64,000 nucleotides of DNA, from the NCBI GenBank assembly GCA_947164965.1, contig CAMUYR010000005.1, forward strand, positions 62,001 through 126,000. The letters run 5' to 3'. How positions within the stretch are numbered: position 1 is the stretch's first letter; each line of letters opens with the position of its first letter. The position numbers and the translations under genes were made by a program. The notes below the pieces were generated by a model, which had not been told where the DNA came from, did not search any database, and was given only the letters and a program-made list of their open reading frames with translations. Source of the stretch: an uncultured Prevotella sp. (GTDB taxonomy: Bacteria; Bacteroidota; Bacteroidia; Bacteroidales; Bacteroidaceae). Shown here piece after piece: positions 1-64,000 of the stretch.

Positions 1-3000
1 GATAGCCTTACGCTGAAGGATTATATGGATGCTCCGCAGCTCTTTGCCGCTTATCCTGAGCTGAAGGATGTCAAGGTTTCCCTTGCTCCTATGCCAGAGG
101 GTAAGGGTGGCAGTCTTGTGACTACTGAGGACTGGTTAGGCTTATCTGTCAACCAGAGCATCCAACTGAATGCTGAAACGATGACTTTGGCCCGTGACAG
201 CTACAGTATCTCTGCCCGTCAGAAGATTATTGACGCCTTCGACCATGAGGTGCAGCATGCTATTCAACAGGTTGAAGGTTTTGCACAAGGTGGCAGTCCC
301 GGCCAGCGTGTGATGTTGGAGGGTATTGCCTTGCAGCATGCCAAGGATGAGCTTGATACCATCCTTAGCAATCCCGACTATAAGGCTTGGCAGGAAGCCG
401 ATAAGAACTATCGCATTGCTTCCGACAAGCTCCAGGCTGTCTTGCAGCATGAGAACCGCAACTATGACGCCTTGGTACGTCTCACGGATGCTGAGAATGC
501 TGCCAAGCGTGAAGCCTATATGCTCTATAGTGTAGAGGTCAAGCATATGGATCAGCGTGCCGCTGTCCTTCGTGATCAGATAGAGAATGGTCTTGTTCTG
601 ACTTATGATGACTATCATAGGCTTGCTGGTGAGACCGAGGCCCGTGATGTCGTGCTTCGCAGGGGTCTGACCGATGAGCAGCGTCGTCAGACGCTTGCTT
701 CTGAGACCGAGGATGTTCCGAGGGATCAGCAGATAGTCACTTACGACAAGAGCCTGTTGGCTGCCAGCATGAGCAGGGAGGCTACTGTTATAGGCATGAG
801 TGATGCAGGTTATATGAACAGTCTTGCTTTGCAGCAGGCTGTCGAAGACCTTGCGGTCTCAGGCAATAAGGTTATTGCCGGTTATGAAGACCCAGAAACA
901 GGTGAGTATGTCTTTGTCGGCAATTCCGCTGACGTTCTCAGCCGTTATAAAGGCTCTTTCGGCAAGCTGCTGCATGGTGATGACATGTCTCGCTCTTCTG
1001 AGTTTAGAGTGCCAAGAAAGGACGGCAAGGACAGTGATAAGTTTGACATTCTCACTGCCAACCTCCTTCCAAAGGGCTATCGCTTTGCCGTCATCACCAA
1101 GGATAGGGTTCAGGAACTGTTGGCCCATCCTGAGTTGGCTACCGTTAAAACTCCTGTGAAAGATAAGTCTTCTGAGGAAGGCAAGATAGCTACGACTATT
1201 GCCATGCCGAAGGTCACCAGTGCCGTTCAGCTTGATCTTTTTGCCGACGGTCTTGCTGATGACAGTCAGCAGGAGCAGGCTCCAGTCTCTCGCGACCTCA
1301 GTCAGATCAGCTTGCCTGCCTTGGCTGATGGTGAGCATTGTTATGTCGAGCGAAAGTACACCGAGACAGGTGCTTTCAGCTTTGTCGCAGGTGACCACGT
1401 GGAGTCTTCTGCCGATGTCGCCTATATTTTCAAGTCTCTTGCCGATAAGTCTGTTGAAAACAGCTTCATTTGCATGGTCAAGGATGGTGTGCCTACTGTT
1501 ATTCATTTAGGCATTGGTTCTTCCGTTGCTGTCATGGCACCCATTGAGCAGGCTTTGGTTGCTTATGCAGAGCTGAAGCCGGAAAAGGTATGGTTCATCC
1601 ACAACCATCCTTCTGGTAGCTTGAAGGTCAGCCGTGAGGATATCGGTTTGCAGAAGCGTATGGTCAACATCTTCGGTGGTGCTACCCAGCCTGGTATTAT
1701 CATCAATACTACCAGCGGTAAGTTTGTCACCTATACCAGTGAGGCCGAGACCCTTGGTGAGGAGCAGATTACCGCTCTTGCTGGTAGCGACAATCCTGTC
1801 AAGGTCTGGTCTTTCGACCGTCAGGTCTTCTCTAAGGATTGGAACCCGCAGGAGTCTTACCAGGCTTCTACGGCTTCCCGTGTTGCTGCCTTTGTCAGCA
1901 GCCACCGTTACGGTGACCGTGATAAGCTCAATCTGCTTATTACCAACCATAACAACAATGTTACGGGTAATGTTTTCCTGCCTTGGACAGACATCAAGGA
2001 GGCTTGTACGCCTGATGGTGTCTCTCTCATTGCCCGTTATGTTCAGCAGATGGGCGGTACTGGCTGTTTCCTTTATGGCAGTGACAATGCCATGATCAAG
2101 AGAGAAACCAAGTCCCTGAACTACCTCTCTGCCCATCTGAACCAGTATAGTGTCATCCTCCGTGATGTGATGTCCGTTGTTGATGAGAATTACTATAGTG
2201 CTCACGAGCAGGGTATTCTTACCCCTTATGCCAGTGAGCGTAGTGTTGTGAAAGATGCAGTCTTTGAGGAACACGCTGTTTCACCAAAGACTTTCAAGTC
2301 TGGTGATATCATTATCACCCTGCCCGATTCTACCGGTGCCCGTAAGATTGGTCGTGTAGATAAGGTTGATGGCCAGTTGCTGCATTATACTGTCAGCAAC
2401 GGATATATCATGGTCGGTCAGTCCCAGTATTTGGATATGGCTACTGACTGGCGGTTGGCTACTGATGAAGAGCAGCAGGCTTTCCTTGATGAGGAAAAGC
2501 GTGTCCTTGCTACTGAGTCCGGTCAGGAGCAGCAGCGTCGCCAGAGCCAGTCCTCTGTTTCTCCTCGTCGTCTCACTGCTGAAGACCGTGAGGCTGGCAG
2601 TGCTATGGTTGATCACCTGCAGGCCATGGGTATCACGGTTTCTACGGATAGCCGTGAGAACCGTCGTGTCCTGAAGGATGCCCAGAAGGACCAGAGTGAG
2701 GCCGGTAAGGTGCGTCATTTCAAGACTGAGCAGGGCGATAGCTATGGCTTCGCCTATAAGGGTAAGATTCATCTTGACCTTCGTAAGATTGATGCCGAGC
2801 TGCCGCTTCATGAGTATGCCCATCTGTGGTGTGAGGCCCTGCGTCGTATCAATCCCGATAACTGGAACAGTGTCGTTACAATGATGAAGCAGGATGCCGA
2901 CACATGGCAGTTTGTCAAGTCTGCTTATCCTGAGCTGACTGATGATAACGATCTCGCAGAGGAGGTTATCGCCCATTATAGCGGTAAGCGCGGTGCCCAG

Positions 3001-6000
3001 AAGCTCCAGGCTGAGTTGGAGCGTATGACGCCGAGGGATGCTGATTACAGCAGCCGTTGGGGTAATATTTACCAGAATGTTGCCAAGGCTGTTCAGGACT
3101 TCTGGAAGCATATCGGTGACTCCTTGAACTTCCATTACGAGAGCAAGGAGGATATTGCCGACCAGATTTTGAATGACTTCGCCAAGCAGGTGAACCCTGT
3201 CCAGAAGGTTGAGAAATGGCTTGCAGCCCGTGATAAGGAGTATGCCGCTGCCGTTGAAGCAGGCGACATCGATAAGGCTCGCGACATGTTCTGGGAAGCT
3301 CTCCATGAGAATGTAGGTAATGGTATCACGCCGTTTATGGCCGTTGACGGCTACCGTGGTAAGCTTGATCAGCTTGCACATGCCGTCAAGGAGTTGGATA
3401 ATACCGATGCCATCATCAAGGCTGCCGACTTGATGGCTCCTTTCGTCCGTGCTGGTATGGTTCTTGTGCCTGCCCCAAGTCATACTGGTAAGGCTACTGA
3501 TATGAAGGATCTTGCTTGGGCTATCTCTCGTCGCTCTGGTGCGCCCGTTGCCGACGTTTTGGTCAGTGATTCCAGAGAGAGTCAGTATGAATATAAGTAT
3601 GCCCATGATGGTAAGGCCATGCCTGCCGATGCTCTTGGCATCCGTATGGAGGGTGAGCTTCCTGCTGACCGTCTGCCTGTTGTCATTGACAATGTCGTAC
3701 ATAGCGGTAATACCGCCGAGGCTTGTATCAAGGCTCTTGGTGGCGGTGTCGTGCTGGCTTTGGCCAGTGCCGTTTCTCAGGAGAAGCATGTCGCCTCCCT
3801 GAAGAGCCTTGCCCCTGTTGTCTATGACAAGGAAGGCAAGCTTATTCCGCTCTCTGAGCGTTTTGAGTTCAAGAACAAGTATCTTGGCCGCGTCATGAAC
3901 TATAAGGATATTCAGGAGATGTTGTCTGCTGTCGATGATCAGCCCGTCAGGGTTATCGGTGTCGGTAAGCGTATGGAGATACTTACCAAGGAGGCTATTA
4001 CTTCTGTTGACAATCCCCGTGTAGGTTATTCTAAAATGATTACCGACGGTAAGGATGCAGCAGGCAGTGAGCACCTGGAGCGTAACATCTTCTATGATGG
4101 CCGTCCCCTTGGTGCTGTCATGGCTGAAGTTGACCCGCAGGGTAAGGCTACTGTGTCCTATCTCCTTGATGTCCGCGTCCATCCGTTCGATATGGCCGAG
4201 AATGCCTGGGAAGGTATCGATGGCATGGAGTTGGATGAGGATTACGACTACGGCTGCATTCGCTTCGATGATGAAGCAACGATGGTTGCTTTCTACGAGT
4301 CCCATCGGGAGGAGATAGACTACCGTAACAGCCGTTACGACAATATTCAGGACACAGCATCCAATAAGGGTCAGGCTGCTGCCGAGACCCTGTCTCTGAA
4401 TATTCCAGTTCAGTATATCTTTAAGCCTGTTCCTCCCATGCAGGAATGGGTGGATGTAGCTGTTGACAAGACTTTCCTGAGCCGACCCCAAGAGGAGCAG
4501 GAGCGTTTGCGTTACCGCCAGGGCGAGACTCTGGAGGAGTATAAGAACCGTAACCAGCTCTATTGGGGTCATCCAGACTTCGCCTTGTATTTCTGGCAGA
4601 AGTATGCCGACCGTCAGGATGAGGTCAAGGCTATCCTTGGTGATGGTCTTACTGATGACAACTATCAGGATGTCATCCAGAAGATTGCCCGTCTTGTTGA
4701 CTCCAAGATTGAGGGTTACGAGATCCGCTCCTTGCTCAACTACAATAAGATGACGGAGCCTGTCCGCTTCCATGAAGTCTATGAGCAGGCTTTTGAACAG
4801 CGTCTGAAGGAGTACCGCGACCATCCTGTTCTGAAAGAGGTGCAGGGCCTGAAGGGCTACTCTGTTGATGAAATCAAGGAACTTGTCCGTAACCATATTG
4901 AGGACAATTATGGTGAGCTGTTCATGGATGACGGCTTTGTCATCAAGGAGATTACGATTATCGGAAGCCGCTCCCGTGGAGAGGCCCGTGAAGATAGTGA
5001 CCTCGACATCCTCCTGGAGTATGGCGGTACCGACATGAAAGAGGATGCAATGTTCAACATCCTCAATTACGAGCCTTTGGAGATTGAAGGTATCAAAGTT
5101 GACATCAATCCCATCTGTGAGCACTATTCCCTGAATACTGCCGACTGGCTGGCTCGTGATGCCATGTGGCGTGAGGAAGATTTGAAGAAACAACATAATA
5201 AGATCAAGAATATGGATATCAATGAGAATTTACAACAGTTACTCGCAGAGGTGATGCCTCGCGAGGGCATGCGCTATGATTTCGGCGCAGGATTTGTTGC
5301 TGACGACCTTGACCATCGTGTCACTAAGGATGAGCTGCTTGTAAAGACAGTGAAGAATACCGGAAACGGTTATCTTGCCGGTGAGGATATCGAGGGTTAT
5401 TTGAACCTCGGTCGCCTGTCTGTCAACGAGCAGAACTTCATCTACAAGCTCATCCGTGAGAAGCAACTTGCAGAGCTGATTGGTGAGGGTCGCCAGATGG
5501 ATTGGAATGGCCTTGGTGTCGGTTTCGACCAGAACCCCGACACTGGAAACTTCAAGGAGGCCCATCTTCGTATGCTGTCTGTCGAGAACGGTCAGCTTGT
5601 CTTCGATGGCACCATTACCGATGGTGACCATGTCGGTGAGGAGCCGCTTAATTTCATCAATCTGTCTGCCGACGGTATGGAGCGTATCTACAATGCCGTC
5701 CAGGAGGCTGTCAGTGAGAACAAGCAGGTTGTCAGTGACCTTGCAGCCCTCTATCAGACTGTCTTCCAGAAGGCTGTTGCCCTGAAGCCGCAGATTGACA
5801 CCCCTTCCGCTCTCTATGATGAGCTGAACGGTCTCTCCGCTCCTATCGAGCAGGGTGCTGCCGTCTCTTTGAAGGACTTTGCCGAGCAAGGAATGAAGGC
5901 CTTCAGTGCCGGTGATGCAGAGCATCAGCAGCTCAATGAGCTGACACAGGGTGGCTATCAGCGTTTCCTTGAAGATGTTCAAGGTCTTCGTGACGATCAG

Positions 6001-9000
6001 GTTAGCACGCTTGCCGCTTTGATGCAAGACCGCCGTGCTGCCTATAGCGTCACTGCCCTTGACAGTCTGTTGACTGGCACTATCCAGTACTATAACGACA
6101 ATCTTCCCAATGATGCTGTTGGTAATGACCTTATCGGCTTGCTGGGTGTCAACAACGGCAAGGATCTGATGGCTTGGGTCAACAATGGTGTTTCCAATCC
6201 CGGTGAGCGTCTGCAGCAGTTGAAGGAAGCCCTGGCTACCGTATCACTGTATGATGCTGACCGCCTTGTCCAGGCCAAGCGCCAGCGTGACAATCTCCCT
6301 GAGCGTATGGCCGAGGAGATTCGTCTGGCTCCCAAGACCCTCTTGGAAGGTCATTATGCCATGCTCATGAGTTATTATATGAATAACTTTGCTTTGCTCA
6401 GCACTGCTGAGAAGGCCGTCTTCCAGCGTCTTGACCGTGTAGAGACTCCCGATCAGCTCTCTCAGTGGGCCAGTGGTGTGCTGACAGGCACAACCCTTGC
6501 CGACCTTGCCGGTATTCCCGACTCTATCCGTGATGAAGTCTCCGCACTGGCTTATGACATTGCCGAGACCAACGATGAGGATATGACGAAGGTCATCGAG
6601 GGTCTTCATGGAATCGGTGTTGTCAATGACATGCACCTTGATGTGCTTGTCAAGGAAGTCAACCGTATGCGTCAGCAGGCTCCCGATGAAGTCACCCTGT
6701 TCAAGTCTGACGGTATGCTTACCGCTATCGGTGAGGATGCCTCTAAGGTCGTTCAGATGACTGGCTGGCCTGCCAGCCTCGTGAAGTATGGTCCTAACGA
6801 GTTCGCCCAGGTTCTGCATGTCAACAGTGACGGCTTCGACGTCCTCTCTGAGAAGGATCTGAATATCCGCGTGGTGTCTTCGCCTGTCAGCATGCGTCCT
6901 GTCATGGCCCAGTCCATGAACGACACTCTTTTTGCGTTAGAGACCATTGACTATAGTATCAGCATTGCACAGAAAGAACCTGTCCTCGTCGAAACCGATG
7001 GAAGTCTTCAGATTGGAAATTTCAAGGCTAAGACCCTTGACTTCCATCCTACGGGTCTTGATGCCATCGCCGAGGACGGCGAGAAACTGGTGATTCGCGA
7101 TATCCCCAAGAAGTACTTCCATCCGGAAGGTACGCTGGTTGTCGCCGACTATATCAATGGTCACAGAGAGACTATTGAGAATGCGCTGGCCATTGCCCAG
7201 CCTCTTGATTTCGAGCCTTACGACTCTCCCGATGAGGTACCCACGGTCTATGAGGAGTATAACCTGCTGAAACAGGTTCATCCTGATGAGGTACTGTTGT
7301 TCCGTCAGAAGGGCTTTGTTGAAGCCTTCGGTGAGGATGCGGAGCGTCTGAGCAAGGCTCTTGGCTTGCCGCTTTACGAGCGTCATCTTGACAATGCCAA
7401 TATCCGCTTTGCCATGATGAATGCCAATGATTATATGTCAGTGGCCGGTGATGCTGCCCTGGATGTCTATATAGCCATGCCGGAGGCTGCCGATACCCGT
7501 CAGGCTATCAGTCAGAGCCTTGTGCGCATGCAGGAGCATATTGCCGCTGATGCTGCCAAGAAGGATATTGCTGCCGAGATCTACCCCACTGGTGAGGGTA
7601 AGTACAGTGTCCGTCTGGTCAACGCCCAGACGTTGCACCAGATCAGCAATGCCGTTGAGCTGACTGCTGATGAAGCAGCCCGCTATCAGATGATGGTCGG
7701 TCCTTCCGCTATGTCCCAGCGTGGCGACTTTGTCATGGAGATGGCCGACAAGTATTTCGGTGAGGTCATCCGCATGAGTCAGGATGAGCAGAAGTACGAG
7801 AACATGCGTCAGCTCTTGCAGCAGCGATATGATGAGTTCGTCGCCAAGCATGACGAGGAGCCGCTTTATGCCGAGGTAACCATCCGCTATAAGGATGACG
7901 GTTCCTCGCATAGTGACATCATCAAGCTCAGCAGTGATGTTGATGAGCGTGACGATGACAAGATTTTCTTCTATGTCGATGGCATCCAAGATTTATTGAG
8001 GCTCGTACAGGAAGACAACGGTGAAGACTTTGACCTTACCGATATCCAAGAGACGCAGTTCTATGCTAAGAGTCTCTATCTTGGCAATGAGGTTACTGTG
8101 ACCATTGACCAGCTTCAGGAAAAGGCTGTCAGCCTGTTCGGTCAGAATTTCGAGTTTGATTTTTGGAATCCAGACAAGCCTGGTACCAAGATTGACCGCT
8201 TTGATCTTGGCGGCATGCCTGACACCATTTCCATTGATAAATTGGAGATTAAGGACGGGCATCTGTCATTGTATTCTAATGATATCGCCAATGATGTTGA
8301 CTTGCAGGCTTTGGATGCTGCCGAGCTTGCGAAGGTTGATGCCGCTCTTGATGATGTCAAGGCTTACCTCGGCCTTGCCGCCAAGGAGCAGGAGCTTGTC
8401 AATCTCGTTGGCAAGGGACAGCAGTTCCAGCTCTCCGAGCCTATGGTCATCAATGTCGATGACTTTGTGGCCAAGGATGTCATTGACAGTGTCTCTGTTA
8501 AGGATGACGGCACTATCGAACTATTGGGCCGTCGTATCGACGAGCAGGGTGCTTCTGCCAGCTTCTCGCTGGAAGGCCGTGGCGAATATGACCTGTCAGA
8601 TATTGACAAGGTCCTGGATGCCGTCAAATGGGATTTGAATGGTAAGGACAGCCTTTCTCTGTTGCGTAGCAATATCAAGGAAGTTGTTTCCTCTTTGAAT
8701 ATTTCCGAGTATGGCACCCTCTCTATCCCTGAGAATTTCCAGCGTAGGACTCCTACGGGTGAGATGATCACCCATGTCGGTGTCTCTCAGGACGGCACGA
8801 TTATGGTTCCGGCTATGGTCAGTGACCTTTCCCAGATAGACGATGTGAACACGCTTCGTGACATCTATCAGGGTGTCGCTGCTGCTGCCTTGGTGCAGGA
8901 GATTGCCAATAAGCAGGCTTTCAAGTCTGACGATTACAGCATCAAGGTTCGCTTCCAGGAACCTTTTGCCATGAGGGATGCCTATAAGGAGATGCGTCAG

Positions 9001-12000
9001 GTTTCCAGCGTCTCTCTCTCCTATGCCAATGGTGACCTGATTATCTATCCGTCAGAGCCTGACGGTATGACCATTGCCATGGGTGACGCTGACTCGATGC
9101 GTCTGTTGCTCGATAAGGTGCGTGCTGAGCAGCCTGCTGTTCAGTTGCAGGCCGACCATGAGTCTGTTCATGTGCAGTCTGCAGATGATAAGGTTGACAT
9201 TTACCGTCGTGTTCATGGTTGGATGCATGACGATCCTGCCCTTCTCTACAGCAATACCGATGTTGACGTGTTCTTCTATGACAATAAGACGAACACCGTT
9301 GAGAATATCGACAACGAGGCCGGTATTGACGCCTATGAGAACCGTGACGGTTTCTTCCTTGTAAGAGCTGAGGATTATGACGAAGCATATCGTCAGCTTG
9401 CCGAGCATGACCAGGATCAGGGTTTTGCCGACCCGCTCTCTGCTGAGGAGATGAAGGTTCTTGACAAGCACATGGCGAATGTCAAGAATGCCCTCCGTGC
9501 TACGGACACCAGCAAGTCTTTGCTGGCTCATGAGCTGACAGGTATTCTCATTGACCTGAATGTCCATGATGCGAAGAATATCCGTGAGTACTTCAGTAAC
9601 CTCTTCAAGGATATCAACAAGGAGGATAAGAAGGATTTGCGTCAGCAGTGGGATGCCATTGAGGGTCTTGCCGGTGGCAGCCTGCGTCAGCTTGCCTGGG
9701 CTGTTGCCTACAGGATGAGTGACGAACAGATCCGCATGATGGCCTTCGACCAGCTTCTCGAAGACAATAAGGATGTTCTGGAGCGTCTGAAGAACAGTCC
9801 TATCGACCATAGTCAGGACAAGCCCTATCATATCACCATCGGTGAAGACAACCGTCCGGGTGGCGTGGAAGGTGAGTATCACCTCCAGTTTAAGCCCGAC
9901 ATCATGCGTGTCACCTTTGGTGAGCAGGAGGATATCGCTAAGGAGTTTGGTGGTACGATGCGTGTTACCAATGGCGAGGAATGGGCTGATTTCTATGATG
10001 AGTCTTCTGCTGTCAAGTTCGCCGAGAAGGTCATTGCTTTGAATGCCGATCGTATTGTTGCCTCGCGCGACCATGCCGCTGAGGAGCGTCGTGAACAGCT
10101 CCGTACCCTCTTGGGTGAGGTTATAGGCACTCATGGCCAGTCTATCGCCATCAATCCTACTGATATTGGTGATGGTGTCAAGGCTGTCTATCTTTCCAAC
10201 AATAACGGAACCATCCTTTATGATGGTGAGAAGAATGGTGAGGGTTTGGTTAATCGTATACTCGACATTGACCATCTTTCCATTGCTTCTGCCCAGTTCC
10301 TGATGAATAGCATCAACAGTGTTCAGCAGAAGAAGCAGGAAAGTTATCTCCAGCCGCTCACTGTCGAGCAGTGGAAGGTCATGTCAGAGATAGGCTATCC
10401 CTATGCTCCAGGCAATGCCAAGGAGCATGATAATGCGCCTGTTCCTGAGATGATTTACTGGCGCTATGTTGCCGGTATGTTCTCGATGGATGATGTGGTA
10501 CGTTCCTTCAGCACCACCGGTTATACCGTTGGTGAGAATGCCGAGCGTTCCCGTGAGATTCTTGCCGAGCTTAACGAGAAGTATCACAAGCTCGATGGTG
10601 ACCTGAAGCCTATGGCTGCCAGGGAGCCTGCCCGTGAGAACGGCTCGTTCTCTGTTGAGGAGATTTTGAACCATGATGATAAGTTCCGCTATCAGCTCCT
10701 CAGTCGCATGCAGTCCGATGTCAAGTATTTCCTTGGCAACGGCAACCGTCACGTGCCCGACTTGTGGGCCGGTGATGTCGATAAGCATATCGACCTGATG
10801 TTCAAGTTGTGGGATTCCTTCAAGGAAAAGCCCGAATGGCTGAGCCGTGAGGAGATTGCCGCTTATGCTGAGCAGATGCGCCAGCCTGCCGATGTTGTGC
10901 AGCTTCGTCAGCTCAATAAGGAGTTGAAGGACATCCTCAAAGGTGCCGGTCTGGAGTATTCTCCGCTTGCTGAGAAGCTTGATATTACGTTAAAGCCAAT
11001 TCTTGGCAATTCAGATGATCAGCACTTGCATTATGCCAGCTTCGATGAAGAGCGCATCCACCTCTATGAGACCTATGAGGATGCCTTGGATCTTCGTAAC
11101 TATGAAATTATCGAAGAGCTGAGTCCTGAAAACCAGCTTAAACTGGTGAAGGGTCTTGTTGACTATTATCGTAATGAGAATAACAATGTCACTCTGCATG
11201 TTGACACCCAGCAGGTTCCGAGCTATGCCCTCTCTGCCATCATCAATGGCGATTTCAGTGGTATCGACTCAGAGGAGGATGCTCAGAACATCCGCGACTT
11301 CATGGAGCGTAAGGCTTATGAAGGTGCTGTCTTCAGCGTCCGTGAGGAGCATCCGTCCTTCACCAGCAGTCCTGCCTTCGGTCTGCCGACTGATTGTGTG
11401 GCTGTCGACATCCTGCGTACAGGTACTATCAAGCAGTTCCGTGAGGAGCATCTGGAGGCTTCCCGCAACCTGCCGTTCCCGGAGGTTGTCGAGGATGCCC
11501 GTGTCCGTCTTGACCATGCCTTGCAGGTTGCCCCGTTAGAGGTTGGTAAGGAGATGCACATCCCCGGCAATACTCATTTTGCCGTCAAGGACTACGACTG
11601 GTTCAACCTTCAGGAGCATATCAAGAATGGTGGAGGCATACCCCATGCCTATGCTTTGGTCAATGACCAAGAGAAGGGCCTTGGTTTCTTGATGGGTCGT
11701 GACGCTATCTTCACGCCTGTTGACAAGCTCCGTCAGGAAGACCTTGCCAAGCTCGTCTATGGCTATCAGTCTGCCATGCTTTATGAGCTTGTGAAGGCCA
11801 ATGGTGCTATCCAGCTTGATGAGCCTGTGGAGTTCGTTCATACCACTGCCCTTGGAGAGAATATCCAGGGAGCCATCAAGGAGGTCAGCATCCATGATGA
11901 CGTCCTTCGTTTCGACGGCATCCGTCAGTGGCCTGATGGTCATACCGAGAGTCTGAAGGGCTATGGTATCTCTGACGGTGGTATGGAATCACTCTTTAAT

Positions 12001-15000
12001 AAGGTGTTAGCTATGAATCTTCAGAAGGAGCATGCTGCCGTTGTTGGTGTCGATGAGACCCATCCTTTGCTGAACCGCCGTTACACCCCTGAGCAGGTTC
12101 AGTATGTCGTTGCCGGTCTTGGCGAATACCTTCAGAACATCGTCAATGAGCGCTATAATACCAATGGTGACATCTACAGTACCGAGGTTCAGGAGGGTAT
12201 GAAGGAGTATCTTGTTTCAAGTACCAATACCGCTCAGGATGCAGCCTACGACATGATGGTTCGCGTCCTGAAGAAGGCAGACATCAACAAGCCTGGCATT
12301 CTTGCCAGCTGGGGTGTTGATAACATCGAGGCTACAGCAGAGATGATTTCTCTCGATGCAGTCAAGGCTGCCGAGAAGAATATGCCACAGGAGAGCCGTG
12401 AGCAGCTTTCCGAGCGTCTTTGGAGCAAGCTCAACGAGCTGCTTCCTGAGAATGGTGACATGCTGTTGTTAAAGCAGCCGTTTACCATTACTGAGGCCCA
12501 AGACCTTGCTAAAGGTCAGACTATTGATGTTTTCAACATCCGTCGTTCCCTTTCTCCTGAATACGATGCTGTCTGTGTCTTCGTTTGTGGCGACAACAAA
12601 GGTGGTGTCAACACCTATCGTCTGACTGCTGACGATCTCCATAAGGTAGAAGCTATTCTGGAGAATAAGGATTATACCCTTTCCTTAAAGAAAGATGAAG
12701 GTGTAGAGCCAGAGCTTCGTGAAGCGAGAGGCTATTTGATGGATGTTATTAGTCAGGCCCTTGCAGAGATGAACGGTCATATTGAGATTTCGCATACCGA
12801 GCTTCCGTCCGTTCCTATCAAGGGCGACTGGCAGGATGAAGGTAACGGCTATCCCTATATGGAAGTCATTAAGGGTGATAATAATGTCAGGGATGCCGTC
12901 TTCTATGATGTTCATGCAGAGGCATACCCCATTGATGAGGTTATCGGCCAGCTTGACTATGCCGATACCTATGCTCTTACTATCGCTGTCCGCGAGGCTC
13001 AGATTGCCAATCTCGTTGGCAAGGGTGATGAGATCAGCTTCGTCGATGGTCTTGCTGTCTCTCAGGATGACCAGAGTATTGATAAGGATTATATCGATCT
13101 GATTAAGTTCGACCAGGACGGTAAGCTCAACATCATCGGTCACCGTCAGGATGCCGATGGTAACATTGTCAATTTTGACCATGGTGACATGATGTATCTC
13201 GATGGTTATGATGACCTGCTGGCAGCTGTCAAGGATTTGCGTGAGCAGGAGGCCTTGGAAGAGGAAGACATAGAGAATGTCTCTGAGGATGCCGGTATCA
13301 CTTTCTCCGATGATGACCAGAAAGTCATCAAGGAGGCCGTTGCCACCTATCTCACTCAGTATAACAGCGATTACTACCAGTCCGACGTTGATGTTGCCGG
13401 ACGTGTCGCTGCTGCCGACCTTGCCTCATGGTCTGACGTGAAGCGTCTTGGCAGTGAGATTGCAGAAGACATCCTCCGTGATGCTGACAGCCGTGATCCT
13501 GAGATTCTGGACCGTTATCTACCGGAGGGCATGAATACGATTGCCCACGAGTCACAGCGTATCGGTTCCGACACGCTGGAGAAGGCGAAGGTTGCCCTGT
13601 TCAACCACGAGCATTATATCGCCGATAACGTGAAGTCCAGGATTGCCGAGGTCAACGCTATGTTGCCAGAGTATAACGCGCTTCGTCGTGCTGCCGACAA
13701 CAATTTCATGTTCAGCCATCCTACCTCTGTCTACTCTTTGCAGCAGAACCCGCGTGATCCCCAGCAGTTTGCCTTGATTGCTGTCAAGGATGGCAATGGC
13801 GAGTATGCCACCGCCTTCCTGGAGTTGCCGGAAGTCATGGCTAAGGTTGAGAAGATTGAGAATGATTTAATAACAGAATATCCACAACTTAAAGATTTTA
13901 CAGCTATGGAAGAGAACAAGCAAGAAGAGGTTGCTCAGCAGCAGGAAGCTCAGGAGCAGCAGGTGAACAACGAGCAGCAGGCTAAGCCTGCAGCTAAGAA
14001 GGGCTGGAATATCGACTACTCCAAGTACCAGATTCCAGAGGGTATGACTGTCGAGAAGGCCCAGGTCTTCAAGCTCACTACGGGAGCCAATGCCGGTAAG
14101 TATGCCGTCAGTGCCGTCATCAATGGTGAGCGTAAGACTCAGTCTATGTATAAGAATGATGTCGATGCCTATTTCAACAAGGATGACAACGGCGTCCGCA
14201 AGGCTACTGCCGAGCAGCTTGCCGTCAAGTATTTCGATCCCAACACTCTGAAGAAGTCCGTTCCTGTCAAGGAAGAGACACCTTCTGAGCAGCAGGAGCA
14301 GGCTGAAGGCCAGGCTCAGGAGCCTAAGAAGGCTGCTGGCGAGAAGAAAAATCCTTTCGCCAATATCGACTACTCCAAGTACCAGATTCCAGAGGGTATG
14401 ACTGTTGAGAAGGCTAATGTCTTCAAGCTCTCGCAGGGTCCGAATGCCGGTAAGTATGCCGTCTCTGCCCTTGTCAATGGCCAGCGTCAGCTTCGCGTTC
14501 TGTATAAGAACGACCTTGATGCTTACTTCCAGCGTGGCGAGAATGGTGAGCGTCGTGCTACCCTCGATCAGCTCATTGCCAAGTATTTCGGTAAGACTGC
14601 CGAGAGCATGGCTGTAGGTTCTGTTCAGGAAGCCGAGCATCTTGTCCAGGAGCAGCAGGAGGATAAGGATAAGAAGGCCAAGGCCGCTGCCGACAAGGCT
14701 CAGGAGGAGCAGAAGAAGCAGGAAGAGCAGAAGAAGGCTGAGGAAGCCAAGAAGAAGGAGGATAAGAAGTCCGTTCCTGTCTCTATCGTCCAGGCCCAGT
14801 TGATTACTGGCGCTCTTGTGGCTGCTGCCGCTGCTGATGGTGTCTTCATGAATAAGGATGGTAAGAAATCTCCTGATTTCGCATCCCGTGAGCACATGAC
14901 CATCAGCCCGTTCAATGCCATGATGATGGCTCTGCATTCCGATGCCAACGGTTTCAAGACCAACCAGTATGTCACCTTCGGTGATGCCTCCAGCAACGGC

Positions 15001-17058
15001 TATTCCGTCAAGAAGGGCGAGTCTGGTCTTAGCTACAACTGGTATGCCCATGACAAGTATGTCAATCGCTTCGATGCTGAGAATATCATATCCAAGGAAG
15101 AGTTCGAAGCCCTTCCTGCTGATAAGAAGGAGCTTTATAAGCAGCTTCGTGTCCGTGAGGAGAAGAGCATCTTCAATATCGACCAGACCACGATGGTTCA
15201 TCATAAGAAGGACGAGTACAATGCCATCCTCGCTGCTGAGGATAAGGCTGTTGTCGGTCGTGGTCAGAAGGAGTCCTTTGAGGGTTATTCCAATATCGAG
15301 AATCTGAAGAAGGACAACAACATCAATGCCATGTTGCTGCTCCGCACCGGTAATGACACTTATGAGCTTCACGGTGAGGATGCTGTCAAGGCAGGCAGTA
15401 TTCTTGGTTTGAAGGTTGCCGACCATCCCGATATGAAGGATGCTGAAGGTACTGCCGTCAAGGTTGTCAGCTTCCCTGTTGCCGATCTTGACTCTGTCCT
15501 TCCGAAGATTATCCGCAGTGGTGAGCGTGTTGCTATCGCCGACAAGCCTGAGAGTGAGGCTGTCATTAAGCGCTATGGCACTGCTGACCGTATCTACAAG
15601 GATATCGCCGACCTCACCGAGAAGATGAAGGTTGCCGGTGGTGACAAGGTCATCATCAGTTCTATCCATGAGACGGGTTACGACCGTGAGACTGGTATTC
15701 TCCATATCAACGACTCCCGTGTCTCTGCCCCTGGTGAGGAAGTCAAGACTGCCATCTCCCGTGCTAACGACCTCTACCGTGCCGTCGCTCTCTATACCGG
15801 TGCTGCCGACCGTCTGAACCGTGGCGGTAAGCTGCTGCCGGAGGATGCCGTCAAGTATGACCGTCTCGTTTCCGAGCTTTCTGCCGGTGTTCTGATGAGC
15901 CGTAAGGGTCTGCCTGCTGCCCTCTCTTCTGAGAGCATGCAGATGGTTCCATATTTTGAGCGTGAGCTGAAGGAGGATTCCAAGCTTGTCTCACGCCTGG
16001 AGAGTGATGTCAACAATGCCGTCAAGGTTGTCGGTATGCTTCGCAAGGGTGAAGCCGTTGACTATGCTGCCATTCGTGGTGAGAAGTCCATCGAGTCTAT
16101 GCGTCCGAAGTTCTACACCATCTCTTCCGACCTGGCCACCTATCCTGATATGGTGACGAAGACTGTTGTCCTTGTGAAGGACATGCAGAACAAGAGTGCC
16201 GCTGTCATTCTGCCAGCCGGTGCTTCTCTGGAGGTGAAGAACGAGGTTCCTGGCATGAGCAAGGAGCGTATTGCCATTTCCCTGAAGAAGGAAGGCTTCG
16301 ACGGCGACAAGATTACTTTCTACAATGCCGGTGGCTCCCTGGGCCTGAATCAGCCCAATGAGTTCTTCGCCGACAAGGAGGTGCTGGTCGGTCACCTGAA
16401 GCAGTATGAGTTTGTTGTTGACCAGACCCTCGATTTGAAGGAGGAGATTGCCCGTACAGGCATGGTTGACATCGAGCAGGTGTCTATGATCAAGGATGAC
16501 GAGAACCGTAATGTCCTGTATATCAAACCTGCCGAGGGCAAGCCTATCACCGTCTATCCTGAGCCTGCCGACATCAAGATGTTCTTCAACAGTCTCCGTA
16601 CTGAGAACTTCGATGCCGTCCGTGAGAACCTTGGTCAGAAGTACTATGCTTTCGTCAAGCAGTTCCCGGAGATGGAGGCTGGCGTGCTGATGCCTGAGAT
16701 TCCCGAGGGTGTCGACATGAGCCGTATTTCTAAGGTCAATATCGCCAAGGATAAGTACAACGACAAGCAGTATGTGCTCTTCGCCCAGATCGATGACGAG
16801 AAGGTTCATCATGCCCTCACCCCCGATCAGGCCAGCCGTCTCTTCCTTGTCGATGACAAGTCTCTTTATAAGCAGCTCCTCGCTGCCGTTCTCTTCGGAG
16901 AGAAGTTAGGTATCGCGGAGGGCCAGGAGGCTGCCCAGTTTCGTGACAATCACGAAGGACAGGGTGACCATAATGTGGAAGAAGCCGGTCAAGCACCAGA
17001 AGTCGACTCTCAGGAAGAAGATAACGAAGAGCGCCGTGCAGGAGGTATGCATCGTTAA
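1..17058 (+). CDS. Giant polyvalent protein (>=5.68 k aa, 5'-truncated by window edge): zincin, RadC/JAB-like, second zincin, phosphoribosyltransferase-like, MNT-type nucleotidyltransferase, MutS-domain-I-like repeats, DUF3945-like modules
   Basis: Single ORF open from base 1 (DSLTLKDYMDAPQLFAAYPELKD...). Motifs read in translation: FDHEVQHAI (~241-270), VWFIHNHPSGS (~1590-1625), LPLHEYAHLW (~2803-2830), VVIDNVVHSGNTAE (~3680-3720), GSRSRGEAREDSDLDILLEY (~4960-5020), HPDEVLLFRQKGFVEAFGEDAE (~7276-7341), duplicated NIDYSKYQIPEGMTVEKA modules (~14008, ~14362). Confidence 0.9.
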   Translation, partial: DSLTLKDYMDAPQLFAAYPELKDVKVSLAPMPEGKGGSLVTTEDWLGLSVNQSIQLNAETMTLARDSYSISARQKIIDAFDHEVQHAIQQVEGFAQGGSPGQRVMLEGIALQHAKDELDTILSNPDYKAWQEADKNYRIASDKLQAVLQHENRNYDALVRLTDAENAAKREAYMLYSVEVKHMDQRAAVLRDQIENGLVLTYDDYHRLAGETEARDVVLRRGLTDEQRRQTLASETEDVPRDQQIVTYDKSLLAASMSREATVIGMSDAGYMNSLALQQAVEDLAVSGNKVIAGYEDPETGEYVFVGNSADVLSRYKGSFGKLLHGDDMSRSSEFRVPRKDGKDSDKFDILTANLLPKGYRFAVITKDRVQELLAHPELATVKTPVKDKSSEEGKIATTIAMPKVTSAVQLDLFADGLADDSQQEQAPVSRDLSQISLPALADGEHCYVERKYTETGAFSFVAGDHVESSADVAYIFKSLADKSVENSFICMVKDGVPTVIHLGIGSSVAVMAPIEQALVAYAELKPEKVWFIHNHPSGSLKVSREDIGLQKRMVNIFGGATQPGIIINTTSGKFVTYTSEAETLGEEQITALAGSDNPVKVWSFDRQVFSKDWNPQESYQASTASRVAAFVSSHRYGDRDKLNLLITNHNNNVTGNVFLPWTDIKEACTPDGVSLIARYVQQMGGTGCFLYGSDNAMIKRETKSLNYLSAHLNQYSVILRDVMSVVDENYYSAHEQGILTPYASERSVVKDAVFEEHAVSPKTFKSGDIIITLPDSTGARKIGRVDKVDGQLLHYTVSNGYIMVGQSQYLDMATDWRLATDEEQQAFLDEEKRVLATESGQEQQRRQSQSSVSPRRLTAEDREAGSAMVDHLQAMGITVSTDSRENRRVLKDAQKDQSEAGKVRHFKTEQGDSYGFAYKGKIHLDLRKIDAELPLHEYAHLWCEALRRINPDNWNSVVTMMKQDADTWQFVKSAYPELTDDNDLAEEVIAHYSGKRGAQKLQAELERMTPRDADYSSRWGNIYQNVAKAVQDFWKHIGDSLNFHYESKEDIADQILNDFAKQVNPVQKVEKWLAARDKEYAAAVEAGDIDKARDMFWEALHENVGNGITPFMAVDGYRGKLDQLAHAVKELDNTDAIIKAADLMAPFVRAGMVLVPAPSHTGKATDMKDLAWAISRRSGAPVADVLVSDSRESQYEYKYAHDGKAMPADALGIRMEGELPADRLPVVIDNVVHSGNTAEACIKALGGGVVLALASAVSQEKHVASLKSLAPVVYDKEGKLIPLSERFEFKNKYLGRVMNYKDIQEMLSAVDDQPVRVIGVGKRMEILTKEAITSVDNPRVGYSKMITDGKDAAGSEHLERNIFYDGRPLGAVMAEVDPQGKATVSYLLDVRVHPFDMAENAWEGIDGMELDEDYDYGCIRFDDEATMVAFYESHREEIDYRNSRYDNIQDTASNKGQAAAETLSLNIPVQYIFKPVPPMQEWVDVAVDKTFLSRPQEEQERLRYRQGETLEEYKNRNQLYWGHPDFALYFWQKYADRQDEVKAILGDGLTDDNYQDVIQKIARLVDSKIEGYEIRSLLNYNKMTEPVRFHEVYEQAFEQRLKEYRDHPVLKEVQGLKGYSVDEIKELVRNHIEDNYGELFMDDGFVIKEITIIGSRSRGEAREDSDLDILLEYGGTDMKEDAMFNILNYEPLEIEGIKVDINPICEHYSLNTADWLARDAMWREEDLKKQHNKIKNMDINENLQQLLAEVMPREGMRYDFGAGFVADDLDHRVTKDELLVKTVKNTGNGYLAGEDIEGYLNLGRLSVNEQNFIYKLIREKQLAELIGEGRQMDWNGLGVGFDQNPDTGNFKEAHLRMLSVENGQLVFDGTITDGDHVGEEPLNFINLSADGMERIYNAVQEAVSENKQVVSDLAALYQTVFQKAVALKPQIDTPSALYDELNGLSAPIEQGAAVSLKDFAEQGMKAFSAGDAEHQQLNELTQGGYQRFLEDVQGLRDDQVSTLAALMQDRRAAYSVTALDSLLTGTIQYYNDNLPNDAVGNDLIGLLGVNNGKDLMAWVNNGVSNPGERLQQLKEALATVSLYDADRLVQAKRQRDNLPERMAEEIRLAPKTLLEGHYAMLMSYYMNNFALLSTAEKAVFQRLDRVETPDQLSQWASGVLTGTTLADLAGIPDSIRDEVSALAYDIAETNDEDMTKVIEGLHGIGVVNDMHLDVLVKEVNRMRQQAPDEVTLFKSDGMLTAIGEDASKVVQMTGWPASLVKYGPNEFAQVLHVNSDGFDVLSEKDLNIRVVSSPVSMRPVMAQSMNDTLFALETIDYSISIAQKEPVLVETDGSLQIGNFKAKTLDFHPTGLDAIAEDGEKLVIRDIPKKYFHPEGTLVVADYINGHRETIENALAIAQPLDFEPYDSPDEVPTVYEEYNLLKQVHPDEVLLFRQKGFVEAFGEDAERLSKALGLPLYERHLDNANIRFAMMNANDYMSVAGDAALDVYIAMPEAADTRQAISQSLVRMQEHIAADAAKKDIAAEIYPTGEGKYSVRLVNAQTLHQISNAVELTADEAARYQMMVGPSAMSQRGDFVMEMADKYFGEVIRMSQDEQKYENMRQLLQQRYDEFVAKHDEEPLYAEVTIRYKDDGSSHSDIIKLSSDVDERDDDKIFFYVDGIQDLLRLVQEDNGEDFDLTDIQETQFYAKSLYLGNEVTVTIDQLQEKAVSLFGQNFEFDFWNPDKPGTKIDRFDLGGMPDTISIDKLEIKDGHLSLYSNDIANDVDLQALDAAELAKVDAALDDVKAYLGLAAKEQELVNLVGKGQQFQLSEPMVINVDDFVAKDVIDSVSVKDDGTIELLGRRIDEQGASASFSLEGRGEYDLSDIDKVLDAVKWDLNGKDSLSLLRSNIKEVVSSLNISEYGTLSIPENFQRRTPTGEMITHVGVSQDGTIMVPAMVSDLSQIDDVNTLRDIYQGVAAAALVQEIANKQAFKSDDYSIKVRFQEPFAMRDAYKEMRQVSSVSLSYANGDLIIYPSEPDGMTIAMGDADSMRLLLDKVRAEQPAVQLQADHESVHVQSADDKVDIYRRVHGWMHDDPALLYSNTDVDVFFYDNKTNTVENIDNEAGIDAYENRDGFFLVRAEDYDEAYRQLAEHDQDQGFADPLSAEEMKVLDKHMANVKNALRATDTSKSLLAHELTGILIDLNVHDAKNIREYFSNLFKDINKEDKKDLRQQWDAIEGLAGGSLRQLAWAVAYRMSDEQIRMMAFDQLLEDNKDVLERLKNSPIDHSQDKPYHITIGEDNRPGGVEGEYHLQFKPDIMRVTFGEQEDIAKEFGGTMRVTNGEEWADFYDESSAVKFAEKVIALNADRIVASRDHAAEERREQLRTLLGEVIGTHGQSIAINPTDIGDGVKAVYLSNNNGTILYDGEKNGEGLVNRILDIDHLSIASAQFLMNSINSVQQKKQESYLQPLTVEQWKVMSEIGYPYAPGNAKEHDNAPVPEMIYWRYVAGMFSMDDVVRSFSTTGYTVGENAERSREILAELNEKYHKLDGDLKPMAAREPARENGSFSVEEILNHDDKFRYQLLSRMQSDVKYFLGNGNRHVPDLWAGDVDKHIDLMFKLWDSFKEKPEWLSREEIAAYAEQMRQPADVVQLRQLNKELKDILKGAGLEYSPLAEKLDITLKPILGNSDDQHLHYASFDEERIHLYETYEDALDLRNYEIIEELSPENQLKLVKGLVDYYRNENNNVTLHVDTQQVPSYALSAIINGDFSGIDSEEDAQNIRDFMERKAYEGAVFSVREEHPSFTSSPAFGLPTDCVAVDILRTGTIKQFREEHLEASRNLPFPEVVEDARVRLDHALQVAPLEVGKEMHIPGNTHFAVKDYDWFNLQEHIKNGGGIPHAYALVNDQEKGLGFLMGRDAIFTPVDKLRQEDLAKLVYGYQSAMLYELVKANGAIQLDEPVEFVHTTALGENIQGAIKEVSIHDDVLRFDGIRQWPDGHTESLKGYGISDGGMESLFNKVLAMNLQKEHAAVVGVDETHPLLNRRYTPEQVQYVVAGLGEYLQNIVNERYNTNGDIYSTEVQEGMKEYLVSSTNTAQDAAYDMMVRVLKKADINKPGILASWGVDNIEATAEMISLDAVKAAEKNMPQESREQLSERLWSKLNELLPENGDMLLLKQPFTITEAQDLAKGQTIDVFNIRRSLSPEYDAVCVFVCGDNKGGVNTYRLTADDLHKVEAILENKDYTLSLKKDEGVEPELREARGYLMDVISQALAEMNGHIEISHTELPSVPIKGDWQDEGNGYPYMEVIKGDNNVRDAVFYDVHAEAYPIDEVIGQLDYADTYALTIAVREAQIANLVGKGDEISFVDGLAVSQDDQSIDKDYIDLIKFDQDGKLNIIGHRQDADGNIVNFDHGDMMYLDGYDDLLAAVKDLREQEALEEEDIENVSEDAGITFSDDDQKVIKEAVATYLTQYNSDYYQSDVDVAGRVAAADLASWSDVKRLGSEIAEDILRDADSRDPEILDRYLPEGMNTIAHESQRIGSDTLEKAKVALFNHEHYIADNVKSRIAEVNAMLPEYNALRRAADNNFMFSHPTSVYSLQQNPRDPQQFALIAVKDGNGEYATAFLELPEVMAKVEKIENDLITEYPQLKDFTAMEENKQEEVAQQQEAQEQQVNNEQQAKPAAKKGWNIDYSKYQIPEGMTVEKAQVFKLTTGANAGKYAVSAVINGERKTQSMYKNDVDAYFNKDDNGVRKATAEQLAVKYFDPNTLKKSVPVKEETPSEQQEQAEGQAQEPKKAAGEKKNPFANIDYSKYQIPEGMTVEKANVFKLSQGPNAGKYAVSALVNGQRQLRVLYKNDLDAYFQRGENGERRATLDQLIAKYFGKTAESMAVGSVQEAEHLVQEQQEDKDKKAKAAADKAQEEQKKQEEQKKAEEAKKKEDKKSVPVSIVQAQLITGALVAAAAADGVFMNKDGKKSPDFASREHMTISPFNAMMMALHSDANGFKTNQYVTFGDASSNGYSVKKGESGLSYNWYAHDKYVNRFDAENIISKEEFEALPADKKELYKQLRVREEKSIFNIDQTTMVHHKKDEYNAILAAEDKAVVGRGQKESFEGYSNIENLKKDNNINAMLLLRTGNDTYELHGEDAVKAGSILGLKVADHPDMKDAEGTAVKVVSFPVADLDSVLPKIIRSGERVAIADKPESEAVIKRYGTADRIYKDIADLTEKMKVAGGDKVIISSIHETGYDRETGILHINDSRVSAPGEEVKTAISRANDLYRAVALYTGAADRLNRGGKLLPEDAVKYDRLVSELSAGVLMSRKGLPAALSSESMQMVPYFERELKEDSKLVSRLESDVNNAVKVVGMLRKGEAVDYAAIRGEKSIESMRPKFYTISSDLATYPDMVTKTVVLVKDMQNKSAAVILPAGASLEVKNEVPGMSKERIAISLKKEGFDGDKITFYNAGGSLGLNQPNEFFADKEVLVGHLKQYEFVVDQTLDLKEEIARTGMVDIEQVSMIKDDENRNVLYIKPAEGKPITVYPEPADIKMFFNSLRTENFDAVRENLGQKYYAFVKQFPEMEAGVLMPEIPEGVDMSRISKVNIAKDKYNDKQYVLFAQIDDEKVHHALTPDQASRLFLVDDKSLYKQLLAAVLFGEKLGIAEGQEAAQFRDNHEGQGDHNVEEAGQAPEVDSQEEDNEERRAGGMHR

Positions 17059-17170
17059 TCTTCCCTTGCCTACTACAGCCCAGGGCGTGTCTGTTAACCA
17101 GGCACGCTTGGGTTCCAAGAAGAAGAAAGATAATCAGTAACAGTATTCACGATATTTATCAGATTGACAT

Positions 17171-18748
17171 ATGACTCCAGAGAAGCAACAATTCTACGAG
17201 CGTCTTGCCCCTGCTGCCATGGAACAGCAGATTAAGTACGGCATCCCTGCCTCCGTCACCTTGGCGCAGGCATGGATAGAGCATGGCAACTATTCCAAGG
17301 ACACCAACAACTATTTCGGCATCCATGACGATGACGGTTGGTGGCGTAGGAATGGCGGTCAGACCGTTATTCTTAACGACCACGGGAGGATGGCCCATTT
17401 CCGTGTTTATAACTCTATGGAGCAGGGCATCGAAGACCATTCCAAGTTTTTCTTCCGTCAGAACTCCCGATATAGTGCCGCCCATGGTGTTTCATCCACT
17501 GATGAGAAGTTCGCCGAGAAGTGGGCCTATACCATCTGCCGTGCCGGTTATGCTGAGCGTCCCAAGGATAACCCTGACCGTTACGCCAAGTCCATCATGG
17601 GCGAGATCAATTCCTATGACCTCACCCGTTTTGACCGTCAGGCCAATGCCCTTGCCGCCCAGCGCGGTACTGCCGTCGGTTATATGCGTGGTCAGGGTGC
17701 TGCTGCCATGCAGCCTTCTGTCGGTTCCGGATATGCCCAGTCCGGTGCATCGCAAGGCTCGTCTGTTGCTGTTTCCAACGGCTACTGCTTCCCTGTTGCC
17801 GGTCTGAACCTTGTTATGTCTGATGGTTACGGTATTGCTCCTACGGGCTACCGTGACCATCCCCATAACGGTATTGATCTGAGAGCCAAATACCAGGATG
17901 TCTTCGCTACCGAGAATCAGGGTAAGGTTGTCGATACGGGCTATCAGAAGTCCGGCGGTAACTATGTTGTTGTCGAGTACGACCGTGCCGATGGTGCCAA
18001 GTGGCGTGTAAGCTATTGTCACCTGAAGGACATCAATGTCAGGAAAGGTGACACGGTGGATGCCGGCAAGGTGCTTGGTGTCTCTGGTAATTCTGGTAAC
18101 AGTACCGGTCCTCATCTGCATCTGACTGTCAAGCGTCAGGAGGCAGGCAGTAGTGAGTTCAAGACTGTTGACCCTCTGCGTTATCTCGCCGAGGTCTCTG
18201 TCAGGGGTAACCTTCAGGGTACCGTTTTGAAGAAAGGCACCAATAACGATCTCCTTGCCAGTCTGAAGGCTGGTGTTGACACCAGACCTACTCCTGCCGA
18301 TGAGCTTCTGTTGGCTCAGCGGTCAGGTAGTCCGCAACTGCAAGGTAGCCAGTATCAGCAGGGCGCTGTCGCCATGCAGCAGCCGTTGAGTGCTGATGCC
18401 CTTGTGCAGCAGTTCGGCCAGGCTAACGATCCCTTGCAGATGCTCTCCTATATGATGCAGCAGCAGAATATCCAGGGTAGCAGCGAGGGTTTCCTGAGCG
18501 GTATGATTTCCACCCTCTTCAAGGGTGCCATGCTCCTTGCTTTACAGCTCCAGAACGGAAACGGACAGGAGCCTGTAGATCAGGCAGAGCAGATGGCAGA
18601 CACCCGTACCCCCGAACAGCGGAAGTTAGACGCCGTTTTACGTCGTCGTGAGACTCCTGATGTCGAGAAGGCCCGTCAGATGGCTTCCATGTCCTTTGAC
18701 GCCGAGAGTCCCGAACAGCAGCAGAATGCCGGTGTTCGTCTCGCTTAG
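17171..18748 (+). CDS. Glucosaminidase (GH73/FlgJ-like) + M23 peptidase, no obvious signal peptide
   Basis: N-term YGIPASVTLAQAWIEHGNYSKDTNNYFGI...; C-term half GIDLRAKYQDVFATENGKV...YCHLKDINVRKGDTV..GNSGNSTGPHLHLTV (M23 HxH). Confidence 0.85.
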   Translation: MTPEKQQFYERLAPAAMEQQIKYGIPASVTLAQAWIEHGNYSKDTNNYFGIHDDDGWWRRNGGQTVILNDHGRMAHFRVYNSMEQGIEDHSKFFFRQNSRYSAAHGVSSTDEKFAEKWAYTICRAGYAERPKDNPDRYAKSIMGEINSYDLTRFDRQANALAAQRGTAVGYMRGQGAAAMQPSVGSGYAQSGASQGSSVAVSNGYCFPVAGLNLVMSDGYGIAPTGYRDHPHNGIDLRAKYQDVFATENQGKVVDTGYQKSGGNYVVVEYDRADGAKWRVSYCHLKDINVRKGDTVDAGKVLGVSGNSGNSTGPHLHLTVKRQEAGSSEFKTVDPLRYLAEVSVRGNLQGTVLKKGTNNDLLASLKAGVDTRPTPADELLLAQRSGSPQLQGSQYQQGAVAMQQPLSADALVQQFGQANDPLQMLSYMMQQQNIQGSSEGFLSGMISTLFKGAMLLALQLQNGNGQEPVDQAEQMADTRTPEQRKLDAVLRRRETPDVEKARQMASMSFDAESPEQQQNAGVRLA

Positions 18749-18799
18749 AGAATTTTAATTCAATATATCATCTATTTTTTTAATTTAATTTTCAATGTT

Positions 18800-19408
18800 A
18801 TGATTAAGTGTGAAGTAAGCATCTGCGCTGCTATCTCGCGCAATGCAAGTGTGAAGGAAGACAAAGAGAAGAACCCCTTTGTCAGTTTCGGTGTCAAGGT
18901 TCCCATCATGGGTCGCGACAAGGAGAAGCTTGATTTGGATATCAGTGTGACCACTGATGGCGGTAAGGAGATTGCCGCTATCTATACCACTGGCCGTCGT
19001 GTTGAGATTGAGGGTGTCCTTACGATCCGTAAGAAGGACGGCAAGCTCTTCCTCAACCTCCGTGCTGCCAATGACAAGATTCATCTTGGCAAGAGCACCT
19101 ATGGTGATAAGCTGGAGGGTACGATGGAGTTCCGTGGTAAGATCGGCAAGAATGGCGTCGAGGAGAAGGAGGACAAGAATAAGAAGCTTTTTAAGACCTT
19201 CTCTGCCTTCTCCCTGGATAAGAATGGTGACAAGAACGACTTTACGTGGGTTCGTTTCCTCTATTTTGATCCCAAGGACGGTGAGGATTTCCTGCAGGCT
19301 AACACGTTTATTGAGGCCAAGGGTGATCTCCAGATGGGTGTCTTCAAGGGTGCTCTGTCCCTTGACTGCCGCCTCACGTCTGTCTCTCAGTGGGACGTTA
19401 AGAAATAA
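18800..19408 (+). CDS. Conserved hypothetical, possibly OB-fold/ssDNA-binding-like
   Basis: 202 aa ORF in operon; beta-rich sequence TTGRRVEIEGVLTIRKKDGKLFLNLRA; function is a guess. Confidence 0.6.
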   Translation: MIKCEVSICAAISRNASVKEDKEKNPFVSFGVKVPIMGRDKEKLDLDISVTTDGGKEIAAIYTTGRRVEIEGVLTIRKKDGKLFLNLRAANDKIHLGKSTYGDKLEGTMEFRGKIGKNGVEEKEDKNKKLFKTFSAFSLDKNGDKNDFTWVRFLYFDPKDGEDFLQANTFIEAKGDLQMGVFKGALSLDCRLTSVSQWDVKK

Positions 19409-19474
19409 TTTGGTTGGTAGGGAGGGGATTCCTCCCTCTCCCTGCCGTCCTTTGTGTTTTACTTAAAAGTTAAG

Positions 19475-22400
19475 ATGATGGCTACTATCAAGCAAGGCTC
19501 CCAGCCTTCCGTTTCCAAGAGTAATGCACGCCGCAGATGGCTGATGCCTTTTGGTATCGGCGGTACTCTTCTGCTTGCCGGTGCGCTCACCCTTGTCAGC
19601 CCCCTGTTAGGTGCGCTCGTTGCCGCTACGCCTCTGGCTTATCTCACGGCCAATAAGGTGTTGCTTCCGGCATGGCGTTCCGTCAAGCAGCAGGCTGCCA
19701 GTCTGCTGCGTCCCGGACGTTCCAAGGTTCCTTCCGGTGACTACGGGAACCTCAAGGTCAATGACGGTGGAAAGACGGGTAACGGCATGGTCGATGCCTT
19801 GGTTGACAAGCTCCGTCATAACGGCTTGCAGGTCTCTACCGACTGGAATGCTGCCAAGGACATCTTGCAGCAGCTCCCAGAGAAGTACGAGGCTCTGAAG
19901 CGTGACGATGCCAAGGTCTATGGCTTCGTCTATCGTGGTACTGTCTTCCTGAATCCCAAGGAGACAGGCCCTGATGTTCCTATCCACGAGTACACCCATG
20001 TATGGGCAGAGGCCTTGCGCCAGCGCAATCCCCAGGAGTGGCAGCGTATCGTGGAGCTGATGAAACGTGAGACTGCTATCTGGAATGAGGTTGTCAAGAC
20101 CTATCCCCATCTGGAGAATGATGACCAGATAGCCGATGAGGTGCTGGCCACTTACAGTGGCCGTCATGGTGCCCAGCGTCTTGCTGAGTACTGCCAGGAA
20201 GGTGAGAAGCCCCAGCAGGTTTTCAAGAATCTCTTGGCTGCTTTGGAGCGTTTCTGGAAGGATGTCTCGCTGTTTTTCAAGCGTGACGTGCATTACAATA
20301 CCGCCAGTGACCTTGCCGATCGCGTCCTGAGCGATTTCCTCACTGGTATCAATCCTAACAAGTATATCGATGAGAATACAGTCACCCTGAATGACAGCGT
20401 GCCGTTGGCCAGTCAGGGTTCCCATATCACTAATAATAGCAATACCACTATGAACCAGCGTTTAGAAACACTTCTCTCAACCGTTCTTCCGGATAACGGT
20501 CGTATCGAGCTGCCAAGGCCTTTTGCCCTTGACCAGCGTCCCTCTGTCGGCGTTTATGATATGAATGCCAGGTATATCCTCCGTACTGATGACGGCTTCC
20601 GTTTCAGTGACGGTGACTATACCCTTCCCTTGTCCCGTCTGATGGATCATCAGGTCGGTGACTTGTGTGATGTACTGGAGGAATACCGGCAGAATGACAC
20701 GTTGAAGGCCTCCGACAAGGAGAATGCCCGTGTCGATGCCGCTGTTCTTGGCATCCGTCAGCTTGTCGCCGAGCATGGCCGTATGCTGGACACCGATGTA
20801 TTCTTGCAGAACCCCGTCAATATCGGTCATGGCATGCAGGTTGTCGGTGTCAGTGTCGCTTTGAGCAATACCCGTGACGATGCCGTTATCTTGAAACATA
20901 AGGAGCGTAATGCTCTCCATTACAGCGACTACCGCTATTATGACGGTGACCTCCAGCATGGCACCAAGGTTGTCAACACCCTCTCCAGCCGTCAGCTTGC
21001 CGCTGTCAGTCAGGAGCTGTTGGCCATGGCACAGCGTCATACCCTTGTGCCGGTCAACAAAGGCTATTACCATAATGGCAGTCAGATGTTCGCTGCCGTC
21101 GATGGTGCCTATCCTGACAGGATGATGACCGGTAAGCTCCGTGCCAATCCTATTGTCAGCGGTTTCTCTTCTGACAGCAAGTGCATGCTGTTGACGATGA
21201 AGGATGAAGCCGTCTATCGTGGTGTCACAGACCAAGAGCAGGCTGCCTTCAACCGTGCAGCCTATCAGGTGGCCCAGCGTCTCATCAACCGCAACTGTGC
21301 CGTCAAGGAAGGTGATGATGTCGTAGTCATTCTCGATGACTACAGCCGTGCCAACCTCGACCGCGAGGAAGAGCCTCTGAAGAATGCCGGTGGTGACGCT
21401 CTGAAGTCTTTGGAGGTTATTGCCAAGGCCATTGATGGTGATGCCGCTGTCATCCGTGAGAGTGACCATGTCGTCAAGGTTCGCTTCTCTGATGGCAATG
21501 CTGCCAACCGTTTCGCCGGTGACTATTTCCAGCGTTCACAGGTTGCCCGTTCTGCCGTTTCCCATCTCGCCCTTTTAGGTGGATGGAGTGATACGGAGAA
21601 AGAGTTTGTCAAGGCTTACCTTGTGGAGCATGGCGGTGTTGACAAGCCCACCCGTGAGGCTGCTGCCGAGCGTCTGTTCAATACCTCCGGTGTTGACGCT
21701 CTGGATGTCGCCGACACCCGTAAGGATAGTGTGAGGAATGAGCTTCAAGGTATGGCTCAGTCAATCCCTGTCGTTACCTATTATTTTGCTGAAGCCAAGG
21801 ATAAGTTCAACGAGATCATGGCTGGTCAGCAGTCCACTGAGGTTGCCGACTATTTCCCCTTGCATATCGGTGCATGCGGTATCTTTGAAGAGACCACCGG
21901 TGACGGCCAGCGTGCCTTTGTCGCCTTTGATAACAGCAATGGCGACAACTGGACAGAGGATTTCAAGACGATGAAGGGTGCTGAGCTGTATGTCGGCGGT
22001 GTCCTTTCAGTGGATGATATCCGTCAGCTTGAACGCCAGCAGTTCCGCACCTTCGACAAGCCCTTGCTTATTGATACTATCATCCTCAGTAAGGATGATG
22101 TCTCAGGCAGTCTTGTCAAGAAGCTGCCCTTTGATGAGCAAGGAGAGCTGGAGGTTAAGATGGCCTTCTACGATGGCTATGCCGAGGAGTTGCGTCAGCG
22201 TGACGGTGTGGAGCTGTCTGATGGCGACCGTCTGAAGCTCACCTATCCCACTATCGCTGCCGTTGCTGCCAGTCAGAAGATGCAGGATGCTATCGAGGAT
22301 TTTACCGACCGTCAGTGGCGTGGCAGCACTTTAGGTGAGAAAGTCTATGATATCGCCTTGAAGTATGGCAATGCGGGTAAGCTCTATGAGCGTGTCACTG

Positions 22401-23533
22401 AGGTTCCAAGGGAGATAGGCGACGTGGAGCTTATCGCCCAGGATGCCCTTTATGAGCGTATCACCGATACAGACGCTCATGTCTTTACGGGTCAGCAGAA
22501 GCAGGCCTTTACAGCCTATCAGCAGTCCTTTGGTACTGATTTCGACAAGAGTCTATACCTCTCTGAGCGTCTGATGAAAGGGATTCAGGACCGTCTGGCT
22601 GCTGCCGAGGTTCCTGAGAGCCGTGTCAACGATGCCCAGCATGAGTTGGCAGAGTTTTTCCGTGGTGTGGAGCGTGATGTACCTCAGAAGACAGAGGCTG
22701 ATTTTGTGAAGCTTGCCATGCCATATCTCAATGACAGATATGAGTCAGTCTTGATTCCTGCCTCTGTTCCCGTCCACGAGAACCCTTCCGGCAAGTTTGC
22801 CCATCAGATCATCCAGACGCAGGGTTATACCCCGCAGAGTCTGGGTGTTCTCTTCAATGTCAAGTATTTGACCATGCAGGTGCTCTATGACCACCATCAC
22901 ACGATGGAGTCTGGCCATGAGTACCATACTGTCCTGGGGCTGTCTTTCGACCAGCTTACCCCCAAGGAGGTCAACAGTCTCTTTGACTCCCTCCAGGGTG
23001 ACCTTGAAGAGAAGGGCAAGCTGCTTGCTGCCGGTATCACCGAGAGTGAGGATGACAACGAGGAAGTCCTCTTCGATGTTGCTTTCGACCTTCCCCATGA
23101 TGATGAGCAGCAGGAATTGGCAGATAAGCACCAGGTTGAGACTGTCGATGAAGAGAACAATATCTCTTCCTTCAACGACTATGACGATGCCGTTTATTTT
23201 GCAGCCGAGAATCTGGCAGCCCTACAGCAACGTCCTGCCTACGGACAGGACTTACGCGATAAGGACTGTGTTGTCAGTATTGTCATTGAACGTATGAAGG
23301 ATTCCTCAGCCCGTGCCTTCACTCCTGAGCAGGCTCAGACTGTCAGGGATTATGTCGCCCAGAGCAATGACGTCAAGCAGCGTATGGCAGATGTCAATGA
23401 CCTGTACTATTCTGCCGCATCCTCTTCTGAGACGAAGAATATTCCTGACTCATGGAAGGATGATGTCAGGAAGGAGCTGGACGATCTGGCCCTTGGCATT
23501 TTCCGTGACGAGTCACGCGGTATGCACCGTTAA
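19475..23533 (+). CDS. Polyvalent protein with N-terminal hydrophobic segment and zincin module
   Basis: FGIGGTLLLAGALTLVSPLLGALVAATPLAYL; VPIHEYTHVWAEALRQRNPQEW homologous to the second zincin module of the giant protein; ends RGMHR*. Confidence 0.8.
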   Translation: MMATIKQGSQPSVSKSNARRRWLMPFGIGGTLLLAGALTLVSPLLGALVAATPLAYLTANKVLLPAWRSVKQQAASLLRPGRSKVPSGDYGNLKVNDGGKTGNGMVDALVDKLRHNGLQVSTDWNAAKDILQQLPEKYEALKRDDAKVYGFVYRGTVFLNPKETGPDVPIHEYTHVWAEALRQRNPQEWQRIVELMKRETAIWNEVVKTYPHLENDDQIADEVLATYSGRHGAQRLAEYCQEGEKPQQVFKNLLAALERFWKDVSLFFKRDVHYNTASDLADRVLSDFLTGINPNKYIDENTVTLNDSVPLASQGSHITNNSNTTMNQRLETLLSTVLPDNGRIELPRPFALDQRPSVGVYDMNARYILRTDDGFRFSDGDYTLPLSRLMDHQVGDLCDVLEEYRQNDTLKASDKENARVDAAVLGIRQLVAEHGRMLDTDVFLQNPVNIGHGMQVVGVSVALSNTRDDAVILKHKERNALHYSDYRYYDGDLQHGTKVVNTLSSRQLAAVSQELLAMAQRHTLVPVNKGYYHNGSQMFAAVDGAYPDRMMTGKLRANPIVSGFSSDSKCMLLTMKDEAVYRGVTDQEQAAFNRAAYQVAQRLINRNCAVKEGDDVVVILDDYSRANLDREEEPLKNAGGDALKSLEVIAKAIDGDAAVIRESDHVVKVRFSDGNAANRFAGDYFQRSQVARSAVSHLALLGGWSDTEKEFVKAYLVEHGGVDKPTREAAAERLFNTSGVDALDVADTRKDSVRNELQGMAQSIPVVTYYFAEAKDKFNEIMAGQQSTEVADYFPLHIGACGIFEETTGDGQRAFVAFDNSNGDNWTEDFKTMKGAELYVGGVLSVDDIRQLERQQFRTFDKPLLIDTIILSKDDVSGSLVKKLPFDEQGELEVKMAFYDGYAEELRQRDGVELSDGDRLKLTYPTIAAVAASQKMQDAIEDFTDRQWRGSTLGEKVYDIALKYGNAGKLYERVTEVPREIGDVELIAQDALYERITDTDAHVFTGQQKQAFTAYQQSFGTDFDKSLYLSERLMKGIQDRLAAAEVPESRVNDAQHELAEFFRGVERDVPQKTEADFVKLAMPYLNDRYESVLIPASVPVHENPSGKFAHQIIQTQGYTPQSLGVLFNVKYLTMQVLYDHHHTMESGHEYHTVLGLSFDQLTPKEVNSLFDSLQGDLEEKGKLLAAGITESEDDNEEVLFDVAFDLPHDDEQQELADKHQVETVDEENNISSFNDYDDAVYFAAENLAALQQRPAYGQDLRDKDCVVSIVIERMKDSSARAFTPEQAQTVRDYVAQSNDVKQRMADVNDLYYSAASSSETKNIPDSWKDDVRKELDDLALGIFRDESRGMHR

Positions 23534-23584
23534 ATGTATATTTCATGGATTCACGAATTTATTCACAATTTAAATAGTTTAATT

Positions 23585-24913
23585 ATGGGACGTTGGCCTA
23601 AGAGAAATGATTCGGGTGCCGGTTCACAGAACCAGGCTTCCGCGCAGGGTCAGACAGGCCGCTGGCATGGCCAGGCAGGCGGTGGCACTGCTGAGGAAAA
23701 GGCTTTTGACCTTTTCGCAGAGATGATGATTAACAAGATTGAGAACGCCAAGGGTGACTGGAAGAAGCCCTGGTTCAGTACGGAGATGCCTTGGCCCAAG
23801 GCCTTGTATGGCAAGCAGTATAACGGCATGAATGCCCTGATGCTGACTTTCCTCAGTGAGGCTCGTGGCTATCAGCTTCCTATCTTCGCCACTCACGAGC
23901 GTATTTTCTCCTTGAATTTCGACAAGGATGAGAAAGGTGAGCGTGTTCCCTTGGTTGACAAGGAAAGCGGCGAGAAGCTGCCTTTCGTCCATGTGCTGAA
24001 GGGTGAGCAGTCCTTCCCTGTGTTCCTTTCCCAGACGAATATCGTCCATAAGGATACCAAGGAGAAGATCTCCTATGCCGACTATGTGAAGCTCTCTGCC
24101 GATGAGCAGGAGAATTACAAGGTCTACCATAACAACAAGGTCTATCTGGTCTTCAATGTCGATCAGACCAATTTGAAGGAGGCTCGACCTGAGATGTACC
24201 AGAAGCTTGTTGATGAGAACCTTCCCAAGAAGCCGGAGGTTGCCGAGGGTGAGAAGTTCTCTTTCGAGCCGTTAGACCAGATGGTCGAGGGAAAGCAGCC
24301 TTGGTTGTGTCCCATCGAGACCAATAGCGGTCAGAAGGCCTGCTACAACAGTGGCACCAACAAGATTTCCGTTCCTGAGAAAGCTCTTTTCGAGCAGGGT
24401 GAGGAGTTCTACGGAACCCTTCTGCATGAGATGGCGCACTCTACGGGTCACGAGAGTGTCCTGAACCGTTTGAAGCCAGCCGCTTTCGGTAGTCCTGAGT
24501 ACGCCCGTGAGGAGCTGGTCGCCGAGATGTCCGCTGCCCTCTCCTGTCATCGTTATGGTATTTCCAAGACACCGGACAGCCGTATTGAAGAAAATTCCGC
24601 TCTTTATCTGAAGGACTGGCTTTCTGCCCTGAAGGAGGATCCTAAGTATATCAAGACGGTGCTTAGTGATGTCCGTGCCGCTACAGGCCGTATCAATGTC
24701 ATGGTTGACAATGCCTTAGAGGTCATCAATAAGGAGTCTGCCAAGCTCGACTTGCGTGATGATGATGACAATACCATCCAATATGATGATGATGGCAATG
24801 CCATCAATGTCGATGACGGTCATTATGCCGCCGATAAGAAGCAAGGCGAGGATGAGGGTAACGGCAAGAAGGAGGACTCCCATGAGGAGCACCGTCCCCA
24901 TCGTGGCCGTTAG
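23585..24913 (+). CDS. ArdC-like antirestriction protein (N-terminal ssDNA-binding domain + zincin metallopeptidase)
   Basis: GTAEEKAFDLFAEMMINKIENAKGDWKKPWF...; FYGTLLHEMAHSTGHESVLNR (HExxHxxGH). Confidence 0.85.
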   Translation: MGRWPKRNDSGAGSQNQASAQGQTGRWHGQAGGGTAEEKAFDLFAEMMINKIENAKGDWKKPWFSTEMPWPKALYGKQYNGMNALMLTFLSEARGYQLPIFATHERIFSLNFDKDEKGERVPLVDKESGEKLPFVHVLKGEQSFPVFLSQTNIVHKDTKEKISYADYVKLSADEQENYKVYHNNKVYLVFNVDQTNLKEARPEMYQKLVDENLPKKPEVAEGEKFSFEPLDQMVEGKQPWLCPIETNSGQKACYNSGTNKISVPEKALFEQGEEFYGTLLHEMAHSTGHESVLNRLKPAAFGSPEYAREELVAEMSAALSCHRYGISKTPDSRIEENSALYLKDWLSALKEDPKYIKTVLSDVRAATGRINVMVDNALEVINKESAKLDLRDDDDNTIQYDDDGNAINVDDGHYAADKKQGEDEGNGKKEDSHEEHRPHRGR

Positions 24914-24939
24914 TCCTTTTCATGGCATCATAAAAAAAG

Positions 24940-24971
24940 CCATCCTATCTCTCACAGACGGGATGGTTTTT
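24940..24971 (+). terminator. Rho-independent terminator after the cargo operon
   Basis: CCATCC ... GGATGG stem followed by T-run (ggatggttttt). Confidence 0.7.
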
Positions 24972-25069
24972 CCATTTACTAACTACTAACCATTAATGTA
25001 ATCTAACCATTAAATAATAATAACTGTTTAAGTCTTATGAAAAAGTATATATTAACGTATTATTTTTCC

Positions 25070-25312
25070 TTAGTCCAGGAGTTCGGTGTGCATCTCAATC
25101 TCTTTGTTGAGCTGGTATTCCACGAACTGCTGAGCTGCTTTCTCGTCCTTATTCAGACCTCGTTCGCTACAGAACGATATGAAAGCATCACGGCGCTCTT
25201 CCGAATGGTGGAATACATATGTCAGATGGTCTATCTCCCCTTTGTGGAGCATTTCCTGCAGTGTTTCTTCGCTATGGTAGCCTTCCAAAACCCTCTTTTC
25301 CATACTCTTCAC
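25070..25312 (-). CDS. Small hypothetical protein
   Basis: 80 aa ORF, intact, next to the DUF4099-like gene. Confidence 0.55.
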   Translation of the reverse strand: MKSMEKRVLEGYHSEETLQEMLHKGEIDHLTYVFHHSEERRDAFISFCSERGLNKDEKAAQQFVEYQLNKEIEMHTELLD

Positions 25313-25322
25313 TTATTTAGGG

Positions 25323-26090
25323 TTATACGTGCATCTGTCTCATAGCCTGTCCTGCGGCGTTCTGCTGTCCCTGGCGGCGCATCTCCGCTTGCATCTCAGG
25401 CGTGAAGTCCTTCTCTGCGACATATGTCATGCTGCCGTTGTCGTCGGTTTTCCAGCAGCCGTATATGCCGAAATTGTATTCAGGTAGCTGGTCTGCCTTA
25501 GCCTCGCGCTGCCATGCTATCGCGTCGCCGTCGGCTGCCCTCAGTCCTGTGATGGCCTGCAGGTCAACACCCAGCGAGGTGATGTTGCCGCGTTCGTCAG
25601 CCAGTTGGATGATCTTACCTTTGGTAATGTCATCCGTCTGCTTGCTGCTGATGGAGAAGTCGCGCTCTATCAGTCCGATGTTATGTCTGATGACCCCTAC
25701 GGGTACTGACATGACTTGTGAGATGGTATCATCGTACTGAACGTAGCAGTCGCCCTTGCCTTCTATCTCTGTCACGATAACCTTGCCGCCGAGCAATGCC
25801 CGTTGCTGGTTCTCGCTGAAGGCTGACAAGTCATGGGTTTCCCATTTCGGTGACAGTGCCACGTCTACGGTGCCGTCATCCAGGCGTACCAGTGCAATAC
25901 GAGCTTCTGACATCACTTTTTCGCCGTCCTGGTTGACGGTGACGATAGGCAGTATCGGTGACTCTCTCGAAGACAGCATGCGCGTCAAGACCACCGATGG
26001 AAGGTCATCGATCATTTCCTGAGTCAGTCCGAACTGAGCCAGTTTTGCATAGGGCATCTCGCCCTCTTTGAATCTTTCAAAGCTTATCAT
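25323..26090 (-). CDS. DUF4099/DUF3945-like protein
   Basis: MISFERFKEGEMPYAKLAQFGLTQEMIDDLPSVVLTRMLSSRESPILPI..., typical N-term of DUF4099 proteins of Bacteroidales mobile elements; internal start at 26090 preferred over 26132. Confidence 0.7.
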   Translation of the reverse strand: MISFERFKEGEMPYAKLAQFGLTQEMIDDLPSVVLTRMLSSRESPILPIVTVNQDGEKVMSEARIALVRLDDGTVDVALSPKWETHDLSAFSENQQRALLGGKVIVTEIEGKGDCYVQYDDTISQVMSVPVGVIRHNIGLIERDFSISSKQTDDITKGKIIQLADERGNITSLGVDLQAITGLRAADGDAIAWQREAKADQLPEYNFGIYGCWKTDDNGSMTYVAEKDFTPEMQAEMRRQGQQNAAGQAMRQMHV

Positions 26091-26168
26091 AATACCTTGT
26101 TTTATGTTTATTGTTTTAAATTTCACTGGCAAAGGTCGGCAAAGTTACCGAGAAAGGCAAAATTTGAT

Positions 26169-26202
26169 AAAACTTTGTCTTGATTTAACACATTTACGAT
26201 TT
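26169..26202 (-). promoter_or_regulatory. Copy 1 of repeated upstream element
   Basis: aaaactttgtcttgatttaacacatttacgattt; ~79 bp before the start at 26090; TAACTTTG (-7-like) between element and gene on the minus strand. Confidence 0.7.
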
Positions 26203-26218
26203 CTATCGTCTTAAAAGC

Positions 26219-26230
26219 GTTAAATCAAGA
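26219..26230 (+). promoter_or_regulatory. Divergent core copy GTTAAATCAAGA
   Basis: Same core as the minus-strand element, facing the + gene at 26302, 72 bp upstream. Confidence 0.5.
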
Positions 26231-26301
26231 GGAAAAAACACTGATTTTTTGTGCTCTGAAATAATGGGATTATTTTTGCGGAAATCATAAGAAAAAAGAG
26301 C

Positions 26302-27318
26302 ATGAATTATAGTAGAATTTTATCAGTTTTATGGATGACGGTCTTTTCAATGACCGTTTTCGGGGCACCCGATGGTGATGAGTCGAAGGACAAAGAGTAT
26401 TGGATAAACCGCTATTCCAGCGTGAGCTATCCTGTGAAGAATCTGAATGTCAGTTCCACCTTCGGCATGCGCAAGGATCCTTTCACCAAGAAGCAGGCCA
26501 ACCATAACGGGTTGGACCTGAAGGCAAACTATGAGGATGTCTATTCGATGTTTGACGGTATTGTAGAAAAGGTAGGAAGTGATCCTCGTTCCGGCAATTA
26601 CCTCACGATGCGCTATGGCGCATTTACCGTGAGCTATTGTCACCTCTCGAAGAAATACGTGAACCGTGGTGATACGGTGTGGGCAGGCGATCCTATTGCT
26701 GTCAGCGGCAATACCGGACGTTCTACCGGTCCCCATCTTCACTTGACCGTGAAGAAAGACGGGAAGGTGACCAATCCCCACACCTTATTATTATATATCA
26801 AGAAGGTGAAGCAGGAATGCCTTGCCGCCCTTGGTGGTGAGAAAGATGTGTCGGAGCCATGGAGCTGTAACGACTTTATATCCCGTTATGCTGCCATGGC
26901 CATGGATCACCAGAAGCGGTATGGCATCCCGGCATCAGTTACACTTGCCCAGATGGCCTTGGAGTCGGATTGGGGCCATTCTGAACTGGCCACCAACGGA
27001 AATAACTATTTCGGTATCAAAGCCACCAGGAAATGGGTTGCAGACGGCAAGCCCTACAGCTTGCATGATGATGAGAAGCGTAATGAGAAGTTCTGTAATT
27101 ACGCTACTGTCGAGGAAAGTGTCGAGCATCATTCCAAGCTGCTTACCAGCAAGCGCTACCAGCGTTTCTGCTCTTATCCGTCCACGGACTACCATAACTG
27201 GCTCAGGGGCATCATCAAGGCCGGCTATGCCAGTGCCAACAACTATGTGGCAAGTTGTGAGAAGATTATCAAGAAATATAATCTCCACAAGTATGATATT
27301 ATAGCCAACAGGCTATAA
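26302..27318 (+). CDS. Secreted M23 peptidase + GH73 glucosaminidase
   Basis: Signal-peptide-like N-term; FGMRKDPFTKKQANHNGLDLKA...SGNTGRSTGPHLHLTVKK then YGIPASVTLAQMALESDWGHSELATNGNNYFGIK. Confidence 0.87.
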   Translation: MNYSRILSVLWMTVFSMTVFGAPDGDESKDKEYWINRYSSVSYPVKNLNVSSTFGMRKDPFTKKQANHNGLDLKANYEDVYSMFDGIVEKVGSDPRSGNYLTMRYGAFTVSYCHLSKKYVNRGDTVWAGDPIAVSGNTGRSTGPHLHLTVKKDGKVTNPHTLLLYIKKVKQECLAALGGEKDVSEPWSCNDFISRYAAMAMDHQKRYGIPASVTLAQMALESDWGHSELATNGNNYFGIKATRKWVADGKPYSLHDDEKRNEKFCNYATVEESVEHHSKLLTSKRYQRFCSYPSTDYHNWLRGIIKAGYASANNYVASCEKIIKKYNLHKYDIIANRL

Positions 27319-27345
27319 CGTAGGATTATTATTTATCAGCATGAT

Positions 27346-27867
27346 ATGAATACTATTATGAACAGAGATCAGATTATAAGGGAGAATTTCTGGAACCGTT
27401 TCCTTTACGGTGACGCCATTGAGCGTCAGCGTGGCGAGGTCGCCCGACTGGAGAAGCTTGTCGCTGTGTCGGAAAAGATATTGAAGAGCCTCGCAGACTG
27501 TAAGAGTCTGCTGGGCCTGCTTGCCATCCATAAGGATCTATGGGGCAGCGGTTTTCAGAATGAGAACCTTGGCCCCAATGAGTATGGAATGTTCCGGACG
27601 AAGGATATTGCCACCATGTCGCCTGAAGAGGTTTACCTTGGTAACGTTTTCGGTTTATGGACTTTCACCATTCCAGAATGGGAAGAGAAAGGTCATCAGT
27701 GGTTTGGACATAATTACTTCGGCATCCCTTCTACCACCACCAACTATGAGGTTGTCCTTAACCAGTACAAGTGTCTCTTGAAAAAGAATGTCGAAAGCAT
27801 CACGAGTGATGCCAGAGACTTCCTGTATAACTATTATCAGATAAACCCTAAATCCAGACAGCTATGA
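27346..27867 (+). CDS. Hypothetical protein
   Basis: 173 aa ORF directly downstream of 26302-27318. Confidence 0.55.
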   Translation: MNTIMNRDQIIRENFWNRFLYGDAIERQRGEVARLEKLVAVSEKILKSLADCKSLLGLLAIHKDLWGSGFQNENLGPNEYGMFRTKDIATMSPEEVYLGNVFGLWTFTIPEWEEKGHQWFGHNYFGIPSTTTNYEVVLNQYKCLLKKNVESITSDARDFLYNYYQINPKSRQL

Positions 27868-27965
27868 AGACGGTCTTGATTATTTTCGTTCTACTACTGA
27901 TAGGATTTTTCTCCATCTGCAGTGCCTTTATGGAAAAAGGCGAGTATATCTCAGGGGATATGTAG
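27864..27965 (+). CDS. Short hydrophobic peptide (33 aa), possibly the N-terminus of a frameshifted gene with 27922-28320
   Basis: MKTVLIIFVLLLIGFFSICSAFMEKGEYISGDM*, ATGA overlap with the preceding stop. Confidence 0.4.
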   Translation: MKTVLIIFVLLLIGFFSICSAFMEKGEYISGDM

Positions 27966-28320
27966 TTTTGGTCTTATCGCTTTTGTTTCTATGAATAGAA
28001 ACGGTATCTTAACCACCAGGGAGGAGGTTGCCGCCTCTCATGCCTCAGAGTATCTGTTCCCTACTGAGGATATGACTTTCAAGGGAACACTTGACTCCAG
28101 GAGCTGGGGTAAGAAAAACTGCCTGGTCTGTAACTTCACTGCAGAGAACGGCATGAAGGTTAAGCTGATAGCCTATTTACGCAAAGAGGCTACAGGTAAC
28201 ACCTATAGCCCCAAGAAATGTGCGTTCAATTTCGCCGACGAGTGGGTAGAAGGCCTGTCCTTTGTCTGCACCGTCAGGATGAACGGCAATGGCCGTCATG
28301 TGTGGGTATCAGCGGAATGA
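27922..28320 (+). CDS. Hypothetical protein
   Basis: 132 aa ORF with GTG start; overlaps the preceding short ORF. Confidence 0.5.
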   Translation: MPLWKKASISQGICSFGLIAFVSMNRNGILTTREEVAASHASEYLFPTEDMTFKGTLDSRSWGKKNCLVCNFTAENGMKVKLIAYLRKEATGNTYSPKKCAFNFADEWVEGLSFVCTVRMNGNGRHVWVSAE

Positions 28321-28322
28321 CC

Positions 28323-28928
28323 TTATTTCAGTCCGTTGGCGTTCTTATAGTCCTCCATGTCTGCCTCACTCCGGAAGTTCAGTCCGTTATAATAATATTG
28401 ATTACTTGACGTGCTCGGCGAGAGCATATTGTTAAGGATCCTTGCCACCAGTGCGGCATACAGTAGTTGTTCAGCCTGAAGCTGTGCTTTCTTCTGCTGG
28501 GCCTGTTTCTGTTTGATGGCAGCTTTCTTGCTGTCTTCCTTCGCTTTCCATACATTATATTTTCTGATAAGGTCATCAAGGAATCCCCGGCCTATCCTCA
28601 GTACGGTTGATGAAGTTTCACCTGCTGTCTTCTCTTTCACGAAGAGGTCTATGATGCCTGGCATCTTCGCCTCGTAATTCTCATAGATAAGTGTCGTGAT
28701 ATCCTTTTTGGCCTCTCCTGAAAAGGAAAGGTCAATGTTCGTATGATAGTTCCAGACTTCCAGCGTGATACTGTTCTCTCTAATCTCCAGTCCACAATAC
28801 TCTACCGACGGTGTCAGTTTAGAGATATCATACTTTCCGTATTTTGTCGGCGCCTGGGCATGACAGTTGGCAAATGCCAGAACTAATGCTATCGCCATCA
28901 GATAGCGTTTATAAGGTTTTCTGTTCAT
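28323..28928 (-). CDS. Secreted hypothetical protein
   Basis: Signal peptide YLMAIALVLAFANCHAQ; coiled Q/K-rich segment. Confidence 0.65.
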   Translation of the reverse strand: MNRKPYKRYLMAIALVLAFANCHAQAPTKYGKYDISKLTPSVEYCGLEIRENSITLEVWNYHTNIDLSFSGEAKKDITTLIYENYEAKMPGIIDLFVKEKTAGETSSTVLRIGRGFLDDLIRKYNVWKAKEDSKKAAIKQKQAQQKKAQLQAEQLLYAALVARILNNMLSPSTSSNQYYYNGLNFRSEADMEDYKNANGLK

Positions 28929-29024
28929 ATTCTGCTTTAATTTTATTGTTATTATTACAAAAATTTAGATTACAACCAATTATTTTGTGCAAATGTACGT
29001 ATTTATTTTGATAACATCAAATTA

Positions 29025-29435
29025 TTAAGGGAATATTGTTGTTCTTTTAATCTTTTTTCTTTTATCTATCGGCTGGTTCATCATCAGCAACATGGTCTGA
29101 GAGTCCAACGTTTGCTGATAAGAAGGATCTTCTATTTCCGAATTTACTAATGAATTTTCTATTCGTGTTCTCATATCTCTATAATATTCTTCACCATCCT
29201 CAATACTCTGAGGAATGTCCTCGATTATTTCAGGAACTTCAATTTCTTCCATCTCTTCCTGAATTATATCAATTTCACAATCATTGACAACGACTGGTTT
29301 AAACCCAAACGCCTTTTCTTCTGAATATTCATCCACAAAAAGTGTGCCTCTTTGATACGATCCAACTATCAAAACAGTATAATAGGTGGCAAATATTACC
29401 ACCAATATAATTAAATAAATAGTATATGTTGTCAT
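29025..29435 (-). CDS. Small membrane-anchored acidic protein
   Basis: N-terminal TM TTYTIYLIILVVIFATYYTVLIV. Confidence 0.5.
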   Translation of the reverse strand: MTTYTIYLIILVVIFATYYTVLIVGSYQRGTLFVDEYSEEKAFGFKPVVVNDCEIDIIQEEMEEIEVPEIIEDIPQSIEDGEEYYRDMRTRIENSLVNSEIEDPSYQQTLDSQTMLLMMNQPIDKRKKIKRTTIFP

Positions 29436-29441
29436 AAGCTG

Positions 29442-29720
29442 TTATTTTGAATTGATACTATCTATAGGTTCTGAATAGACCTTTATTGCCCCTTTGGTAA
29501 AAATATCCCCGAAAAAGTTTCCGGCATTACCCAACCAGACCTTAATATCCTCGAAACCGTCCTTGTTACTATCAATACACTCTTTTTCTGGTATATCCTT
29601 TTTTAAGTTTTTGCTTTTATTTTCGCAAAAGTTAATAAGGAAATACCCCATCACCGCCAGATAAAGAAAAAGCAGTGCCGGGAAAATAAATTTCGGCTGT
29701 TTAAAATTTATCTTTTTCAT
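29442..29720 (-). CDS. Small single-TM hypothetical protein
   Basis: FIFPALLFLYLAVMGYFLINF. Confidence 0.5.
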   Translation of the reverse strand: MKKINFKQPKFIFPALLFLYLAVMGYFLINFCENKSKNLKKDIPEKECIDSNKDGFEDIKVWLGNAGNFFGDIFTKGAIKVYSEPIDSINSK

Positions 29721-30760
29721 ATATCTTCTTTTACAAATTGTCTTTCTATTTCTGCTATCATATCCTCAACATCTATATATACCCTATTGTAATTATCATA
29801 TAATATTCTATTTTTTATTTCTTCGGACTCAAATATATAGGGTTTTATATCCAATGCTTCTGTGATCGTTTTGTAATTTTGCCGACTAAATTCTTTATCT
29901 GTTATATATTTCCATATTTTACCTCCTGGAATTTTTCCTGCTATAAATAACGTCATCAACTCAAACAAGTATTGATGTTCCTCTTTACATGCTATAAGTA
30001 GGTAGTCTCTATTATACTGTGACGATATATCGAAGTCGTCTCCGTCTTTATGTAGCAACCAGAATGTTTCCTTGGTATATAATCTACTTACTGTTGTTCT
30101 GAGCGGCATCATAAAAAGTTCTAACAAGTCGAAACTTTTCCATCGCCAAGAGGAGATAAGCATCGATATAAGAGAAAAGCATTCAGGATCCGTTTCCAGT
30201 ACCTGAAATATCGAGTTATAGTCCTTGTTGAGGAATGACAGCACGTGTGGCATGTCCGAGTATTTGCCCAGCCAGTAGGCAGGCTCTTCAGGAATGGTAT
30301 GTTCCTTGTCGGCGTATACTCGTCCTGACAGTTTCGCGTGGTCAGTATATTTGTCAGTATAATATTCAGGAAACAGTTCCGTACCGTCAGCTCTATAAGG
30401 CATGCGTTTATAATTAATTATAAACCATATAGCCGTTCCAAGTAGGTTTTTGGAAGCTTCATTATAGGACATAAAGTAAGTAGATTGTTTATCCATCATA
30501 TTAATATATGCAAATCTCTTTAGTAATCTATCGGCAAATGCCAATGCATCCTGTAGAGTGGGAATATATTTTAGTTGAATTGGATTAAAACGCATAGAGT
30601 GACTTACATCAGCAAAATTTAATACCCTCATATATTGCCAATCTCTACTTGTTAAAAGAGACAATGTGGGGATTTCTGAAGGATGTTTTAGTTCCTCCAG
30701 TTTTCCTTCCCCTTTAGATTGATAAAGGGAAATGATATAATCTTTTGTAGAAACAATCAT
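29717..30760 (-). CDS. Degenerate VirD4/TraG paralogue lacking the TM region and Walker A
   Basis: Shares YKRMPYRADGTELFP...HAKLSGR.YADKEHTIPEEPAYWLGKYSDMPHVLSFLNKDYN.IFQVLETDPEC and the C-term YNRV..DVE.MIAEIE.QFV with 30934-33285, but has no GTPGSGKT. Confidence 0.75.
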   Translation of the reverse strand: MIVSTKDYIISLYQSKGEGKLEELKHPSEIPTLSLLTSRDWQYMRVLNFADVSHSMRFNPIQLKYIPTLQDALAFADRLLKRFAYINMMDKQSTYFMSYNEASKNLLGTAIWFIINYKRMPYRADGTELFPEYYTDKYTDHAKLSGRVYADKEHTIPEEPAYWLGKYSDMPHVLSFLNKDYNSIFQVLETDPECFSLISMLISSWRWKSFDLLELFMMPLRTTVSRLYTKETFWLLHKDGDDFDISSQYNRDYLLIACKEEHQYLFELMTLFIAGKIPGGKIWKYITDKEFSRQNYKTITEALDIKPYIFESEEIKNRILYDNYNRVYIDVEDMIAEIERQFVKEDI

Positions 30761-30772
30761 TTTTACGTGTTA

Positions 30773-30931
30773 TTATTTTCTTCTTAACCATCTGCAAAAC
30801 TGATGCAGCCCTACCCATGTGCCCAGCTCCAACAGAGCCAGCAACAGGAAGCATACAATAAATGCTACAGGATATATGAGCCATGCCAGATGTTCCGTTA
30901 TAATGACCGGATATGTTATCAGTTTATCCAT
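30773..30931 (-). CDS. Small membrane protein (52 aa)
   Basis: MDKLITYPVIITEHLAWLIYPVAFIVCFLLLALLELGTWVGLHQFCRWLRRK*, tightly packed after the coupling protein; not in the supplied ORF track. Confidence 0.5.
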   Translation of the reverse strand: MDKLITYPVIITEHLAWLIYPVAFIVCFLLLALLELGTWVGLHQFCRWLRRK

Positions 30932-30933
30932 TG

Positions 30934-33285
30934 CTATTTATTGTTTTTGTTGTTCTTATTATTATTATTGTTATTGTTATTCGGGTTCTGTCTGTTCTCC
31001 GTCTTACCATCCTCGTTGACAAACTGTTTCTCGATCTCCGCTATCATCTCCTCCACGTCCTTGGTAACGCGGTTATACACCTCATATAGCTTGCGGTCGC
31101 GGTTTTCCTTTGACCCGAAGTTATAGAATGTAGGCAGCGGGAATCTCTTATAGTCCTCTTCCTCTGCCTTGATTTCTGCCATGTCGAAGTTCGTCTTGCA
31201 GAAGAATTTCGATGTCTGGAACTCCTCTGACTCCTGGATGTTCATCGATTCATCGTATTTGATGCGTTTCTTCATGTAGAGCATCTTAAAGATGAAGTTC
31301 AGGAAGTCCACCGTCTTCTTATGGAAGAAGCTGGTGTTGGTCTTGGTCGGTGTGAAGTCTCTGGCCACCTGTCCGCATATCCATCCTGAAGGCATGTCCG
31401 ATATCTTGGATGCCTGTACCATTGAGTCCATGTTCTCATTCAGGTTGATGCTGGTGCGGTCGCGGTCGATGGTGACGCCTTTCTTCAGTTGTACCGTCTT
31501 ACCGAAGATGTCATTTGACAGCCATTCCAGCGTCTCTTTTGAGCGTGCTGAGCCAGACACTACGTTACCGATGGTCGTGATGATTTTCTGCATGCCCACC
31601 TTGCCGTAGTCTGCCTCCAGCTGTGGAAGCTCCTGGAAGCCGAGGATGACTGCCACCTTGTTTGAACGTGCCGTACCTATCAGGCGGTCAATCTTGTGGA
31701 AGTACAGTGTCGGCACCTCATCCACGCAGATGTCTACGGGGATGTTCTTACCCTGTCCGCTGTTGACGCGAGTCACCAGACGGTTCAGGATCATGGCGTT
31801 CAGGGCACCATTGATAGACTCCTTTTCCGGGTCGTTGGCAATGAGCAGGTAGGATGGATGCTGTGGGTCTGATACTTTCAGGTCGAAGTCATCCCCGTCC
31901 TTATGGAATACCCAGTAGGCTTCTTTCGTTGCCAGACGGGAGATCTGTACACGCAGGGTACCTATCATACCTTCCAACTGTTCCATGGCCTTGTTATGGA
32001 ATGCCGTCATGAACGGCCCCAGCAATGGCAGACATTCCGGGTCGGTTTCCAGCACCTGAAATATCGTGTTATAGTCCTTGTTAAGGAATGACAGTACGTG
32101 TGGCATATCCGAGTATTTGCCAAGCCAGTAGGCAGGTTCTTCCGGAATGGTATGTTCCTTGTCGGCGTATGCCCGTCCTGACAGCTTAGCGTGTCCTGTT
32201 TCCTTGTCTATGTAATAGTCGGGAAACAGTTCCGTGCCGTCGGCCCTGTATGGCATGCGTTTATAATTCACGAAGAAGAATATACATGCTGCCAGGAAGT
32301 TCACGGCTGATGTCTGGAAGAACTGGTCAGAGCCGCCACCTCCCTCTTTCTTACCTTTCTGCAGTGACTCCACCAGTGTCTCTGCCGTTTCCTGTGCGGC
32401 AGCCAGTGAGTCGATGTACTTATGCTGGATAGGGTTGACGCGACGGGAGTATTCCACATCCACGAAGTTGATGATGTTGAACTTACACCCCGGAGGTGTT
32501 TTTCCCAGTTTTTTGTTCTTGCGATAGTGGTAGTATAGTTTAGTTGCCAGTGTTGGGAACTTGTAGTCATATACCACCATGGAGAATCCTTTCGCCGAAT
32601 GCTGACGGATGAACGGCTCTATCACCGAGAATGTCTTACCTGAACCAGGTGTACCTACTACGAAGGTGCCACGGAACGGGTTGGTGATATTGATCCAGCC
32701 ATGACGGAACTTCTTCTTATAGTAGTACCGCATAGGGATGTTCACCGAGTATTTGTCTGCCTTGTATTTCTCACATTGCTCAAACGACTCGTTCTCCAGA
32801 TTGAAGCGGTCTTTCAGCATGCCGTCCTTCAGGTATTTCGAGACGTTATCCAGTGCGATATGTATCGCCACCGTGCCGATGATGGATGTGACGGCATACA
32901 GCCAGATATGCAGCGGGAACCCAGCCATCGGCATTCTCATCAGGTCTGTTAGGAACAGCCATACAGACAGGATGATCAGTGTGACGCCTATCCCGATGGG
33001 GATAAGCACCATTTTCCGTGCGTCATACTCTATCTGTTTCTTGTTCTTGGTACCGATGCAGCAGACGATGACCAGCAGCAGCGTTGTGAGCTTGCTGTAT
33101 GGCATGTGTCCTGGCTGGTATATCATCCAGCGTCCTATGCGCTCGTGTATCTCCACCAGCCAGTTTCCCACCGGCTCCAGCATCTGTGGTGATACCGCAT
33201 ACTCGAAGAACTCCACCACCACTGATATATAGATGAAGATGCGGAGGGTGGTATATAGGCCCTGTAGTTGTTTTGACTCTTCCAT
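30934..33285 (-). CDS. Type IV coupling protein, VirD4/TraG family
   Basis: N-terminal TMs, GTFVVGTPGSGKTFSVIEPFIRQHS (Walker A), PVDICVDEVPTLYFHKIDRLIGTARSNKVAVILGFQELPQLE (Walker B region), polyAsn tail. Confidence 0.93.
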   Translation of the reverse strand: MEESKQLQGLYTTLRIFIYISVVVEFFEYAVSPQMLEPVGNWLVEIHERIGRWMIYQPGHMPYSKLTTLLLVIVCCIGTKNKKQIEYDARKMVLIPIGIGVTLIILSVWLFLTDLMRMPMAGFPLHIWLYAVTSIIGTVAIHIALDNVSKYLKDGMLKDRFNLENESFEQCEKYKADKYSVNIPMRYYYKKKFRHGWINITNPFRGTFVVGTPGSGKTFSVIEPFIRQHSAKGFSMVVYDYKFPTLATKLYYHYRKNKKLGKTPPGCKFNIINFVDVEYSRRVNPIQHKYIDSLAAAQETAETLVESLQKGKKEGGGGSDQFFQTSAVNFLAACIFFFVNYKRMPYRADGTELFPDYYIDKETGHAKLSGRAYADKEHTIPEEPAYWLGKYSDMPHVLSFLNKDYNTIFQVLETDPECLPLLGPFMTAFHNKAMEQLEGMIGTLRVQISRLATKEAYWVFHKDGDDFDLKVSDPQHPSYLLIANDPEKESINGALNAMILNRLVTRVNSGQGKNIPVDICVDEVPTLYFHKIDRLIGTARSNKVAVILGFQELPQLEADYGKVGMQKIITTIGNVVSGSARSKETLEWLSNDIFGKTVQLKKGVTIDRDRTSINLNENMDSMVQASKISDMPSGWICGQVARDFTPTKTNTSFFHKKTVDFLNFIFKMLYMKKRIKYDESMNIQESEEFQTSKFFCKTNFDMAEIKAEEEDYKRFPLPTFYNFGSKENRDRKLYEVYNRVTKDVEEMIAEIEKQFVNEDGKTENRQNPNNNNNNNNKNNKNNK

Positions 33286-33301
33286 GATTTCTGATTATTT
33301 A

Positions 33302-33640
33302 TTATGCGTGAAGGATCCTTACTTCCATCAGCGGTGTGCGCTCGTCAACATAGCGGCGACGTGTCAATGGAGCCTTTTCTATCGTGGTACGGTGTGCCTG
33401 GTAGCTGATGGGCTTGCAGCGCCAAGTAGCTGCTGCCAGTTCCTTGCCACCGTTACCCTCCTTCACGTTCTGGTTGATGACGGCAACGATGTTGTTGACA
33501 TCCTCCTGGTTTATCTGGTTTGAGGTGATGATAGCCATCCCCTCTGCTTTCTCCACTACTTCGATGTAGCGTCCACCGATGACGGTGTCCAGTCTCTTGC
33601 GTAAGGCCGTTAGCCTTTTCTGTTCCTCTGATTGTCTCAT
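33302..33640 (-). CDS. Small hypothetical protein of transfer operon
   Basis: 112 aa ORF between coupling protein and secreted proteins. Confidence 0.55.
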   Translation of the reverse strand: MRQSEEQKRLTALRKRLDTVIGGRYIEVVEKAEGMAIITSNQINQEDVNNIVAVINQNVKEGNGGKELAAATWRCKPISYQAHRTTIEKAPLTRRRYVDERTPLMEVRILHA

Positions 33641-33661
33641 AGCTTATATCTGATTTAATGC

Positions 33662-34339
33662 CTATCGCCATGCCCCTTTCCAGCGCAGGCGGCAGCGTTC
33701 GATGATTTCTCTCCTTGACTTGGGCTTGTAATGTTTGTCCACAATCTCGTTCCATACGTCCAGGAACGTCGTGTATTTGATGAACATCGCCATTCTTCTG
33801 AGCTGGTAGTTCGTCTTCTTCAGCTTCGGGCGCATGCCGAGAATGATCTTGATACGTTCTTTCTCTGTCATCTTCGCATGGGCGAAGCATACCTTATGGA
33901 TATCCTTGGCGATATCCAGGCTGGTCATTACCAGGTCTGTATATATCTTGTTACGCTTCGATGAGAAGGCTACTGCCAGCGCGTTTGCCGGTGCGTCGCT
34001 CACGACGCTGTTCAGCTCCTTGATGTTCTTGGCCACTTCCGTTATCTCGTAGTAGATGCCGTACACCTCTGCAGCTATCTGTATCACCTCATTGAACTGG
34101 TCCAGGTATTCGTTGAACTCGCGCTGGAAGTCCGTTGTCGCCGACACCTCTTCCTCCATAAAGATATGCATACCCGACATCACCAGCTGTGCCCGCTGCT
34201 GGGCGTTCAGTGCCTTCTTCGACTGTTCTGTGAACATCAGGACGGTCGCTGCACGTGTCGGGTCGGTGTATGGTATCTGACCATACATCCTGCCAGCCAT
34301 GAGGCATCCTACGAGTATAAGGATATATATTCTTTTCAT
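33662..34339 (-). CDS. Secreted alpha-helical transfer protein (paralogue A)
   Basis: Signal peptide ILILVGCLMAGRMYGQ; C-term KKTNYQLRRMAMFIKYTTFLDVWNE. Confidence 0.6.
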   Translation of the reverse strand: MKRIYILILVGCLMAGRMYGQIPYTDPTRAATVLMFTEQSKKALNAQQRAQLVMSGMHIFMEEEVSATTDFQREFNEYLDQFNEVIQIAAEVYGIYYEITEVAKNIKELNSVVSDAPANALAVAFSSKRNKIYTDLVMTSLDIAKDIHKVCFAHAKMTEKERIKIILGMRPKLKKTNYQLRRMAMFIKYTTFLDVWNEIVDKHYKPKSRREIIERCRLRWKGAWR

Positions 34340-34351
34340 TTTCTGACGTTG

Positions 34352-35056
34352 TTAGTTGAGGTTCTTATATCCTGTCTGGGCACGTACCCACCGTTTGTAG
34401 GCCTCGCGTGCTATCTCGCCGTGGTCGCGTTCTATCATCCCTGCTGTTGCCTTGTTCCATACATCCGTCAGCGTATAGTAGGAAATGCTCAGGGCCAGCT
34501 TGCGAAGCTTGTAGTTGAAGTCCTTCATAGTGTCGTTGATCTGCCAGAGTATTTCCGTGCGCTCCGCGCCTGTCAGCATGTTTGTCTTACCGCCGACGGC
34601 CAGCGTGTTCCGAAGGATGTTATACACCTTGATTAGTTCTGAGGCCGTCTCTGCGTAGAGGTTATTCATCGACATGGTGGCCACTACACCCTGTGGGTTG
34701 TTGCCGACGGCATTGATGATCTCGTAAAGATGCCGGAGCGTGATGACACCCTCTGCATAGAGCGTTGTCGCTGCCTTCAGGCCTTCGGCATAGCCGGAAG
34801 CCGTCTTCAGGTACGAGTTGTACTTGGACTCCCAGCTCTTGATGGAAGCATATTCCGCGCCGATGGCACCCTCCAGGAGTGCCGTCTTCGTCATGGCCGT
34901 TGTCTGTTTCGACACCGAGTTGTTGATCAGCTCGCCACCGCCACCGATGGCTACTACCTGTGTGCCGTTCACCTCTACGGCCTGTCCGCTGGCTTGCAGC
35001 GTTGCTGTCGTCATGAGGCCCATGACGACGCCCTTACATACGGTTCGTAATCTCAT
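34352..35056 (-). CDS. Secreted alpha-helical transfer protein (paralogue B)
   Basis: C-term KDFNYKLRKLALSISYYTLTDVWNK matches paralogue A; signal peptide-like N-term. Confidence 0.6.
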   Translation of the reverse strand: MRLRTVCKGVVMGLMTTATLQASGQAVEVNGTQVVAIGGGGELINNSVSKQTTAMTKTALLEGAIGAEYASIKSWESKYNSYLKTASGYAEGLKAATTLYAEGVITLRHLYEIINAVGNNPQGVVATMSMNNLYAETASELIKVYNILRNTLAVGGKTNMLTGAERTEILWQINDTMKDFNYKLRKLALSISYYTLTDVWNKATAGMIERDHGEIAREAYKRWVRAQTGYKNLN

Positions 35057-35519
35057 GGATGTGCTTCATTTGTTTGTTATACTCTACTCTCAGGCGTATC
35101 TCCTGAACGACCTCTTCCTCTTCCTCCACACCTATGATGTCAAGGTTCGGCAGGTTCCGGTCGCCGGACATAATGGTAATGGTCTTCAGTCCCGTGAGCT
35201 GCTGCAACAGCGATCTGTGCTGCTGGTAGTCCACGACACGGTAAAGTTCCATATAGTCTGTCTGGTGTACCACGACACCATGCAGATAGATAATCTGCTC
35301 ACCTGTCACGATATATTCTATCCTTGACAGTGAGATGATCTGATAGAAGAGGTATGCAGCCACCACCATAGCCAGAAACAGCAGTATTCCGTGGAATATG
35401 AAGCTCGTCATGAAGTATGCTATTGTCAAGGCGATACACAGTATCACCCATAGCAGCTGATTGATGATGAGCTGCCTGAAGCATGGCTTGATAGATATTT
35501 TGTCGAATGGTGTCTGCAT
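35034..35519 (-). CDS. Membrane protein with bacterial PH-like domain
   Basis: Two TMs then IEYIVTGEQIIYLHGVVVHQTDYMELYRVVDYQQHRSLLQQLTGLKTITIMSGD. Confidence 0.7.
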   Translation of the reverse strand: MQTPFDKISIKPCFRQLIINQLLWVILCIALTIAYFMTSFIFHGILLFLAMVVAAYLFYQIISLSRIEYIVTGEQIIYLHGVVVHQTDYMELYRVVDYQQHRSLLQQLTGLKTITIMSGDRNLPNLDIIGVEEEEEVVQEIRLRVEYNKQMKHIHEITNRM

Positions 35520-35586
35520 AGACTACTGTCTTATTTTTTATTATCGGGACATGCCGACACTGCGGCTTTGTTCCACTATATTCTCC

Positions 35587-38043
35587 TTAGATGCCTCGGC
35601 CTATGCCGCCCTCCTGACGGACTTCCCGTTGCATGTCAGCCTCGAAGGTCGCTGCCGCCACCTCTGCCGGGTGTACCACGCCAGGCTTGAAGTAATGACC
35701 GCCACCTATGTGCGATTCGTACATCTCCGGTCGCGGACGGTGCGCAATGTCATCGATCATCAAGGCAGCGTTTCCGACCGTTACCACTGCTGCGAGGATG
35801 GCTGCCCCGATATTCACGCCCTGTCCCGGACGTGTCTTGATATCCACCTCGTCGAATATCTTCGCGAATAGTTTCATGCGCTGCATGTCATCTACTGCCA
35901 TGAAGCGGTCGAAGTCCTTCTGGCTGATCTCGTGGGAGATGGCTTTGCCGTCGATGACAGCTGTCATCTTGTATTTCCCCTCCTGGTGAGGGTCTTTCTC
36001 TACGGTGATATCGCCCACTTCCACCTCACGGCCATGCTTGCCTTCACGGTAGAAGCCTTTCTTCTCGTTCAAGGCCTGTAAGTCTTGGCCGCTCACGCTG
36101 TTGGAACGGGCATTCTCTATCGCCAGCTGTTCGCCGGTGATATATACTTTCTCATCCGTTACTCGCCGGGCGACACCCTCATCAAGGTTAAAGAGTTTGC
36201 TGAAGAATGCCAGCTGGTCAGCCTTTCCCATGGTGTTGAAGTCCGCATATTGCAAGCGGTTTATCTCCTTGGTAACCAGCTCGCCATTAACTCTGGCTGT
36301 CAGGACGTACTTGTCCTGTAAGTCCACGAGACGGTCTTTGCCTGCCTCCTGTTGCTGTTCAGGTGTCAGGCGTTCCAGAAGCTCGTTTGTGGTGTAGGCT
36401 GCGAGGTTGCTCACCTCCCACTTTCCTTCCGGCTCCGTGCCGTTGCCCCAAGGTAGGGTCAGCTTGTTGAATTGGTCGCTGTTCTGTGCAAAGTGAAGAA
36501 TCTCGCTGTCTGTCAGCTCTTTGTTGCGGAACTCTCCTGTCAGGATGCTGGGGCCTCTCATGTAGCCGTTCTGGGCGTACATGTCATCTCCTCCCCTGCC
36601 GTCGCCTCGGTGGATTTCCACTTCGTCGAACTTCTTGTCGAACAACTTCAGGCGGTGTTCGTCATCCATGGCCAGGAACTTATTATAATCCTTCTCTGTG
36701 ATGCCGTGTGTTATTTTCTCGCCGTTGATACGGGCAGACATGATGTAGTTGCCCCCCCGTGTCTGTTCCACGCGGATTTCCCCTACGACGGCCTCACGTC
36801 CACCGTCCACGCTGTTGAAGAAAGCCTTGCCAGGCAGCAGGGTTGCAATCTGTCTGCCGCTGATGGCGTTAGGATCCTGTTTGATTCGCGCCTCTTCTGC
36901 GTTGATACGTGTCATTTCCTGACGTCGTGCCTCTTCGTAGCGTTTGCTCTGCTCTGCAATCTCCTTCTGCTCAGCCAGCAAGCGTTCCTGTTCGAGATAG
37001 GGTGTCTCGTATTTTTGGTAGGCTTCGCCGTCCTTACGAAGGCCGATGCCTATCATGTCCTTGCTTTCCAGCATGTCGCGTGTGATGCCCTGCTCGAAGT
37101 CCTGGAACTCCTTGGTGATCTTGTCGTTGATGATGCCAAGGCGTGTCTCTATCGATACACCGTCCTTGCCTGTTGCCTGCGCTGCTGTCAGTTGGCGAAC
37201 CTCCTCATCCGTCAGGCTATACTTATAGTCACGGTGGTTTGCTGATGACTGGATAGTCAGTGTCTTGTTGGCAGCATCTACGACGATGCCGTGTGACGAC
37301 AGCACCTCCTGGAATTTAGCATTGGTGAAGTAGATGTCTGCCGTGATGGTGTCAGACAAAGGCTTCGCCTGTCCTGTGGGTCGCGGTTCCGACTGTAGCA
37401 GTTTTATTTTCGGGTCTGCATTCACGATGTCGATGACATCCTGTGAGGCCTCCTTACGGTCTCCTTTATAGTAGAAGCCGTATGCTCCTGAGCGCATCTC
37501 TCCTGGCTTGATCCTGCCGTCGGGTCGTTCTGCCACCATCGGGCCACCGGCGCGGAATACGCGGTCGTTGATTCTTCTGAGGTGCCAGCCGTCCTGATGA
37601 CGCGGTCCCCATCCGAGGAAGTCCCCGAACCAGCCAAGACCATGGCGGTGTGGCGGTCTGAACATCGGAATGCCTACGCCGCCTCTGTAGCCATACTCGC
37701 CGACACCGATACGGTAGCCGTGCAGTCCCATGGCTACACGTCCGCTGGCGTTGCGTGCTGTCACGAATCCCTGCGGGATGTCAAAGTCCTTGCGGACGAT
37801 GGACACAAAGGTGTTGTATGCCTTTTTGTTGTGGTAGTTGGAACCCCAGTTCATCAGGTCATCTACCTGACGGTCACTGAGCTTGTAATTCAGAACAGGA
37901 GAGTCATGTCCCATGACTATCAGTTCCGGCTCACCGAACTTGTTCAGTGAGATATGAGCCTGCATGCCGTTCCTTCTGAGGATGTCCTGCAAGCCAGGCG
38001 AGACATCCAAAGCCCTTGGGTTGGTGAATTTACGTATAGCCAT
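35587..38043 (-). CDS. DUF3945-like repeat protein of transfer operon
   Basis: Three related modules: MSARINGEKITHGITEKDYNKFLAMDDEHRLKLFDKKFDEVEI / LTARVNGELVTKEINRLQYADFNTMGKADQLAFFSKLFNLDE / MTAVIDGKAISHEISQKDFDRFMAVDDMQRMKLFAKIFDEVDI. Confidence 0.7.
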   Translation of the reverse strand: MAIRKFTNPRALDVSPGLQDILRRNGMQAHISLNKFGEPELIVMGHDSPVLNYKLSDRQVDDLMNWGSNYHNKKAYNTFVSIVRKDFDIPQGFVTARNASGRVAMGLHGYRIGVGEYGYRGGVGIPMFRPPHRHGLGWFGDFLGWGPRHQDGWHLRRINDRVFRAGGPMVAERPDGRIKPGEMRSGAYGFYYKGDRKEASQDVIDIVNADPKIKLLQSEPRPTGQAKPLSDTITADIYFTNAKFQEVLSSHGIVVDAANKTLTIQSSANHRDYKYSLTDEEVRQLTAAQATGKDGVSIETRLGIINDKITKEFQDFEQGITRDMLESKDMIGIGLRKDGEAYQKYETPYLEQERLLAEQKEIAEQSKRYEEARRQEMTRINAEEARIKQDPNAISGRQIATLLPGKAFFNSVDGGREAVVGEIRVEQTRGGNYIMSARINGEKITHGITEKDYNKFLAMDDEHRLKLFDKKFDEVEIHRGDGRGGDDMYAQNGYMRGPSILTGEFRNKELTDSEILHFAQNSDQFNKLTLPWGNGTEPEGKWEVSNLAAYTTNELLERLTPEQQQEAGKDRLVDLQDKYVLTARVNGELVTKEINRLQYADFNTMGKADQLAFFSKLFNLDEGVARRVTDEKVYITGEQLAIENARSNSVSGQDLQALNEKKGFYREGKHGREVEVGDITVEKDPHQEGKYKMTAVIDGKAISHEISQKDFDRFMAVDDMQRMKLFAKIFDEVDIKTRPGQGVNIGAAILAAVVTVGNAALMIDDIAHRPRPEMYESHIGGGHYFKPGVVHPAEVAAATFEADMQREVRQEGGIGRGI

Positions 38044-38081
38044 ATTCTTTTATTTTATTATTTTCGTATTACTAATAATAT

Positions 38082-38798
38082 TTATTTCCTGCTGCCGAGT
38101 ATTCTTAGCAGGTAGATGTAGAGGTTGATGAAGTCGAGATACAGCGACAGGGCACCCAGCAGTGCCAGTTTCTGGTAGTCCTCGCTTTCCTCTTCCGCTT
38201 CCATGAGCATCATCTTTATTTTCTGTGTGTCGTATGCCGTAAGGCCTACGAAGACGATCACACCGATGTAGCTCAGTACCAGCATTAGTGTTCCGCTGTG
38301 CAGGAAGAGGTTGACGATGGTTGCCAGTATCAGGCCTATCAAGGCCATCCAGAGCAGCTTGCCCAATGAGGAAAGGTCTGTTGCCGTGGTATATCCCCAT
38401 AGCGACATGATACCGAATGTCCCTGCCGTTATCAGGAACACCGTCGCTACAGACGTTTCAGTATATGCCAGCAGAATGACAGACATCGTGATGCCGTTTA
38501 TGGCGGCATAGATGACAAACAGCAATGTCGCATGCGTCAGTGTCAGCCTATCGAGTGCTGCGGATATGCAGACTACCAGTAGTACCTCCGTTATCAGCAG
38601 CCCGAAGAACAGGATTCTGTTCGTGATGATGGTGGTGGCCATTACCGGTGTGGCTGCCGTCAGGTATGCCACCCCTGCGGTGATGAGCAATGCGAATGCC
38701 ATCCACAGGTACACTTTTCGCATGAGTGCAGGAAAGGCCTCCGAGAGCTGGATGCTCTCAGAAGCCCTGCTATTGTTGTTGTTATTGTCTGCTGTCAT
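38082..38798 (-). CDS. Bax inhibitor-1 (BI-1/YccA) family membrane protein
   Basis: 7-TM pattern; GYTTATDLSSLGKLLWMALIGLILATIVNLFL...YIGVIVFVGLTAYDTQKIK...LGALSLYLDFINLYIYLLRILGSRK. Confidence 0.88.
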   Translation of the reverse strand: MTADNNNNNSRASESIQLSEAFPALMRKVYLWMAFALLITAGVAYLTAATPVMATTIITNRILFFGLLITEVLLVVCISAALDRLTLTHATLLFVIYAAINGITMSVILLAYTETSVATVFLITAGTFGIMSLWGYTTATDLSSLGKLLWMALIGLILATIVNLFLHSGTLMLVLSYIGVIVFVGLTAYDTQKIKMMLMEAEEESEDYQKLALLGALSLYLDFINLYIYLLRILGSRK

Positions 38799-38807
38799 AT
38801 ACCTATA

Positions 38808-40208
38808 TTATTTAAAGTATAGCAATATGCACGTGTTTCTGTTGCCGTGCATCGGTATGTAGGAGTTGATACCGCCACGGTATTGCAGTTCCATGCGGTC
38901 TTCCGGTACTCCTTGTTTCTTCAGCAGGTCGGCGATATACTGTGCACGTTTCTGTGACAGTTTCTCGTTGGTATATGCTGAGCCGGTCTGCGAGTCGGCG
39001 GCACCTACCACCCTTGCTGAGAGGCCATAGCGTTTGATAACGCTGGCTATCTCGCGGACGTTGATGATCTGAGCCTTCTCGTTCAGATCTGTCGTGCCGA
39101 GACGGAAGAAGAAGAATACCGGTGTTCCTACGAATATCTTGCCGTCCTTCATCAGACGGAAGTATTCCCTTGGCTCCAGTTTCGTGGTGTCTGCAGCGTT
39201 CCATGCTGCCGGTTCATAGACCTTGTCTGTCTGTGCCAGGCGTGGATGTATGCCGTCATCCTCGCTCCAGTTCTTGTCGCGAAGTCTTGCGCGAAGGGAG
39301 TTAAGGCCCGAATAGTTATTCTTCGGGTATTTCTTCACCTCACCCTCCGGGATGCTCAGGTCGTACTTATCCAGAAGGCCTTCAATCTCCAGAATCTTGC
39401 GCATCTCTGCCAATGAGGCAGCATCCTTCGCTTTCTGGACGTTCAGCTTATGGATCTTGCTGTTGGCATTTTCCAGCTGGCTCATGAGCTGGTCGTTCTG
39501 GAACATGTACGGCTTCGGGTCAACGACACGCTTCCAGCCGTTCTTGCCGATGGTGTATGTCAGACCGATGCTTGCCTGTGCCAGGTTATCGCCGAAGATC
39601 TTGTTCTCACCCCAGCCGTCGAAAGCCTTCGACGTGAAGGTGTTGCTGATTTCACCCGTGAGGTGCAGGCGGTCTGTCAGGCGGTAGCGTCCTGCTATGC
39701 CCAGTGTCATACCGAAAGGCTTGGCACCGTTATAGCTGTTATGTACCAGGCCGATGCCGATATAGGGTATCAGATCCCATTTGTTCAACATCTCATAGTC
39801 CTCGCGCATGGCGTTCGTGATGTTATACATCAGGTCTGCGTGGAGGTTCTGGTATTTCCGTGCCTCCATAAAGGCGTCAGTCAGTTGGAAGCCCTGGAAA
39901 GATGCCCGGACGGCCACCGTCGGGGTGATCCATTTTCCTGCTGAGATATTCAGCAAGGGCTTCGTGCGGTCAAAGAAGTCACCGTGTCCTACTGGCTTTC
40001 CGAGGAATGCCGACATACCGCCTTGTACGGTGATGAACCAGTTGGCATCCCATCCTCCGTTAGAATATACGTTGTCGAGGTATGTCACTGTCACAGGCAC
40101 GATTTCTTCCTGCATGAACTGTTCCGGCTGCTCATCATCATTGATGGGAGCTGCCATGGTCTGCCCTGTGAGGGCTACGGCCATCATGAATAACATAATT
40201 TTCTTCAT
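38808..40208 (-). CDS. OmpA-family outer membrane protein
   Basis: Signal peptide, beta-barrel-like N-term, C-term VVGAADSQTGSAYTNEKLSQKRAQYIADLLKKQGVPEDRMELQYRGG. Confidence 0.85.
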   Translation of the reverse strand: MKKIMLFMMAVALTGQTMAAPINDDEQPEQFMQEEIVPVTVTYLDNVYSNGGWDANWFITVQGGMSAFLGKPVGHGDFFDRTKPLLNISAGKWITPTVAVRASFQGFQLTDAFMEARKYQNLHADLMYNITNAMREDYEMLNKWDLIPYIGIGLVHNSYNGAKPFGMTLGIAGRYRLTDRLHLTGEISNTFTSKAFDGWGENKIFGDNLAQASIGLTYTIGKNGWKRVVDPKPYMFQNDQLMSQLENANSKIHKLNVQKAKDAASLAEMRKILEIEGLLDKYDLSIPEGEVKKYPKNNYSGLNSLRARLRDKNWSEDDGIHPRLAQTDKVYEPAAWNAADTTKLEPREYFRLMKDGKIFVGTPVFFFFRLGTTDLNEKAQIINVREIASVIKRYGLSARVVGAADSQTGSAYTNEKLSQKRAQYIADLLKKQGVPEDRMELQYRGGINSYIPMHGNRNTCILLYFK

Positions 40209-40277
40209 AGATTCTCTTATTGTACAATAAATCTGGTGCGAATTTACCTATTATATAATACACGCGGAAAAATAATC

Positions 40278-40311
40278 AAAACTTTGTCTTGATTTAACAC
40301 ATTTACGATTT
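40278..40311 (-). promoter_or_regulatory. Copy 2 of repeated upstream element
   Basis: aaaactttgtcttgatttaacacatttacgattt, 70 bp upstream of 40208; 48-nt identity with copy 3. Confidence 0.75.
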
Positions 40312-40368
40312 TTCCGAGTACTTTTCATCTGTTTTTGCCAAAGAAAAAAAGTATTTTCAGCCTCGTTC

Positions 40369-40608
40369 TTATAGTGAATGAATACGTATTGTATTCAGAA
40401 CCGTTGTTATCAAATTTAACCTTGATATTGTTGACAATGAGTTGTCATCGTCATCCTTTTCATCATCCTGGTTATTCTCTTTATCTAACAGTTTCTTGCC
40501 AGTGATGAACTGGATGACATGTTTAAGGATCCTGACGACAATCGCCAGCAGAACCAAACCAGTCAGTACTGCTGCCGTTATCAATAGCCCTGTCATCAAA
40601 ATATCCAT
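40369..40608 (-). CDS. Small membrane protein
   Basis: 79 aa; one N-terminal TM; stop/start overlap with the next gene. Confidence 0.5.
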   Translation of the reverse strand: MDILMTGLLITAAVLTGLVLLAIVVRILKHVIQFITGKKLLDKENNQDDEKDDDDNSLSTISRLNLITTVLNTIRIHSL

Positions 40609-41087
40609 TATTCAGGCTCTTGAACTTCTTCATCACATTCCACACCGTTCCCGTTACTCAGGAACTCATTCATGTCCTGTGTGACAGTCTCTTCGATATT
40701 CTCACGTATCTTCTCTTCGTTGAAGGTGAACACCTTTCCGAGAATACCGATGGAGATGGCTTCCTCTTCGCCGTTCTCGTCGGTGATGCTGCCGACGTTG
40801 AATATCCAGAAGTCCGTCAGGTCAATCTTGCCGTTCTGAACTTTCTCCAGGGCCTTCGGTACGACCGTCGTAGAGATATAGTCCGCAAGGTCACGGCTCT
40901 CTGCCGGTATCTCGATACGGTTCTCGAAGATGTCATCTACGACGTGTTCCACTACGTCCGTCACTGCGTTGGCATGCTGAAGCTGTGACGGGCGTGTATT
41001 CTTCATTGCGCTGTACATGACCAGTGCAACGGCCAGGTACACTACAGACAATGCCACTGACTTGGCTGTTCCTTTCACTATTTTCAT
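40608..41087 (-). CDS. Membrane-anchored hypothetical protein
   Basis: N-terminal TM; 159 aa. Confidence 0.55.
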   Translation of the reverse strand: MKIVKGTAKSVALSVVYLAVALVMYSAMKNTRPSQLQHANAVTDVVEHVVDDIFENRIEIPAESRDLADYISTTVVPKALEKVQNGKIDLTDFWIFNVGSITDENGEEEAISIGILGKVFTFNEEKIRENIEETVTQDMNEFLSNGNGVECDEEVQEPE

Positions 41088-41126
41088 AACGTTTCCTTAT
41101 TTGATGTTCGACATTCTCTTCTATCT

Positions 41127-42794
41127 CTATTCCTCCTGCATCGGTCTGATGGTGTAGGCTGCCGATCTGGGGCTTGCCCCCATAACGAAAGAGCCGTCCG
41201 TGAAGGTGATGAACGGACTCTGGCGCTGGGAAGTGAAGTTCGATGACCAGTAATCTCCTTTCGTCCCGAAGTACCATACGCTGCCTACCACATGCTCACG
41301 CAGGCCGGATGCAGGGAAGAATATCTCTGTTTTTCCCATCTTCCAGAGCTGTCCTTTCTGCTCCTTTTTCCATTCATGCTCTCCGTTCTCTGCTATGAAG
41401 CGGAAGAAAGCCTCTGTTGGTACACAGTACCCAGGAGGGCATGGGTCATAGACGGTCTTGACCGTCTTCACTCCGTGCTGTTCACCGACTGCCGTCAGTT
41501 TGGCATTCCAGAGGTTATATTGTCCGGCTCCGTATGGGCCGGGATAGCCGTCTTCCGTGTCGGTGAAATGTACGGTTGGATAGAGTATCGTCGCCTCCAT
41601 GCTCTTGGCTGATGAATAGAAGTTCGAGATGGTATCGCCTTTCTCGTCGTAGGCCATTCGAGGCTTCTTACCGTCCGCTGCCGACGGAATCTCAGGATCC
41701 TTCCTGCCCCATTGGTAATAGGTGCAGAAGGCATAGCCTACCGGTTTGCCGTCGTTGCGTCCTTTCTGGGTGACGGTTATCGTCTGTTCCCTGCCAGCAC
41801 CCTCATCCTGCCTGATACGGATGGAGAGGGTGCGGCTGTTACCGCCCTGTCCCAACTGTTGGCCGTCTATCGTCCATCCGAGGTTGACGGGCGCAATTGA
41901 GAAGGTTTCTTCCAGCGACCCGACTACCAGAGGCTCATCCAAGGTCTCGTTGGTGAGCCATAGGTGCCATGACCAGCAAACGGTATCGTTTACCATTGCC
42001 GCTATGACGGCATTCCCTGTCATGGCCGTGTCGGGTACGGAGAATGTCAGGTAGTCATCCTTGACGGTTGCCCCAGTTATCATGCTTGGCGAGTCTTGCC
42101 AGAGTACCTTGGCATGGTCGGGGTTCACTCCGTTTTCTTTAAGCCAAGGTCTTTTGATTCCCTCGCCGAGATGGTTCTGGAACGGTGTCAGGAAGATGGC
42201 GCTATTGGCGCCTTCCGGTCGGTATGCCACCTTGTTGTCTACGCCGTTCCTGATGGCATTGCCATAGACCATTGGCAGGCGGTACGTCCCTGGCGAATTG
42301 ACAATATAGCAGTTCGCCGTGTTCATCGGTGCCGTGCCGCCCTTTGTCGATAGGTCATAGTCGATGACACCGTCAGCCTTCATGGGCTGTTGCCGTAGGA
42401 TGATGTCTACCGGCATCGGCTTAGTGCTGCCCTGTCCTGAGTAACGCTCTATTACCGCCCATAGCGGAGCGTCTTTCTGCCAGGTCATCCCGTTGTCGGT
42501 AGAGAACTCCATCGTCCAGGGTACGGCTGTCAGGGTACTGTCCTTTCCGATACGGTAGGATGCTATGTTGATGTGGCTTGTGCCACCTTGTATAGGAAAC
42601 TCTCCGACCTGTCCGACTCTCAGGACGTATGTCTGCCCTGCCTTGCTGTTGTCTGTCGCCATCAGGTCATGGGCTGATGATATGTCGTTTCCTCCCGTGC
42701 ATTGTTGCACGATGATGAATACCAGAAAGATGCACAGCAGCATGCCGGCTGCCAGCAGGCATTTTCTCTTGTCGAAATGAAAATTTGTCTTCAT
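41127..42794 (-). CDS. Membrane-anchored FISUMP/C-type-lectin-like protein, paralogue of the DGR target
   Basis: YDPCPPGYCVPTEAFFRF...FPASGLREH...GDYWSSNF...AYTIRP; co-linear with the 62185-64000 protein (ANCYIVNSPGTYRLPMVYGNAIRNG / LWQDSPSMITGATVKDDYLTFSVPD). Confidence 0.8.
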   Translation of the reverse strand: MKTNFHFDKRKCLLAAGMLLCIFLVFIIVQQCTGGNDISSAHDLMATDNSKAGQTYVLRVGQVGEFPIQGGTSHINIASYRIGKDSTLTAVPWTMEFSTDNGMTWQKDAPLWAVIERYSGQGSTKPMPVDIILRQQPMKADGVIDYDLSTKGGTAPMNTANCYIVNSPGTYRLPMVYGNAIRNGVDNKVAYRPEGANSAIFLTPFQNHLGEGIKRPWLKENGVNPDHAKVLWQDSPSMITGATVKDDYLTFSVPDTAMTGNAVIAAMVNDTVCWSWHLWLTNETLDEPLVVGSLEETFSIAPVNLGWTIDGQQLGQGGNSRTLSIRIRQDEGAGREQTITVTQKGRNDGKPVGYAFCTYYQWGRKDPEIPSAADGKKPRMAYDEKGDTISNFYSSAKSMEATILYPTVHFTDTEDGYPGPYGAGQYNLWNAKLTAVGEQHGVKTVKTVYDPCPPGYCVPTEAFFRFIAENGEHEWKKEQKGQLWKMGKTEIFFPASGLREHVVGSVWYFGTKGDYWSSNFTSQRQSPFITFTDGSFVMGASPRSAAYTIRPMQEE

Positions 42795-42811
42795 AATATT
42801 TTACATTTATT

Positions 42812-43177
42812 TTATTTGGGGAACATTTCATCCATCTGTCCCTTGATGCTCTGCTGCAGGTCTTTTATCGAGCTGATGCGACCGTCCAGGCTCTTGATGT
42901 AGTCTTCGAAATCCTGTCGGCTCTCTGCGATAAAATAGCCCCTGCCTGTTGCCATCAGTCCACGTATCAGATGCTTGGTACGGATGTAATGCAGTATCTT
43001 TCTCAGTCTTGCTGGATTGATGGCATAGTCGTTCAGATACAGGTGGATGATTTTCTTGTTGGTGATGGCTTTCTGTTTGCCGATGCACCCCTGTAGCACT
43101 TCTACGACTGCGGGAAGGATCTTGCCCTTCTCGTAGTCGCTCAGCGTACACGTGTCTTGCTCAAAGTTCTTAATCAT
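42812..43177 (-). CDS. Small hypothetical (winged-helix-like?) protein
   Basis: 121 aa; helical KIIHLYLNDYAINPARLRKILHYIRTKHLIRGLMATGRGYFIA. Confidence 0.5.
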   Translation of the reverse strand: MIKNFEQDTCTLSDYEKGKILPAVVEVLQGCIGKQKAITNKKIIHLYLNDYAINPARLRKILHYIRTKHLIRGLMATGRGYFIAESRQDFEDYIKSLDGRISSIKDLQQSIKGQMDEMFPK

Positions 43178-43203
43178 AGTCCGACGGATTTAGTGATTGT
43201 CTC

Positions 43204-43560
43204 TTATGGAATCAATGTTCCTTCCTGATGCTGACCCATCGGGCGAGGCTGTAAAGGTTTTTTCACCAGTTGCATAAAGGCTTCGCTTGGAGCCTCTAAG
43301 CTGATAGAGATAGACACCTTATCCTTGGCAGCGACATTCACGCTGAAGCTGCCCCCCAGTTGTGTCTTGATACTCTGAAGCTCATCCAGCGACGTGTCTT
43401 TCTTTGGAATGACGATTTTCCAGACACCCTCTACGCCAGTTTCCAGGATATTCACATCCTTGCCGGGTTTGAACTCTGTCTTCTCAACGATTTCAAGTAC
43501 TTGGGCCACTATTCTATGATAGTCGCTGCCCAACATTGTGTTTAAAGTAACCTTTTCCAT
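43204..43560 (-). CDS. Hypothetical protein
   Basis: Intact ORF; MEKVTLNTMLGSD start preferred. Confidence 0.5.
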   Translation of the reverse strand: MEKVTLNTMLGSDYHRIVAQVLEIVEKTEFKPGKDVNILETGVEGVWKIVIPKKDTSLDELQSIKTQLGGSFSVNVAAKDKVSISISLEAPSEAFMQLVKKPLQPRPMGQHQEGTLIP

Positions 43561-43596
43561 GTTGCGATAGTATTTAAAATGAAACAATATATTCTT

Positions 43597-45108
43597 TTAT
43601 CTCTTCAGCTTGCGTCCTGGTGGTCTCATCATCATTCTGGCCATCAGGAAGCAGCGGCCTCGGAAGGCTTCGTCATCCTCGTCGGGCTTTCTGCCCCATC
43701 CGGTGCCCGGACTGCTGCCGCCACCGCCTCGTGACTGTGCAAAGCTCATAGCCTGTTCAATGGAACCCATGTAGAGCGCCGCTGTCACGGCTATGATTTC
43801 CGCGCCTCGCTCTGCCGCATCTTCGAGGATAGATCCGCCGATGAGGTCATCATATATTTTGTCAAAATGTTTTCTTTCCTCATAAGATAGTGACTGACGG
43901 TAGTCGTCCATGTTCCCGAAGCGTTGCTGGGCTTCTGTTGCGAACTCTCGCCAACCTTGTGCCTGAGATTCTTCGATGATTCTCGTACTGCTCATTTCAT
44001 TGAGCGTCTGTTGCTCCCTGTTGATGGCACGTTGCAAGTCATCATATTTATGTTGAGCATCCGCTTTCTGGTCGAGGATCATTTCCAGCTGTTGGCTGGC
44101 CTGGTCAAGCTTCTCTTTCTTGTCCTTCATCTTCTTATCGACCTCCTCCAACTCCTTGTTGAGCTGCTGTATCTGCTGACGGATATCTTCACTGTTGGAA
44201 CGACCTTCCTTGACATCCTCTTCAAGTTGTCGGATTTCCTCCTGGATGTCGTTTCTGCTCACCTGCATATTCTCCAGCATTTTCGACAGACCTTTTACCT
44301 TGATATCCGTCCGTCGGTATTCCTTGTTGAGGAAGTCGAGTTCTTCCTTTTTCCCCTGTAGGTTATTCTCCATCTCACCGCACCTGTCTTTGAGCCATTG
44401 CCAGTACTCCTCTGATGTTCTGTGCCTGGCTCCCGTGGTGTTAATGTCCGTCCCTCTTTCGAGGCCGTATTGCTTATTGATTTCCGCGACCTCGTTATGT
44501 AGGGACAGGAAAGTTCTACGAGCCTCTTCTTTGTCGTGACCAAAAACATCATGATAGGATATCTTGTTCTTCTCGTTAACTGGTACAAGTGTGCAGTGTA
44601 CGTGAGGATTTTTCTCGTCCAGATGTACGACGAAAGCTATGATGTTTTCTTCGCCGAAACGTCTGGCGACGTAATTGTACATATCCTGCGCCCATTTCTC
44701 TATTTCCGGGTGTCTGATGACATGCCTGTTATCGGCACCTTTTGCAAGGTCAATCTGCTGATCACCGAACGCGAGTTTGTGCATCTGGTCGCGTGAGCCT
44801 CCGAGGATAATATTCGCCACCGTGTTACGGTTTGGTTCAAGACCCTTTTTCCGTTTGATTTCGTTAGGGTCTTCTATACCCCTTCTGCGAAGATTATCCT
44901 TGAAACGTTGAACAATGGAATAGTGCTTGTTGACGGGTTTGATGACACCGCCGCGTCCGACCTCGAAATTCAGGTTTACCCTGGTCGGATCGTAGTAGCC
45001 GAATTTCTTGGCGTCGGGGTCCATCACCGAGTAGTTACGGAGGTGTTCCGTACTCTGCCCGGCTGACATGCCTTTTCCTTCACGAAGATCAAATACCTGC
45101 TTGGCCAT
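43597..45108 (-). CDS. mobV: MobV-family relaxase
   Basis: NFEVGRGG..., NIILGGSRDQMHKLAFG, HLDEKNPHVHCTLVPV (HxDExxPHxH), coiled-coil C-term. Confidence 0.9.
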   Translation of the reverse strand: MAKQVFDLREGKGMSAGQSTEHLRNYSVMDPDAKKFGYYDPTRVNLNFEVGRGGVIKPVNKHYSIVQRFKDNLRRRGIEDPNEIKRKKGLEPNRNTVANIILGGSRDQMHKLAFGDQQIDLAKGADNRHVIRHPEIEKWAQDMYNYVARRFGEENIIAFVVHLDEKNPHVHCTLVPVNEKNKISYHDVFGHDKEEARRTFLSLHNEVAEINKQYGLERGTDINTTGARHRTSEEYWQWLKDRCGEMENNLQGKKEELDFLNKEYRRTDIKVKGLSKMLENMQVSRNDIQEEIRQLEEDVKEGRSNSEDIRQQIQQLNKELEEVDKKMKDKKEKLDQASQQLEMILDQKADAQHKYDDLQRAINREQQTLNEMSSTRIIEESQAQGWREFATEAQQRFGNMDDYRQSLSYEERKHFDKIYDDLIGGSILEDAAERGAEIIAVTAALYMGSIEQAMSFAQSRGGGGSSPGTGWGRKPDEDDEAFRGRCFLMARMMMRPPGRKLKR

Positions 45109-45158
45109 GTGTTTGAGCTTTTTATTGTTCGACGTCGGGGTTTTGGGGCGTAGCCCTG

Positions 45159-45238
45159 AGCCTAATTAGACACCGAGCTTGCTCCCCGTAGGCAGGGTGT
45201 CGCACCGTTTGTTCGGAACGAAAAACGGTAATTAGGCT
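45159..45238. repeat. Three-way-junction-like inverted repeat; candidate oriT component
   Basis: Outer arms AGCCTAATTA (45159-45168)/TAATTAGGCT (45229-45238) enclosing abutting arms GACACC..GGTGTC (45169-45201) and CCGTTT..AAACGG (45205-45228). Confidence 0.65.
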
Positions 45239-45242
45239 TACC

Positions 45243-45398
45243 GGTTGTGAAACAACCTTGTGCGCAAGCGCAATTTTGGGCGTTTTGAAGAAACGTCCGT
45301 GGGACGCTCGGAAAGGACGCTGTAGCGTCTCTGAGAGGCTTCGCCTTGTAGGAGACCACCCGGAAGGTGTAGTCGCTTTGAGACGACCCTGGAAGGGT
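45243..45398. repeat. Tandem array of ~9 mini-hairpins upstream of mobV
   Basis: e.g. GGTTGTgaaACAACC, CGTTTtgaagAAACG, CGTCCgtgGGACG, GACGCtgtaGCGTC, AGGCttcGCCT, CACCcggaaGGTG, ACCCTggaAGGGT. Confidence 0.7.
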
Positions 45399-45404
45399 GT
45401 TACG

Positions 45405-45794
45405 TTACGCATCTGAACCATCTTGGGGAAGATAAGTGACGTTGGTGATAAAGATAGCGGTCTTGTTTCCGACCTTCTTGATGGTCGCGGCTCCTATGGA
45501 ACATAGGGAGTCGATGAACTTCTTCACGGTGTTGCGATCCCAGAGCCATGCCTTTGCCAGGGCGAGGATGCCACCGTCCAGATAGCTGTCATTTTTTGTC
45601 AGCGTTGCCAGACGATGACGTCTTACCAGGTCGAAGTATGCTTCGGCCTTTGACAGTTTATGAGATCCTTGTGAGCTGCTGTCCTTGAACAGTATGCTCC
45701 ACAGGTCATAGTCCGTCGATACAGTCATCTTCGGTGGCTGTTGAGAGGACTGTGAAAAGCTGTCTTCAGCGTGGTTTTTATTCTGCGTATTCAT
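45405..45794 (-). CDS. Winged-helix-like hypothetical protein
   Basis: YDLWSILFKDSS...ALAKAWLWDRNTVKKFIDSLCSIGAATIKKVGNKTAI (replication/regulatory wHTH-like). Confidence 0.6.
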   Translation of the reverse strand: MNTQNKNHAEDSFSQSSQQPPKMTVSTDYDLWSILFKDSSSQGSHKLSKAEAYFDLVRRHRLATLTKNDSYLDGGILALAKAWLWDRNTVKKFIDSLCSIGAATIKKVGNKTAIFITNVTYLPQDGSDA

Positions 45795-45883
45795 ATGTAG
45801 AATTTTATGTATAAATTTCTGTTGAAACGACTGTTGAAACAGCGTATTTTATAATAATGTATATTGTCAATTATTCGGAGATA

Positions 45884-46567
45884 TTATGCCGCTTCGCGGT
45901 AGAATATTCGCGTCTTCTGACGCTGATGTACCGGAATGCCTTTCCGTCCCTTGGGTTGTTCTATCGGACGTTTGTTCGGATAGACGTATGCTGCCATCAG
46001 GATGATGGCTAAAGTCTCTGCCATAATTCCCCATCTGGGAGCCAGTATGGTGAGCGTGATGGTGACGAGTCCGACGAGGCAGTATAGCCGTCTGCTGTTA
46101 TGCAGAAGGGTAAGTATCTTGTTGCTGAAACGATAGGAGAAAAACAGGAGGGTGAAGCACCCCACCAGCATGGTTGCGTGTGGCTTCGTGAAGTACGGCA
46201 GCCACACCTTCATTTCAGCAATCTTTTCGACATTCTTTTCAGCAGAGTTTTCCAGTGTCTCGCGCACCGTGTGTGCGATGCTTGAAGCAACGTGGAAATC
46301 CACGTACTGATATCCTATCAGAACCAGTAAGATGATGATGGTAAAGAAGCGTCGGAACGAGTCGCTTCGCTTCATGCCGTCATAGATTCGGCTGGCGAAT
46401 TTTCTGACGGCTTGCCAAGCCTTGGTAATCTTTGGCAAGTGCTTGGCAAGGAAAGTATATAGGTTGCTCTGCTGAGCACCTTTTTTCTGTTGTCCTCGCT
46501 GGTAGTTCGCATAAGCGAACGGGATGACGGCCAGTACCAGCGAGAGGATGACTTTCAGTAGTATCAT
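45884..46567 (-). CDS. Membrane protein
   Basis: Several TMs; 227 aa. Confidence 0.6.
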   Translation of the reverse strand: MILLKVILSLVLAVIPFAYANYQRGQQKKGAQQSNLYTFLAKHLPKITKAWQAVRKFASRIYDGMKRSDSFRRFFTIIILLVLIGYQYVDFHVASSIAHTVRETLENSAEKNVEKIAEMKVWLPYFTKPHATMLVGCFTLLFFSYRFSNKILTLLHNSRRLYCLVGLVTITLTILAPRWGIMAETLAIILMAAYVYPNKRPIEQPKGRKGIPVHQRQKTRIFYREAA

Positions 46568-46630
46568 AGCTCTTTTATTTAAGTAGAATACTATTAGTAT
46601 TATATTGAAAATATTGTAAATATTTTATCT

Positions 46631-47134
46631 TTATACAAAGTGAGATACGAATGTCTTGTAATCTTCTGCTTCAAACTTGAAGGCACCAGGTTCCTGTAGC
46701 AGGTAGGTACCTGCTATGTAGTGGTGCCTCACTTCCTGGAACATGTCTTCCAGGGAGTCGTAGAAGGCGACGATGATTTCATCGATCACACCATACTGCT
46801 GTGACTCGATGGAAATGATATACATCTCGTCGCTGTAGGGCATCGAGTAGCCGATGACCTTGACGACGCGACCGTTCTCTGTGCTGACGGCATAGAGAAT
46901 ATTTACTTTGATTCTCGTCGCAAGTATCGTGACTATCTCTTCGGCCATCTCCTGGCCGATGAGTGGTATGCGCACCTCTGCGCATTTGTCGCGCGGGATG
47001 AGCTGAAGATCGCTGGTCTTGAACATGCTGTTCTTGAAGTTGCCCTCCAGCGTCTTCAGGAAGTCCTTGAAGTTCTCCTGTGCGCTTTCGCTGACAGTGA
47101 GAGGCATCGGGGTGGTATTGTTGTTCTGTTCCAT
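46631..47134 (-). CDS. Hypothetical protein
   Basis: 167 aa ORF. Confidence 0.55.
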   Translation of the reverse strand: MEQNNNTTPMPLTVSESAQENFKDFLKTLEGNFKNSMFKTSDLQLIPRDKCAEVRIPLIGQEMAEEIVTILATRIKVNILYAVSTENGRVVKVIGYSMPYSDEMYIISIESQQYGVIDEIIVAFYDSLEDMFQEVRHHYIAGTYLLQEPGAFKFEAEDYKTFVSHFV

Positions 47135-47140
47135 AATCTA

Positions 47141-48196
47141 TTATAATGCTTGACGAAGGTACGACTTCAGGAAGTATCTCGTCAGGATGTCCGGCAGGTT
47201 TTCTGTCTCGGACTTGTCCGACTTGTCAAAATCTTTCCCATCTATATATGCCAGAGTCCTCGGCAGTTCCTCTGCCATCTTTTGCAAGCTCTCGGCTTGC
47301 TCTTCAGTGATCGATGCCATAGAATAGGCATCGATGGAGAGGTATGGCTGCAGCAGCATCCATCGGTAGTTGGAGGTCTGCTGCTCCGTCAGCTCCTTAC
47401 CGCTTTGGCAGTCGCGCACGACCGCTTCAGCGTTCTGGATGATGCGTCTGTTAAAGCGCATGGAGATATACATAATCAGTCGGGAGCTGACGGGGTTTTC
47501 AGGATCTACCTGAGTACTCTCGTACAGTTTCTGGAATATCAGTGCCGTCCGGCTTGCGAGTGTTTCCAGATCCTCTTGTTTCACGTCGTGCAGATGTTCC
47601 ATCAGGGAGCGGAAACAACGGTCTTCCTCGCTGATGAATTTCAGCAGCTCGCCTTCTTTCTTGAAGGTGCCGGACTTCTGGAGCAAGGCTTCATAATTCT
47701 TTACAGATTCCTCTGCGGTCCTGTAAGTGGCAGCCTTGTCAAGATCGTCGTAGAATGCCACGGCATTCTTGTAATCTTTCGACTCCTGGATGTTGTCGCG
47801 GTTCCGGGCAGTATGTACCTTGAAGTAGATGACATCCTTCATCGTTCTTGGCTCGTCAAGGGCCAGACGCATAATCTCGCCCCGAATACTGTCGGAAACA
47901 GCAAAGAAATCGGCTGCGATATCACTGCTGGAATCTATGGTGCTGTCACGCACCATAACAGAGAAGGTGGTGTCCTGTAGGGCTATCCACCTGTCGGCTA
48001 TCATTGAAAGCTCCTCTATGGTCGCTTTCTTCAGTGGCCGAATCGCTGCAAGCTCTTTGTGGCAGGCGTCTACCGCCTGCTGTGTTGTCTCGAAAGAGAA
48101 TTTTTTTAGTTCTTTGTTACAAGCCGTAAAACTTGCGGCTGTGACGATGACCATGGCGACTGCCATGATGACGGAAGTGAGATTTTTGTGTTCCAT
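47141..48196 (-). CDS. Lipoprotein, hypothetical
   Basis: Lipobox-like VTAASFTACNKEL; 351 aa. Confidence 0.65.
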   Translation of the reverse strand: MEHKNLTSVIMAVAMVIVTAASFTACNKELKKFSFETTQQAVDACHKELAAIRPLKKATIEELSMIADRWIALQDTTFSVMVRDSTIDSSSDIAADFFAVSDSIRGEIMRLALDEPRTMKDVIYFKVHTARNRDNIQESKDYKNAVAFYDDLDKAATYRTAEESVKNYEALLQKSGTFKKEGELLKFISEEDRCFRSLMEHLHDVKQEDLETLASRTALIFQKLYESTQVDPENPVSSRLIMYISMRFNRRIIQNAEAVVRDCQSGKELTEQQTSNYRWMLLQPYLSIDAYSMASITEEQAESLQKMAEELPRTLAYIDGKDFDKSDKSETENLPDILTRYFLKSYLRQAL

Positions 48197-48267
48197 ATCT
48201 TGTCTATTTCTATGTTTATATCTGCATGCAAAGGAACACTAAAATCCGCACACTACGAAAAATAATC

Positions 48268-48301
48268 AAAACTTTGTCTTGATTTAACACATTTACGATT
48301 T
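48268..48301 (-). promoter_or_regulatory. Copy 3 of repeated upstream element
   Basis: aaaactttgtcttgatttaacacatttacgattt, 72 bp upstream of 48196. Confidence 0.75.
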
Positions 48302-48468
48302 TTCGTAAATTGTTGGTGACATATAATAACTATATGTTAGGAATTGATAAATATGAATTTAGATTAAAATCGATGGTCTCCTTCCGGCCATTTATTGTCG
48401 AGGAAAAATAAAAATCTGACATATAGTGTATATATGTCAGAAATGAAATTTTTAAGAGGAAAAGAGGC

Positions 48469-48819
48469 CTAAGCCTCCTGAGTCTCTTCTTTCTTCTCCA
48501 CCTTCTCGATGGCGGTAGCCTTCCAGGAGATAGCGAAGTGTTCCTTCTCGTCCTTGCCAGTGTAGCTGCGAGGCTCGAAGTAACCGGTAACCTTGATAAG
48601 GGTACCTTTCTTCAGCAGTTCCAGCTTGGGGCTGTCGGCCTTGGTGCCAACCTCAATGTCCTGCAGGGCTGAGATCTTCTTCTCGTTGCCGTCCTTATCC
48701 TTCTTTGTGGTACGGATGGCGAGTGGGAATCGTGCGAAAGCACTGCCGTTGTTGTTCTTTACTACGTTAGCGTCTACTGCTACGAAACCGATCACTGTGA
48801 AATTGTTGTTAGTTGCCAT
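48469..48819 (-). CDS. ssb: Single-stranded DNA-binding protein
   Basis: NNFTVIGFVAVDANVVKNNNGSAFARFPLAIRTTKKDKDG...IKVTGYFEPRSYTGKDEKEH. Confidence 0.8.
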   Translation of the reverse strand: MATNNNFTVIGFVAVDANVVKNNNGSAFARFPLAIRTTKKDKDGNEKKISALQDIEVGTKADSPKLELLKKGTLIKVTGYFEPRSYTGKDEKEHFAISWKATAIEKVEKKEETQEA

Positions 48820-49222
48820 AATTCTTTAATTTTAAAGGGTGAAACTTTCAATTTTTACGTGCATAGAACAGCAGGCAAGAGGCAAGGTGTTCATAAGGCC
48901 AAGGAATTACAAGGAAATTTGATGGAATACCCCATTTTCTTTAGCCACTTTGTTGGCGTTAAGAAGAAAATGCGGAAGGCTGCCGACAAATTTCTGAAGG
49001 AATCGGGAACCATGGTGACCAGTACTTGCCGGACACCGCTTGCGCTAACTTTGCAAAGGAAAAATAAAGCGACACCCGCCATGAAAAGGAAAGAGGCAAC
49101 CCATAACGGCAATAAGTGATTGGTCGAAAGCAGAAGTATGGGCAATGTCAGAACAACAGGCAACGCCTTTGGTGGTTTTTCACCACCATGTACCAAGTTG
49201 AATAAGGAATATAAGGCAATTG

Positions 49223-49554
49223 GACGAGCCAGCTCGTCAGGTCACTCAGAGTTGGCTGAGTAAGACATCGGCTGATAGCCGCTGAACTATGAGGGAAAGG
49301 CCTTTAAGACAGAACCGGTCTTGCCCTTGCTGCCTTGGCAGAGAGTTAGGACACCTTTCCCCTGAAAGGTGCCAGTGGTGAATGGAGAGTAAAAGAAAGA
49401 AGACAGAGGCTGGCACCTGCCGCCTCAAAACATTTGGCAGATGCCGTCAACGGATTTGTCGCTCTTTCCGAGACCCGCTGCCTTTGCAGCGGAAATGGGC
49501 TTTTGACCACCAAGATATATATTATTATATAGGTGGTCGAAAAGGTGGTCAAAA
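49223..49554. repeat. Second mini-hairpin array (about 10-11 inverted repeats)
   Basis: e.g. GACGAGccagCTCGTC, ACTCAGagttggCTGAGT, CGGCTgatAGCCG, CACCTTTCccctGAAAGGTG, CCGCTGCctttGCAGCGG, TTTTGACCACC..GGTGGTCAAAA. Confidence 0.7.
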
Positions 49555-49776
49555 ACGGATTTTATGAGGTGTACTCTGGTATGGGAATATATCCCATTCC
49601 TGGAGTGCTTCATCGGGTGTGCATCCGTGTTCCATGGCCATGAGGATTTCTTTTTCGAGGCCATGTTTCCTGGCGATATCTATCGCCTGCTCACGGGTGT
49701 ACTCTGATGAACTTGGGTGTACTTTGGTGTACCACCATCTCCAGAACAGCGTTCTTATCTTGAAAAGGAATCTCAT
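49549..49776 (-). CDS. Small basic protein linked to R-M operon
   Basis: 75 aa; ATG overlaps the REase stop. Confidence 0.5.
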   Translation of the reverse strand: MRFLFKIRTLFWRWWYTKVHPSSSEYTREQAIDIARKHGLEKEILMAMEHGCTPDEALQEWDIFPYQSTPHKIRF

Positions 49777-50684
49777 CGTGGGCCGAGGAATTTATCACCA
49801 TTCAGGTGGATCATGTGCTCCGGCTCTTCAGCCAGCCAGATTTCCGTTTCCCAAGCCAGGAAGTCGAAGAACTTCTTGAAGGTCTTGAAGTCGAGGAACG
49901 CCGTAACGTAGATCTTTCCTGCCGTGACATGCTGTGTCATGGCTGTTATCTCCTGAATGCGCTTGGGATCCATCGGTCCTACGGATGTGACGGCTTCGAC
50001 GAAATAGAGCCAGTTCTTGTCAGGCCTATAGAGTACGACGTCCGGCATTTTGTCGTGCAGCGTGATACGGAAGCCAAGCTCGCGAAGGCGCTCTTCACGC
50101 TTCACGAGGTCTTTCTGGATGGTATCGCCGACATAGAGACATTCGGAATTTGGTGCAAAGCGAGGAGCAAATTCCTCAATGATGGCCTTCTGAAGCTGGT
50201 TATGTTTACCAGGTGAGAAGGTGAAGTCCTGACCGTTGATGTTCACGGGCATCTTCTCAATCTGTTTCTTGGAGGCGTAGATGTCAATGAGGCTTTCGTG
50301 GTTAGCCATGAAAGCCCTCAGAGGGGCGTCACTGATTCCCTTGTTCCGCAGGATGTCTACAAACTCCGCTGTCAGTCGCCAGCGGTAGTTGGGACTGTTG
50401 GTAGCCACCCCGTTATCTTCGGTGATGGCTGCCGTCCGGAAGTGATGTAGGGCTTGCTTTCGGAATGTCTCGCGGCTGTTCTCAGCATAAGAGACAGGAT
50501 AGTTTGCATTTGCAAACTGGATGATGTCATGGATGCGTAGCCATTCATTCCTTGCCTCGCTCCATGGCGTTTCAGGCTTGATGTTTGCCATGCCCAGGAT
50601 GGTCAGCACGCAGATGTCAGACTGCTGCTGCCTGGGTAGGCCGAGAGCTGCCAGCAGCTCCCTTGTCTCTGTCATGTGATCCAT
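49773..50684 (-). CDS. BsuBI/PstI-family restriction endonuclease
   Basis: HNQLQKAIIEEFAPRFAPNSECLYVGDTIQKDLVKREERLRELGFRITLHDKMPDVVLYRPDKNWLYFVEAVTSVGPMDPKR; adjacent adenine MTase. Confidence 0.85.
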   Translation of the reverse strand: MDHMTETRELLAALGLPRQQQSDICVLTILGMANIKPETPWSEARNEWLRIHDIIQFANANYPVSYAENSRETFRKQALHHFRTAAITEDNGVATNSPNYRWRLTAEFVDILRNKGISDAPLRAFMANHESLIDIYASKKQIEKMPVNINGQDFTFSPGKHNQLQKAIIEEFAPRFAPNSECLYVGDTIQKDLVKREERLRELGFRITLHDKMPDVVLYRPDKNWLYFVEAVTSVGPMDPKRIQEITAMTQHVTAGKIYVTAFLDFKTFKKFFDFLAWETEIWLAEEPEHMIHLNGDKFLGPR

Positions 50685-52108
50685 TGTCTGATGATGTTAT
50701 TGCAGGTGGCTTCGCTCAGGTCGTTTTGTACCATCAACTGCTGACCCATCTCTATGATGGTGTCATGTGACGGTACCGGCATGGCGTTTATCTCTGTCGA
50801 GTTGACCTGTGTCGAGCCGTTTAAGATACGGTAGTAGCTGTCGTATAGGGTGCTGTTCAGCAGTGTATAGATGCCGTAGGCCTCTTCTGCTGTGGCACAC
50901 CTGATGAAGTTTATCTTGTTCTGGGTGCCGATATGCTCATACTGGGGATAGTCGGTTGCCAGCAGGATGCCGCATTGCAGGCGGCGGTGTTCCTCCTTGG
51001 AGGTGAACCGCTTGACGAAGACATAGTTTCCGTTGGCTTGCAGGAATCCTGTCCGGTCTGTGACCATATATTCGCCATCCTCTCCTGCTGGCCACACCAC
51101 CCTGCCGTTTCGGATATGGTGGGAGTAGAACAGTGGCACAGTCCCTTTGACGGCTCTGTTGCGCAGCACCTCACGGGTACGGAAGTCCACGATGATGCCT
51201 GTGTGCATCTTCATCTGAACGCTCTGAAGGGTGTCTGGGAGCCTGTTCAGTATTGTCAGCACCTGGCTTTCCTCTGGGCTTGTCACGAGAAAAACATATT
51301 CATTGGGTGCGACGACGGCATTGTACGCCACCTCATAGTGGCGCAGGTCGGCAAAGTCCGACGATGACGATGCCGTCATGCTGACGATCTCAGGACGTGT
51401 CACGGTCTTCCTTACCTTGATGATCATCGTTTCCTGGAGCACGCTCTCACCGTCGAAGACTTTCTCTCGTGAGTCGAAGATATGGATGTCCGTGATCACG
51501 CAGTTCCGGAATAGGAAGTTTCGGAAACGGGCGAAGTACGCCCCTGATGTCCAGGAACGCGGAATGATATACACCAGCTCACCTCCTGGGTGTAGCTGCT
51601 GTATGCTCTTAGTCCAAAAGAGAAAATACAGGTTCGGTGCGCCATAGCACACCTCTGGCAGGGCTTGTGCTTCAGGGGCATCTTTGGGAATTTTTAGATA
51701 GGGAGGATTCCCTATCACAATGTCATATATTTCCTCCTGCACTTCCTCCAGCAGGAAGTTGTCGGTGATGATATGATAGGTGATATTGTACCGCTTTGCC
51801 AGCTCATTGAGGTTTGCCGTCAATACCGGCAATACCTTATTGTCTATCTCATAGCAGCAGACAAAGAGCTGGCCGTCGTAGCCTTCAGTACGAAGGCGTT
51901 CTACCAGAGCGATGCTCAGCAGGCCGGAGCCTGCCCCTGCATCGAGAATGGATAGTCTTGTTTTCTCCTTATGAAGAGAAAACAGTCCTGCCATGAACTC
52001 AGCGGATTTTCGGGAGGTGAAGAACTGTCCGTACCTCTTCCGCTGAGACTTGGGTATCGACTCGACGAATGCCGCTGTTGCGGCGTATGCTTTTTCAATA
52101 GATGTCAT
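50672..52108 (-). CDS. N6-adenine DNA methyltransferase (PstI/BsuBI type)
   Basis: LDAGAGSGLLSIALVERL ... IVIGNPPYLKIPKD (NPPY); start at MTSIEKAYAATAAFV (52108). Confidence 0.88.
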   Translation of the reverse strand: MTSIEKAYAATAAFVESIPKSQRKRYGQFFTSRKSAEFMAGLFSLHKEKTRLSILDAGAGSGLLSIALVERLRTEGYDGQLFVCCYEIDNKVLPVLTANLNELAKRYNITYHIITDNFLLEEVQEEIYDIVIGNPPYLKIPKDAPEAQALPEVCYGAPNLYFLFWTKSIQQLHPGGELVYIIPRSWTSGAYFARFRNFLFRNCVITDIHIFDSREKVFDGESVLQETMIIKVRKTVTRPEIVSMTASSSSDFADLRHYEVAYNAVVAPNEYVFLVTSPEESQVLTILNRLPDTLQSVQMKMHTGIIVDFRTREVLRNRAVKGTVPLFYSHHIRNGRVVWPAGEDGEYMVTDRTGFLQANGNYVFVKRFTSKEEHRRLQCGILLATDYPQYEHIGTQNKINFIRCATAEEAYGIYTLLNSTLYDSYYRILNGSTQVNSTEINAMPVPSHDTIIEMGQQLMVQNDLSEATCNNIIRQWIT

Positions 52109-52750
52109 TTCGTTGGCAAAGGTACGAAAAAAGACTGGAAAAAGAGTAATCTTTGAAGAAAAACTGCTTGTAGGAAATGTTTTTAAGTTGAAAGTTACAT
52201 TTGGAAAAGTAGTTTTTGTAAATTGTCTTGCGATAAATAAAATACTTTTGCGAAGCATTTCTCCCGTCGTTTGAGTGTGATATAACAGTCATTAGTGGTG
52301 GGCCTGGCAAGGGAGAACATGCAGCATTGTCAAGGGCAGGAACAGGAGCGTGGTGACTTAGAGTAAGCCGTGTATTACCGAACAGGGAGAACGAATATTG
52401 CATGATGGTGCTGTAAACAGCTGAGTACTCGCCCTCTGTGGCGGTCAGCCGTTTGCAGCATGAGCAGGTGTGTATGATAATACTCTCCTGATCAAGTCAG
52501 GCATCATTCATTCTCACCGGTGATACTCAGTGTCTCTAAGGGTTATCACCACCCTCCAGAGAAAGCCCAATGCCGTATATTCTCCTGCAGCCGTAGAAGG
52601 TCGCCACTGGCGTTATGTCAGAAGAGGATGACGGGGTTATTACGAGATTAGCGAGGATGGTTAGGGGAAATGAGCATCGTAGGAACGATGCGCAGATAGA
52701 TAGCCTTGGCTGTCTATCTGGAGGTGTCCGTCACCTTTTCCCGTAGAAAA

Positions 52751-52782
52751 AAGTCCCAGGCATCATCACGACGCAGGGACTT
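52751..52782 (-). terminator. Intrinsic terminator of the leftward 52.8-57.4 kb gene cluster
   Basis: Minus strand AAGTCCC(N18)GGGACTT followed by TTTT. Confidence 0.7.
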
Positions 52783-52824
52783 GCAACAAATAATTAACTA
52801 AAAACTATAAATATGAAGAAAAAA

Positions 52825-52959
52825 CTATTCTATTTCTTTTTCTGTATCTCTCTTTCCGTGTAGCCAGTCATGGATAATCGACTGTAGCTCGTCTCTGGCT
52901 TCTTTGTCCTCAAAATGGCTTCCAAGCTGTCTCACTCTTTTCTTCAGTTCCTGTGACAT
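52825..52959 (-). CDS. Small protein (44 aa)
   Basis: MSQELKKRVRQLGSHFEDKEARDELQSIIHDWLHGKRDTEKEIE*; not in the supplied ORF track. Confidence 0.45.
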   Translation of the reverse strand: MSQELKKRVRQLGSHFEDKEARDELQSIIHDWLHGKRDTEKEIE

Positions 52960-52994
52960 TTCTGTTATTGGGTTTGATAAGTTCTCAAATAAGG

Positions 52995-53363
52995 TTATCT
53001 TTGGGCCATTCTTCTATGGCCGCCGTCGTGACTCCACGCTATCCGGTAGCGAGGATCGTCGTGTCTGGCACCGTCCAGCAGACGGCTCATCAGGAGGTAG
53101 TTTCTGACTATCTTCATGAAAGGTATAATCTCTGTCTCCTGCTGAGGGTTGCCGGTGATGGAATGTGCCTGGGCAGTTCCTGTCAGGATATCGTATTCCG
53201 TGACATGATAGAGCGCCGCCAGCAGCTCGATGACCTGATAGGGTACTTCATCTGTTTTTTGCCGTTCGTAGCTAAGATAGACCATCAGGTCGACACCAAG
53301 ATATTTGGCGACCTGTTCCGCTGTATAGCGCACTTTCTTGCGCATGTTTTCGATGATATTCAT
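52995..53363 (-). CDS. XRE-like HTH protein
   Basis: VRYTAEQVAKYLGVDLMVYLSYERQKTDEVPYQVIELLAALYHVTEYDILTG. Confidence 0.65.
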   Translation of the reverse strand: MNIIENMRKKVRYTAEQVAKYLGVDLMVYLSYERQKTDEVPYQVIELLAALYHVTEYDILTGTAQAHSITGNPQQETEIIPFMKIVRNYLLMSRLLDGARHDDPRYRIAWSHDGGHRRMAQR

Positions 53364-53401
53364 ATCATTGTATTATTAGTAATACGTATTACAATATATA
53401 T

Positions 53402-54145
53402 TTAAACCTTGACACCTCTATTTTTTATTTTCTGGTACTCGCGAAGCGTGTCTTTCTGTCTCTCCAGCTGGTTGGAGTAGTACATATCCTCACTGACGTA
53501 GGTAAAGAAGCGCATGCTCGTCATGTTGAGGATCTGTCCGCGAAGCATCCCGCCACCTTGCATGAAGATGTCATAGGATGACAGTACATCCTTGGTGTAT
53601 TTCTGTGAGGACTTATCCCCTTCGGTGTCACACCACCGCCAGCGGTTCATGATATTCTCCACTTTCTGGTCGAATGCCAGTTGCAGGCCTTTCGGTTTCA
53701 GGTATCGTTCCGTATAGCGGTTGAAGGCATGAGGTGTGATGTCCACGACACATCCCAGGCCATGGTTGCCAGGTGTCTGACGGAGGTAGTGATACAGTCC
53801 GTTTGGATCGAACCAGAACACTCCCCTGCCACAGTTGATGTCCTTCCCGTGTTTCAGGTCTTTCGGTGACATATCCTTGGGTGATTTCTCGATGGAGTAT
53901 GTCGTATAGCAGAAGGCAAAGAATGACTTTCTTTTCTTCTGTTCCTTCGACCGGCACATGAATACCAGCCTCCAGGGATTGCCGTTATCCTCGAAGGCAT
54001 AGCGGATAAAGTACGGGAAACGTGTCCCTCTGCTGAAGCGGTCTGACACGTCATCCATCACGCTGTCGAAGAGTCTCTTCGTCTTTTCCACGACCCTGAA
54101 GACCTCATGGAATTTCTCTTCATCATTCATGTTTTGTAGTATCAT
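53402..54145 (-). CDS. Hypothetical protein
   Basis: 247 aa; VDITPHAFNRYTERYLKPKG motif. Confidence 0.55.
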   Translation of the reverse strand: MILQNMNDEEKFHEVFRVVEKTKRLFDSVMDDVSDRFSRGTRFPYFIRYAFEDNGNPWRLVFMCRSKEQKKRKSFFAFCYTTYSIEKSPKDMSPKDLKHGKDINCGRGVFWFDPNGLYHYLRQTPGNHGLGCVVDITPHAFNRYTERYLKPKGLQLAFDQKVENIMNRWRWCDTEGDKSSQKYTKDVLSSYDIFMQGGGMLRGQILNMTSMRFFTYVSEDMYYSNQLERQKDTLREYQKIKNRGVKV

Positions 54146-54175
54146 AGCCTTATATTTTTTAGTTTATCAATCATT

Positions 54176-54763
54176 TCAGAATCCGTATATCTCCTTGAAC
54201 TTCCTGGCCATGGTGTAGAAGTTTATCATCTGCTGTCCCTCATGAAATGTCTGTAGCCATTTCCGTCGTGCATAGAGGATCGTCATGTTTTTCCTTTCCT
54301 CCAGTGCCAGGTTTCTGATGGCTATCCCTGCAGGGAACTTCTCCTCGGTCAGATAGGTGCAGTATGACTTGATATCCGTCATCGTCACCTGTCCTGTCGT
54401 CCAGCGGATGGGAATGAACAGGTCACGGAAGAGACTATAGTCACGGCTGAGATTGTCGAAGTGTCTCTTCAGCTTACTCCATGTGCTGTTGTTCCAGAAT
54501 GTCAGTGTCTCATCCAGCCAGTAGTCCTTTTCCCATCTGCATGCTATCCGCTGTTCATATATGCGTGGTGCCCACTTCATATAGTTTTCAACGTCGTAGG
54601 AACACCCGCCGGCTGTTGCGACGGTATCTGCCGGATGCATCATCGACGTGATACCGGCCATGTTTCCCTGGTTGTTCAGCGTGCGGAATTTCGTGCCGTA
54701 CCAGAGGTGGTCGTTTGTCGGTGTGCGGAAGGCATAGATGCCCAGGCTTCTCATCTTGTTCAT
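54176..54763 (-). CDS. Hypothetical protein
   Basis: 195 aa; start overlaps preceding gene's end. Confidence 0.55.
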   Translation of the reverse strand: MNKMRSLGIYAFRTPTNDHLWYGTKFRTLNNQGNMAGITSMMHPADTVATAGGCSYDVENYMKWAPRIYEQRIACRWEKDYWLDETLTFWNNSTWSKLKRHFDNLSRDYSLFRDLFIPIRWTTGQVTMTDIKSYCTYLTEEKFPAGIAIRNLALEERKNMTILYARRKWLQTFHEGQQMINFYTMARKFKEIYGF

Positions 54764-55641
54764 AGTCCTGCCTTTTGACGATCCCAGTATGCAGAGCGCC
54801 AGCCCTGTGCCATATCAATAAGCCATACACGGTTTTCTTCCATCAGGAAGTCCACCGACCAGATGTTAGGTGCCTCTCCCGGCATCTGTAGTGTTGTGAC
54901 TGTTGCCAGCGCCTTCTCTATCTGAGGACGATGTTTCTCAAACAAGCGTTTCGTCTCAGCGTCAAGTGTCGGATAAGCCGTCTCATAGACATATGCATCC
55001 TCTTGTTTATCCTCACCTCCGATATAGTAGCAGATGGCATCATGGCAGTAATCCCAGTCCCAGTAGTTAACGGCATATAGAAACTTATGAGTATCGAAAT
55101 TATAGAATATTTGTATCTCCGGACGCAGGGGCATCCCATGGTAGATGGTGGGTGTCTCTGCTTTTTCCGGTTCGATATATTCACGCAGGATCAGCTCCAG
55201 GTAGCCGCATTTATCGTAGCAGATAGCCTCGTATTGGATGTTACAGATATTCTTGATAAGCTGCTCTTCGTCCGACTGATTTGTCACCAGGCATCCGTTT
55301 ATGAAATTGAACTTATGCGAGTAGCATCCGTTTTTGATGAATATCTTGTGACCGTTCAGCCAGGGTGTCTGTTCTATGACCGGTATTATATGGTCGAGCA
55401 CCCAACTGTCGATTTTCTCACTGTCACCCTCCTTTTCCTGGAAGAATGCCTTATACAATTCTTCGGGAACGGGGATGATGATTGACTTAGGAACTGATAT
55501 TCCGTCATTATCAGCTATTTTCTCGATATGCGGGAACCAGTAAGAGAAGTTATTGGGGTTAGTGCGAAGGAAGCTCATAAGCTCCTCATGCATTCTCTGC
55601 TGCTCTTCCGGCGTTGGTTGTTTGAAATAAATGTCTTGCAT
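54760..55641 (-). CDS. Hypothetical protein
   Basis: 293 aa; contiguous in operon; ends FLMEENRVWLIDMAQGWRSAYWD. Confidence 0.6.
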   Translation of the reverse strand: MQDIYFKQPTPEEQQRMHEELMSFLRTNPNNFSYWFPHIEKIADNDGISVPKSIIIPVPEELYKAFFQEKEGDSEKIDSWVLDHIIPVIEQTPWLNGHKIFIKNGCYSHKFNFINGCLVTNQSDEEQLIKNICNIQYEAICYDKCGYLELILREYIEPEKAETPTIYHGMPLRPEIQIFYNFDTHKFLYAVNYWDWDYCHDAICYYIGGEDKQEDAYVYETAYPTLDAETKRLFEKHRPQIEKALATVTTLQMPGEAPNIWSVDFLMEENRVWLIDMAQGWRSAYWDRQKAGL

Positions 55642-55658
55642 ATAAAAGTTATTTTCGA

Positions 55659-56045
55659 TTAGTATTTTATATCTGATACGGCAAGAGACGCCAATATCTT
55701 CTGTAGTGTTGTAACGCTCTCAAAGGCATTATTCAGATCCTGTCTGCTGGTGTCCTCGCAGACTTCATATCCCGTTTCCAGGCGACGTTCCATATTATAG
55801 ATGGCATCGTCGATGTTACGTCTGATATATTCCAGGGAGCGACGTGATTTCTTCAGTTGTTCGATATACTTTTCTGAAGTAATTTTTCCGTTACTGTCAT
55901 TCTCCACCACCGTAACGTCACCGTTGATGATGATCTCACGCTTTTCATCACTGTCACTACCAGCCAGCCTGTGTTCGATGTAAGTAGCGTTTTTGCCCGT
56001 CATTGTGATTTTTCTTGTCATAATCTTACCATTATTTGTTACCAC
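55659..56045 (-). CDS. Hypothetical protein
   Basis: 128 aa. Confidence 0.5.
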   Translation of the reverse strand: MVTNNGKIMTRKITMTGKNATYIEHRLAGSDSDEKREIIINGDVTVVENDSNGKITSEKYIEQLKKSRRSLEYIRRNIDDAIYNMERRLETGYEVCEDTSRQDLNNAFESVTTLQKILASLAVSDIKY

Positions 56046-56212
56046 AGATATTTACGTCCCATTCTATGATAGATAGCCAGAATACGCATAGCCCTTGGTG
56101 AATCCCAATTCGGGTCTGCTGTCGTTGCCAAACGGAAGGCCTGTTCACGGAGCTGGGCGAAGGACTTCTTAAATGTCACGTCCGTGCGGAGTGTATGGAA
56201 CATCTTTCTCAT
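56039..56212 (-). CDS. Small hypothetical protein
   Basis: MRKMFHTLRTDVTFKKSFAQLREQAFRLATTADPNWDSPRAMRILAIYHRMGRKYLW. Confidence 0.45.
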   Translation of the reverse strand: MRKMFHTLRTDVTFKKSFAQLREQAFRLATTADPNWDSPRAMRILAIYHRMGRKYLW

Positions 56213-56214
56213 GA

Positions 56215-56832
56215 TTATCCCTCCCATTTTGTTTTGGAAATAGCACCGTTTTCTTCGTCCGCATGGCTCAGATGGTTGTTCAGAGTATCTTTTGTCCATC
56301 CACCTTCAGGAGAGAGAAGCGCTTCCCTGACGCATTCCTCGCTGCAATAGGCATCAGAGTCATTGACCAGATAGCCCTCATATATCGGCTTGCCACAGTG
56401 TTGGCAGATACGGATGGTCTTCAGCCCATTGCTCTCGATGATAGAATCACGGAGCTGGGGATATTCGATAAAGGACTTACAGATCTGAGCAGCCTCTTTT
56501 TCGCTATACCCTTTATTTTTCAGTTCGTCCTTAACAGTGGTATTGATATACTCCTGCATCTGGGTTGTGGTTATTTCAGTGAAGCGGAAGGGGTTTTTGG
56601 TAGCCTTACCGTTGAGTTGATCAGCGATAAAAGCCTTGACATCCTCAATGGTCTTACCGTCCACTATTAACTGGATGATGTCACCCAAGGCAGTCTGGTA
56701 GCCCATATAGGCCGAGCCTACCTCATGGTCAAGTTCCTTACGTTCCTCCTCAGTCAGTGGGGAATAGTTGTCATACACCTGCTGTGCCAGCTCTTTACGC
56801 TTGCTAATGTTTCTCAGTGTTGTCATAATCAT
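56215..56832 (-). CDS. Zinc-ribbon-containing hypothetical protein
   Basis: ICQHCGKPIYEGYLVNDSDAYCSEECVREALL. Confidence 0.6.
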   Translation of the reverse strand: MIMTTLRNISKRKELAQQVYDNYSPLTEEERKELDHEVGSAYMGYQTALGDIIQLIVDGKTIEDVKAFIADQLNGKATKNPFRFTEITTTQMQEYINTTVKDELKNKGYSEKEAAQICKSFIEYPQLRDSIIESNGLKTIRICQHCGKPIYEGYLVNDSDAYCSEECVREALLSPEGGWTKDTLNNHLSHADEENGAISKTKWEG

Positions 56833-56863
56833 TTATTTTTATTTGTCAGTATAATGGATTATC

Positions 56864-57400
56864 TTATGCTTCAGTATGATAAATTTCACGGGCTGTCTTC
56901 TCAAACCACTTGTCGATATCGCCGTCTGTCATATCCACCTCTTTCAAACTCTTACGGTAGTTCTCTGCCAGGCTCTTCATTTCAGTGGCAAAGATCTGTT
57001 TGAATATTATCTGTTTGATATGGTTCAGTCTATTGCCGTAGATGATGCCTTTCTCCAGGATTTCATTATTATAGTAGAAGAATTTATTACCTTCCTGAAT
57101 AACTTCCTGTGGTGCCGATGGGATGCAGTTTTTAATATTATTACCAGAAAAGCCCAGCTTACGCCAGTCACCTACAGTAACATAGCTAAAGCGATCCGTT
57201 TCACCGTTGATGATGAGATAGTCGAAGTACACCGTTGTATCATCCGTTATGGTGGTGTCCTCACAGATTTTGTCACGTAGTTCATTCCATGCAGCAGCCG
57301 GTATAACGACTCCTATCAGGGTAGCGGTCATTACTTTCTGGTCTTTGTTGTATCTGACGCAGAAGTAACCAGTTGAGAATTTTGTTATTTTCGTATTCAT
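56864..57400 (-). CDS. Hypothetical protein
   Basis: 178 aa. Confidence 0.5.
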   Translation of the reverse strand: MNTKITKFSTGYFCVRYNKDQKVMTATLIGVVIPAAAWNELRDKICEDTTITDDTTVYFDYLIINGETDRFSYVTVGDWRKLGFSGNNIKNCIPSAPQEVIQEGNKFFYYNNEILEKGIIYGNRLNHIKQIIFKQIFATEMKSLAENYRKSLKEVDMTDGDIDKWFEKTAREIYHTEA

Positions 57401-57815
57401 ATTATAATTTGTTAATTATTTATTGCGCTGTTGTTATTGAACTTATCGGGTATCGAGAGCTGAAAGTCCTTATTTTCTTTTTTTTGGAATTTTTCATCTG
57501 TCACCACCCTTTCAAAGAACTCATCGGTACATCGTTTCACTGTTTTAGCCTTTTTTCTTGCCGGTATATCAGGGAGAGGTTCTAAAGGCTATAAGCCAAG
57601 GAATATCAAGTAAAAAATCAGGAATACCCAGATTATGTAGTAATCTGCGGAAGGCTGCCTGAGCTTTTTATGCCGATACTTTAGCCTGTTCATTGGCGAC
57701 AGCCTGCCTCTCCATACCTTTGCAAGGGAAAATGGCGTGAAAAAACAGTCAACGTCGAAGAGTTTCCGTTGTTGTGGTGGCAGTATGGAAATCCGTAAGG
57801 AGAGGATGGCGTCAG

Positions 57816-59015
57816 TCATTCTGTCTTTTCATGATTGTTATTTATCTGATGTGTTGCTTGATACCAGGCCGTCTGAGGATGGTCTGCAGTGAACCTGCTC
57901 AGGCTCGGTTCCGATGTCGTCAGTCCTGAGTAGGCGGTTATAGTGCGATAGCTGTTATCAACGGCAGAGTAGTACATAGGGGTATGTGTCTTGTAAGGCA
58001 CTGCCTTTTCCATCTGTCTATTGAACTGTTCCATCAGTGTCTGGTCTTCGCACAGGCGACTGATATAGTCGCCAAAGTCGAAGAACATGGTCGGTGTATA
58101 ACCGTCCATAGTCTGTAAGGCAGCTATCATGTTTTTATCAAAAGTAAAGCTTTTGTTGATGTCACGGACAATGGCTGCCAGGCCGTCCAGCTCCCTACAG
58201 TCCGTGATTGCTATCGTGCCGCAAGGCACTGTATAGCTGCTGTAGAATGAAAGGAACGTGTTACACAGCTCTGCGTAGTTGACCGTTCCGGTCAGATAGG
58301 GAGCACATTGGTAATACGGAAATCCGTATTTCATGATTTCCGTCGGGCAGGCTATGAGGTAGTCCGTGACGTCCTTCAGGTCGTAGGCAACCTCCACCGA
58401 TGACATATAGCAGTCATCGAAAAGGATGTATTCCATGTGCATGGAGGCATCGGCTATGGCCTTTGCCAATGTGGTGACGTCGATCTGATATTCCGGTGTC
58501 ATGCCGCCGAACCATCTCGTCTGAGGCCCTTCCGTTTGTTCATAGTGCATCACAGAACGACGGGCACTCCTGCTATTGGCTGTTGCCGATACCGGCAGCC
58601 AGCCCAGCCCGTGTGATCCGATGATGAGTGAGTAGCGCGGGGCAGGCACTATGTTCCTGATATCGTTCAGGAGTGTCGTTATAGCTGCTTCGCTGGTGAA
58701 ATCCGCATGCGGATAGGTTATCAGTTTGTCGCGGATTGCCTGCCCACGGTAATACGACATCTCGAAGAGTTCCGTTTCCGTCGGCGAGGTTGACATGGCC
58801 ACGACAATTCTGCAGCTTTTAAGCTGGTAGTTTTCGACGGCTCTTTCAAGGTCTTTGATGTTCTCGACGAAAGTAGACTGGAGATTTGAAGACCAGGGCA
58901 TGAAAACGATCATGGTATGGTCGTTTGGCGGCAGTTCCTCCAGCCAGTCCTCCTTATTGCATGATGTCAGAAAGAGAGAGGTGATTGCGGCTAAAAACAG
59001 TACGATTTTTCTCAT
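57816..59015 (-). CDS. Clostripain (C11)-family peptidase, lipoprotein
   Basis: Lipobox SLFLTSCNKED; YSLIIGSHGLGWLP (His) and EYILFDDCYMSSVEVAYDLKDVTDYLIACPTE (Cys). Confidence 0.85.
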   Translation of the reverse strand: MRKIVLFLAAITSLFLTSCNKEDWLEELPPNDHTMIVFMPWSSNLQSTFVENIKDLERAVENYQLKSCRIVVAMSTSPTETELFEMSYYRGQAIRDKLITYPHADFTSEAAITTLLNDIRNIVPAPRYSLIIGSHGLGWLPVSATANSRSARRSVMHYEQTEGPQTRWFGGMTPEYQIDVTTLAKAIADASMHMEYILFDDCYMSSVEVAYDLKDVTDYLIACPTEIMKYGFPYYQCAPYLTGTVNYAELCNTFLSFYSSYTVPCGTIAITDCRELDGLAAIVRDINKSFTFDKNMIAALQTMDGYTPTMFFDFGDYISRLCEDQTLMEQFNRQMEKAVPYKTHTPMYYSAVDNSYRTITAYSGLTTSEPSLSRFTADHPQTAWYQATHQINNNHEKTE

Positions 59016-59083
59016 TGTTTCCTATCTATAAAATTGTAACTTCACAAAGTTACGACAGATAGGAAACACAAAAGAAAATAATC

Positions 59084-59112
59084 AAAACTTTGTCTTGATT
59101 TAACTCATTTAA
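59084..59112 (-). promoter_or_regulatory. Copy 4 (slightly diverged) of repeated upstream element
   Basis: aaaactttgtcttgatttaactcattta, 69 bp upstream of 59015, with TAACTTTG downstream on the minus strand. Confidence 0.7.
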
Positions 59113-59143
59113 GACCGTTTTATGCTAAAAAACGGCTAATTAA

Positions 59144-60379
59144 TCAATAAAAATGGGTTTCCCAGTATTTATAGTCCTTCATGTATTGCGGCTTCAGCAT
59201 TCCTTTGGTCATCCATTCGTCGAAGACAAAATATTCCTGGAATGCCGGTACGTCAAAGTATTTCTTCCGGAGATTGAAGGCCTTATAGTGTGACAGGATG
59301 CCACAATAAGAGTTGACACGTGCGCGTATCAGCTCCAGGTCATCGAGCGTAGGCTGGCATAGTGCAAGTTGGTATTCCATTTCCTGTGCTACCCGTACGA
59401 ACTTGTCAACAGTGCGTTGCCTTGGTACCTTGTAGTACGGTCTGACATATGCGCCAAGGTATTGGTTAGCACCAGTAGCTGGAGCATACTTAATTTTATG
59501 TGGATGAATCTCCACGTGTATCTTGTTATAGAAAAGCTCCTGTAACACCGGCTCCAGCTCTTGCAGGAACGCCAGTTCCCTGTGTATGGCATAGTGGTCA
59601 TCGACATAGTGACCGTAATGTCTTATTTTCAGGATGCGTTTTGCATCCTGGTCTACCTCGTTCAGAAGGACATTGGAGAGCATTTGCGAATCGATGTCAC
59701 CGATGACCAGTCCATGTCCCGGAGGACTGCAAGAGAGCCGTTTCTTGTTAGGCAGTCCGTCCCAGTTTTCGGGACTGCCAAGGCGTATGCAGTCATCTGC
59801 AGGGTTACGGTCAAAGAAGCAGTGTAAGAGCCATTCACAGAAGAATGGGTCTATTCGTTCAGACCACAGTCTGCCGTCAGGTGATCGTCTGTCAAGATGT
59901 GTATATATCTTATCCATGACGATATTCATGAGCAGTGCCTTGTCAATACTCATAAAATAGCCTGAGAGGTCTATCATCAGGACATGAGCGTCGTATCGGA
60001 AGTTTTCGGTACAGGATCGGATATGGTGGCAGAAGCGCTCCATTCCGAAATGCGTACCCTTTCCTATTCTACATGAATAGGTGTCATAGATCAGTAAGGT
60101 ATCGAAAAGCGGTGCCAGATAGTTATATAGCATGTGCTGTATAACGCGGTCGCGGAACTGCGAAGCAAAGACCTCGCGCTGTACGGGATCAAATGTGATG
60201 AAGCAGAACGCAGGTAACGGTTTATATGTTCTGTTGATAAGTTCAGGGTAAAGCTCTTCAAGGTTTACCTCTTCTTCCTCTTCGAACTCCAGCTGTGCAA
60301 GCGTGTTACGCTTGTAGCGCCTGGCATCGAAGTATGCCTGGTAGAGGTCGTCACGTATCTGTTCCTCTGTGATTGTCAT
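59144..60379 (-). CDS. DGR reverse transcriptase
   Basis: IDLSGYFMSIDKALL; PPGHGLVIGDIDSQMLSNVLLNEVDQ (IGxxxSQ DGR-type motif); IRHYGHYVDDHYAIH (YVDD). Confidence 0.95.
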   Translation of the reverse strand: MTITEEQIRDDLYQAYFDARRYKRNTLAQLEFEEEEEVNLEELYPELINRTYKPLPAFCFITFDPVQREVFASQFRDRVIQHMLYNYLAPLFDTLLIYDTYSCRIGKGTHFGMERFCHHIRSCTENFRYDAHVLMIDLSGYFMSIDKALLMNIVMDKIYTHLDRRSPDGRLWSERIDPFFCEWLLHCFFDRNPADDCIRLGSPENWDGLPNKKRLSCSPPGHGLVIGDIDSQMLSNVLLNEVDQDAKRILKIRHYGHYVDDHYAIHRELAFLQELEPVLQELFYNKIHVEIHPHKIKYAPATGANQYLGAYVRPYYKVPRQRTVDKFVRVAQEMEYQLALCQPTLDDLELIRARVNSYCGILSHYKAFNLRKKYFDVPAFQEYFVFDEWMTKGMLKPQYMKDYKYWETHFY

Positions 60380-60428
60380 GAGAGTTTCGAGAAAAGGTGT
60401 GGAGAGGACGACCCGGACGCTGTAATTG

Positions 60429-60615
60429 CCACGACAGGCCGAACGGAGAAGCCGTTAGCCCGATTGTTGTTGTTCCAGTTGAAGTTGCTGCTGTTCAAGT
60501 TCAGATTACGGGCGTTGGTGTCGCTGTTGGCTGAAGAAGACCAGCAGTTGCCGTTGCTCGTCACATTGTTGAGGGACGTACCACTACTGTTGTTGCGATA
60601 ACCGGCAGCCGGAAA
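60429..60615 (-). repeat. DGR template repeat (TR)
   Basis: 187 bp aligned to 62193-62379 with constant offset 1764 and no gaps; AAC-rich on the minus strand (NNSS..NNNNRANGF). Confidence 0.95.
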
Positions 60616-60844
60616 CGGGAGTGACTTCTTATCTGTATGACAATCGGGACACACTTAAGCGAACCGACTGCCAGACCCTCCCCAGGAAACATCAACTGGT
60701 TTGGATATAACCTAACGACCAGCCCGTGGCCGTCGGGTGAGTCACCGAAATTACACAGTCTGTGTCCGGACCTCTCTGTCAGCCCCTGCCGACTGTCCGG
60801 AACAATCTCCTGCAAATGTCCTTAGTCCACCTCCCACCTTTATT

Positions 60845-61387
60845 TTATTCTTGTGAGTTCTTATTGACATCACTGGTGTTATGGAACTCACTCCATATTC
60901 TCATGTTCACAGACAATTTAGAAGTGTATTGTGATATGATGCCATAGTCCTTAGTAGAGAGATCGCCGAAATCTTTCATGGCTCTAATTACAATGATAGT
61001 TTCAAGAACGAGGGCGAAGGTGTCAGGTAGTATTGACTTGGGTTTCACCTGCCAGTACACCAGCTCGATATCTACCATGATCTTTTTCAGGTTTGCCGTC
61101 ACCTCTCTGGCTATTGCCTTTCCGTCGCCACTAACCTTACGGAAGCGGAAACGGCATTCCTTATAGCTATCGAAGGCAGCTTTGTAAACAGGCAGTACGA
61201 AGACACCATCCGTTTTCTTCTTACGTGGTTTTTTCTTCTTTTTTCTTTTCTCTTCCCCTTCCTTACTGCCGGCTTCCTTTATGGGAGCAGCAGGTATCAA
61301 GGCAGGAGTTTCTTCCTGTTTGTCTTCCGGTGCAGGCTCTTTGTCGTCAAAGAGGTCAAACATATCCTTAATCTGATAATCCTTCAT
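60845..61387 (-). CDS. avd: Avd-like DGR accessory protein with basic low-complexity N-terminal extension
   Basis: LPVYKAAFDSYKECRFRFRKVSGDGKAIAREVTANLKKIMVDIELVYWQVK helical bundle, between target and TR. Confidence 0.85.
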   Translation of the reverse strand: MKDYQIKDMFDLFDDKEPAPEDKQEETPALIPAAPIKEAGSKEGEEKRKKKKKPRKKKTDGVFVLPVYKAAFDSYKECRFRFRKVSGDGKAIAREVTANLKKIMVDIELVYWQVKPKSILPDTFALVLETIIVIRAMKDFGDLSTKDYGIISQYTSKLSVNMRIWSEFHNTSDVNKNSQE

Positions 61388-61952
61388 TTTTGATCCGTTC
61401 TTGAAGTGAATTTAGATAGTTGAGTGCCTGCATCGGCGTATAGTTAGAAAGTTGCTGGGACATAATATCGCCTATGACAGCCTTTATTTTATAGTCAGTA
61501 CCGTTATTTGGCGTGTTATCTGGTGTCTCTTGAATAGAATCCTGTGTAGTTACACTGGATTGGACCTCATTTTTTCCCTGTTTATTTTCCTGTTTCTGGA
61601 GGTTAGCCTCTATGGCTTTATTCTTCCATTCATTATATTTTTCCTCTGGAAAGTCAGTTGGATTTTTTCGTATGAGGGTATGAACGAGAAGGTTATCTTC
61701 CTCTTTCTTGGAATAAGTGAAGTCGGAGTGATTTATATAGGATGATATACTGTTTTTAGGGAAGCCCATCATAACATAAGGGCCACCGTATTCCTTATTG
61801 TTATAAACCAATGCTTCCATTGGCTTAAAAGTCAGGACAAACATGAATGCCGACCTTTCATAGACCTTAATAAACTTACTGGCATCCTCATACATGACGA
61901 TATTACCCGTCAGGTTCTTCTTTTCGTTCTGTAATCGCTCTATAAATTTCAT
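61368..61952 (-). CDS. DGR-linked hypothetical accessory protein
   Basis: 194 aa; end overlaps avd start by 20 bp; between target gene and avd. Confidence 0.65.
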   Translation of the reverse strand: MKFIERLQNEKKNLTGNIVMYEDASKFIKVYERSAFMFVLTFKPMEALVYNNKEYGGPYVMMGFPKNSISSYINHSDFTYSKKEEDNLLVHTLIRKNPTDFPEEKYNEWKNKAIEANLQKQENKQGKNEVQSSVTTQDSIQETPDNTPNNGTDYKIKAVIGDIMSQQLSNYTPMQALNYLNSLQERIKNEGLSD

Positions 61953-62031
61953 ATGCTGTCAATGCTACAGTTAATAAATGTACCTATAAGGCTGCAAATA
62001 TAGTGATTTTAGACATAAAAAAAAGGATTCA

Positions 62032-62044
62032 CCCCCCCCCCCCC
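62032..62044. repeat. C13 homopolymer (G13 on the minus strand), upstream of DGR accessory gene
   Basis: accccccccccccc gttaac read directly. Confidence 0.9.
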
Positions 62045-62112
62045 GTTAACATCTATTAACTTAAAATATTTCTATTGGGAAGAGTACCAAATGGGAGGAT
62101 TTTCTTAAAATT

Positions 62113-62128
62113 CCCCGCTTGCGCGGGG
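62113..62128 (-). promoter_or_regulatory. GC hairpin with GCAA loop downstream of VR
   Basis: Minus strand CCCCGC-GCAA-GCGGGG followed by AATTTT. Confidence 0.75.
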
Positions 62129-62134
62129 TTTAGA

Positions 62135-62163
62135 AGTCTCTGGTCTTTAAATGACCAGAGACT
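62135..62163 (-). promoter_or_regulatory. 11-bp perfect stem-loop downstream of VR
   Basis: AGTCTCTGGTC-tttaaat-GACCAGAGACT. Confidence 0.8.
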
Positions 62164-62184
62164 GTGAAAGATTTAAATTTTAAA

Positions 62185-64000
62185 TTATTTTTCCACGACA
62201 GGCCGAACGGAGAAGCCGAAAGCCCGATAGTAGTAGTACCAGATGAAGTAGCTGCTGTACAAGTCCAGATAACGGGCGCTGGCGTCGCTGTAGGCTGAAG
62301 AAGACCAGCAGTAGCCGTTGCTCGTCACATAGCTGAGGGACGTACCACTACTGTAGTAGCGAAAACCGGCAGCCGGAAAATGTATAGCAGGAAAATGCTT
62401 CGTCCAAGTACGCATATAGTAGGAGCCACTCCATGTGGCATTACCTGTGTTCGTACCACCGTTAGTCATGTAATAGTACAAGTTACCACGAGGCACACAG
62501 TAACCTGGAGGACACGGATCATAAATGGTCTTGACCGTATATCCGGCATAGTTACCCGATGAAGTGACAGTGGTCTCGTAGGCGTCCCACAGGTTGTATT
62601 GATTCGAAGCATACGGGCCGTAGTTGGAACTATTGTAATAGTGTATGGTCGGGTTCCTAATGGTGGTAGCGATAGATACCGATGAGCTGCTATGCGTCAA
62701 TGCCGTACCAGCGTTGCCATTGACGTCGTAGACGGCGTGTGCAGAGTTGGCGTTACCCGTTGAAGGCTGTTCAGGATCCTTACGTCCCCACTGGTAGTAA
62801 GGACAGTACCCATAGGATGTCGGAGTATATTCCTCAGCCTGAGGTAAGTTCACGGTGAATATCAACGGTGTACCACTTGTTGGAATCATCTTCACGACAC
62901 ATGAGTTCTCGCTATAGGTATTTTTCGTAAACGATCCCACCCATCCGAGGTTGACAGGTGCAACCTCATAGTCATAACCTGCATTGCTGATGGTGGTATT
63001 AGCAGCACTGGTGTACCAATCCGGGCATGCCCAGATATGCCATGACCAGAGCACCTGATTAGAGGAGTTTCTGATGGCAACAACAGCATTTCCGCATGGT
63101 GCACTCTCCGGCACGGTGAATGTAAGGTAGTCACCGCTGACACCCACTGCCGTGATAATCCTGTTAGCATCCTGCCACAGCAGTACGGCATTATTAGGTG
63201 TCTCGCTGTTATTCTTAATCCATGGATCAGTAATCTCCTGACCTGAAGAGTTCAGGAAGGGAGAAAGGAAGTCAGCGCCGCTTCCCGACGGTGAGAATGC
63301 CGGTGTGTTAGTTGTTCCGTTCTTGATAGCATTGCCATAGACCAATGGCAGCTTATAGGTACCGCCTTTATGTATCATATAACTGTTAGCTGTCGTGCGT
63401 GAGCAACTGTTACCATTCACGTCATGCAATGACAGGTCATAGTCAGATACCGTTCCAGAAGGCAGTGTAGTAGATACTACAGTTCCTGATGTTGTAGGAT
63501 TAAAGCTGACGAGCAAGGTTGTATAATCCTCTCCGTCTTTTTCCGAGACATTCAGCCAGGACGGTTTCGTTGTGGAATAGGTTGAACCTCCGTTAGTAGA
63601 ATATTGCAGCTCATAGCTGCCGGTGATAGTCTCCAGGCGCTTGTAGTAGAACTTTCCGCTTGATGCCTGCATCGTCTGGCCACCGACGGTGGTGTTTGTG
63701 CCAGGTCGCATGATATAATAGAAGTTACCGTCCATCTCATAGGGAATATTTCCCGTGAAGATGATACCCATTGTCAGAGCAGTACTCTGGTCATAGCTAT
63801 AATACCATTTATTATAGGACGGTACCAGCTGGGCCATAGCCATCTTATGGGCCATGGTGAACCTTACCACAGGAACGGACTGGTTGACACCACGGGCAGC
63901 CAGAAGGTCCGAGGCCTCGAAGTTCTCAACATCAGACTGGTCTACGGCAATAGGCCAATGTGTGATGAATGAAGCAAACTTATCATTTGTATCATCGTAG
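62185..64000 (-). CDS. DGR target: fimbrillin-like protein with C-terminal FISUMP/C-type-lectin domain (N-terminus beyond window)
   Basis: Frame open through the right edge (...YDDTNDKFASFITHWPIAVDQSDVENFEASDLLAARGVNQSVPVVRFTMAHKMAMAQL...); C-term YDPCPPGYCVPRGN...GYCWSSSAYSDASARYLDLYSSYFIWYYYYRAFGFSVRPVVEK*. Confidence 0.9.
   Translation of the reverse strand, partial: YDDTNDKFASFITHWPIAVDQSDVENFEASDLLAARGVNQSVPVVRFTMAHKMAMAQLVPSYNKWYYSYDQSTALTMGIIFTGNIPYEMDGNFYYIMRPGTNTTVGGQTMQASSGKFYYKRLETITGSYELQYSTNGGSTYSTTKPSWLNVSEKDGEDYTTLLVSFNPTTSGTVVSTTLPSGTVSDYDLSLHDVNGNSCSRTTANSYMIHKGGTYKLPLVYGNAIKNGTTNTPAFSPSGSGADFLSPFLNSSGQEITDPWIKNNSETPNNAVLLWQDANRIITAVGVSGDYLTFTVPESAPCGNAVVAIRNSSNQVLWSWHIWACPDWYTSAANTTISNAGYDYEVAPVNLGWVGSFTKNTYSENSCVVKMIPTSGTPLIFTVNLPQAEEYTPTSYGYCPYYQWGRKDPEQPSTGNANSAHAVYDVNGNAGTALTHSSSSVSIATTIRNPTIHYYNSSNYGPYASNQYNLWDAYETTVTSSGNYAGYTVKTIYDPCPPGYCVPRGNLYYYMTNGGTNTGNATWSGSYYMRTWTKHFPAIHFPAAGFRYYSSGTSLSYVTSNGYCWSSSAYSDASARYLDLYSSYFIWYYYYRAFGFSVRPVVEK
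62193..62379 (-). repeat. DGR variable repeat (VR), at the 3' end of the target gene
   Basis: ~20 substitutions relative to TR, all at TR adenines (minus strand), A->T or A->G. Confidence 0.95.

Follow-up and report, generated by a model that had tools for sequence, protein, structure and literature searches.

What kind of protein is encoded by a reading frame that is already open at the first base of this DNA and runs on for 17,058 bases, and what might so large a protein do for the element that carries it? The window analysed here is a stretch of 64,000 nucleotides. It covers positions 62001-126000 of C5, which is 166,918 bp long and one of 81 contigs in its genome assembly. A first-pass annotation of the window had described the frame as a polyvalent protein of the sort carried by phages and conjugative elements. 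As considered below, we believe that this assignment is right, and that the last few residues of the protein may direct it into recipient cells.

Frame, modules and plasmid context of the giant protein

After the contig was rebuilt, frame +1, which contributes 5,685 codons to the window before its stop at 17058, was found to continue upstream in the same frame to an ATG at C5:47124 (MAYNKHQKL...), 14,877 bases upstream of window base 1, with an in-frame TTG two codons before this ATG. The single uninterrupted frame of the first-pass annotation is therefore real, while the size given there, more than 5,677 aa, was a correct lower bound for a protein about twice as long, at 10,644 aa. Chance is not expected to give an open frame of 10,646 codons, and the codon-position G+C is similar throughout its length. 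Long antisense ORFs, for example one of 971 aa at 2281-5196 (-), have no Pfam match and were taken as shadow frames.

Several biochemically unrelated domains are joined in this one polypeptide (Table 1), and the giant adds a new member to the polyvalent proteins. Its N-terminal part carries the motifs of a DarB-like methylase-helicase dyad, namely NIPFG (a variant of NPP(Y/F)), Walker A GTGKT and DESH. This dyad, ART-PolyVal, LPD23 and a further zincin had escaped the first-pass annotation because they lie outside the window. Within the window, profile matches confirmed its RadC/JAB (HNHPSG), MNT-type nucleotidyltransferase (NTP_transf_2/MNT) and MutS-I modules, the last at two sites with another upstream; the metal motif of RadC is intact in the 10,644-aa copy, and both long copies keep the full set of catalytic MNT residues. 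The ArdC-N domain scores above its Pfam cut-off, in keeping with ArdC membership. Both HExxH motifs read as zincins are present, the second (nt 2809) as part of a domain with paralogues and the first (nt 244) as a motif alone. The PRPP-type loop proposed for a PRTase is likewise kept in relatives, as DNVxx[TS]GxT, with DN in 6/6 aligned sequences and the second acidic residue absent; an AlphaFold model of moderate quality built from 6 sequences (pLDDT 58, pTM 0.60) resembles PurF-type PRTases, which rank first against the PDB with a probability of 0.99 but an E-value of 4e-3. A joint PRTase-MNT model from 2 sequences was unusable (pLDDT 38), and a PDB sequence search returned weak MNT matches only. 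What did not stand were the 'DUF3945-like' modules, as Pfam DUF3945 has no match to the two 76-aa repeats.

Table 1. Modules of the giant protein and neighbouring genes; positions are those of the window
Feature	Window position	Strand	Residues of the giant	Evidence or remark
DarB-like N6-methylase + SNF2 helicase	upstream of window		1-1850	phrog_10089 'DarB-like antirestriction' 3.5e-136 and 9e-125
Type I R-subunit C-terminal-like	upstream of window		2525-2615	
MutS-I, first of three	upstream of window		2717-2824	Pfam 3.5e-32
Zincin, HEYTH at 4166	upstream of window		4121-4313	
ART-PolyVal	upstream of window		4441-4822	2.9e-15
LPD23	upstream of window		4848-4889	
C-terminal part of the giant, 5,685 codons	1..17058	+		frame open to stop
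Zincin-type HEVQH, motif only	244..258	+	5043	sequence motif
RadC/JAB, HNHPSG-x7-D metal motif intact	1405..1671	+	5430-5518	Pfam PF04002 2.7e-6
Zincin with HEYAH (nt 2809)	2665..3216	+	5850-6033	paralogous to residues 4121-4313 and to neighbour gene
Probable PRTase, PRPP loop VVIDNVVHSGNTA	3430..3867	+	~6105-6250	loop has DN, not usual DD
MNT, GSRSRGEAREDSDLDI plus VDINPI	4837..5205	+	6574-6696	Pfam PF01909 5e-5; NCBIfam MntA 0.0016
MutS-I, second of three	7252..7416	+	7379-7433	Pfam 5.3e-9
LPD11 polyvalent-associated domain	10681..10878	+	8522-8587	Pfam 1.5e-25
DUF6926	11206..11415	+	8697-8766	Pfam 1.8e-12
Two 76-aa repeats, 70% identical, Q/E/K-rich linker	14008..14590	+	~9630-9830	
ArdC-N ssDNA-binding module, start of region colinear with slot protein	14785..15279	+	9890-10054	Pfam 1.4e-5
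MutS-I, third of three	15310..15567	+	10065-10150	Pfam 5.1e-9
C-terminal domain common with ~800-aa ArdC-N proteins (16 related elements)	15763..16929	+	10216-10604	
Tail EERRAGGMHR, candidate translocation signal	17026..17055	+	10637-10646	
Glucosaminidase + M23 peptidase (peptidoglycan hydrolase)	17171..18748	+		syntenic neighbour
Conserved 202-aa neighbour	18800..19408	+		no Pfam match
1,359-aa protein with zincin domain	19454..23533	+		zincin homologous to the giant's; tail DESRGMHR
ArdC-like antirestriction protein, 459 aa	23534..24913	+		tail EEHRPHRGR
DUF4099 protein, 269 aa	25323..26132	-		tail AMRQMHV
Type IV coupling protein (MobC/VirD4-like), 783 aa	30934..33285	-		Pfam PF02534 1.1e-17, NCBIfam MobC
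MobV relaxase	43597..45108	-		NCBIfam NF041497 8.7e-44; basic C-terminus RPPGRKLKR

The giant belongs to a conjugative plasmid found in a Prevotella-like gut bacterium. Its contig encodes a TraG/VirB4-type ATPase (5e-120), a coupling protein, a MobV relaxase, TopB, ParA and a T4SS gene set, and about 30 contig proteins match the complete Prevotella plasmid pE2-28 (78% identity for TraG, 76% for the coupling protein). TraG, MobC, MobV and the synteny with pE2-28 mark a T4SS-encoding element, and conjugation genes, domains and synteny together bear out the polyvalent protein of a conjugative element proposed before. We hold the architecture and the element assignment with very high confidence.

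Other parts of the contig deserve a brief record. A 347-aa ORF at 29717-30760 (-) appears to be a decayed, incomplete copy of the adjoining coupling protein and matches the same pE2-28 coupling gene as the full protein does. A BsuBI/PstI-type restriction endonuclease and a methylase make up a type II R-M pair at 49773-52258 (-), and at 57816-60379 (-) a stand-alone reverse transcriptase (RVT_1 1.6e-7) adjoins a clostripain-family protease, the nearest PADLOC models being RT/DRT, none of them decisive. Just to the right of the window, at C5:130522-136791 (L006:4522-10791), the contig that carries the conjugation genes also encodes core components of type IX secretion: GldN, GldM (Pfam 3.7e-57), GldL and a GldK-like protein with an FGE domain. 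A plasmid-borne T9SS core would be unusual.

Neither the size of the giant nor any one domain type is new, since a 12,242-aa polyvalent protein and these domain types were described by Iyer et al., 2017 (PMC5512222). Like the proteins of that study, the giant combines a methylase-helicase dyad, zincins, ART, RadC, Pol-beta NTase, a probable PRTase, ArdC-N, MutS-I and LPD in one polypeptide of giant size in a conjugative context; it has DN in the PRTase loop where theirs have DD, and the Pol-beta NTase there comes mainly from Firmicutes. The likeness to DarB of phage P1, a virion antirestriction methylase-helicase, resides in the N-terminal 1,850 aa that match DarB-like phrog_10089, whereas the giant is encoded on a conjugative plasmid, has ~8,800 further residues fused to this part, and reads NIPFG for NPPY/F.

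A C-terminal tail on unrelated cargo proteins

The giant, the adjacent zincin protein and ArdC end in a common pattern, E(-10)..G-[M/F]-[H/R]-R-COOH, which in relatives is also borne by a DUF3991/Toprim primase and a 221-aa protein; the tail-bearing families are ArdC, ~800-aa ArdC-N proteins, the 221-aa protein, the DUF3991/Toprim primase, the zincin protein and the giants. With the pattern defined post hoc from the first tails observed, and among ORFs of at least 130 aa, it ends 49/340 in 18 element regions and 1/376 in background loci (Fisher 6e-16), and 21/306 (4e-7) when the ArdC-type families through which the loci had been retrieved are removed. Inside the same proteins it occurs at 0.08% per position. 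Glu at -10, which lies outside the pattern's definition, is found in 31/43 tails, and the preceding stretch is D/E/Q-rich. The codons of the tail are degenerate (Arg, His, Gly), with all six Arg and both His codons in use, while the residues are constant, which indicates that selection acts on the peptide. On account of this degeneracy, a DNA-level element at gene ends was rejected. Type IX secretion was also rejected as the source of the tails because the cargo, upon inspection, has no Sec signal peptide.

Among the ArdC homologues found across the family, an ending of [MFLHYI][HR]R or HRGR is present in 21/21 close ones, counting the analysed protein, as against 0/9 distant ones; an order-level search returned two distant ArdC relatives only, both in one genome. 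The primases of the same element type carry the strict tail in 15/22 cases and a near-variant in 7/22, in a set that contains several near-identical copies and from which two loci with a wrong frame were left out.

Related observations extend to other Bacteroidota elements. In B. finegoldii plasmid 78 (NZ_OY725888), the DUF4099 protein ends in AAGIHK, Toprim in SHFHR, the zincin-polyvalent protein in RGFHR, ArdC in GGMRR and a 214-aa protein in GGMKR, all of them annotated CDS. Adjacent DUF4099, DUF3945 and Toprim proteins of pBFY46 and pBF9343 (L165:19361-22769, L168:18193-21587) share an ending of [LIMF]-K-[IL] type, with tails NNIKL/TSLKI/KSLKI and HKFKL/PTMKL/KSIKL, respectively. In the elements of B. 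fragilis GUT04 and pBuniCL06T06-1, zincin/ArdC, DUF4116, methylase-helicase and other proteins share instead a C-terminal domain of ~85 residues with a GW-containing stretch at its end, absent from Pfam (L169:602-13027, L170:10464-16611), which is another candidate delivery domain. Across a hand-collected table of 18 elements, the tails of different families covary (permutation p = 2.5e-4), with exceptions: ArdC or primase proteins of pBF9343, pBFY46 and pMMCAT lack a shared tail (ArdC in the case of pBFY46/pBF9343), and so does the Toprim protein of pE2-28.

A tail shared across different cargo families appears to be new, as far as the open-access literature that we searched extends, subscription journals lying outside it. 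The terms 'C-terminal signal' and 'secretion signal' are absent from the 2017 study, and the shared tail is undescribed there (PMC5512222).

A putative translocation signal and its alternatives

We propose that the giant is a multi-tool establishment protein of the conjugative plasmid that is directed into the recipient by its tail, and we would put the probability of this mechanism as a whole at roughly 0.6. The shared tail would act as an element-specific conjugative translocation signal. During mating, the plasmid's own coupling protein/T4SS would recognise the tail that the giant has in common with ArdC and the zincin protein, with the DUF4099 protein in a variant form and, among relatives, with primases, and the giant would then enter the recipient along with the DNA. 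Once there, the methylase-helicase and ArdC-N/MutS-I modules might shield the incoming DNA from restriction, and the zincin, ART, MNT, PRTase and RadC modules might process the polyprotein or modify targets in the recipient, judging by what is known of these families. For every module, the novel anti-defence role suggested in the first-pass annotation is conjecture.

Such a role fits known precedents: many T4SS signals lie at the C-terminus and have a basic character (PMC10025392, PMC11288057), and ArdC and the TraC1 primase are cited by Iyer et al., 2017 as moving with DNA (PMC5512222). The tail, like these signals, is a shared C-terminal ending, basic or hydrophobic, on the cargo. As with the Arg-rich tails of VirF/VirE2, BID and XVIPCD (PMC10025392, PMC11288057), a basic end at the C-terminus is common to the cargo of one system; the candidate tail differs from them in being a very short fixed G-[MF]-[HR]-R preceded by acidic residues and in varying by element type. 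Some considerations count against the mechanism. ArdC of R388 works when the recipient produces it and not when the donor does, although export was not ruled out in that case (PMC7213743). The relaxase, which is certain to be a substrate, ends in a basic sequence that follows a different pattern (RPPGRKLKR), a chain of ~1.2 MDa would need to be threaded unfolded through the T4SS, and the tail could serve another shared partner.

The last point leads to an alternative that we regard as possible, if somewhat doubtful, in which the tail serves as a degron, or docks the proteins that bear it onto one cytosolic partner, such as a protease adaptor or a relaxosome scaffold, and the giant acts in the donor or after its synthesis in the recipient. 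Proteases or adaptors classically recognise short peptides exposed at the C-terminus, the tail-bearing proteins are plausibly in one complex, and the behaviour of recipient-expressed R388 ArdC would be accommodated. However, the tail is found mainly on establishment-type cargo of conjugative elements, in relatives including the DUF3991/Toprim primases, and a primase, TraC1, is among the proteins cited as transferred. Moreover, the tail differs by element type, which fits element-specific machinery better than a host protease.

It is improbable that the shared tail lacks a function of its own and merely reflects descent from one ancestral C-terminus. ArdC and the ~800-aa proteins do share ArdC-N/MPTase homology by clustering, but the tail persists behind linkers and MutS-I domains whose presence varies, the Toprim primase, 221-aa and zincin proteins bear it and do not cluster with ArdC, and its residues stay constant over degenerate codons. 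Quite improbable, in our view, is a giant whose main role is in a toxin-antitoxin system or in defending the plasmid against other elements; the MNT domain weakly matches the MntA antitoxin and the PADLOC candidate family PDC-S09, but the MntA score is 18.3 against a cut-off of 60, the neighbouring ORFs scanned contain no HEPN toxin partner, the methylase-helicase matches antirestriction DarB best, and PADLOC yields partial domain matches only.

If the tail is a translocation signal, the idea might be carried further. We consider the chances evenly balanced that conjugative and mobilisable elements of Bacteroidota mark a whole set of otherwise unrelated establishment proteins with a C-terminal address that is specific to each element and is recognised by its own transfer machinery. 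Such addresses would be G-[MF]-[HR]-R in the giant's plasmids, [LIMF]-K-[IL] in the pBF9343 type and the ~85-residue GW domain in the GUT04 type, and they would span ArdC, primase, zincin, DUF4099/DUF3945 and methylase-helicase proteins as well as the giants.

Relatives and growth of the giant

A search of 300 family genomes with a middle segment of the giant returned its own copy and one relative on a phage-like contig, with a frame of 6,562 codons; a genome-wide scan found a 7,182-codon frame with 70% identity to the middle region on an uncultured Prevotella MAG contig, and the viral contigs scanned for it contained no relative. The protein of this MAG, a syntenic homologue of 7,176 aa, is 75% identical to the giant over the first 2,000 residues and 71% over the last 1,080, with colinear blocks between these ends and several stretches present in one copy only. 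Over eight colinear blocks, dN/dS is 0.13-0.28 in seven, synonymous sites being saturated in the eighth.

An assembly chimera or a decaying pseudogene, both raised by the first-pass annotation as ways in which the giant could prove spurious, is extremely unlikely, except as regards the exact order of modules unique to the 10,644-aa copy: the fragmentation into 81 contigs and the extreme length would favour such an artefact, but the independent syntenic homologue, the intact frame, the purifying selection in the measurable blocks and the occurrence in other polyvalent proteins of several stretches that the 7,176-aa homologue lacks leave it unsupported.

A 6,547-aa polyvalent protein has six modules in common with the giant, in another order, and does not carry the C-terminal tail; it is encoded on a phage contig (G133:C19, L064-L065) that also bears portal and terminase genes. 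The common modules suggest exchange between phage and plasmid polyvalent proteins.

How might a protein of this size have arisen? Versions of the methylase-helicase form a size series of ~1,940, 2,446, 3,138, 3,234, 3,368, 7,176 and 10,644 aa, of which ~1,940 aa is the usual length in the family and 3,234 aa is that of the pE2-28 version, whose annotation says no more than 'helicase-related protein'. The slot flanked by a ~470-660-aa protein (C5:44891 type) and by the glucosaminidase/M23 gene holds an ordinary ArdC-N protein of 670-880 aa in 16 related elements; in the analysed plasmid and in genome G301 it holds a giant instead. Residues 9890-10646 of our giant, the last 755, are colinear with the ~800-aa ArdC-N/MutS-I slot protein, beginning close to its N-terminus and running through to its tail. 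Compared with ArdC of pSa/R388 and the ~800-aa ArdC-N/MPTase/MutS-I proteins of Bacteroidales conjugative elements, the giant is alike in slot and tail, and it has ~9,900 residues added in front and, in the copy analysed, no Pfam match to MPTase. This colinearity and synteny, together with the DarB-like N-terminus, show that the giant grew by accretion inside a cargo gene, with the direction and order of events being inferred. A DarB-like methylase-helicase would have joined the front of an ordinary ArdC-N protein, and further modules would have been inserted ahead of the ArdC-N protein, which already bore the C-terminal tail of the plasmid.

The proposal made in 2017 that polyvalent proteins travel with DNA rested mostly on domain content and a few precedents. 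The shared terminal peptide would make their translocation directly testable, and the giant points to a route of growth, the insertion of modules inside a gene already carrying the address. If the tail is indeed an address, the protein cargo of conjugation in Bacteroidota, an important route of gene exchange in the gut, could be listed from sequence alone.
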